Positions 1-23,317 of a DNA stretch of 23,317 nucleotides are shown one piece after another. The translations under genes were made by a program, and so were the position numbers. The stretch's first letter is position 1; the number at the start of each line of letters is the position of its first letter. The DNA is from a virus, in the IMG/VR virus record IMGVR_UViG_3300027733_000209, positions 1-23,317 of that record; one strand, 5' to 3'. The notes beneath the pieces were generated by a model that was given only the letters and a program-made list of their open reading frames with translations, was not told where the DNA came from and searched no databases.

Positions 1-2385
1 TGGGAACGTTGGGAAGGTTGGGAAGGTTGGTGATACTGGGTAGCCCTTTGGTGTGAACGTAGGGAACGTTGGGAAAGTTGGGAAAGTTGGGAAAGTTGGG
101 AAGGTAGGGAAGGTAGGGAAGGTTGGGAAGGTTGGTGATACTGGTGGTGTAGCAGTGCCAACAGCAACTACAGAACCTGAGTATACCGTTTCTGTACCGC
201 TAGCATTTGTTGAAACAAGCTTTGCTCTCCATTGTCTTGGAGCTGATACTCCACCCTTGCTAATATATACGTCTACGTCTGCCTGTGTTACTGTTGCACT
301 TGTGCTTCCTGTGTCTACAAAGTTTAAGTTTGAATCAGTTACTTGAAGCTGAATTGATGAAGACGGAGTTGGGGTACCTGTAGCTGCTAAACCAATTGAT
401 GCCGTTATAGTTGTTCCAACATTTCCAGTTCCAGATATAAACGCCTGGCCGCCAGATGGGGCTGCAGTTGCAGCTTGGTATGAGTATGTGGATACAGTAA
501 TTACTTGACCAGTAACTGCCGTGGTTCCAGCTATTGGGGATTGTGATGAAACTTTGCCCACTAATGTCATATTAGAAGTAAACTGTCCTGGGCCAGCGTT
601 AGAAATTGTATATTCGCTGGTACTTGAAGGAACTGAACCTCCAACAAAATTAGGAACAATAAAGGTTGAAGCACTTGCAGTAATGGAGCTAGAATAAACT
701 ATTGCAGATGTTCCTGCAGAGTTATATGCACTTGCTTTAGCTCTAAACATTTGAGGATAAGATCCTCCTCCTTTAGATATGTAATTAGATAAATCTGCTG
801 CTGTTACTACATAAGAAGTAACTCCCATATCAACATAATTTGCCTGGCCGTCCATTTTTTGTAAAGTTGTATTGTAACCAAGTGGCAGACCGTTACCAGT
901 AGACCATCCAGTAGTACTCATTGAAATTGTGGTTCCAACAACTCCTGTTCCAAATATGGTTGCTACTCCGCCAGTTGGAATTACATAATTTGTTCTACAT
1001 GTGACTATATTTGAAGATGCTGGTAAAGATGTTCCTGCTGAGTTTGTTGCCGTTGCTACTGCTACAAAAGTTGCTTGTGAGTCTGAGTCTGCTTGGGTTG
1101 TTGTATATGTTGCACTTGATGTACCTGTTGCAACTGCAACTCCATTTCTATTTATTACAATTGAGTATGTGGCTCCTATAACATCAAGCCAAGTTCCTTG
1201 ATTTGCAGTAAGTGTTACACCGACTGCCACTTCCCCTGTTGGGGTAAGTGTTGGGTTTGTATATACTGTTGGAATTTTATTTGCTGCATCAGGTGAATTT
1301 GATAGCCCAATCCATGGTCCTGTAAATCCTCTAGATGTTCCAGAAACAACTACTCTTAGCGGACCAAAATTTGCTCCCGCTGCAATTGGAAGATATGCGC
1401 TTTGAGCTGTTGTTCCTGTGCGATATGGAGACCATCCATATTCTAGAGTCTCGTCATTAAAATATTGATATTCTACAGAATATCCAGTTTGAACAATATT
1501 GTTTAAGGTCCAACTGGTTTGTATTGCTGTTGCATATACATATGGAGATATTGCAACTGATGATGCAGTAACTATAGGTTTATTTGGAAGCAAGTCAAGA
1601 ATGTCTTTTGATTGATACATGATTGCACCTAGTCTATTTCCTGGCTGCCCTATTGCTTGATTAAAAGCTGAAACTGCTGGGCTTGTTTCATTAAATGGTG
1701 CAACATATATACCTAGTGTTGTTAGCCCAATTAATTTAGTTAAATCTGGATTTCCAAAATCATAATCAAATAAATTATTGCCCTTGCCATTTATTGTTAT
1801 TTCTGTTCTTGCAATTCCTGGGCCCTGATATATTAATAAATAGCCATCTGCGCCTTCACAAACATCCCAAAATACTCTAATTTTTCCGTTGATTGGTCCT
1901 GCAGTATCTGACTGTACAAATGCAGTTATTGTTTCAATAAATTGAGGAAGCATTATTCCTGCAGATGTTCCGTATGCCTTTTCGCTGTCACCTGCATTAT
2001 TTGTAGCAATAACAGCGCATCTAATTTTATATCCAACTAGATCTCCAGTTAATAGAAAACTATTTTGTGTTGCCCCAGTAATTTGTGACCAGTTGATCTC
2101 TGCCCCAGCATATATTCCTTTTTCCCACTGGTATTTGTAAGATGTTGGACTACCTTCCCAAGTTCCATTTGTAGAGGTTACTGTTTGTCCAACTCCTTTA
2201 AACTCATCTGTTCTTGAATATGATAAGGTTGGATCTGTTAGCTTTTTTGGCTTTTCTAATATTTCTACCCATGATGTTCCGTTAAAAATAAATGCCTTTT
2301 TATAGTCTTGTGGGCCTGCACCCGTTACGACTTTAATTTTTTTGGACGGCAACCAAGAGGACCCGTCAAAAATTTTAAATGGCAA
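1..2385 (-). CDS. Tail fibre/adhesin with Ig-like domains and Phe-Pro-Thr repeats (3' end outside window)
   Basis: I translated the minus strand from 2385 to base 1 and found one open frame of 795 codons with no stop. The start is TTG at 2385-2383, six bases after a GGAG. There is no ATG nearby, and the gene begins just past the stop of the 609-aa fibre gene. The N-terminus has two F-x-G-x-S-W type motifs (KIFDGSSW, FIFNGTSW). Next come Ig/fibronectin-like domains, for example NGTWEGSPTSYKYQWEKG followed by GYKIRCAVIATNNAG, and further copies with GTW and NSAGTS motifs. At the far end are eight FPT tripeptides, the spacer FTPKGYPVSPT, then more FPT. The order suggests a surface-exposed tail protein that binds the host. 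That role is inferred; the fold class is reasonably clear. Confidence 0.8.
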   Translation of the reverse strand, partial: MPFKIFDGSSWLPSKKIKVVTGAGPQDYKKAFIFNGTSWVEILEKPKKLTDPTLSYSRTDEFKGVGQTVTSTNGTWEGSPTSYKYQWEKGIYAGAEINWSQITGATQNSFLLTGDLVGYKIRCAVIATNNAGDSEKAYGTSAGIMLPQFIETITAFVQSDTAGPINGKIRVFWDVCEGADGYLLIYQGPGIARTEITINGKGNNLFDYDFGNPDLTKLIGLTTLGIYVAPFNETSPAVSAFNQAIGQPGNRLGAIMYQSKDILDLLPNKPIVTASSVAISPYVYATAIQTSWTLNNIVQTGYSVEYQYFNDETLEYGWSPYRTGTTAQSAYLPIAAGANFGPLRVVVSGTSRGFTGPWIGLSNSPDAANKIPTVYTNPTLTPTGEVAVGVTLTANQGTWLDVIGATYSIVINRNGVAVATGTSSATYTTTQADSDSQATFVAVATATNSAGTSLPASSNIVTCRTNYVIPTGGVATIFGTGVVGTTISMSTTGWSTGNGLPLGYNTTLQKMDGQANYVDMGVTSYVVTAADLSNYISKGGGSYPQMFRAKASAYNSAGTSAIVYSSSITASASTFIVPNFVGGSVPSSTSEYTISNAGPGQFTSNMTLVGKVSSQSPIAGTTAVTGQVITVSTYSYQAATAAPSGGQAFISGTGNVGTTITASIGLAATGTPTPSSSIQLQVTDSNLNFVDTGSTSATVTQADVDVYISKGGVSAPRQWRAKLVSTNASGTETVYSGSVVAVGTATPPVSPTFPTFPTFPTFPTFPTFPTFPTFPTFTPKGYPVSPTFPTFPTFP
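10..144 (-). repeat. 9-bp tandem repeat encoding (Phe-Pro-Thr)n
   Basis: On the plus strand this reads as GGGAAGGTT-like 9-mers with A/G and T/A changes at single positions. On the minus strand it encodes FPT eight times, the spacer FTPKGYPVSPT, and further FPT units up to the window edge. The variation is mostly synonymous, which fits selection on the protein. Confidence 0.85.
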
Positions 2386-2399
2386 TTACTTCTCCGTTC

Positions 2400-4229
2400 T
2401 TAGTATTGAATGTAAATGTCTCCTGCTACGTATGTGCCAGTTGGCGCATCAACAGAAGTTCCATACAATATTTTGTTTCGTGCATTAGGGCTGGCGGCAT
2501 TTGAATATCCTCCAAGTGTTACTACGTCTCCTAGATAAACTACGTTTCCGTTAATACCGATAGAAGATTTTTCTAATTTAGTATTTGGGATTACGCCTTG
2601 TAATGCTGCGCTTGGTATTGAAGAATCGCTAAAGTTAACAGTAGCACTTGTAAACGAAACTGTTCCAGTAAATGTTGGATTGTCTTTTGGTGCAAGAGCT
2701 GAAACGTCCAAAGTTTCCCAACTAGGGCTGTAGCCATTAGTCATTAAATATTTGTTAGAATGTGATGTTTGATCTGGAAGCCCTGCAATTGCTGTTAATC
2801 CTGTTACATTCACTCCAGTAAAATCTATAGCACCAGTAAATACAGGGCTATTTAATGGAGCCTTGAGATCTAGGGCAGTCAATGTTGCTGTTGAAATTGG
2901 CTTGTTAATATCTGAAGTGTTATCAACATTTCCTAGTCCTACGTGAGTTTTTGTAATTCCAGCAACTGTGCCTGTAAATGTTGGATTAGCTTTTGGAGCA
3001 TATGTTGATGCTGCAGTTGTAGAAGATAGTTTTGTTCCAACAAGAGTAGTTAATGATGATACTGCAGATTCATCGTTTGCTAATTGTGCTGCAAGCTCAC
3101 CCAAAGTATCCAATGAGGCTGGAGCTGAATTAACAAGAGATGCTACTGCTGCACTTATATCTGATGTTCTAGCAATTGTAGATGGAATTACTGATTCTAA
3201 TATTTGAGATGAAGAATTAAGTCCTGCGTATCCTCCAGGGTTATTCTTATCCCCTTCAAGAACATAAGAGTCAAGTTGGTTGGCAAGTCCTGGAATTGTT
3301 ACATATTGATTAGCTATTTCAGTTCTTAGATCTTCTGCTACAGTATTTGTATAAATAGTTGCTGCAGTAAACTTTGAGTTTGTTGCAGATAAAGCTCTGG
3401 CATCTGTAAAGTATTTATTTAATGTGCCTTCTGCAAGGTTATTTGTTGTTTTCCCTGTCAGGGAAACGCTTGCTGTAGCTGTAGCAATATCTGATGCAAC
3501 AGCTGCTTTTGCTCTAGCGTCTGTAAAGTATTTATTAGTTCCTTCTGCAATTTGAGTTGTAGTGGTAGAGTTAATTGCAATATTTCTGTCAACAATTTCA
3601 TTAGAAATTGCAGTATTTATTGCATTGCTTCTATTTGAAGCCTCTTGTGCTACTGCTGTAACTATTTCTGCAGATCTTGCAATTGCCTCTTGTGTTACGA
3701 GAGAGCCTGCTATGTTTGTAGCATCTGAATGAGCTTCTGTTAAAATTCCTGCTCTAGCTGCTGCAATTGCTGATGTCGATGAAGTTCCAGCTGCTGCAAT
3801 TGCTTCTGCTTTGGCTGCTGCAATTGCTGAGTTTCTTGCTACCGATTCAGCGGTGGCAGCATTAGAAATTGCTGATGCATTAGCAGCAAGTGCTCTTGCA
3901 TTTGTAAAGTATAAGTTAGATCCTTCTGATAAATTGCTTGTTGATTGAGTGCTAAACTTTGCATCAACTACTGCCTGTACTTCAGTATTAACTGATTGAT
4001 AATCTGGCAATTGAGAAATTGGAACTTTTCCAGTTGCGCCAAGCGTTGCAACACCATTGGCTGCACCCACTTTAAATGCATAAAATGATTGCTGGTTCCA
4101 TCTAGAACCATTACCTATTTTAAACTTATATGTATCGGTTTCAACACCGATTTCACCTGGAAGTAAAACTGGGTTTATTGTTGTCCAGTTTATTGATGTA
4201 TCTCTTCTAAATAGAATTTTTGTTGACAT
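2400..4229 (-). CDS. Long tail fibre protein
   Basis: A 609-aa tail fibre. Residues 24-47 (GEIGVETDTYKFKIGNGSRW) match the N-terminal module common on phage tail fibres and tropism determinants. Residues 115-225 are Ala-rich and probably form an extended helical shaft. The repeat EG-x-x-x-YFT-D/N-ARA occurs at about 101-113, 229-239 and 267-279, a signature of long phage fibres. VGLGNVDNTSDINKP at 430-444 is the classical fibre repeat. NPTFTG-type repeats stand at 415-420, 460-466 and 517-522. The start is supported by GGAGGA placed inside the last codons of the upstream gene, three bases before this ATG. It probably forms a trimeric host-recognition fibre; the receptor is unknown. Confidence 0.85.
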   Translation of the reverse strand: MSTKILFRRDTSINWTTINPVLLPGEIGVETDTYKFKIGNGSRWNQQSFYAFKVGAANGVATLGATGKVPISQLPDYQSVNTEVQAVVDAKFSTQSTSNLSEGSNLYFTNARALAANASAISNAATAESVARNSAIAAAKAEAIAAAGTSSTSAIAAARAGILTEAHSDATNIAGSLVTQEAIARSAEIVTAVAQEASNRSNAINTAISNEIVDRNIAINSTTTTQIAEGTNKYFTDARAKAAVASDIATATASVSLTGKTTNNLAEGTLNKYFTDARALSATNSKFTAATIYTNTVAEDLRTEIANQYVTIPGLANQLDSYVLEGDKNNPGGYAGLNSSSQILESVIPSTIARTSDISAAVASLVNSAPASLDTLGELAAQLANDESAVSSLTTLVGTKLSSTTAASTYAPKANPTFTGTVAGITKTHVGLGNVDNTSDINKPISTATLTALDLKAPLNSPVFTGAIDFTGVNVTGLTAIAGLPDQTSHSNKYLMTNGYSPSWETLDVSALAPKDNPTFTGTVSFTSATVNFSDSSIPSAALQGVIPNTKLEKSSIGINGNVVYLGDVVTLGGYSNAASPNARNKILYGTSVDAPTGTYVAGDIYIQY

Positions 4230-4232
4230 TAT

Positions 4233-4694
4233 TTATGCTCCTCCAAAATCAATAACTGTTGAGTCTTGTTCTGTTGAAGCTCCTCCTTCTAGCAATGTAT
4301 TGTCTTCTTCTGGTTCTGGTATTGAATCTGGAGCGCCGCCACTAAACAATGTCAGTTGAGTATAATCTGGATCTACCAAATCGTCCTCTGGGCCTCCTCC
4401 TATTATACCTGCAACTATTGGCAAAGCCTGTTCAGGTCCTTCAGCTTCATTATAGTTTTGAAATCTAATTGGATTTCTAACGTCTACTGTGTGTAGCCTT
4501 CCGTCAAATGCGTGTGTATGCTCATAAAATGGGGTTGGGTCATCGCTTGGGGGTGTAAGCTCCATCCAAACTGCTCCATTAAATATACGTAAGTTTTTAG
4601 TAATGACATTATAATAAATGTCACCCTCACGGGCATTGGCTGGGTCATCCTGTATTGTTAAAAGATTTAATGCAACCTTCATTTGACGTGACAT
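4233..4694 (-). CDS. Small tail-associated protein with NG-W module and acidic tail
   Basis: A 153-aa protein in the tail-fibre operon. Residues 22-45 hold the module REGDIYYN...LRIFNGAVW that also occurs in neighbouring tail genes. A His/Asp-containing stretch (YEHTHAFDGRLHTVD) follows at about 57-71. The C-terminal third is acidic and rich in Gly, Pro and Asp. An AGGA lies about seven bases before the ATG. It is probably a minor tail or fibre-connector protein, judged from its position and the shared module. No enzymatic motif is visible. Confidence 0.7.
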   Translation of the reverse strand: MSRQMKVALNLLTIQDDPANAREGDIYYNVITKNLRIFNGAVWMELTPPSDDPTPFYEHTHAFDGRLHTVDVRNPIRFQNYNEAEGPEQALPIVAGIIGGGPEDDLVDPDYTQLTLFSGGAPDSIPEPEEDNTLLEGGASTEQDSTVIDFGGA

Positions 4695-4698
4695 CTAT

Positions 4699-5670
4699 TT
4701 ATCCTACTACTACTACCTTGTATTGCCCTGCTGTTGGAGCGGTGGCAAAATCAATAGTTACTGAATTTTGATCTGTTATTTTAACATCTGCTTCAATTTG
4801 TGCAAATGGAGATGCGGCTTCAAAGATTTGAACTGTGACTTCAGTTGTGCCTAATCTATGTAACACTGGGTGTGTTGTAGAAGTAGCTGAAAGAACTTCT
4901 GCATACTTTCTTGCAATTGCATGATAATTGACTCCATTATTTGTTAATGTCCATTTATCTGATGTTTCATTCCATAAGATTTCTACATCTGTCTCTGTTC
5001 CACGCTCTACACGAATTCCAGCATCTGCTGCTGGTGCTCCTGTAAAGTCGGTATTAAGATTAATCTTATTATCAACTATATTTACCTGTGTAGTATTTAC
5101 TGAGTTAATTGTTCCAGTTACGTTTAGGTTCCCGCCAACGGTTAAGTTGTTGGTAATTGTTACGTCATCTGGTAAACCAATTGTAACTGCTGCATTATGT
5201 CCACTATTTGGAGATACTGTAACTTCTCCAGCTGTTCCGACTATAGTTGCTACATAATCGCCTGTTGTTTGTGTGCTAAGAGGTATAACTAAATTAGCTT
5301 CGCTGGCTGCAGTTAAACGTCCTTGCTGGTCAACAGTAAATGTTGGTACTTTTGTAATTGAGCCATATGTGCCTGCAGTAACTGAGGTATCATTGAGCTT
5401 AATTGTTGTATATCCTGCTGGGTCATTATATGTTGAGGTTAATCCTGTTCCTCCAACAATATATTGACCAATAGCATCTTGAATAACCTCTAAAGATCCA
5501 GAAGTAGAAATCCACTCTGTACCATTCCAGAAGTACATAATATTATCGCCAGTATTGTAGTAAACTTGACCCGATACTGGACTAGTTGGTGCTGATCCTA
5601 AATTTTGAATTCTAGCATTGAGTAACTCATTTTTATTGAGATCAATACTAACTAAAAACTTTTTTGACAT
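4699..5670 (-). CDS. Minor tail / fibre protein
   Basis: A 323-aa protein. The N-terminus ([17 protein letters not shown]) and the motif [20 protein letters not shown] (34-53) are typical of phage tail-tip or fibre proteins. The middle is Thr/Gly/Val-rich beta structure ([21 protein letters not shown]), as in beta-helical fibre shafts. The C-terminus ([18 protein letters not shown] to GQYKVVVVG) looks like a compact beta-sandwich tip and resembles the C-terminus of the 146-aa neighbour, which also has an H-x-LG motif. The start is supported by AAGGGGG shortly before the ATG. Its role in adsorption is inferred from context. Confidence 0.75.
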
Positions 5671-5682
5671 TGTCTTTCCCCC

Positions 5683-6123
5683 TTATGACAGATATGCTGT
5701 CCCTGAAAATGGCTGTGCCATAGTCAGTGTTAATTTATTTGTGTTGTTATAGTCTATACCTGTTTCAAGTATATCCCCTGCGCTTGATTTTATTGTTACG
5801 TTTGGATGATAGCCCAAATTATGCTCTATTGGTAAAGAATATATTCCAGCAACTGGACCCGTTAATTGAGTTAGTTCCCAAGAATAAGCTAGAGTGTTTG
5901 TTGTGAGCAATATAATTTTGGCATTTTGCCATGTTGCATCAGATAGTTTTGGACCATAGAATTTAGATGTATTAGTATCATAGTAGAAGTCGCCCTCTAG
6001 GCCTAAATTATTTGAAGGTATACCATTACCACTTAATATGGTTTTACCCCTAGGTCCTTGCGGTCCTGGGGTTGATATAACTACATCGTTAATTACTTCG
6101 GTTACGACTATTGATTCTGTCAT
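5683..6123 (-). CDS. Small tail protein with collagen-like GPQGPRG
   Basis: A 146-aa protein. Residues 20-26 are GPQGPRG, a short collagen-like stretch often found at trimeric joints of phage fibres. It is followed by EGDFYYDTNTSKFYGP and a W, a variant of the module shared by this operon. The C-terminal half (LPIEHNLGYHPNVTIKSSAGD...LTLTMAQPFSGTAYLS) is a beta domain of the type that ends tail-fibre or baseplate proteins. Its ATG shares one base with the TAA of the preceding gene (TAATG), so translation is probably coupled. Confidence 0.75.
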   Translation of the reverse strand: MTESIVVTEVINDVVISTPGPQGPRGKTILSGNGIPSNNLGLEGDFYYDTNTSKFYGPKLSDATWQNAKIILLTTNTLAYSWELTQLTGPVAGIYSLPIEHNLGYHPNVTIKSSAGDILETGIDYNNTNKLTLTMAQPFSGTAYLS

Positions 6124-6470
6124 TATATGGTTACCGATCTATTGAGCGTCATAAAGCCCTCAAGGAGTTTTATTTTGTTCCCATTAGAATCGACAACCAT
6201 TAAATCATAAGATGATTTAGGATAAAAGAGTTTATTTGTTTGTGTAGGTGTCATTTTAATAGTTAATTTACCACGTGTTGGATCAATTACTATTCCACCA
6301 GAAGGTGATGTTAAGGTTACAGCTAATTTTGCTCCACCCTTTGTATCACGAACCTGCATCTTTGCGGATGCGCCTGTAAGATCAATTGCATTTCCATTAT
6401 CGTCTTTATATTCTAGTATAAAGCTAAATGTTGCATTTTGATCTACTTCAAAGTTCTTTTGTCCTGCCAT
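6123..6470 (-). CDS. Small tail/baseplate beta-domain protein
   Basis: A 115-aa protein beginning MAGQKNFEVDQNATF and containing DLTGASAKMQVRDTKGG and GKLTIKMTPTQTNKL. This all-beta pattern resembles the N-terminal domain of phage baseplate upper proteins, where DLTGATA-x-MQIR-type motifs are common. It is the first gene of the tail block after the holin. An AGGAG stands ten bases before the ATG; a nearer out-of-frame ATG is ignored. Its stop overlaps the next start. It is probably structural, perhaps a fibre-anchoring domain; the family assignment is tentative. Confidence 0.65.
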   Translation of the reverse strand: MAGQKNFEVDQNATFSFILEYKDDNGNAIDLTGASAKMQVRDTKGGAKLAVTLTSPSGGIVIDPTRGKLTIKMTPTQTNKLFYPKSSYDLMVVDSNGNKIKLLEGFMTLNRSVTI

Positions 6471-6492
6471 TTGCCATAGTCTCCTAAATAGG

Positions 6493-6526
6493 AATACTCC
6501 TGTACTAATTTTAGCACAGGAGTATT
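6493..6526 (-). other. Perfect RNA hairpin between the holin and tail genes
   Basis: An 11-bp arm (AATACTCCTGT / ACAGGAGTATT) is extended by CTAA/TTAG. The single odd position is a G-U pair in the minus-strand transcript but an A-C mismatch in plus-strand RNA, so the structure belongs to the minus-strand mRNA. No U-run follows; CCTATTTAGGAG and the next gene's ribosome-binding site come instead. It therefore looks like a processing or stability element, or a weak attenuator, rather than a classical terminator. Confidence 0.65.
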
Positions 6527-6542
6527 CTTAATTGACTATTTT

Positions 6543-6782
6543 TTAAGCTTTATTAGTAAACCCAAAACTCTTATCATTTGGGTTGAGAGCCTTCAAGATT
6601 ACGGGTGCAACGGCTGCGATGCCACCAAGTAGTAAATCTTTAGGATTTGTATTGCCTGTCATGTATAAGGCTAGCGCTGCTGAAAGAAATGCTCTTCCGT
6701 AGCTTGCTAACGCTGCTAGAATCTGTTCTTGCATTGTTACCTTTCCATCTTTGTTTAAATCTGCTTTTGCAAATTTAGCCAT
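6543..6782 (-). CDS. Holin-like membrane protein with an EF-hand loop
   Basis: A 79-aa protein. Residues 8-19 (DLNKDGKVTMQE) form a complete canonical EF-hand calcium loop: D1, N3, D5, G6, V8, E12. It is followed by two hydrophobic segments, about 21-43 (ILAALASYGRAFLSAALALYM) and 50-66 (LLLGGIAAVAPVILKAL), and a C-terminus NPNDKSFG. From memory, two membrane spans and an NP-x-D-x-x-FG tail resemble small actinobacteriophage holins. The ATG has GAGGAG about seven bases upstream. The gene lies between nrdJ and the tail genes, with the lysozyme close by on the other strand. The membrane role in lysis is inferred. Confidence 0.65.
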   Translation of the reverse strand: MAKFAKADLNKDGKVTMQEQILAALASYGRAFLSAALALYMTGNTNPKDLLLGGIAAVAPVILKALNPNDKSFGFTNKA

Positions 6783-6848
6783 ATTGTCATCTCCTCGTGG
6801 GCGTGGTGCCCATGAATTTTGGTTTTACCCAATACTATAATTCTACCA

Positions 6849-8783
6849 CTATGCCGAGATATCCACAAGCTCACAGTTTCCGTCTGAACTGCAAGCAAGC
6901 GTGGCATTTGTAGATGTGCCATCTTCTGTCTCATAAAATGATAGGTCTTCCCAACGAATATTTTTAGGCATTTTTGCCACCAAAGCATCGTATTCTTCTT
7001 TTGAAATTTCCTGGTATGGTGCCTGCTTATATGTATGCTCTGAATGAGGCAGGAATGAAATACCAGAAACTTCATCAAAGTTTTTATAAACCCATGCTCC
7101 TACTTCCATCCACTCATCTTCTTTAACAGATACTGTAATTGAGGGCTTATGCTCACACCATGCACGTTGGTAAACCAGCCAAATGTTTAGGTGGTCAATT
7201 GCTGTTAAGTCATTTCTAATTATTGCACCTTCTGGTGCTTTTATTGGAAATGAAAATACGTATGTATCGTTTGGCTTCATTACATCATCTTCTACTGGAA
7301 TTCCAACTTCCTTCAAAAACGTAGAGATAGGATCTCCCTTTGAACCACGAACTGTACGAATGTAGTATGGAGAATGCCAAGCATGCATTCCTGAAGATAC
7401 GCCAACTAATTGAGATACTGTTCCTGATGGTTTCACGCATGTAATTGCTGCTGATTCTGGAATACCGATTTTTTCAGCCTCGTTTTTATTTTGTGCTCTT
7501 GCCAATTCTCTTAAAGTCATTAAGAATGCCTCTAAAGAAACAAGATCTTCTTTCCCTGACATAAACTTATGCCCAAATTGTCCTGTTAGGGAAACCCCTA
7601 GTAAACGCTCTTCTTCTGTGTTATCTTTCCAGATTTTACGTAGGTACTTAAAGTCTGTAAGTGTTGATTGCCATGTTCCAAGGATTGTTGCAAGCTCGAC
7701 CTTACGTTGAATATCTTTCTTTGTGTCATTTTCACGTAGTACGACTTCTGAAAGGTTACAAAACTGGTAAGGACGTAAAATAATCTCTGAGCACGGGTTA
7801 GTTCCATAGTGAATATCTGGATCTCTTCTTCCATACTTGGCTGCCTGGGCTTGAGCTGCGGCCACATTGTATATACCTCGTTCTCCTGACTTCGAGTCAT
7901 ATAAAGATTTCCATTCTGCAATAAATTGCTCCATCTCTGGCTTGCGAGAGTACGCAACAGAGTTATTAGATAAAGCACGTTGTGGACTTGCTTCCCACCA
8001 GTTACCTGATTTGGCTTGAGCCATTTCAATGTCGTTAATATTTGAAAGTGAAATCATTGCAGAGCGTCTAACTCCTCCAACAACAACTACCTCACCAATT
8101 TTACACATAATGTCGTGGCATTCAATTGGCTTTAGATTTCTACCAGCGGCAGACTTAAATTTTGCAATAGTAAAATCAAAAAGATTTACAAGAGGTTGTG
8201 GTCCAGAAGACCTTCCACCCATTGTCTTAAGTCTTGCTCCAGCAGGACGAACTTTTGAAACGTCAATAGCTGGAATGTGCCCTGTCCAAAGCAATGCGAG
8301 TAGTTCACGATATGCCTTAGCCCAACCTTGCTTAGAATCTTCTACAACAATAACAGTGTCTGTTTTTTCAAGTTTTTCTGGAACGGCAGGAAGTTTATTA
8401 ATGTACTTGTATTCTACTGAGAATCCGACACCCGTTCCGCACATCAAAATATACATTGTTTCGTCAAATGATCTTGGAGAGTCAACTGGTAAGAATGCAC
8501 AGTTATATCCAGCAACGTTGTCTCTTTCTAATGCGGCTCCAGAAGTCATAACTGATCTCATAGATGGCATTACATTTCGTTCAAATACAAACTCTTTTAA
8601 TTCCGCAACAAGCTTCTCATTTGGAATATAATTATGATTTTCTTTTAAATGATTGGTCATGAAAGAAAAATATCTATCTACTGTTTCTCCCCATGTTTCT
8701 CTACGGCCTTCTGCTTCTACCCACTTTGCATATCTAGATAAAGCAATAAAGTTTTCATAAGGGTTTTCAATAGTTTGTGACAT
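6849..8783 (-). CDS. nrdJ: Class II (B12-dependent) ribonucleoside-triphosphate reductase
   Basis: A 644-aa enzyme that would reduce ribonucleotides to deoxyribonucleotides with adenosylcobalamin, supplying phage DNA synthesis. The active-site sequence TNPCSEI gives N329, C331 (thiyl radical) and E333. C342 follows eleven residues after C331, the same spacing as the C408/C419 pair of Lactobacillus leichmannii RTPR. C95 (YNCAF) is the likely disulfide partner. The C-terminal C631-x5-C637 pair would relay electrons from thioredoxin. It is about 95 residues shorter than the Lactobacillus enzyme. It is transcribed away from the lysozyme gene and is followed by the holin gene. The ATG has only AAAGG, ten bases upstream. 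Confidence 0.95.
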   Translation of the reverse strand: MSQTIENPYENFIALSRYAKWVEAEGRRETWGETVDRYFSFMTNHLKENHNYIPNEKLVAELKEFVFERNVMPSMRSVMTSGAALERDNVAGYNCAFLPVDSPRSFDETMYILMCGTGVGFSVEYKYINKLPAVPEKLEKTDTVIVVEDSKQGWAKAYRELLALLWTGHIPAIDVSKVRPAGARLKTMGGRSSGPQPLVNLFDFTIAKFKSAAGRNLKPIECHDIMCKIGEVVVVGGVRRSAMISLSNINDIEMAQAKSGNWWEASPQRALSNNSVAYSRKPEMEQFIAEWKSLYDSKSGERGIYNVAAAQAQAAKYGRRDPDIHYGTNPCSEIILRPYQFCNLSEVVLRENDTKKDIQRKVELATILGTWQSTLTDFKYLRKIWKDNTEEERLLGVSLTGQFGHKFMSGKEDLVSLEAFLMTLRELARAQNKNEAEKIGIPESAAITCVKPSGTVSQLVGVSSGMHAWHSPYYIRTVRGSKGDPISTFLKEVGIPVEDDVMKPNDTYVFSFPIKAPEGAIIRNDLTAIDHLNIWLVYQRAWCEHKPSITVSVKEDEWMEVGAWVYKNFDEVSGISFLPHSEHTYKQAPYQEISKEEYDALVAKMPKNIRWEDLSFYETEDGTSTNATLACSSDGNCELVDISA

Positions 8784-8848
8784 TAATATACGACCTTTTC
8801 TCCGCCTTGCGGTATAATTTTTAGATGAAGTCCTAGTGTATCAAACTT

Positions 8849-8877
8849 TTATTTAGCGGTCTAGCCCCTTCAAATAT
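8849..8877 (-). promoter_or_regulatory. Possible nrdJ promoter
   Basis: On the minus strand TAGACC lies 17 bases before TACACT, about 60-90 bases upstream of the nrdJ ATG. TAGAC-type -35 elements recur at other promoters in this window. Support is weak: the -10 is imperfect and other placements are possible. Confidence 0.25.
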
Positions 8878-8901
8878 GTTTAACTATTTTAGTTAACTAG
8901 G

Positions 8902-8931
8902 TTGACATCTTCTATATATTAATGTTATGAT
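8902..8931 (+). promoter_or_regulatory. Sigma-70-type promoter of the lysozyme operon
   Basis: A perfect -35 TTGACA (8902-8907) and -10 TATGAT (8926-8931) are separated by 18 bases. Transcription would start near 8938, just before AGGAGG at 8951. It lacks the TGTCAG element seen at the right-hand promoters. Confidence 0.6.
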
Positions 8932-8964
8932 TGTAGTTCGTTATCTCTATAGGAGGAAATGCCA

Positions 8965-9507
8965 ATGGAGAATATAAAGCAACAGTTTAGCGATTTAGTT
9001 CGTGACTGGACAATAATAGCAGTAACAATGTTATTTTTGTTTGGTAACTCGGCAAACGCTTTAACTGTAGTAGAACCTTTAGTGAAAACTGAAGCCCAAT
9101 TAAAGCAAGAAGTCTTAGATAGCTTTAGTAAAGAAATTTACAAACCATCTGAGATGCTTACAGACGAAAAGTTAAAAGTATTACTTGAGACTGTAGGATT
9201 CGAAGGAGTAGGCCTTAAACAAGCTTGGTCCATAGCAAAGCGTGAATCTAATGGAAGACCGCTTGCATATAACGGGAATAAGAATACAGGAGATAGTTCT
9301 TACGGATTATTTCAAATAAATATGATCGGAGACTTAGGTCCAGAAAGACTTGAGAAATTTGATCTACAGAGTAACAAGGAGTTATTCGACCCAGTAACAA
9401 ACGCAGAGATAACGTATTATATGACCAATGGCGGTATAGATTGGTCAGCTTGGAAGGGTATGACCCCAAAAGCTAAGGAATTTTTCTTAAAATTTCCGAC
9501 AAAGTAA
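8965..9507 (+). CDS. Secreted lysozyme / lytic transglycosylase (SLT-like)
   Basis: A 180-aa peptidoglycan-cleaving enzyme. I chose the ATG at 8965 because AGGAGG (8951-8956) is eight bases upstream; the ATG at 8959 leaves only two. Residues 14-32 form a hydrophobic signal segment ending in SANA-L, a likely signal-peptidase site. The catalytic domain holds AKRESNGRPLAYN, with E94 as the likely catalytic acid, and SSYGLFQIN (111-119), the hallmark of the goose-lysozyme/SLT fold. The export signal suggests a SAR- or Sec-type endolysin, or a virion-independent muralytic protein. It diverges from nrdJ, with the holin on the opposite strand. Confidence 0.8.
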   Translation: MENIKQQFSDLVRDWTIIAVTMLFLFGNSANALTVVEPLVKTEAQLKQEVLDSFSKEIYKPSEMLTDEKLKVLLETVGFEGVGLKQAWSIAKRESNGRPLAYNGNKNTGDSSYGLFQINMIGDLGPERLEKFDLQSNKELFDPVTNAEITYYMTNGGIDWSAWKGMTPKAKEFFLKFPTK

Positions 9508-9517
9508 AGGAGATGGG

Positions 9518-9733
9518 ATGAGGATACAGTATGTATCAACTTACATCTCCATGTCAGGGGAAGGATTGGTTGAAAAGCTTTTATGCCCAGTAGACCAATC
9601 CATTCTTTTTTCAAATCAAGACTTAGAGGATAACATATATCTGTACTGCCTTGAGTGTAAATATAAAAAAAATATTGGAACCTCTACTTATGAAAATATT
9701 GTTAGAGCAGTTAATTCGGTAAATAAAAAATGA
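9518..9733 (+). CDS. Small cysteine-containing protein
   Basis: A 71-aa protein of unknown function. It contains LLCPVD (Cys 23) and LYCLECKYKK (CxxC), a possible zinc-binding knuckle with one ligand unassigned. The start is supported by GGAG six bases upstream. It is second in the lysozyme operon and overlaps the next gene by ATGA. Confidence 0.6.
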   Translation: MRIQYVSTYISMSGEGLVEKLLCPVDQSILFSNQDLEDNIYLYCLECKYKKNIGTSTYENIVRAVNSVNKK

Positions 9734-9840
9734 CAAATTGTAATTGTGAATGTGAAAAGAATAAAGAATCGGCACCAATGCAGGTTACCGATGCTATGGG
9801 TAGAGAGGTTTTTTGGCTAGATGCAGGAAGACCAGAATAA
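9730..9840 (+). CDS. 36-aa cysteine-rich micro-protein
   Basis: A tiny frame starting in an ATGA overlap with the previous gene. The N-terminus is MTNCNCECEK, three cysteines alternating with other residues, which could bind metal. The rest (MQVTDAMGREVFWLDAGRPE) is unrecognised. The overlap at both ends supports it as a real gene, but no function can be given. Confidence 0.5.
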   Translation: MTNCNCECEKNKESAPMQVTDAMGREVFWLDAGRPE

Positions 9841-10036
9841 CGAAAATACAAGCAACTTAGAGGACAATCTCCCTATGGTCTCGTATATCATGCTTCATAG
9901 AATATATGACATATTGACTTTGATATCTAATAAATTAGCTGGTAGCGAAGATACTGCTAAAATGGTAGAATATCATCAGGCGGGTTACTTACTTGGACCG
10001 TCGCCATCTTATAATCCAGGAGAAACAAATGAGTAG
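9821..10036 (+). CDS. Small protein of unknown function
   Basis: A 71-aa protein. Its ATG overlaps the preceding micro-gene by 20 bases, and no good ribosome-binding site is visible, so translation is probably coupled. The first 17 residues are polar and acidic. The middle (YIMLHRIYDILTLISNKLAG) looks like an amphipathic helix, and the end is GYLLGPSPSYNPGE. Unrecognised. Confidence 0.55.
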   Translation: MQEDQNNENTSNLEDNLPMVSYIMLHRIYDILTLISNKLAGSEDTAKMVEYHQAGYLLGPSPSYNPGETNE

Positions 10037-10217
10037 ACAAGATACATTAGACATAATGTTGAATTCGATAATCGATACGATGAAGGATCTATATTCTAGA
10101 TCTGGTACATCGGAAGAAGATCAGAAGGTATATATGGAACAGGGCAATGAATCTTTTAAGGTTATTGCAATTGCTCTATATGACGTTCTTTTAGAAAAGG
10201 GTATTATAAATGACTAA
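10029..10217 (+). CDS. Small helical protein of unknown function
   Basis: A 62-aa protein starting MSRQDTLDIMLNSIIDTM. I prefer the ATG at 10029 because AGGAG lies just upstream, inside the end of the previous gene, with which it overlaps by ATGAGTAG; a frame from 9993 would lack such a site. Predicted mostly alpha-helical and acidic. Unrecognised. Confidence 0.6.
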   Translation: MSRQDTLDIMLNSIIDTMKDLYSRSGTSEEDQKVYMEQGNESFKVIAIALYDVLLEKGIIND

Positions 10218-10416
10218 ATATACATTTGAGCCAATTACAGAAGTTGTATTACAAACCTTTAGGGAAAATGCTAACGGCCTAGACAGGTCAGAAGAATTTC
10301 CTAATGGCCTAAATGCAAAGCTTATTGTTACTGCAAATTCTGAAGAAGAGTGCTTAGCAATTAGAGGAATGATTACACATCATCCTAGCTGGCAATTAAT
10401 AGGAACAGAAGAGTAA
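10210..10416 (+). CDS. Small protein of unknown function
   Basis: A 68-aa protein that overlaps the previous gene by ATGACTAA. It ends directly before the TTG of the methyltransferase gene. The pattern KLIVTANSEEECLAIRGMI suggests a small alpha/beta fold. Unrecognised. Confidence 0.6.
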   Translation: MTKYTFEPITEVVLQTFRENANGLDRSEEFPNGLNAKLIVTANSEEECLAIRGMITHHPSWQLIGTEE

Positions 10417-11040
10417 TTGGAATCATCTGTAGCAAGATGGGTTGACGACCCCGTATTTACATCTATTCACGATGCATTAAACAAAAAGGCTAATATGTCT
10501 AATGATATAAATAGCCCTTTTTATGCAAGGCTGTATGTTCTAAGACAAATAGCAATTCAACAGGCAAAGCTTCATGCAAATTTTGCGGAGTGCGGTGTAT
10601 ATGCGGGAATGTCAATGTATTTTGTTCAAGACTTGTGTGATAAAAGATTTATAGGAATAGATTCTTTTGAAGGAGTTTCAGAGCCTGGAGAATTTGATAC
10701 TGATTACTTTAAAACAGTTAAACTAGAAATTCCAATTGACAGGGCCAAACTTATTCTAGAAGGATGCAGAAGCCCAGAGCTATATGCTGGATGGATACCT
10801 GATGTTTTTGAAAAAATAGAACCCCTAAACTATTCTTATGTTCATATTGATGTTGATTTATACGAACCTACAAAAGACTCAATAAACTATTTCTGGCCAA
10901 AAATTGTTCCTGGTGGCGTTATTATTTGTGACGATTATGGTTCATATAAAACTATTGGTGCAAGAAAAGCAATGGATGATTTTTTTGGTAAAGATAAAAT
11001 ATTAGAGCTACCTACTGGACAAGGTCTGGTTTGGAAATAA
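10417..11040 (+). CDS. TylF/MycF-like SAM-dependent O-methyltransferase
   Basis: A 207-aa methyltransferase of the macrocin O-methyltransferase (TylF) type. The SAM-binding loop is FAECGVYAGMS (56-66). IDSFEG (81-86) and HIDVDLYEP (143-151) follow. The CDD at 171-173 with D145/D147 supplies the acidic residues that bind metal and substrate in this family. Members methylate sugar hydroxyls on antibiotics or glycans. The start is a TTG placed immediately after the previous TAA; no ATG fits. It heads a cluster with an oxygenase, a second methyltransferase-like protein and a sulfotransferase-like protein, which suggests joint modification of a glycan or small molecule. The substrate is unknown. 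Confidence 0.85.
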   Translation: MESSVARWVDDPVFTSIHDALNKKANMSNDINSPFYARLYVLRQIAIQQAKLHANFAECGVYAGMSMYFVQDLCDKRFIGIDSFEGVSEPGEFDTDYFKTVKLEIPIDRAKLILEGCRSPELYAGWIPDVFEKIEPLNYSYVHIDVDLYEPTKDSINYFWPKIVPGGVIICDDYGSYKTIGARKAMDDFFGKDKILELPTGQGLVWK

Positions 11041-11043
11041 TGC

Positions 11044-11072
11044 TTGACTTTGTAAGGTATTAAATATACACT
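11044..11072 (+). promoter_or_regulatory. Promoter of the small RNA, with a near-TGTCAG element
   Basis: TTGACT (11044-11049), 17 bases, then TACACT (11067-11072). TGTAAG at 11051-11056 stands exactly 10 bases before the -10, the place where the right-hand promoters have TGTCAG. Transcription would start near 11079. Confidence 0.65.
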
Positions 11073-11078
11073 TAGTAT

Positions 11079-11160
11079 TCAGGTTGAGTATTCGTACTCC
11101 CTGTATAGGGCGAAAGTCCTTAAACCCCTAATCGGATCCGCCTCTGATTAGGGGTTTTCT
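11079..11160 (+). ncRNA. Small structured RNA with its own promoter and terminator
   Basis: About 80 nt lie between a good promoter and a strong terminator, with no reading frame. Hairpin 1 is GAGTA-TTCG-TACTC (11086-11099), a UUCG tetraloop. Next, CCCT-gtat-AGGG (11099-11110) competes with AGGGC-GAAA-GTCCT (11107-11120), a GNRA tetraloop. The two share AGGG and cannot form together, as in a switch. The terminator stem follows. I recognise no known RNA family. It could be a phage small RNA, or a leader attenuating the genes downstream. Confidence 0.6.
11122..11160 (+). terminator. Strong rho-independent terminator
   Basis: A 12-bp stem, AAACCCCTAATC / GATTAGGGGTTT (11122-11133 with 11146-11157), with a 12-nt loop, runs into a T-rich tail. 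It ends the small RNA. Confidence 0.85.
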
Positions 11161-11174
11161 AATGCTTTCAGTGG

Positions 11175-11180
11175 TATAAT
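11175..11180 (+). promoter_or_regulatory. Possible -10 element downstream of the terminator
   Basis: GTGG-TATAAT follows the small-RNA terminator and precedes AGGAGG by about 17 bases. The -35 region overlaps the terminator T-run and is poor. It would restart transcription for the 46-aa, oxygenase and downstream genes. Confidence 0.4.
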
Positions 11181-11208
11181 TAATTAACAGATTTTCAGGA
11201 GGTTAATA

Positions 11209-11349
11209 ATGACAAGAGATCATTTTTCCAAAGTTATGCAGAGCCCGTACTTTCGATCCCGTCATTATCAAGAAGATAGTTATGCTGGTAAGTTAGAAGC
11301 AAAAATTGAAAACTTTTTAAAAAAATTATTTAAGAGAAAGAAGAAATAA
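11209..11349 (+). CDS. 46-aa basic protein
   Basis: A small frame with a strong AGGAGG about seven bases before the ATG. Its TAA shares a base with the ATG of the oxygenase gene. The C-terminus is a basic amphipathic helix (KIENFLKKLFKRKKK). It might bind nucleic acid or membrane. Function unknown; the ribosome-binding site and coupling support reality. Confidence 0.6.
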   Translation: MTRDHFSKVMQSPYFRSRHYQEDSYAGKLEAKIENFLKKLFKRKKK

Positions 11350-12173
11350 TGTTTAATGACGATCCACGCTGTATAAAGTTAGCTCCAAGAATATACAAAT
11401 TTGAAAATATTATTCCAAAAGAAATCTACGACTCTGTGTATGCTAGAGGACAAGAATTTGAAAGACACTCTAACCCAAATCTATGGAGCGTTAGAGACTG
11501 GTACGCCGATAAGATGAGCCCTCCATTTAAAGAAACTTTTCCTCTTTGGAAATTTATGTCCGAACTAATACACCCTGAAATTGTTATTCACCCAGTAAGA
11601 AACCTTATGGTGACTGGCCCTGGAGATGAAGGTATGTTTGTTCACACAGACAGTCCTGGAAAAGGCAATTGTGACCTGCTGCTAGAAATTGATCAGTGGT
11701 CAACTTGTTGCGAACTAGAATATGGAATGATTGCATATGTTGGAGACTTTACTGGCGGAGAACTTTACTATCCAAACATTAACCCAGATGGTACCGAAAA
11801 AACTGGTAACTTAAGAATTGATGAAGCAAAAATGGCAGAGCCTTGCCTAATAGTTCCAGTCAAGCCTGGGGACATCGTCCTACATGGAGCATGCTCTCCA
11901 TATGATCACGGAACAATGGAAACCCTGTCTGGTACAAGATACGCATTTTCAACTTTTGCGCTACTTGCAGAAGATAACCCAGGTACATTCTTTAACTACA
12001 AAACTCCAGAATGGGAAGAGCAAATAGGAAAATATGAAAATCCTACTGAAAGACAGCTAAATGAATGGAACTCTCCATTTAGAGTTAACCCTCAGTTTGC
12101 CGACATGATCCAGGAACGTACTACTGCTCAAGATAAACTAAGAGACGAACTAGAAAACAGAGCTGGTAAATAG
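11349..12173 (+). CDS. 2-oxoglutarate/Fe(II)-dependent oxygenase-like protein
   Basis: A 274-aa protein with the iron-binding triad of the prolyl-4-hydroxylase-like oxygenases: H99-T-D101 (FVHTDSPG) and distal H187 (YDHGTMETLSGTRYAF). R197, ten residues after H187, is where the family places the residue that grips 2-oxoglutarate. GGELYYPN (136-143) and PGDIVLHG (173-180) are also typical of the double-stranded beta-helix core. It would hydroxylate a protein, sugar or small molecule. It lies between two TylF-like genes and a sulfotransferase-like gene. The substrate is not evident. The start is coupled (TAATG) to the 46-aa gene. Confidence 0.75.
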   Translation: MFNDDPRCIKLAPRIYKFENIIPKEIYDSVYARGQEFERHSNPNLWSVRDWYADKMSPPFKETFPLWKFMSELIHPEIVIHPVRNLMVTGPGDEGMFVHTDSPGKGNCDLLLEIDQWSTCCELEYGMIAYVGDFTGGELYYPNINPDGTEKTGNLRIDEAKMAEPCLIVPVKPGDIVLHGACSPYDHGTMETLSGTRYAFSTFALLAEDNPGTFFNYKTPEWEEQIGKYENPTERQLNEWNSPFRVNPQFADMIQERTTAQDKLRDELENRAGK

Positions 12174-12714
12174 AATTACATACCCTACGGTAAATAAAGA
12201 ATGGGCATTAGAGTTTGATGCAACATTATTAAATCTTTCTATTCCTAATGGTGATTTTGTAGAGTGTGGTAGCTGGACTGGCTCATCTGCAGAAAAATTA
12301 GCAAAGCATTGTAAAAAAGACCTTCACCTATTTGATTCATGGGAAGGACTTTCTGAAGTAGGAGAATTCGATAACCCTATATACAAAGAGCTTACCTGGA
12401 AGTCTGAAATTGATGTATGCAAAAATGTTTTATCAGAATATAAAAATATTTATTTTTATAAAGGATGGATCCCATATAGATTTAACGAAATAAAAGATAG
12501 AACTATAGCATTGCTACATTTAGACTTAAGTTTATATCAACCGACAAAGGATTCTTTAGAATTCTTTTGGGATAAGGTTATTCCTGGAGGTTGGGTAATA
12601 ACTAATTTTCATGAAGGTTTCTCATACGGTGCCGAAAAGGCAGTTAGAGACTTTTTTAATAGCATTAGAGAGATTGAGCTAAAAGCTCAAGGTATATGCC
12701 TAATAAAAAAATAA
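12163..12714 (+). CDS. Degenerate TylF-like methyltransferase paralogue, non-ATG start
   Basis: The open frame runs from a stop at 12151 to 12714 and aligns with the 10417-11040 methyltransferase: FVECGSWTGSS (32-42) with FAECGVYAGMS, LFDSWEGLSEVGEFD with GIDSFEGVSEPGEFD, and LYQPTKDSLEFFW with LYEPTKDSINYFW. No ATG or GTG precedes the SAM motif. CTG at 12163, overlapping the oxygenase gene by 11 bases, or ATT at 12175 are the only plausible starts. The metal-binding acids are lost: HIDVDLY becomes HLDLSLY and CDDYG becomes TNFHEG. It may be inactive, a partner subunit, or metal-independent. Product length is about 183 aa if CTG is used. Confidence 0.65.
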   Translation: MVNRITYPTVNKEWALEFDATLLNLSIPNGDFVECGSWTGSSAEKLAKHCKKDLHLFDSWEGLSEVGEFDNPIYKELTWKSEIDVCKNVLSEYKNIYFYKGWIPYRFNEIKDRTIALLHLDLSLYQPTKDSLEFFWDKVIPGGWVITNFHEGFSYGAEKAVRDFFNSIREIELKAQGICLIKK

Positions 12715-13370
12715 AAAATATATATGGCTTGCATATATCCAAAACTGGAGGCAGGTTTTATCACTCCTCTATATTACAGCCAGTTCTGCATGCTGCGGAA
12801 AGAAAAATACCTATGATTGAAGATGGGCGCCCTGGACATTACGGGTGGCATAAAGACATAGGGCCCAGAACGTTTATAGTTGCTGGCATAAGAGATGTTG
12901 TTAAACAAAAATGTAGCTTATTTGTAGATATAGGCGTAGGGGAAAAAACACGTAACAGAAATTTTGATTTCTCAAAAGAAACCTTTTTAAAATGGATTGT
13001 AGAATCGCATCATGCTCAAAATAATATGAGTAAGCACTTCTTTTATTCTGAGCCTATACTTAACTACGGAATGTACCTAAAGCCAGGGCCCATGGAAGAT
13101 ATAAATATTATTTTAAAAAGGGCTGCCCGTGTAAACCTATACTATGATATTGATGAAGATTTTACAAGAGATGCTTTATCAAAGAAACTATCAGATGCTT
13201 TAGGAATTGAATATAGGCCTAATATCCATGCTAATGATCTTCCTGTTGGAGAGAACCCGCAGTCAAAAGCCTTATATGATTCTTTAGATGATTCTGAAAA
13301 AGACTTTATTGTGAGCGTGTCGTTCCTAGATTATCAATTATATAAATTTATCAAGGATACGGGCAAATAG
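12696..13370 (+). CDS. Sulfotransferase-like P-loop protein
   Basis: A 224-aa protein. HISKTGGRFY (13-22) closely matches the HIPKTGGTS motif that binds the 5'-phosphosulfate of PAPS in carbohydrate sulfotransferases. GIRDVVKQKCSLF (64-76) fits the 3'-phosphate motif RDP-x-x-R-x-x-S, with R66, D67 and S74 kept. It would transfer sulfate to a sugar or other hydroxyl. Its ATG lies inside the end of the methyltransferase-like gene (19-base overlap), so the two are translationally linked. The P of the first motif is S and the R of the second is K, so activity is plausible but unproven. Confidence 0.6.
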   Translation: MPNKKIKNIYGLHISKTGGRFYHSSILQPVLHAAERKIPMIEDGRPGHYGWHKDIGPRTFIVAGIRDVVKQKCSLFVDIGVGEKTRNRNFDFSKETFLKWIVESHHAQNNMSKHFFYSEPILNYGMYLKPGPMEDINIILKRAARVNLYYDIDEDFTRDALSKKLSDALGIEYRPNIHANDLPVGENPQSKALYDSLDDSEKDFIVSVSFLDYQLYKFIKDTGK

Positions 13371-13409
13371 TGCGAAAGTGAAAAAATTGAAGTGCGGCGG
13401 TAGAAGAAC

Positions 13410-13682
13410 CTATTTTAATTTAGCATCATACAGGGGATCAGCACTATATTCATATATTAGATTCATTAGTAATAAACAGTCAGAATGGGATTCTAAGTAC
13501 CATATGTCACATACCCCTGACTCTGCGTTCATACAAGTCTCTAATCGGCTCTTAAGGCCCTTTATGACCCATTCTAGCGAACACTGTGCAATGAATCTGT
13601 CAGCCTGATAATAATTGCATTCCTCATATCGACGATCTAGCAAATATTTCGCTAGCTGGTCTCTTTTGTCCGAATTTACCAT
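13410..13682 (-). CDS. Small protein of unknown function
   Basis: About 90 aa from the ATG at 13682 (a TTG at 13721 would give 103 aa). Sequence: MVNSDKRDQLAKYLLDRRYEECNYYQADRFIAQCSLEWVIKGL and onward, predicted helical, with five cysteines. It overlaps the end of the upstream micro-gene by seven bases and converges with the sulfotransferase-like gene. The opposite-strand frame at 13378-13608 is a shadow. Unrecognised. Confidence 0.55.
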   Translation of the reverse strand: MVNSDKRDQLAKYLLDRRYEECNYYQADRFIAQCSLEWVIKGLKSRLETCMNAESGVCDIWYLESHSDCLLLMNLIYEYSADPLYDAKLK

Positions 13683-13762
13683 ATTAGGAGTATTGCGTAG
13701 TATATTCCAATAAGAATCCAAGATAGCCAGAGTATTGACCGATATAGTTTAGAAATTTTCAT
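13676..13762 (-). CDS. 28-aa single-span membrane peptide
   Basis: MKISKLYRSILWLSWILIGIYYAILLIW: a basic start followed by one hydrophobic span. It overlaps its neighbours on both sides, as phage micro-genes do. No strong ribosome-binding site is seen, so translation is probably coupled. Function unknown. Confidence 0.45.
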   Translation of the reverse strand: MKISKLYRSILWLSWILIGIYYAILLIW

Positions 13763-13895
13763 TATCAATATCTTCATCTAGGTCAAAATCAAAGATACTT
13801 TCTTGATTACCCGCCCAATTTAAAAATTTAGACAATGCAACTCCTGAAAGGATTGCTATCGCAATGGTACTTATTCCTGCCCAGATCTTCTTCAT
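13749..13895 (-). CDS. 48-aa membrane-anchored protein with acidic tail
   Basis: KKIWAGISTIAIAILSGVAL is an N-terminal membrane span or uncleaved signal, followed by an acidic tail (FDFDLDEDIDNENF). AGGA lies about nine bases before the ATG. It is the first gene of a three-gene minus-strand group. Function unknown. Confidence 0.5.
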   Translation of the reverse strand: MKKIWAGISTIAIAILSGVALSKFLNWAGNQESIFDFDLDEDIDNENF

Positions 13896-13924
13896 ATATA
13901 TCCTAGTCAACTGCTTTTATATTG

Positions 13925-13999
13925 TAGGGATACTGGGATTTGAACCCAGAATCTATTGCATATAAGACAAGTGCTTTAACCAGATTAAGCTATATCCCC
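13925..13999 (-). tRNA. tRNA-Ile (anticodon TAT)
   Basis: Read on the minus strand: acceptor GGGGATA with TATCCCT (first pair G-U), D-arm GCTT/AAGC, anticodon loop CTTATAT giving TAT, T-arm CTGGG-TTCAAAT-CCCAG, discriminator A, no encoded CCA. The anticodon stem has a C-U mismatch at its top and a U-G pair next to the loop. It would read AUA codons, which are frequent in the AT-rich left-hand genes. Confidence 0.8.
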
Positions 14000-14005
14000 T
14001 AGGGA

Positions 14006-14125
14006 CTAGCGTATTCGGTTCCCGCCAATTAATTTTGTAATACAACTCTGACAAAAATTTTCAAGTACGCCTTTAGAGTTCATTCTCTCTATGTATTTTG
14101 GATTATTGCAAAAGTTACATTTCAT
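14006..14125 (-). CDS. 39-aa zinc-finger micro-protein
   Basis: MKCNFCNN ... ENFCQSC: two CxxC knuckles 20 residues apart, a complete four-cysteine zinc ribbon in 39 residues. TATACT lies exactly six bases before the ATG, so the mRNA is probably leaderless. It sits directly upstream of tRNA-Ile on the same strand. The target is unknown; it could be a small DNA- or RNA-binding regulator. Confidence 0.6.
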   Translation of the reverse strand: MKCNFCNNPKYIERMNSKGVLENFCQSCITKLIGGNRIR

Positions 14126-14131
14126 ATTACT

Positions 14132-14137
14132 AGTATA
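14132..14137 (-). promoter_or_regulatory. -10 element of a leaderless promoter
   Basis: On the minus strand TATACT is followed by AGTAAT and then the ATG of the zinc-finger gene, which places transcription start on the A of ATG. It is preceded by TGG (extended -10). TTGACT stands 10 bases before it. The promoter overlaps the end of the SGNH-like gene. Confidence 0.55.
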
Positions 14138-14153
14138 CCATAATTGTAGTCAA

Positions 14154-14831
14154 CTAGGATATTATCTTCATTACTTTTTGAATTATTAAATTATATATAG
14201 CTAAGTTATGATGTGGCTTTAATCCATCAATATCCATCATTCTATCTTTTGGAGTGTTTTCAAGTCTTAATACTGGTAATCCTACTGCCTCCAGAATCTC
14301 CGACTGTGTAATATAGTTTGTTATGCCAAAATCTTTTGCAAACTTTTTTAGATGATGACAGAAGTCTAATTCTATAGGCCTACGAATATCGTATCCAAAT
14401 ACTGGGATTTTTTCTGACTCTATATAAATATCTTCTACAAACTGAGGTAGTGGTTCTATCAATAATATAGTTGCTTGATCATATTCTTTCTTTAATGCAT
14501 CTAGGTATCTATATGCTGTATCTTTTGCATCCCCGCCAGCCAACTGTATTTTGTATTTACAGTCTATATAGCCAAACCAAGCTATTATAAGAGTGTCTGC
14601 TTTATCCTCTATTGAAGAATATGCAAATGGCTGATAGGTTTTATTTTCACCGTGCTCCATACCAGATCCAAGCATCTCTGTCTTCTTGAATTTTTCTGGG
14701 TTGAAGTTCCAGGCACTTTGTCCGCCTTTACCCCATAAATGTAAATCAACCATAGATCCATCGCCACAATAGTGTTCGTAAATTCTATTGGATTGGCAAT
14801 CACCTATTAAGTAAGCTTTACTAAATGTCAT
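14154..14831 (-). CDS. SGNH-hydrolase/WcbI-like protein with Cys in block I
   Basis: A 225-aa protein. The N-terminus AYLIGDCQSNRIYE (6-19) looks like SGNH block I, with Cys12 where GDSL enzymes have the nucleophilic Ser. It also recalls the G-N-C-Q motif of WcbI-type polysaccharide acetyltransferases. DGLKPHHN (202-209) near the end is a candidate catalytic Asp-His block, and LIIAWFGYIDCKYK could hold the oxyanion residues. Either family acts on acyl groups of glycans. It starts at a leaderless-type promoter and lies near the methyltransferase/sulfotransferase cluster. The assignment is tentative because the motifs are short. Confidence 0.5.
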   Translation of the reverse strand: MTFSKAYLIGDCQSNRIYEHYCGDGSMVDLHLWGKGGQSAWNFNPEKFKKTEMLGSGMEHGENKTYQPFAYSSIEDKADTLIIAWFGYIDCKYKIQLAGGDAKDTAYRYLDALKKEYDQATILLIEPLPQFVEDIYIESEKIPVFGYDIRRPIELDFCHHLKKFAKDFGITNYITQSEILEAVGLPVLRLENTPKDRMMDIDGLKPHHNLAIYNLIIQKVMKIIS

Positions 14832-14837
14832 ATTTAT

Positions 14838-14843
14838 ATTATA
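14838..14843 (-). promoter_or_regulatory. -10 element of a leaderless promoter
   Basis: On the minus strand a perfect TATAAT is followed by ATAAAT and the ATG, the same six-base spacing as at 14132 and 22451. The -35 is poor (TAAGAC with an 18-base spacer). Confidence 0.55.
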
Positions 14844-15088
14844 CTATTCACTTGATCTTAGGTCTTAGGTCTTATATATATTATATATATTATATATTTA
14901 TTATTTATTGATTTACTGACCCCCCGACCCCCCTAGAAAAATTATACTATTTATATTTTCGATGTCAAGCTTTTTTTGATCAACTTCTTTTTCAGATTTC
15001 AGAAAATGTTAATATATTTTTAATTTGTACGATACACATATAAATCAAAATCGGACAAAATGGATAGACCGCCCATATTGAGCGTGAG

Positions 15089-15104
15089 TGTGTCCTATCT
15101 CACA
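15089..15104 (+). promoter_or_regulatory. CRP/GlxR-like palindrome, unit A
   Basis: TGTGT-CCTATC-TCACA, one mismatch to TGTGA-N6-TCACA. Its centre is about 84.5 bases upstream of the predicted start of promoter 15153-15174. It is enclosed by the CCCATATT/AATATGGG inverted repeat. Confidence 0.6.
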
Positions 15105-15152
15105 GGGTTATTCTAAGATTTATTCCGACACGCCCGAGAATATGGGTCTAAA

Positions 15153-15174
15153 TGTCAGTCCCCCCTGCTATGAT
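15153..15174 (+). promoter_or_regulatory. TGTCAG-class promoter 1
   Basis: TGTCAG (15153-15158), 10 bases, TATGAT (15169-15174). No good -35: the bases at that position are GTCTAA. It serves the 51-aa gene at 15223. Confidence 0.7.
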
Positions 15175-15222
15175 TATTATATAAAGAAAGTAAGAAACTC
15201 TTACTAAGAAAGGTGGTCTAAA

Positions 15223-15378
15223 ATGACTACACTAACAGAAACACTATATAGCACAATCGTGCACGACTTCCACAATGGTGGAGTCAAGTCCTCTTATGGA
15301 CTAGATACCTATACACGCAAGGCTCTACTCCGTGCCCTGCTATCCTCTAAGGGTTGTGAGTGTATCAACTGCCTGTGA
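15223..15378 (+). CDS. 51-aa protein with C-terminal cysteines
   Basis: First gene of the right-hand region, behind promoter 1 and an AAAGGTGG ribosome-binding site. It begins MTTLTETLYSTIVHDFHNGG and ends KGCECINCL, three clustered cysteines. The middle, SYGLDTYTRKALLRALLSSKG, is likely helical. Its stop codon lies inside the CRP-like site of the next unit. Function unknown. Confidence 0.6.
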   Translation: MTTLTETLYSTIVHDFHNGGVKSSYGLDTYTRKALLRALLSSKGCECINCL

Positions 15379-15389
15379 GGTATCTCACA
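15374..15389 (+). promoter_or_regulatory. CRP/GlxR-like palindrome, unit B
   Basis: TGTGA-GGTATC-TCACA, a perfect match to the CRP-type half-sites. Its centre is about 74.5 bases upstream of the predicted start. It overlaps the stop of the 51-aa gene. Confidence 0.7.
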
Positions 15390-15420
15390 CGCTAACCCTC
15401 CACCACTACGGCGTGTCGCC

Positions 15421-15449
15421 TTGATAATGTCAGCCCACTAGGCTACAAT
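15421..15449 (+). promoter_or_regulatory. TGTCAG-class promoter 2
   Basis: TTGATA (15421-15426), 17-base spacer, TACAAT (15444-15449), with TGTCAG at 15428-15433, 10 bases before the -10. The best -35 of the set. It drives the 15488-16283 operon. Confidence 0.75.
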
Positions 15450-15487
15450 ACTTACTATAACTACTAACGAAAAGGATAGAAAATAAA

Positions 15488-15640
15488 ATGAAGATAACTT
15501 ACTCACTATGGGACGGCGCTCAACTACTAGGCGTGGATTTCACCGCTAATAGCGCAGACGAAATGAATAAGGTCGTAGCAGACCTAATGAAAGTTTCTCG
15601 TAATGTCGTAGCACATATGCGAAAGGTAGAGCAGAACTAA
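15488..15640 (+). CDS. 50-aa protein of unknown function
   Basis: MKITYSLWDGAQLLGVDFTANSADEMNKVVADLMKV and onward. First gene of a five-gene operon, with AAAAGG upstream. A beta strand followed by a helix is likely. Its TAA shares a base with the next ATG. Unrecognised. Confidence 0.6.
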   Translation: MKITYSLWDGAQLLGVDFTANSADEMNKVVADLMKVSRNVVAHMRKVEQN

Positions 15641-15825
15641 TGTCATACGCATACAACACACGCACTAACAGCGTATCTAAATGGGAAACTATCCAAGAAG
15701 ATGTCGCAGACCAATACGCCTACCTAGATGAAGAGGTAGAGCAAGATGAAGAAGAGTTAGAGGATACAGACCTAACAGATGAGCAAGTAGATGCACTATT
15801 AGCAGATATGGAATGGGTGGCGTAA
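15640..15825 (+). CDS. Very acidic 61-aa protein
   Basis: The C-terminal two thirds (YLDEEVEQDEEELEDTDLTDEQVDALLADMEW) is strongly acidic. Small acidic phage proteins often mimic DNA or bind basic host proteins, but nothing specific is visible. Coupled by TAATG at both ends. Confidence 0.6.
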   Translation: MSYAYNTRTNSVSKWETIQEDVADQYAYLDEEVEQDEEELEDTDLTDEQVDALLADMEWVA

Positions 15826-15980
15826 TGATACCTACAGGATTTGAGTTATCTATAACTAACGAATACGGATTTGAGTTTGATAGTTTCCTAGGGGCTATCT
15901 ACTTACCTTGGCACACTATTATTCTTACTACCTTAGCGGTAATTGCTTATAAGATTTATAAAAGAAAGCGGGCTAAGTAA
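15825..15980 (+). CDS. 51-aa membrane protein
   Basis: One membrane span (WHTIILTTLAVIAYKIY) followed by a basic tail KRKRAK. Coupled (TAATG) to both neighbours. Function unknown. Confidence 0.55.
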   Translation: MIPTGFELSITNEYGFEFDSFLGAIYLPWHTIILTTLAVIAYKIYKRKRAK

Positions 15981-16093
15981 TGACTACTAATCGCTTACTA
16001 ACTACCGCCGTCCAATTACTACTAGCGGGCGTAACTATCCCGCTACTAATTGCCGTAATAAAAGATATAAAAAATGGGGGACTAAATGAGTAA
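15980..16093 (+). CDS. 37-aa membrane peptide
   Basis: MTTNRLLTTAVQLLLAGVTIPLLIAVIKDIKNGG: one hydrophobic span. Overlaps the next gene by ATGAGTAA. GGGGG for the next start lies in its end. Function unknown. Confidence 0.5.
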   Translation: MTTNRLLTTAVQLLLAGVTIPLLIAVIKDIKNGGLNE

Positions 16094-16283
16094 ATCACAA
16101 TTAGAAAAAGATTTAGAAATAAAAGAAAGTTTTATAGATTTGCTAAATGATATTTATCCTACTGTAAAAATCGGTTACTCTACATTCACACCCGCCGAAA
16201 TCTTAGAGTGTTGCGATCCCGTTGCGTTTTCTATCGGACTAATTGAGCACGAAGATTATTTAGCAGAATTAGAAGAAGAATAA
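16086..16283 (+). CDS. 65-aa protein of unknown function
   Basis: MSKSQLEKDLEIKESFIDLLNDIYPTVKIGYSTFTPAEILECCDPVAF and onward, acidic at the C-terminus. The pattern hints at a small helical protein. GGGGGA precedes the ATG. Last gene of the operon; hairpins follow directly. Confidence 0.6.
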   Translation: MSKSQLEKDLEIKESFIDLLNDIYPTVKIGYSTFTPAEILECCDPVAFSIGLIEHEDYLAELEEE

Positions 16284-16293
16284 CGGCGTGTCG

Positions 16294-16310
16294 GCTTGAC
16301 ATAGTCAAGC
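16294..16310 (+). other. Perfect hairpin after the operon
   Basis: GCTTGAC-ata-GTCAAGC follows directly on GGCGTGTCG. No T-run follows, so it is not a classical terminator. Confidence 0.5.
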
Positions 16311-16345
16311 TGGCCCGCAAAGGCACGGGGTCGGGCGTGTCGTTA
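16308..16345 (+). repeat. 38-nt direct repeat, copy 1
   Basis: Begins AGCTGGCCCGCAAAGG and ends GGGCGTGTCGTTA. Identical over all 38 bases to 17992-18029. It holds a GCCCG/CGGGC stem. Confidence 0.9.
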
Positions 16346-16383
16346 TGAACTTGTTATAAAATCCCCTGGAATTTACGGCGTGT

Positions 16384-16411
16384 CGATTTGACAGACAAAT
16401 CGGACATTTTT
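16384..16411 (+). terminator. Hairpin with T-run
   Basis: CGATTTG-acaga-CAAATCG is a 7-bp perfect stem, followed by GACATTTTT. It fits a rho-independent terminator just upstream of the unit C CRP-like site. Confidence 0.6.
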
Positions 16412-16412
16412 A

Positions 16413-16428
16413 TGTGATTAGTATCACA
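16413..16428 (+). promoter_or_regulatory. CRP/GlxR-like palindrome, unit C
   Basis: TGTGA-TTAGTA-TCACA, perfect half-sites. Its centre is about 85.5 bases upstream of the predicted start. Confidence 0.7.
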
Positions 16429-16469
16429 CGGCTTGAGCGTCTTACTATGTGGACTTACTGGCTAGTAGG

Positions 16470-16499
16470 TAGATAAATGTCAGTCCCCTAATGTATAAT
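16470..16499 (+). promoter_or_regulatory. TGTCAG-class promoter 3
   Basis: TAGATA (16470-16475), 18-base spacer, perfect TATAAT (16494-16499), with TGTCAG at 16478-16483. Confidence 0.75.
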
Positions 16500-16532
16500 G
16501 TCTACTATAACAACAACGAAAGAAGGTCAGAA

Positions 16533-16664
16533 ATGAACCTAGACGAATTCAAGGCGCACATTATCGCCACCCGTCAAGCAAGCAAGGCAGAAGCCTTGTC
16601 AGTGCTATCTGCTAAAATGTCCATAACAACAACAACGAAAGAAGGTGCCACTAATGGCAACTAA
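16533..16664 (+). CDS. 43-aa protein of uncertain status
   Basis: MNLDEFKAHIIATRQASKAEALSVLSAKM and onward, after GAAAGAAGG. It contains a second TGTCAG promoter and a second copy of the CAACAACGAAAGAAGGT leader inside its frame, and overlaps the next gene by 11 bases. It may be a genuine small gene or a leader created by duplication of the promoter unit. Confidence 0.45.
   Translation: MNLDEFKAHIIATRQASKAEALSVLSAKMSITTTTKEGATNGN
16597..16618 (+). promoter_or_regulatory. TGTCAG-class promoter 4, inside the 43-aa frame
   Basis: TGTCAG (16597-16602), exactly 10 bases, TAAAAT (16613-16618). The -35 position is poor. It is followed by the same leader as promoter 3, then the ATG at 16654. No CRP-like site of its own. 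Confidence 0.6.
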
Positions 16665-16860
16665 ACTATACACAATAGAAAACCTACTTGTAGGGAAAAA
16701 CTATCGCTCTAATTCTCGCCACTTTTCTGGTGAAATTATTTCTGCTAAGGCTCGCCCTGAAATTTGGTATGGCGATAAAACTGAAGCGTATCTAATTGAG
16801 GTTCGCACAGGCGGTCTGCGAAATAAATTCGCAACAATCGCAGTAAAGGTTGGTGAATAA
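16654..16860 (+). CDS. 68-aa protein of unknown function
   Basis: MATKLYTIENLLVGKNYRSNSRHFSGEIISAKARPEIWYG and onward, probably an all-beta small domain. I prefer the ATG at 16654 over GTG at 16645 because GAAGG lies at a proper distance only from the ATG. First gene of a seven-gene overlapping run. Unrecognised. Confidence 0.65.
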   Translation: MATKLYTIENLLVGKNYRSNSRHFSGEIISAKARPEIWYGDKTEAYLIEVRTGGLRNKFATIAVKVGE

Positions 16861-17037
16861 ATGAAAAGTTTCTCAACTGATGTAATTGACCAAAACGAAT
16901 TTTATCTTATACACGACACAACTTTTATGTGTTGTGACCAAAGTCAATTTCGCTATTCTTGTAAGGCTCACGGCGAAATGATGGGTTGCTACTTTTGCGA
17001 ATTTGATTACTCTAAAGAATGTGAGTGTGCTGAATAA
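16861..17037 (+). CDS. 58-aa cysteine-rich protein
   Basis: Seven cysteines in 58 residues: TFMCCDQ, YSCKAHGEMMGCYFCEFDY, KECECAE. The spacing (C-x7-C-x2-C) suggests a zinc finger. It follows the previous stop with no gap. Function unknown. Confidence 0.6.
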   Translation: MKSFSTDVIDQNEFYLIHDTTFMCCDQSQFRYSCKAHGEMMGCYFCEFDYSKECECAE

Positions 17038-17192
17038 TGGGATACATAGAGATTTTTCGTATGGACGATGAAGGTGCTGGCTGGGTAGATTTATCCGAAG
17101 CCACCCCCGATGAATTATTCAACATTGAATTAGGTCTAGTCAATGAAGGTGCGTTTGACGGCTCTTTATTTATGAATGGAGAAAACGAATGA
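17037..17192 (+). CDS. 51-aa acidic protein
   Basis: MGYIEIFRMDDEGAGWVDLSEATPDELFNIELGLVNEGAF and onward. Coupled by TAATG upstream and ATGA downstream. Unrecognised. Confidence 0.55.
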   Translation: MGYIEIFRMDDEGAGWVDLSEATPDELFNIELGLVNEGAFDGSLFMNGENE

Positions 17193-17353
17193 GCAAAATG
17201 AAAGAATACATAGAAATAATCGCAGCGAATTGCGATGAATGCGGTGGCGCAGGATTTTTATTTTTCGGAGACGAAAGAAATTATGATGTAGAGCCTTGCG
17301 CTTGCGTAGATGAAATTGCTGATGAACTTACAGTAGATTGGGTAAATGAATAA
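17189..17353 (+). CDS. 54-aa DnaJ-type zinc-knuckle protein
   Basis: CDECGGAGFLFFG is very like the CxxCxGxG knuckle of DnaJ zinc centres, followed by CAC, giving four cysteines. It probably binds zinc. Overlaps its neighbours by ATGA and TAATG. Function unknown. Confidence 0.6.
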   Translation: MSKMKEYIEIIAANCDECGGAGFLFFGDERNYDVEPCACVDEIADELTVDWVNE

Positions 17354-17499
17354 TGAATAAATACACTTTTGGCGTTTGGCTAGACATAGACGCAGAGGAC
17401 GAAAATCAAGCGTTATCTTTATTTGATGAGGTTGTAAAGAAAAATCCTTTTGTTTCAGACTCTTATTGTTTTGAATGGAAAGAGGTTGCTAATGTATAA
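17353..17499 (+). CDS. 48-aa protein of unknown function
   Basis: MNKYTFGVWLDIDAEDENQALSLFDEVVKKNPF and onward, a small strand-helix pattern resembling the following gene's N-terminus in style. Overlaps that gene by eight bases. Confidence 0.55.
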   Translation: MNKYTFGVWLDIDAEDENQALSLFDEVVKKNPFVSDSYCFEWKEVANV

Positions 17500-17695
17500 A
17501 ATAACTCTAGCCTATGACGGAAATGCCCCACACTGGCAGGGCGATTACTATGATGAAATGGAAGCGTGGTCAGCGTTTTTCAAATTCACCGACTGGGGAT
17601 TTGCTGATGAATTCTCAACTGTAAATATTTACACTCCCGAATTGAAATGCTACACAAAAAACTTTTATCGTAGCGGAATGGTGGTAGCAAAATGA
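17492..17695 (+). CDS. 67-aa protein of unknown function
   Basis: MYKITLAYDGNAPHWQGDYYDEMEAWSAFFKFTDWGFADE and onward, rich in aromatic residues. The ATG at 17492 is preferred because AGAGG precedes it and it overlaps the previous stop; an earlier in-frame start at 17450 lies well inside the previous gene. Unrecognised. Confidence 0.6.
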   Translation: MYKITLAYDGNAPHWQGDYYDEMEAWSAFFKFTDWGFADEFSTVNIYTPELKCYTKNFYRSGMVVAK

Positions 17696-17883
17696 TGACT
17701 CGTAAAGATTATGTTGCAACCGCAGAAATTCTAAAGTATGCAAGCAATAAAACTCACCCAGCGTTATTTTCTAAACTCGTTCACGATTTCGCAGAAATGT
17801 TTGCGAAAGATAATCCGAGATTTGATGTAACACGATTTCACGAAGCGAGCAATTATAATGTTCCTAACTTCACTTCAAGATAA
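17692..17883 (+). CDS. 63-aa protein of unknown function
   Basis: MMTRKDYVATAEILKYASNKTHPALFSKLVHDFAEMFAKDNPRFD and onward. From memory it resembles small actinophage proteins of the type DY...A-x-IL followed by FA-x-MFAxDNPRFD. Coupled by an ATGATGA overlap. Function unknown. Confidence 0.6.
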   Translation: MMTRKDYVATAEILKYASNKTHPALFSKLVHDFAEMFAKDNPRFDVTRFHEASNYNVPNFTSR

Positions 17884-17989
17884 AGTAAAACGAATTCAGG
17901 AATTGCGCCGCAGTAATGCGGCGCAACCTGTTCGCAATAAAAAAAAATATACACGCAAGATCAAACATAAAAATAAATTTGACAATTAG
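17858..17989 (+). CDS. 43-aa very basic protein
   Basis: MFLTSLQDKVKRIQELRRSNAAQPVRNKKKYTRKIKHKN and onward, strongly basic, so probably nucleic-acid binding. It overlaps the previous gene by 26 bases, and no clear ribosome-binding site is seen. A GC-rich 9-bp hairpin lies inside it. Confidence 0.5.
   Translation: MFLTSLQDKVKRIQELRRSNAAQPVRNKKKYTRKIKHKNKFDN
17903..17926 (+). other. Perfect GC-rich hairpin inside a small gene
   Basis: TTGCGCCGC-agtaat-GCGGCGCAA, nine perfect pairs, with no T-run after it (an A-run follows). Unusual within a coding frame; it may limit downstream translation or mark an mRNA end. Confidence 0.6.
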
Positions 17990-17991
17990 CC

Positions 17992-18029
17992 AGCTGGCCC
18001 GCAAAGGCACGGGGTCGGGCGTGTCGTTA
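17992..18029 (+). repeat. 38-nt direct repeat, copy 2
   Basis: Identical to 16308-16345. Here it directly precedes a CRP-like site; in copy 1 about 70 bases intervene. Confidence 0.9.
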
Positions 18030-18033
18030 CGGG

Positions 18034-18049
18034 TGTGATCAAAATCACC
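18034..18049 (+). promoter_or_regulatory. CRP/GlxR-like palindrome, unit D
   Basis: TGTGA-TCAAAA-TCACC, one mismatch. Its centre is about 63.5 bases upstream of the predicted start. Confidence 0.6.
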
Positions 18050-18076
18050 CTAGAAAGCTGGGACAGGATTGGAATA

Positions 18077-18098
18077 TGTCGGTCCATTCTGCTATACT
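18077..18098 (+). promoter_or_regulatory. TGTCAG-class promoter 5
   Basis: TGTCGG (18077-18082, one mismatch), 10 bases, TATACT (18093-18098). Because transcription would start near 18105, the GP88 gene cannot begin at the upstream frame opening (18069). Confidence 0.65.
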
Positions 18099-18125
18099 TG
18101 CCATTCAACCAACGATTGGGCTCCA

Positions 18126-18845
18126 ATGAAACTAAAACGTTCTAATGATAGAAAGGTGGCTAACCTTGTCACAAAAAATGGAAAGCAAGCCGCAATTGCT
18201 AACACGTTCGGATTACCTGCTGGAAAGAATTATTCTTGTCCTGGCGCAACGTCTATTTGCGAGAGTGTCTGCTATGCGGGAAAACTAGAAAAGTTATTTC
18301 CTGGTGTAAAAACTAATCTATTACACAATTGGTCTCTACTAAAAGACGCCGATAGCGAAACTATGGTCCGCCTATTAGAAGAGATGATTGTTGATTTTAT
18401 TGCTGATTGTGATAAGAAGAATGCGCCTAAGTTATTTCGTATCCACTGGGACGGGGATTTCTTCAATGATACTTATACATATGCTTGGAAGACTGTTATC
18501 GAAAAGCATTCCGATGTTCAATTTTGGGTTTATACACGAGTAAAGTCTGCAGCGCTTATTATCAAGGATGTTGCTAATCTTTCACTATACTATTCAACCG
18601 ATGATGAGAATAAAGAAATAGCATTCGATTTGAAAACTAATTCTAAGGTCCGCCTTGCTTATCTAGGTAAGACATTCGCTGCAACCGAAAACACAATGAA
18701 AGAATTGACGGGCAAGCCTGGCGCTAAGTGCCCTGAGAATATGAAATCAATTCCACTTATCTCTAGCAATGGGTCTGCCTGCGTATCTTGTGGCCTGTGT
18801 GTTTACGGTAAAGCGGATATTAGATTTTCTGCGAGTAAAAAATAA
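18126..18845 (+). CDS. GP88-family phage protein with conserved cysteines
   Basis: A 239-aa protein from the ATG at 18126, the first start after the predicted transcription start. It matches the actinobacteriophage gene product 88 family as I recall it: TFGLPAGKNYSCPGATSICESVCYAG (27-52), then FRIHWDGDFFNDTYTYAW (104-121), FWVYTRV (133-139), and a final CVSCGLCVYG (219-228). The cysteines form C38-x6-C45-x3-C49 and C219-x2-C222-x2-C225, which suggests an iron-sulphur or zinc centre. The biochemical function of the family is unknown to me. Coupled by TAATG to a small membrane protein. Confidence 0.8.
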   Translation: MKLKRSNDRKVANLVTKNGKQAAIANTFGLPAGKNYSCPGATSICESVCYAGKLEKLFPGVKTNLLHNWSLLKDADSETMVRLLEEMIVDFIADCDKKNAPKLFRIHWDGDFFNDTYTYAWKTVIEKHSDVQFWVYTRVKSAALIIKDVANLSLYYSTDDENKEIAFDLKTNSKVRLAYLGKTFAATENTMKELTGKPGAKCPENMKSIPLISSNGSACVSCGLCVYGKADIRFSASKK

Positions 18846-18994
18846 TGTATGACATTCTCGGATCTGCTATCGCAATTATATTAATCGCATTCTTGTGCTC
18901 ACCAATTGTGCTAGCTATATACATGTGGAATGGTGCAAAATTTGATAATGATCATGATGGCCAGGAAGATTTGCCTAATCGTTGGAATAGGTAA
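18845..18994 (+). CDS. 49-aa membrane protein
   Basis: MYDILGSAIAIILIAFLCSPIVLAIYMWNGAKFDNDHDG and onward: one long membrane span and a short acidic tail. Translated from a TAATG after GP88. Function unknown. Confidence 0.6.
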   Translation: MYDILGSAIAIILIAFLCSPIVLAIYMWNGAKFDNDHDGQEDLPNRWNR

Positions 18995-19007
18995 CGGCGT
19001 GTCGATT

Positions 19008-19019
19008 TGACAATTGTCA
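19008..19019. other. 12-bp perfect palindrome
   Basis: TGACAATTGTCA, following GGCGTGTCG. It occupies the position that hairpins take after GGCGTGTCG at 16285 and 16377. Confidence 0.5.
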
Positions 19020-19042
19020 GCTCGGCCCCTATATGTATGGGG

Positions 19043-19072
19043 TTATCCACAGGCTTACGAGAGTTATCCACA
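19043..19072 (+). promoter_or_regulatory. Two DnaA boxes in direct orientation
   Basis: TTATCCACA at 19043-19051 and again at 19064-19072. The starts are 21 bases apart, two helical turns. Both are exact consensus DnaA boxes. They lie upstream of the unit E CRP-like site. Confidence 0.75.
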
Positions 19073-19083
19073 ACCCCTGGAAT

Positions 19084-19099
19084 TGTGAGTATTATCACA
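19084..19099 (+). promoter_or_regulatory. CRP/GlxR-like palindrome, unit E
   Basis: TGTGA-GTATTA-TCACA, perfect. Its centre is about 69.5 bases upstream of the predicted start, the one site out of phase with the others. Confidence 0.7.
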
Positions 19100-19132
19100 A
19101 AAGCTGCGACACGCCGAGAATGGATTATGTAA

Positions 19133-19154
19133 TGTCAGTGGCTAATGGTAAAAT
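19133..19154 (+). promoter_or_regulatory. TGTCAG-class promoter 6
   Basis: TGTCAG (19133-19138), 10 bases, TAAAAT (19149-19154). Poor -35. Confidence 0.7.
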
Positions 19155-19183
19155 ACTCTTATCCAACCAACGAAAGGTAATCT

Positions 19184-19408
19184 ATGTCTAATCTAATGAA
19201 AGTTCCACACACAGTTGAGTTCGAGGCAATTATTGACTTGGATAAAATTCCCGCTAACTTACTACCTGCAATACTTGCACTTGATACTTATTCAGTTACA
19301 AAGATGTGCAAAGAAGCAACACTACACGCTATTGGTATGTCTAATGTATTACCACTTGCTAATGATAATAACACTTGGGCTGAAATAACTGTCAAGGAAG
19401 GTAACTAA
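19184..19408 (+). CDS. 74-aa protein of unknown function
   Basis: MSNLMKVPHTVEFEAIIDLDKIPANLLPAILALDTYSV and onward. It follows the CCAACGAAAGG leader common to this region. Probably a small alpha/beta fold. Unrecognised. Coupled by TAATG. Confidence 0.65.
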   Translation: MSNLMKVPHTVEFEAIIDLDKIPANLLPAILALDTYSVTKMCKEATLHAIGMSNVLPLANDNNTWAEITVKEGN

Positions 19409-19578
19409 TGAACCACTACGATTTTATGACTAAACTAACAAAGATTGCTCCCAACGCTTCCGACGATGTAGATAACTATGGACAGGTAATTATTTATACT
19501 CACCTAAAATACAACGACGAAACGGGAGAGTATGAAGAAATGTCCGAGAAAGATTTTGAAGATGAGGAGAATAACTAA
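19408..19578 (+). CDS. 56-aa acidic protein
   Basis: MNHYDFMTKLTKIAPNASDDVDNYGQVIIYTHLKYND and an acidic tail EEMSEKDFEDEENN. The central beta stretch could be a small sheet. Coupled by TAATG at both ends. Unrecognised. Confidence 0.6.
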   Translation: MNHYDFMTKLTKIAPNASDDVDNYGQVIIYTHLKYNDETGEYEEMSEKDFEDEENN

Positions 19579-19841
19579 TGGGACACACAACAGCGTTAGA
19601 TTTTGCAGAATTAGATTTAGAACAAGGTATTGCTATGCACTTACAAGGTAATCATTACCCGCCCGTTCCACTTTCTATGGTGCAACCTTGCATCGAGGCT
19701 ATTGACGCATACTGGGCAGATGAGTATGATAAATTGATCGAAATGCCTGAAGGCGTATCTTATCGAGGAGATAAGTTTGCACCCGCACACGCAATAGTAG
19801 AACAGCATCACTTACACGCTTGGCTACAAGAAAGTGACTAA
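19578..19841 (+). CDS. Small conserved actinophage-type protein (NHYPPVP motif)
   Basis: An 87-aa protein. TTALDFAELDLEQGIAMHLQ, followed by NHYPPVP (25-31), and EQHHLHAWL near the end resemble a small protein often seen in actinobacteriophages, as I recall. The N-terminus is helical and acidic; several histidines near the C-terminus could bind metal. Function unknown. Its stop lies in the unit F CRP-like site. Confidence 0.65.
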   Translation: MGHTTALDFAELDLEQGIAMHLQGNHYPPVPLSMVQPCIEAIDAYWADEYDKLIEMPEGVSYRGDKFAPAHAIVEQHHLHAWLQESD

Positions 19842-19848
19842 GGTCACA
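19833..19848 (+). promoter_or_regulatory. CRP/GlxR-like palindrome, unit F
   Basis: AGTGA-CTAAGG-TCACA, one mismatch. It overlaps the stop codon of the preceding gene, as in unit B. Its centre is about 74.5 bases upstream of the predicted start. Confidence 0.55.
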
Positions 19849-19878
19849 CAATAACTTTCTCAAATACTGAGATAGGGC

Positions 19879-19908
19879 TAGACAAATGTCAGACCCCAAT
19901 GCTATACT
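19879..19908 (+). promoter_or_regulatory. TGTCAG-class promoter 7
   Basis: TAGACA (19879-19884), 18 bases, TATACT (19903-19908), with TGTCAG at 19887-19892. Confidence 0.75.
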
Positions 19909-19934
19909 ATCCACTAACAAAGAAAAGAGGCAAA

Positions 19935-20114
19935 ATGACAATAGAAGGAAAACTCTATCAGGTTGGCGATTTATTCACCACCCTAAAGTCAAAGAGAACA
20001 GGTGTTATCAAAGAGATACACCCACAGGCATCTGGCTCGGTGCGTGTGCTACTGGAACTACCTAGCAAGGAAACTCGCTGGACTTCAGTATCTGCTAAAA
20101 CACTTTTAGGCTAA
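19935..20114 (+). CDS. 59-aa protein of unknown function
   Basis: MTIEGKLYQVGDLFTTLKSKRTGVIKEIHPQASGSVRVLLEL and onward, an SH3/KOW-like small beta pattern with a central Gly. I place the start at 19935, after the predicted transcription start and AAAAGAGG; a frame opening at 19899 lies inside the promoter. Unrecognised. Confidence 0.65.
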   Translation: MTIEGKLYQVGDLFTTLKSKRTGVIKEIHPQASGSVRVLLELPSKETRWTSVSAKTLLG

Positions 20115-20176
20115 TACCTAAAACGAAACAGGGACAGTTTAGAGAGTATCTAATCCAATGTCGTAAGTAAGAACTC

Positions 20177-20192
20177 TCCACCTTCGGGTGGA
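20177..20192 (+). other. TTCG-tetraloop hairpin before promoter 8
   Basis: TCCACC-TTCG-GGTGGA, six perfect pairs. It ends two bases before TGTCAG and occupies the place of a -35. Confidence 0.6.
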
Positions 20193-20194
20193 AA

Positions 20195-20216
20195 TGTCAG
20201 ACCCCCCTGCTATACT
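20195..20216 (+). promoter_or_regulatory. TGTCAG-class promoter 8
   Basis: TGTCAG (20195-20200), 10 bases, TATACT (20211-20216). No -35 and no CRP-like site upstream. Confidence 0.7.
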
Positions 20217-20251
20217 AATCAACCAACCAACCAACGAAAGGTAATAAATAA

Positions 20252-20668
20252 ATGAGCAGACAAATCACAGTAAAGGTCGCAACGACCAAAGTAATCAAGG
20301 CACTAGAGGCTCGTCTAGCAACGCTAGAAAACGATTACAACACACAGACCGCAAAGGAAGCAAAGTTCGGCAAAGCGCAAGAAGCGTGGCGCAAGGAAAT
20401 TGCTAAGTGGGCTATTGCTAACTTCTCAAAGGCTGAGAACCTTCGCACAAACTATCGTCAATGGAATAACACTCTCAATGTTGATTTTGACATCATCACA
20501 AAGGAAGGAAACTTCCCTGCTGAACCTGAAAAGGATTTTGAGGTTATCCATCAGCACCAGTATCGTGAGATGAAAGAGGACATTACAAATGCTCTCACAA
20601 TTCTCAAAATGACAGATGAGGAAACAGTAAATGCTTCCACAATGAAGCAGATTGCTAAGTATCTCTAA
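20252..20668 (+). CDS. 138-aa helical, charged protein
   Basis: MSRQITVKVATTKVIKALEARLATLENDYNTQTAKEAKFGKAQEAWRKEI and onward. The N-terminal half is a likely coiled coil. The C-terminal half has EKDFEVIHQHQYREMKEDITNALTILKMTDEETVNASTMKQIAKYL. From memory it resembles uncharacterised actinophage early proteins. It follows the CCAACCAACGAAAGG leader. Function unknown. Confidence 0.7.
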   Translation: MSRQITVKVATTKVIKALEARLATLENDYNTQTAKEAKFGKAQEAWRKEIAKWAIANFSKAENLRTNYRQWNNTLNVDFDIITKEGNFPAEPEKDFEVIHQHQYREMKEDITNALTILKMTDEETVNASTMKQIAKYL

Positions 20669-20727
20669 ATAGGTTTTGGGGGGTTAGCACACAAAGTCTA
20701 GACACCTAAACCCAAACAACCTGAGTA

Positions 20728-20760
20728 AGTTGCCAAACTGCTCTCCCTTCGGGGACAACT
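20728..20760 (+). other. Structured 5' leader with a TTCG hairpin
   Basis: An outer stem AGTTG/CAACT (20728-20732 with 20756-20760) encloses TCCC-TTCG-GGGA (20744-20755). It lies just upstream of the ribosome-binding site of the 86-aa gene. No promoter is clear in 20669-20778. Confidence 0.5.
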
Positions 20761-20778
20761 ACTAACAAAGGTAATACA

Positions 20779-21039
20779 ATGGCAAATCGTTTCAGAGTAG
20801 AAATCTACGACGCAAACAAATCAAACGACATCACGATTTATTCGGATCAAGGTGTTGATAAAGAATATCTAACTGAATTAGTATTCAGTAATATTAAAAA
20901 CTTTAGCGGAAAAATAAATGCTTATGTTTTTGATAATGTAAAGAAGAAAAAAACAACTGCAATGTTTCTTGATGAAGAAACAGTTGAGTTTAATAAAAAC
21001 TTAATTAAAAGCGCAACAGGAATTGAGTTGGGGAGTTAA
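20779..21039 (+). CDS. 86-aa protein of unknown function
   Basis: MANRFRVEIYDANKSNDITIYSDQGVDKEYLTELVFSNIKNFSGKINAYVFDNVKKKKTTAMFLDEE and onward. A mixed alpha/beta small protein with basic and acidic patches. AAAGG precedes the ATG after a structured leader. Unrecognised. Confidence 0.65.
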   Translation: MANRFRVEIYDANKSNDITIYSDQGVDKEYLTELVFSNIKNFSGKINAYVFDNVKKKKTTAMFLDEETVEFNKNLIKSATGIELGS

Positions 21040-21068
21040 TCCCCAGCTCGGCCCCCGCTTTTGAGGGG

Positions 21069-21100
21069 TTATCCACAGCGTTACGAGCACCTGTGGATAA
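21069..21100. promoter_or_regulatory. Two DnaA boxes in inverted orientation
   Basis: TTATCCACA at 21069-21077 and its inverse TGTGGATAA at 21092-21100. The spacer shares TTACGAG with the 19043 pair. As there, the pair follows an AGCTCGGCCCC...GGGG stem. Confidence 0.75.
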
Positions 21101-21112
21101 CTCCTGAAAGTT

Positions 21113-21128
21113 TGTGAGAATGATCACA
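21113..21128 (+). promoter_or_regulatory. CRP/GlxR-like palindrome, unit H
   Basis: TGTGA-GAATGA-TCACA, perfect. Its centre is about 74.5 bases upstream of the predicted start. Confidence 0.7.
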
Positions 21129-21159
21129 GGTAACAATTCGGACAAATGACTATCTAATC

Positions 21160-21188
21160 TAGACAATGTCAGTGGCAGATGTTATACT
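21160..21188 (+). promoter_or_regulatory. TGTCAG-class promoter 9
   Basis: TAGACA (21160-21165), 17 bases, TATACT (21183-21188), with TGTCAG at 21167-21172. Confidence 0.8.
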
Positions 21189-21217
21189 TATGACTAATCA
21201 AACGAAAGGAAATAAAA

Positions 21218-22222
21218 ATGGCTCATAATCTAGAAATGGAAAACGGCGAAGTTGCTTTTGCTCTTCGTGGTGCTCCTGCTTGGCACAATCTAGCAAATCG
21301 CATCTTTACAAAAGATGAGGAAGTTACAACTAGCCTAATGCTTGAAGAAGCAAAACTGTCTAATTGGAATGTTCGCTTATCACCATTGACTGACCACATT
21401 TCAGAATCTTGGAATGATGTATCTCAGGCATCTCTTGTCATTCGTGACAACCCATTCAACAAGGGCATTGATGTTCTTGCAACTGTCGGCAAGCGTTACA
21501 AGCCTGTGCAGAATGAAGAACTATTTGCATTCGCTGATGCAATTCACGATGCCAATGCTGATTGCCGTTGGGAATCCGCTGGCTCATTGAAAAAGGGTAA
21601 AGTTGTTTTCGGAACTGTGGACATTCCACGCACAATGGTTCTTGACCCACAAGGCGCTAACGATGAGACAAAACTTTATCTTATCGTATGGACATCACAC
21701 GATGGTTCTGTTGCTGTTCAAGCAGCCGTTACACCTGTTCGTGTAGTATGCCAAAACACTTTGAATCTTGCGATGCGTAATGCTAAGCAATCATTCAAGA
21801 TTCGTCACACACAATCTGTTGAAGGTCGCATTCAGGTTGCTCGTGAAACTCTTGGGCTTGCTCTTGGATACTTTGATGAATTTGAAGTTCAAGCAAAAGC
21901 ACTTTACTCACAAGCAATTACCGATGCTGAATTCTCTAAGTTGATTCAGACAATCTATCCTAAGCCTGAAAAAGATGCTAAGGGTGCAATCAAAAAGTGG
22001 GAAAATAAGGTTGTTCTAATTGATGACCTTTACCATAACTCACCAACTAACGCTAACATCAAGGGAACTAAGTGGGGTGCGTTCAATGCACTAACTGAGC
22101 GTCTTGATTATTATCGTTCAGGTCGTGGCAATTCTGAAACACTAATGGCTGGTGCATCAGGCTTTGACCCAATTCTTACCGCAGAAAAAAATAAGTTGTA
22201 TCGAATGGTTGCAACTTTCTAA
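21218..22222 (+). CDS. DUF932 / phage-plasmid-like protein
   Basis: A 334-aa protein of the DUF932 (phage/plasmid-like, TIGR03299) type. It opens MAHNLEMENGEVAFALRGAPAWHNLA, with the family's PAWH-x-L motif at 20-25. The middle, TPVRVVCQNTLNLAMRNAKQSFKIRHTQ, is the conserved family core (VRVVCxNTL). The C-terminal segment NIKGTKWGAFNALTERLDYY is also typical. These proteins occur in phages and conjugative plasmids; the function is uncertain. AACGAAAGGA precedes the ATG. All 16 arginine codons are CGN. A terminator and tRNA-Asp follow. Confidence 0.85.
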   Translation: MAHNLEMENGEVAFALRGAPAWHNLANRIFTKDEEVTTSLMLEEAKLSNWNVRLSPLTDHISESWNDVSQASLVIRDNPFNKGIDVLATVGKRYKPVQNEELFAFADAIHDANADCRWESAGSLKKGKVVFGTVDIPRTMVLDPQGANDETKLYLIVWTSHDGSVAVQAAVTPVRVVCQNTLNLAMRNAKQSFKIRHTQSVEGRIQVARETLGLALGYFDEFEVQAKALYSQAITDAEFSKLIQTIYPKPEKDAKGAIKKWENKVVLIDDLYHNSPTNANIKGTKWGAFNALTERLDYYRSGRGNSETLMAGASGFDPILTAEKNKLYRMVATF

Positions 22223-22235
22223 ATAAAATAAATCC

Positions 22236-22266
22236 TGAGCAAGATTCAAAACTGCTCACATTTTTT
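22236..22266 (+). terminator. Rho-independent terminator after the DUF932 gene
   Basis: TGAGCA (22236-22241) and TGCTCA (22253-22258) pair, followed by CATTTTTT. It ends just before the tRNA. Confidence 0.75.
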
Positions 22267-22269
22267 CTT

Positions 22270-22346
22270 GATCCATTAGCTCAGTTGGTTAGAGCGCTAC
22301 CCTGTCACGGTAGAGGCCGTCGGTTCAAGTCCGATATGGGTCGCCA
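22270..22346 (+). tRNA. tRNA-Asp (anticodon GTC)
   Basis: Acceptor GATCCAT/ATGGGTC, D-loop CAGTTGGTTAG, anticodon arm CTACC-CTGTCAC-GGTAG with GTC, T-loop TTCAAGT, discriminator G, and CCA encoded in DNA. A complete, well-paired tRNA. It lies between the DUF932 terminator and the unit I CRP-like site. Confidence 0.95.
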
Positions 22347-22381
22347 AATAGATTTGTCGACAATGCCCCCAAAGTTGCGGG

Positions 22382-22397
22382 TGTGATTTTAATCATA
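22382..22397 (+). promoter_or_regulatory. CRP/GlxR-like palindrome, unit I
   Basis: TGTGA-TTTTAA-TCATA, one mismatch. Its centre is about 73.5 bases upstream of the predicted start. A palindrome TTGTCGACAA lies at 22354-22363. Confidence 0.55.
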
Positions 22398-22427
22398 CGG
22401 AGATCATAAAAAAAGCCCTGGAAAAGC

Positions 22428-22456
22428 TTGTACATGTCAGTGGGGTCCGCTATAAT
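22428..22456 (+). promoter_or_regulatory. TGTCAG-class promoter 10, leaderless
   Basis: TTGTAC (22428-22433), 17 bases, perfect TATAAT (22451-22456), with TGTCAG at 22435-22440. Six bases after the -10 comes the ATG at 22463, so the transcript would start on the start codon. Confidence 0.75.
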
Positions 22457-22462
22457 ACTCGC

Positions 22463-23125
22463 ATGACACATTATCAGAAGTACACCTGGGTATGCACGGG
22501 AGACTGTGATGCTCTAATTGAATATACAATCAAGGATGGATATGGATGGCCTGCAGGTGAGATGAATCTCACATGCCGTTGCAATTCAAACTGCACCTTG
22601 GTGTCAGTGGAAGATGCTACAATACCGTATACAGATACACCCCTACAAACGAAAGAGGAACCAATGGAAGAATCAACAGTAACAACTACACCAATCCCTG
22701 AGTCATATAACTCTAATCTATTAGTAACCTACAAAGTTATTCGTGGATATTCAGATGCAGAATATGCAACTGATAAGGTTACCAGCATTGAATGGGACCT
22801 ACACAATGGACGTCAAGCACAGAAGCACAATAACGTTCTAAATGGCAAGATTGATGCGGCTAAAGAAATTATCTGCGAGGCATATGCAGACTCACAAGAC
22901 CAAGATACCTTACGTGAAATTGCTGAGGCGCTTGGTATTGAACTTATCAAGGAAGTTCTGTTCACTGCAACTCTTGAAGTTAGCGGAACATACACATACA
23001 ATATCTTAGATTCAGATTATGAATTGGACCTTGATTCAGAAGTCACAGATGCTCTTTACGCCGATTCAAATAACGGTAACATCACAATCGATGACACCGA
23101 AGTTTGCCACGTAAGAGAAGCATAA
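22463..23125 (+). CDS. 220-aa protein with N-terminal zinc-finger-like domain and an internal start
   Basis: The leaderless ATG at 22463 opens a cysteine domain: CTGDC (11-15) and CRCNSNC (38-44). After a Thr/Pro linker, an in-frame ATG at 22664 (Met68) has its own AAACGAAAG-AGG leader like other genes here. It would give a 153-aa protein starting MEESTVTTTPIPESYN. The C-terminal part (YTYNILDSDYELDLDSEVTDALYADSNNGNITIDDTEV) is acidic. Two products from one frame are plausible. Function unknown. Coupled by TAATG to the next gene. Confidence 0.7.
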   Translation: MTHYQKYTWVCTGDCDALIEYTIKDGYGWPAGEMNLTCRCNSNCTLVSVEDATIPYTDTPLQTKEEPMEESTVTTTPIPESYNSNLLVTYKVIRGYSDAEYATDKVTSIEWDLHNGRQAQKHNNVLNGKIDAAKEIICEAYADSQDQDTLREIAEALGIELIKEVLFTATLEVSGTYTYNILDSDYELDLDSEVTDALYADSNNGNITIDDTEVCHVREA

Positions 23126-23317
23126 TGTATTTTGAGTTGACTGCTCCCGATAGGCTATCTATGGAGATGGCTTATTGGGATGCACAAGTTATTGGACTTG
23201 ACCCAACTGCTTTGTCACCGTTGACTTTCAACATAGGAACTGGTAGTATAGAGAAAGTAAGTCGCATTCGTGACAAGTATAACTTAGTTGAAAGTTATAC
23301 ATCAGACTATGAACCAA
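23125..23317 (+). CDS. Small protein, partial at the window edge
   Basis: Begins MYFELTAPDRLSMEMAYWDAQVIGLDPTALSPLTFNIGTG and is still open at 23317 (64 codons seen). Coupled by TAATG. Unrecognised; the N-terminus is helical. Confidence 0.6.
   Translation, partial: MYFELTAPDRLSMEMAYWDAQVIGLDPTALSPLTFNIGTGSIEKVSRIRDKYNLVESYTSDYEP

Follow-up and report, generated by a model that had tools for sequence, protein, structure and literature searches.

The window analyzed here is a 23,317-nucleotide stretch of viral DNA (positions 1 to 23,317 of IMG/VR record IMGVR_UViG_3300027733_000209). On its minus strand lies a gene with an ATG start, the product of which (MAKFAKADLNKDGKVTMQEQILAALASYGRAFLSAALALYMTGNTNPKDLLLGGIAAVAPVILKALNPNDKSFGFTNKA) is a small holin-like protein of 79 residues. 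The gene, its predicted elements and its neighbors are as follows.

6543..6782, minus strand: holin-like protein of 79 residues with two membrane spans, preceded by a calcium-type loop at the N-terminus
6726..6761, minus strand: EF-type loop DLNKDGKVTMQE, residues 8-19 (D8 to E19)
6732..6734, minus strand: Met17 codon, loop position 10, a conserved internal start codon that may serve as a start
6660..6734, minus strand: helix 17-41, in which the exiting helix of the loop is continuous with span 1 (about residues 21-41), predicted from an AlphaFold2 (AF2) model and hydropathy
6585..6644, minus strand: helix 47-66, which corresponds to span 2, predicted from the AF2 model and hydropathy
6791..6796, minus strand: GAGGAG ribosome-binding site of the holin-like gene
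6849..8783, minus strand: class II (B12-type) ribonucleotide reductase (RNR), the upstream neighbor, found in 77 of 77 loop loci
6123..6470, minus strand: BppU_N-like tail/baseplate protein (weak Pfam hit), the downstream neighbor, found in 72 of 77 loop loci
8959..9507, plus strand: SLT_3 lysozyme-like protein with an N-terminal signal/anchor segment, the nearest lytic enzyme

Several other features of the window were recorded. A nine-base tandem repeat at the edge of the window (1-135) encodes a PTFPTFPTF run within a long tail-type protein, which runs off the window. A TylF-type methyltransferase gene (Pfam 1e-12) is located at 10417-11040, and a short ORF about 1.5 kb past it (12511-12714) is similar to the end of another gene of this type. 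At 13749-13910 the minus strand has a 53-residue ORF that combines a single membrane span with a strongly acidic tail (FDFDLDEDIDNENF), and 26 related loci contain a short ORF like it.

The preliminary description of this DNA had reported a canonical EF-hand loop fused to a holin-like protein. The coordinates, strand and peptide of the loop were found to be correct, with D8 to E19 encoded from 6761 to 6726 on the minus strand and all ligand positions present: the loop is 12 residues long, with ligands at positions 1, 3, 5, 9 and 12 and glycine at position 6. The strict 12-mer D.[DN].[DNS]G.[VIL][TSD]..E was detected once among all six-frame ORFs of the window, compared to a mean of 0.0 in shuffled ORFs (500 shuffles). 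A chance match of the pattern was rejected on the basis of this absence from shuffles and of the conservation of the loop in relatives. The word canonical holds for the loop itself and does not extend to the whole EF-hand. The region is not matched by PROSITE PS00018, as residue 13 of the motif is Q instead of a hydrophobic residue (Q/K/E in relatives); the Pfam EF-hand and dockerin models all scored below their curated cut-offs on the 79-residue protein (EF-hand_5, E 5.8e-4, 19.7 bits vs a cut-off of 25.9); and an incoming helix ahead of the loop is absent from the AF2 model, such that a helix-loop-helix is not formed. In a sequence search of the PDB, the loop alone was matched, and weakly, by EF loops of dockerin-type and neuronal calcium-sensor proteins.

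The AF2 model, generated with an alignment of 60 relatives (mean pLDDT 67), contained helices at residues 17-41 and 47-66 only. Nothing regular was predicted before residue 17, confidence over the loop was low (pLDDT 48-71 in the first three ten-residue blocks), and the residues that precede D1 in relatives mostly number 3-9. The model thus points to a half EF-hand, composed of the loop and an exiting helix that is predicted to run directly into span 1. Hydropathy was moderate, with best 19-mers of 1.64 and 1.69. Span 1 is weakly hydrophobic, includes an invariant Arg30 and is composed of 39% Gly/Ala and 26% polar residues. By hydropathy and the AF2 hairpin, the product is, with moderate confidence, a small phage protein with at least one span, as expected of a holin; the two spans earlier noted right after the loop are present as a predicted hairpin, based on the moderate hydropathy and the model of that mean pLDDT. 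Positive charges are found at both ends of the helical hairpin and favor a topology with both termini inside (N-in/C-in), an arrangement described for holin-like actinophage proteins with two spans (PMC9671378).

Relatives of the protein were collected from IMG/VR, where each query had at least 527-576 relatives, of which the best 80 per query were used. The resulting 384 loci were reduced to 210 DNA-distinct genes; some loci are overlapping views of one contig, an overlap that this counting lessens and does not remove. Among the matches listed, 137 of the 210 genes had an intact loop, 69 were loop-less, two had a decayed loop (DLKQNGLLEMQE) and two had lost it, in a sample that is ranked by similarity, so the frequency of the loop is not a census. 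Since loop-containing queries favor loop-bearing relatives in the search ranking, a lost-loop query was added, and its 80 nearest loci comprised 70 with an intact loop, four with a decayed loop and six without a loop.

Within the 137 distinct genes, D1, G6 and E12 were each found in 137/137. N3 was present in 136 (D in one), D5 in 136 (N in one) and V8 in 136 (I in one), and position 9 was T in 131 and otherwise S, V or N. Variation was mainly at positions without a side-chain ligand, namely 4 (K/N/Q), 7 (K/R/V/I), 10 (M/E/V) and 11 (Q/T/M), and codons varied synonymously across the loop-bearing genes. The ligand positions were kept in 68 unique loop/core combinations, and in one locus (L164, loop DLDKNGKVTEME) both positions 3 and 5 had changed, to D3/N5, with retention of the ligand type. 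The conservation over these 137 homologous genes is that of a Dx[DN]xDG calcium loop. This ligand-specific conservation, with substitutions at non-ligand positions, argues that the loop is a predicted divalent-metal site of the Ca2+ type that has been under selection.

A tree built from only the membrane part (54 columns, weakly resolved internally) separated all loop-bearing, decayed and lost rows from the rest by a branch supported at 100/94. The cheapest reading of this tree would be one gain of the loop on a loop-less family, followed by two losses or decays. The spans were kept in the loop-less branch (69/210 distinct genes), in the decayed-loop group and in the lost-loop group, which suggests that the loop is a selected accessory and does not belong to the core membrane function. 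The preliminary description had counted homologues that retain the spans without the loop residues as evidence against its proposal. Such homologues do occur, outside the loop-bearing lineage and as small groups inside it, and the loop is strictly kept elsewhere. Copies of the gene in cellular genomes or prophages were not detected in the cellular genome contigs searched. In the decayed-loop group (L381 about 4200-4990, also L380), about 650 bp separates the RNR and holin-like genes, and an ORF in this stretch encodes a secreted or lipoprotein-like product (MKKVLSILVACGLVFAGYS...).

The gene neighborhood differed between the two branches. Of 70 loop-less loci, 65 had a lytic enzyme gene within 1 kb and on the strand of the holin-like gene, often abutting or overlapping it; this lytic gene encoded a CHAP or VanY-like enzyme (both by Pfam) or an SLT-type enzyme. 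By contrast, a same-strand lytic gene within 1 kb was found in 0 of 77 loop-bearing loci; the SLT_3 lysozyme gene is about 2.3 kb away on the opposite strand (divergent) in 73 of the 77, and fibre genes come after the BppU-like gene. Thus, the loop lineage has lost adjacency to a lytic enzyme. Loop-less loci of the L087 type have the order holin-like gene, VanY, BppU-like gene and fibres, which ties loop-less loci to the order of the window, and those of the L091 type have the holin-like gene followed by an 82-residue membrane protein that matches phrog_443 and a VanY-type endolysin. The position of the loop-less relatives beside CHAP, VanY and SLT enzymes indicates, by gene context, that the family belongs to the lysis module and is holin-like. 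Membership in a known holin family was dropped, as the 79-residue protein had no match among Pfam and PHROG holin families. The earlier designation of the protein as holin-like is supported by the lysis cassettes of its loop-less relatives and weakened in near-full-length loop-bearing genomes, where the gene is not part of a lysis cassette and other holin candidates exist.

These other candidates were identified in related near-full-length genomes, the window itself being a 23-kb fragment. Eight near-full-length loop-bearing genomes (96-120 kb) carry one copy of the loop gene each, and all eight also encode another holin candidate: a 59-64-residue two-span protein together with a 96-residue phrog_26427-type protein in five, and a 59-64-residue two-span protein together with a 147-residue two-span protein adjoining a CHAP endolysin in three. 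In view of these candidates and of the missing cassette, the loop protein is not called the holin of these phages; it is probably accessory or regulatory and not the only holin. A family-to-family comparison of the loop proteins with a phrog_443-like holin family by hhalign gave a probability of 12.5% (P 0.0023). The 79-residue protein had a weak hit to phrog_26427 ('nuclease', 82 positions), a family that strongly matches a separate small two-span protein of the same phages (E about 1e-25). Proteins of this type are encoded at L390:2489-2779, L091:6195-6443 and OQ999401.1 about 11676-11927, and the one from L091 has a further match, to the holin family phrog_443 (2.4e-7). For phrog_26427, 'nuclease' looks to be a wrong label, and the gene, annotated as hypothetical in Actinomycetia phage DSL-LC01, is a holin candidate. 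The phrog_443/phrog_26427-type candidate (L390:2489-2779) is likewise a two-span lysis-module protein and neighbors the loop-less relatives (L091); the DDGKL...E at its C-terminus is reminiscent of part of an EF loop, with ligands 1 and 3 missing.

DSL-LC01 is also the source of the only named relative in the phage collection, which is 51% identical, has no loop and is annotated as a hypothetical protein (OQ999401.1 20187-20381; L082:12043-12237). A CHAP-type endolysin is encoded about 1.4 kb downstream of this relative on the same strand, and a holin-like annotation of OQ999401.1 20187-20381 would thus be reasonable. The DSL-LC01 record gives an Actinomycetia bacterium as host and lake water as origin, and a loop-bearing phage genome encodes a WhiB transcription factor (L388:4225-4536, Pfam E 6e-11). 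From the record and the WhiB gene, we infer that the hosts are freshwater actinobacteria.

Holins time phage lysis, and their trigger has long been in question. A single, unpaired EF-type loop is expected to bind Ca2+ weakly, and free Ca2+ is low in the cytosol and far higher outside. We tentatively favor a reading in which this two-span protein of freshwater-actinobacteria phages derives from a loop-less, lysis-cassette family that gained a half EF-hand once, and now acts as an accessory holin or holin regulator whose triggering is sharpened by Ca2+ loading. The N-terminus would begin on the cytoplasmic side, and at the low free Ca2+ there the loop, as an unpaired and weakly binding site, would be empty. 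The loop would load Ca2+ once the membrane becomes leaky or span 1 shifts outward, and the loaded loop may then stiffen the start of span 1 and lock its position, such that triggering becomes sharper or irreversible. Calcium gating of lysis, as the preliminary description had put forward, is plausible in these terms.

It is also possible, if somewhat unlikely, that the protein has no lysis role in this lineage, having taken on another membrane function once its place in the cassette was lost (for example in entry, in superinfection exclusion or as a tail-associated membrane peptide), and that the loop serves this function. Such a role would fit the location of the gene between the RNR and tail-fibre genes in loop loci and the presence, in these genomes, of further holin candidates encoded together with or close to a CHAP endolysin. 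However, residues R30, Y40, G43, P47 and P60 of the core are common to loop-bearing proteins and cassette-resident relatives, and the loop-less relatives reveal a cassette origin.

The main mechanistic rival is a structural clamp without gating, in which the N-terminus is outside, where Ca2+ is plentiful, and the always-loaded loop only fixes topology or stabilizes the start of span 1. A single gain and at least two losses, through which the spans persisted, are as expected of a stabilizer, and most Dx[DN]xDG contexts besides EF-hands and calcium blades are extracellular (PMC3123361). The charges at both hairpin ends instead fit the N-in/C-in topology reported for the actinophage proteins, and on balance we consider the clamp unlikely.

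All 139 sequences with an intact or decayed loop have a start codon within it: ATG at loop position 10 (134 sequences), GTG at that position (one) or ATG at position 11 (four). This codon lies 8-9 residues ahead of the core, in line with the loop-less relatives, which start mostly 8-10 residues ahead. Pairing of the upstream stretch with the 16S tail (median -8.0 kcal/mol) was near that of real starts, and 98% of the 63 internal ATGs used as controls had weaker pairing. Internal initiation that yields long and short forms, as for lambda S, is thus possible. The gene may on this account be a dual-start regulator, with a long form from Met1 that carries the loop and responds to Ca2+ and a short form from the internal Met or GTG that would be equivalent to the loop-less relatives, paired as antiholin and holin; Met is retained at this place even in the decayed-loop group. 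The Shine-Dalgarno-like stretch, however, was mostly no stronger than in synonymous shuffles (typical P 0.2-0.6), which leaves selection on it beyond protein constraint unsupported and means that it can be a by-product of the Gly-Lys-Val codons. Met is, moreover, absent from that place in the lost-loop group, and we judge a dual-start pair to be quite unlikely.

That the loop merely resembles an EF loop, by chance or as a helix cap, with no metal bound, would agree with the non-hydrophobic position 13, the missing incoming helix and the sub-threshold Pfam scores; it is made improbable by the ligand-specific invariance over the 68 unique loop/core combinations, with substitutions mainly at non-ligand sites, and by the absence of the pattern from shuffles. 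Very improbable is a calcium-latched holin system, in which a dual-start gene encodes a long form with the Ca2+ loop and a short form without it. In the calcium-poor cytoplasm the empty loop would hold span 1 at rest, until Ca2+ that comes in through the first membrane leaks, or that is met as span 1 flips out, fills the loop and makes the conversion of the protein irreversible, a scheme that, if true, would make lysis all-or-none and dependent on lake-water calcium.

The loop protein shares features with several known systems. The Dx[DN]xDG calcium loops have the same linear motif, including N3, G6, V8, T9 and E12, as single loops without a full helix-loop-helix (PMC3123361); in that paper phage and holin are mentioned 0 times, and here the exiting helix is a predicted membrane span. 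The holin-like proteins of Gordonia phages (PMC9671378) and LysF1a of F1 mycobacteriophages (PMC13056207) are of the same size, with two spans and a short N-terminus, and occur as several per phage; the likeness is by features, and calcium and EF-hands have 0 mentions in the Gordonia phage paper (PMC9671378). In mycobacteriophages, two holin-like proteins jointly shape one lysis event (PMC13056207). The pinholin of phage 21 likewise has two spans, a short linker and a first span that is Gly/Ala-rich and polar and that moves out of the membrane (PMC9671378); its dual-start motif is an analogy, it has no calcium loop, and span 1 of the loop protein may move in a similar way. The phage lysin LysGH15 is reported to have an EF-hand-like calcium-binding site (PMC4022735), through which calcium dependence in phage lysis arises there, in a CHAP enzyme and not a membrane protein. 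Among open-access papers, judged mostly by title and abstract, those retrieved on holins with EF-hands or calcium binding dealt with endolysins, lysis enzymes or other topics, and none with a holin that has such a loop; within that scope the earlier remark that this control had not been seen described is supported, with gating itself a proposal. Calcium loops are known in phage lysis enzymes, and what appears to be new is the occurrence of a Dx[DN]xDG loop ahead of span 1 in a holin-like protein.

A selected site of the ion-binding type at the start of span 1 would provide a defined, testable chemical input to the holin trigger, for which ready-made controls exist in nature as homologues whose loop is intact, decayed or missing. 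In these phages of very abundant freshwater bacteria, calcium may influence the timing or manner in which the host membrane is breached.

Follow-up and report, generated by a model that had tools for sequence, protein, structure and literature searches.

The closest precedent for the sites described here is found in T4-like cyanophages, which carry many predicted sites for NtcA, a global regulator of the host that belongs to the CRP superfamily (1-16 sites per genome, mean 8.9; PMC3037559). In the portion of that study drawn on here, the sites were searched as GTA-N8-TAC, the regulator responds to 2-oxoglutarate and the sites are said to drive diverse functions (PMC3037559). Genes for 2OG-Fe(II) oxygenases are numerous in the cyanophages (PMC3037559) as they are in the present phages, one of which (G013) has 8 such proteins among the matches listed. 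The present phages differ from the cyanophages in that their sites follow the CRP/GlxR consensus, are confined to one gene block and are phased with the promoter.

Host CRP also acts on phage promoters, as we propose here, at the pir, dam and recE genes of phage T1, but in that case, in E. coli, it represses a small number of promoters in a manner linked to glucose and cAMP, and the available part of the report describes no array of consensus sites, unlike what is seen in the present phages (PMC6737242). The GlxR regulon of Corynebacterium glutamicum and the CRP regulon of M. tuberculosis resemble the phage sites in the kind of consensus and the proposed regulator family, and their upstream sites are associated with activation, although the parts of these studies used here concern chromosomal sites, often imperfect, and no phage (PMC7999487, PMC4117774). 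Exploitation of a CRP-superfamily regulator by phages is known from the cyanophage NtcA case, whereas our searches of the open-access literature, several of them narrow, found no earlier description of actinophages with arrays of CRP or GlxR sites.

The Stanwilliamsviridae, for instance Streptomyces phage Angela (ON970591), were compared with the present phages through the DUF932 protein (~50% identical). Angela also has a block of small genes at its genome end, as here, but no site with at most one mismatch occurs in its first 12.5 kb, where other promoter and operator sequences are found. Ten cultured phages together hold 25 such sites against 14 for reversed controls, scattered along the records, and with these counts and none in the Angela end block, cultured relatives were rejected as a test bed. 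Our analysis suggests that large, uncultured relatives of actinobacterial phages, with near-perfect sites for a type of master regulator that their hosts probably possess, may borrow a host activator to start infection.

CRP-type palindromes upstream of most promoters in the window

The window is the whole stretch of DNA analysed, 23,317 nucleotides long (IMG/VR record IMGVR_UViG_3300027733_000209, positions 1 to 23,317). Between 15000 and 22700, the palindrome TGTGA-N6-TCACA occurs four times without mismatch where a first-order Markov model expects 0.013 copies (2000 runs, maximum 1), and nine times with at most one mismatch where 0.26 are expected (150 runs, maximum 2). A search for the pattern TGTCRG-N10-TANNNT returned 11 promoters, 9 of which have a palindrome with at most one mismatch no more than 110 bp upstream (Table 1); the promoters at 16597 and 20195 lack one within that distance.

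A preliminary description of this DNA had listed eight palindromes, four perfect and four with one mismatch, upstream of eight of ten promoters. All eight were found where it had placed them and in the same division (perfect at 15374, 16413, 19084 and 21113; one mismatch at 15089, 18034, 19833 and 22382). We set the predicted start at the end of the -10 element plus 7 and counted palindrome centres from there, which reproduces its values of -84.5, -74.5, -85.5, -63.5, -69.5, -74.5, -74.5 and -73.5. Its promoter tally needs amending to 11, with a site at 9, and it had overlooked the palindrome at 22558-22573. In the group of promoters related to the one at 22602, this ninth site is kept at a gap of 28 in 46 of 53 sequences.

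Table 1. Putative CRP-type palindromes, predicted promoters and DnaA-box-like sequences in the window
Feature	Coordinates	Strand	Remarks
CRP-type palindrome TGTGTCCTATCTCACA, 1 mismatch	15089..15104		48 bp upstream of promoter 15153
Promoter TGTCAG-N10-TATGAT	15153..15174	+	
Perfect palindrome	15374..15389		38 bp upstream of promoter 15428
Promoter TGTCAG-N10-TACAAT	15428..15449	+	
Perfect palindrome	16413..16428		49 bp upstream of promoter 16478
Promoter TGTCAG-N10-TATAAT	16478..16499	+	
Promoter TGTCAG-N10-TAAAAT	16597..16618	+	No palindrome; site at gap 48 in 11/17 sequences of its group
Palindrome TGTGATCAAAATCACC, 1 mismatch	18034..18049		27 bp upstream of promoter 18077; site absent from 41/57 related promoters
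Promoter TGTCGG-N10-TATACT	18077..18098	+	GP88 gene
Two DnaA-box-like TTATCCACA sequences	19043..19072	+	Upstream of 19084 palindrome
Perfect palindrome	19084..19099		33 bp upstream of promoter 19133; conserved half-turn exception
Promoter TGTCAG-N10-TAAAAT	19133..19154	+	
Palindrome AGTGACTAAGGTCACA, 1 mismatch	19833..19848		38 bp upstream of promoter 19887
Promoter TGTCAG-N10-TATACT	19887..19908	+	
Promoter TGTCAG-N10-TATACT	20195..20216	+	Palindrome in 0/72 related promoters
Two DnaA-box-like sequences, inverted orientation	21069..21100		Upstream of 21113 palindrome
Perfect palindrome	21113..21128		38 bp upstream of promoter 21167; equal gap in 65/67 related promoters
Promoter TGTCAG-N10-TATACT	21167..21188	+	DUF932 gene 21218-22222
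Palindrome TGTGATTTTAATCATA, 1 mismatch	22382..22397		37 bp upstream of promoter 22435; site absent from 19/56 related promoters
Promoter TGTCAG-N10-TATAAT	22435..22456	+	Leaderless if translation starts at ATG 22463
Ninth palindrome TGAGATGAATCTCACA, 1 mismatch	22558..22573		Within ORF, 28 bp upstream of promoter 22602
Promoter TGTCAG-N10-TACAAT	22602..22623	+	

Conservation in related phages

We searched for the palindrome in 117 related contigs, made up of 80 loci (of 319 relatives) and 37 loci on other contigs (from 80 of at least 594); near-identical contigs were retained, and distinct rows are quoted where it matters. Perfect TGTGA-N6-TCACA was found in 616 copies, while the other 14 spacers from 0 to 14 give 0-21, the next best half-site among 1024 gives 83, and the reversed control gives none. 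A TGTC[AG]-N11-TAnnnT promoter lies no more than 134 bp downstream of 601 of the 616 sites, 591 of them with the stricter TGTCRG form. Conversely, a site with at most one mismatch at 10-74 is lacking from 438 of 1041 distinct promoters. In the L368-L385 group the promoter occurs and the site does not.

Two further clades carry 188 perfect copies in 45/45 contigs and 307 in 75/80 contigs, against reversed controls of 1, counted over the full 62 contigs of the set, and 3, respectively. A TGTCRG promoter downstream, in the orientation of the locus, is missing for 102/189 and 198/307 of their perfect sites, respectively. For another set of relatives 80 of 459 were used, one set of stretches numbered at least 120, of which 80 are listed, and L326 and L378 were excluded as repeats of a contig. 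The 14 long phage records (109-120 kb) have 2-11 perfect sites each, and in the 11 of them for which all sites are listed these fall within a single block that spans at most about 10 kb once contig ends are taken into account.

The scan of relatives that the preliminary description had called for thus finds the palindrome conserved in three clades and specific to the N6 spacer. The probability that the sites reflect chance or are a by-product of repeated DNA is negligible: with up to two mismatches the palindrome is not enriched over the whole window (16 seen against 12.3 expected), but the spacer specificity, the diversity of the N6 core (93 versions in 351 distinct rows) and the conservation in three clades refute this explanation.

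Candidate host order and the question of cyclic AMP

The sole direct host link is a distant relative (53% in DUF932) found in an Actinomycetota bin. Binned phage contigs were rejected as a guide to the host, as they amount to two loci only, one of them in a cyanobacterial bin. The phage tRNA-Asp was rejected as well: its best-scoring matches in the candidate order share 81-82% identity (as much as 84% over a part), and a match outside the order but within the phylum has 89% identity over 56 bases, which makes the tRNA uninformative on host. The one candidate host order is probably 'Ca. Nanopelagicales', a name suggested by the size, GC content and phylum of its genomes.

A cNMP-binding protein was identified in 132 of 151 genomes of this order, usually one per genome and mostly CRP-sized. 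In the 30 best-scoring of these proteins, which are all those translated, the recognition helix is that of M. tuberculosis CRP. Their stretch FGELSLFDxxPR, which we take to be the cAMP pocket, resembles FGELSIFDPGPR of M. tuberculosis CRP. A search of the 151 genomes for class III adenylate cyclases found none, while the C. glutamicum positive control was detected. Consensus sites are also scarce in the order: the 151 genomes together yield 22, including one on the phage contig itself, and the reversed control yields 50.

Given these data, sensing of cAMP or of the carbon state by the phage by way of CRP is unlikely. The suggestion in the preliminary description that it reads the host's cAMP or carbon state is not supported, with no class III cyclase found in the candidate order and consensus sites rare there. 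The resemblance of the presumed cAMP pocket speaks for such sensing. So do reports that GlxR binds DNA in a cAMP-dependent manner in vitro and that its target aceA is derepressed when the cyclase CyaB is lacking; against it, up-regulation of ldhA in the same GlxR study did not need cAMP (PMC7999487).

In genome G024 of the candidate order, sites with at most one mismatch come 29th among 30 anagrams, but this scarcity is not pressed as an argument for binding because codon phase confounds the spacer controls. As a check on the host motif, 30 crp loci were examined for a conserved site near crp, and none was found. TGTCAG was rejected as a host promoter element, since G024 has 6 and 1 at N10 against 0-6 at other spacers.

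A host- or phage-encoded regulator

The published GlxR consensus is TGTGA-N6-TCACA (PMC7999487), and all ten defining bases of the phage site agree with it. A quite unlikely alternative to a host protein is that the palindromes are bound by a phage-encoded activator or repressor of another fold, with the likeness to CRP sites due to convergence. Sites are indeed plentiful in the phages and scarce in the candidate host order, many block proteins are uncharacterised, and phage G013 encodes an HTH_17 protein. However, that protein has the only HTH among the Pfam families listed for G013 (104 of 139 ORFs and 67 of 75 family rows covered). A search of the 14 long phage records for a cNMP-binding domain (PF00027) found none, as did a search of 24 phage records for a CRP-type HTH (HTH_Crp, PF13545). 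It would also seem improbable that convergence produced every defining base of the CRP/GlxR consensus together with its N6 spacer. The gene block appears to be early, because its genes are small and part of it is repeated at both ends in one contig, and with early promoters a new phage protein would need to be injected.

Helical phasing and promoter register

The preliminary description had placed the sites in helical phase with their promoters, with the exception of the one at -69.5. Eight sites alone are too few for such a claim, but the relatives make it firm and the exception is itself conserved. The gaps between site and promoter have a period of 9.95 bp (R = 0.65 against a null maximum of 0.30) over 161 group-gap events, which derive from single-linkage groups and are partly non-independent; gaps under the null come from a uniform distribution between 15 and 60, and the data keep three events at gap 86. 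Gaps of 7-9 modulo 10 make up 131 of the 161 events, and a half-turn class at gap 33/34 accounts for 14. The -69.5 exception, the palindrome at 19084, belongs to a set of 77 related promoters of which 55 have gap 33. Orthologous promoters exchange gaps, 27 for 37, 38 for 28 or 48, and 38 for 18.

In the L160 clade, sites without a TGTCRG promoter are followed by TTGnnn-N16-18-TAnnnT promoters whose -10 elements peak at distances from the palindrome of 33 (21), 43-44 (27), 53-55 (21) and 64 (14), a count that pools both palindrome orientations, with about half of the windows facing away from any promoter. The ordinary promoters of this clade share the register of the TGTCRG promoters. In the second further clade the phase is less clean: besides the peaks at 28, 38 and 48-49 there is one at 60, and canonical promoters are few and scattered.

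In E. coli, class I sites are centred at -61.5, -72 and -82.5. The phage centres, at about -64.5, -74.5 and -84.5, lie ~3 bp off this register when counted from a start that is only predicted. Most phage palindromes are farther upstream than the CRP sites of M. tuberculosis, which cluster at -60 to -40 (PMC4117774). Just upstream of TGTCAG is a weak -35 element with a 17-bp spacer, and a MotA-like reading of TGTCAG was dropped once this element appeared.

We infer that host CRP binds the palindromes and that the effect is activation. It is distinctly improbable that sites for host CRP serve mainly as decoys that draw CRP away from the host, or to repress or time promoters, rather than to activate them. 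Consensus sites are far less frequent in the chromosomes of the candidate host order than in the phage, some promoters have half-turn sites, and cAMP-CRP acts in phage T1 as a repressor of the pir promoter and an inhibitor of dam and recE (PMC6737242), all of which would suit a decoy or a repressor. Yet a decoy does not need a fixed distance to the promoter, and the gaps of 18, 28, 38 and 48 with one-turn shifts within groups fit activation. Further, none of the nine palindromes in the window touches its core promoter, the usual place for repression. The palindromes are best read, on sequence comparison, as predicted sites for a host CRP/GlxR-type activator that are probably used in class I fashion. 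The conservation, the N6 specificity, the period-10 phasing and the failure to find a phage CRP in the records searched lend strong support to the preliminary assignment of putative CRP/GlxR-type operators in a class I-like phase.

Proposed mechanism and significance

We propose that the phage sets a predicted site for a host CRP/GlxR-type regulator ahead of the majority of the promoters in a single gene block. Once bound, the regulator would sit one or more turns upstream, on the helix face that RNA polymerase occupies. The regulator would then recruit polymerase as in class I CRP activation, which may offset the weak -35 of the phage promoters; cyclic AMP need not take part. Activation by CRP bound upstream has a parallel in M. 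tuberculosis (PMC4117774).

A wider and rather doubtful proposal is that an array of consensus host-CRP sites drives the early programme of this phage lineage. Its hosts would keep CRP, with no class III adenylate cyclase seen in them and hardly any consensus sites of their own, and the best CRP sites in the cell would then be those of the phage. Some promoters would add perfect DnaA boxes at a fixed spacing (two DnaA boxes followed by the CRP site and the promoter), and two host master regulators might thereby gate infection jointly. If the palindromes do serve as activating sites for host CRP, infection by widely sampled uncultured actinophages would hinge on one host regulator, and the natural promoter variants would offer a ready-made experiment on how distance and DNA face affect CRP-type activation.

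A conserved CRP-type palindrome in one gene block

From about 15000 to 22700, the rightmost third of the window holds mostly small genes, all in one direction, and a pattern search of this stretch identified 11 promoters sharing the sequence TGTCRG-N10-TANNNT, here named by their first base. The palindrome TGTGA-N6-TCACA, the consensus of the actinobacterial regulator GlxR (PMC7999487), lies 27-49 bp upstream of 9 of these 11, in five cases with one mismatch. Markov simulation of the same stretch predicts 0.013 perfect palindromes where 4 are observed, and 0.26 with at most one mismatch where 9 are observed. The preliminary description had listed eight, all of which are among our nine; its list missed a ninth at 22558-22573. 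Across the whole window at up to two mismatches the palindrome is not enriched (16 observed versus 12.3 expected), so the signal resides in the near-perfect sites.

Coordinates of features in the window
Feature	Position	Remarks
GP88 protein	18126-18845	in gene block
DUF932 protein	21218-22222	in gene block
Perfect DnaA-box sequences TTATCCACA	19043, 19064, 21069, 21092 (minus)	n=4
Short repeat GGCGTGTCG / CGACACGCC	15126, 15410, 16285, 16334, 16377, 18018, 18996, 19107	n=8
Promoter element AATGTCAGT	15153-22623	directly behind weak -35

An ATG at 22463 (stretch 22451-22465), 7 bases past the -10 of promoter 22435, is a predicted leaderless start, and a second promoter, 22602, falls within the ORF that it opens. 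Elsewhere, the window encodes a protein that matches tail fibres and begins with a major-tropism-determinant N-terminal domain (2400-4229) and a ribonucleotide reductase with B12-type domain matches (6849-8783).

We searched for the palindrome in 117 different contigs from IMG/VR scans with the DUF932 and GP88 proteins (80 of 319 relatives from one scan and 37 more among 80 of the second). It proved conserved in these relatives, with 616 perfect copies, 351 of them distinct when flanks are included. Spacers other than N6, from 0 to 14, gave 0 to 21 copies, and among all 1024 half-sites with the N6 spacer the runner-up reached 83. A promoter of the block type follows within 134 bp for 601 of the 616. 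The half-sites are set by the search motif but the N6 core is free, and its preference is symmetric, with G/T at the first position, A/C at the last and a middle rich in A/T, a pattern that would suit binding by a dimeric CRP-type protein. Perfect sites number 2-11 in each of fourteen records of 109-120 kb, and in the 11 records with all sites listed they are confined to a single block no longer than about 10 kb (contig ends allowed for). In the phage record G013 (L526-L531), three sites near one contig end have second copies 108,742 bp away near the other, indicating that a terminal repeat of the contig and the block overlap. Eight G013 proteins match 2OG-Fe(II) oxygenase, and the record also encodes a PstS-like binding protein, thioredoxin, Hsp20, pyrimidine dimer glycosylase and RecA, a gene set reminiscent of cyanophages.

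Helical phasing of site and promoter

Gaps between the palindrome and the TGTC of the promoter concentrate within one base of 18, 28, 38 or 48, and a smaller class lies at 33. With promoters grouped by downstream sequence, the period is 9.95 bp with a vector length of 0.65 (n=161 group-gap combinations), compared with a maximum of 0.30 over 2000 null sets drawn uniformly, bearing out the helical phase previously proposed from eight sites. Reducing each of the 100 groups to its modal gap gives a vector length of 0.68 versus 0.36 for the null. Gap differences between orthologous promoters come to about whole turns: 27-29 or 37 for promoter 22435 (no site in 19/56), 38 or 27-29 for 15428, 48, 38 or 28 for 15153 (33 in 3/22), and 37-38 or 18 for 19887, while the DUF932 promoter keeps 38 in 65/67 relatives. 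The one phase exception noted earlier, site 19084, is real and conserved, with a gap of 33 in 55/77; another 19 have 27, 28 or 37, and these forms are distinguished by a short stretch separating the palindrome from the promoter. No site with at most one mismatch occurs at 10-74 for 438 of 1041 distinct promoters, and the site is found in 0/72 of the 20195 group and absent from 41/57 of the 18077 group.

Three clades share the conserved, phased palindrome, its phase being clearest in two. In the second clade (L159 and L323-L367, L326 excluded), 188 perfect sites are spread over 45/45 contigs, and the reversed motif occurs once in all 62 contigs of this set, L368-L385 included. A third clade (relatives of L160, 80 of 459 found) has 307 in 75/80 contigs, versus 3 for the reversed control. 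In locus orientation, 102/189 sites of the second clade and 198/307 of the third lack a TGTCRG promoter downstream. In the third clade such sites precede ordinary TTGnnn-N16-18-TAnnnT promoters, with site to -10 distances peaking at 33 (21), 43-44 (27), 53-55 (21) and 64 (14) and others scattered. Adding 16 to the gaps of the TGTCRG promoters gives the same register, so the site keeps its phase relative to the -10, and thereby to polymerase, irrespective of the -35 sequence. Phase is less clean in the second clade, where TGTCRG gaps peak at 28, 38, 48-49 and also 60, with only a small, dispersed number of canonical promoters. In a fourth group (L368-L385), 15/17 contigs have TGTCRG promoters and 1/17 the palindrome, so the promoter can exist without the site. 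These phages perhaps have another host; their GC content is 42% versus 37-38% in relatives.

A candidate activator and host

The core promoters combine an extended -10 with a weak, TnGnAA-like -35 and a 17-bp spacer, which suits an activator. A host CRP, already present at infection, would bind the block sites and recruit polymerase from upstream in a class I manner. The near-consensus sites and their phasing favor this class I CRP/GlxR reading, put forward in the preliminary description. Counted from predicted starts, their register of about -64.5/-74.5/-84.5 differs by some 3 bp from the one at E. coli class I promoters. Measured from the same predicted starts, the sites also lie farther upstream than M. 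tuberculosis CRP sites, described as clustering at -60 to -40 (PMC4117774).

The phage palindrome is the GlxR consensus, and binding by such a protein is predicted from this match. Among phage records, 14 searched for a cNMP-binding domain and 24 for a CRP-type HTH gave no match; in a Pfam scan of G013 (104/139 ORFs), HTH_17 is the sole HTH among the families listed (67 of 75 family rows). L160, 53% alike and in an Actinomycetota bin, links these phages to a candidate host order of 151 genomes, the single order indicated by any evidence. A cNMP-binding protein, usually one and mostly of CRP size and type, occurs in 132/151 of these small genomes, yet none of the 151 yielded a class III adenylate cyclase. 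The earlier suggestion that the phage reads cAMP or carbon state is therefore not borne out, and such sensing is unlikely if this order provides the hosts. The M. tuberculosis CRP recognition helix, GASRETVNKALADF, is present in all 30 of the best-scoring cNMP-binding proteins of the order, the set that was translated; G016, the genome carrying L160, yielded no cNMP-binding protein. The perfect site is rare in the order (22 in 151 genomes, one of these being the phage contig, versus 50 reversed controls) and occurs in 170/296 genomes across the phylum. In the 1.2-Mb bacterial genome G024, sites with at most one mismatch are not enriched (n=12, 29th of 30 anagrams). If the candidate order provides the hosts, the CRP exploited by the phages would be one that scarcely uses the consensus in its own regulon. 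Comparison of tRNAs was uninformative about the host; L159, another such phage contig, of 110 kb, is binned with a cyanobacterium MAG.

Host-regulator sites in phages are already known: cyanophages are described as having 1-16 predicted NtcA sites each (PMC3037559), and phage T1 promoters as inhibited by cAMP-CRP (PMC6737242). Compared with those descriptions, the phages here differ in the predicted regulator and in having near-consensus, phased sites in a single block conserved in three clades. Isolated Nanopelagicales phages, given as 39 kb (PMC10202952), are much smaller than our records (about 110 kb). In our open-access and partly narrow literature searches, we came across neither binding nor expression results for the phages of our records. 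Across ten cultured actinophages that encode a DUF932 protein there are 25 sites with at most one mismatch versus 14 reversed controls, scattered across their genomes, and none was found in the end block of phage Angela.

Other sequence elements near the promoters

The DnaA-box sequence TTATCCACA occurs 504 times in the 117 contigs, versus 108 for the best of 200 anagrams, and 399 boxes are found upstream of TGTCRG promoters at distances of up to 200 bp, for the most part some 43 and 21 bases ahead of the palindrome. Box-box-palindrome composites number 90 in the window's clade and 0 in the other three sets. In G024, the same box immediately precedes a putative dnaN. The GGCGTGTCG / CGACACGCC repeat occurs 778 times in the 117 contigs, often close to promoters, and TGTCAG-N10-TANNNT is found 1436 times in forward and 3 times in reverse orientation in relatives.
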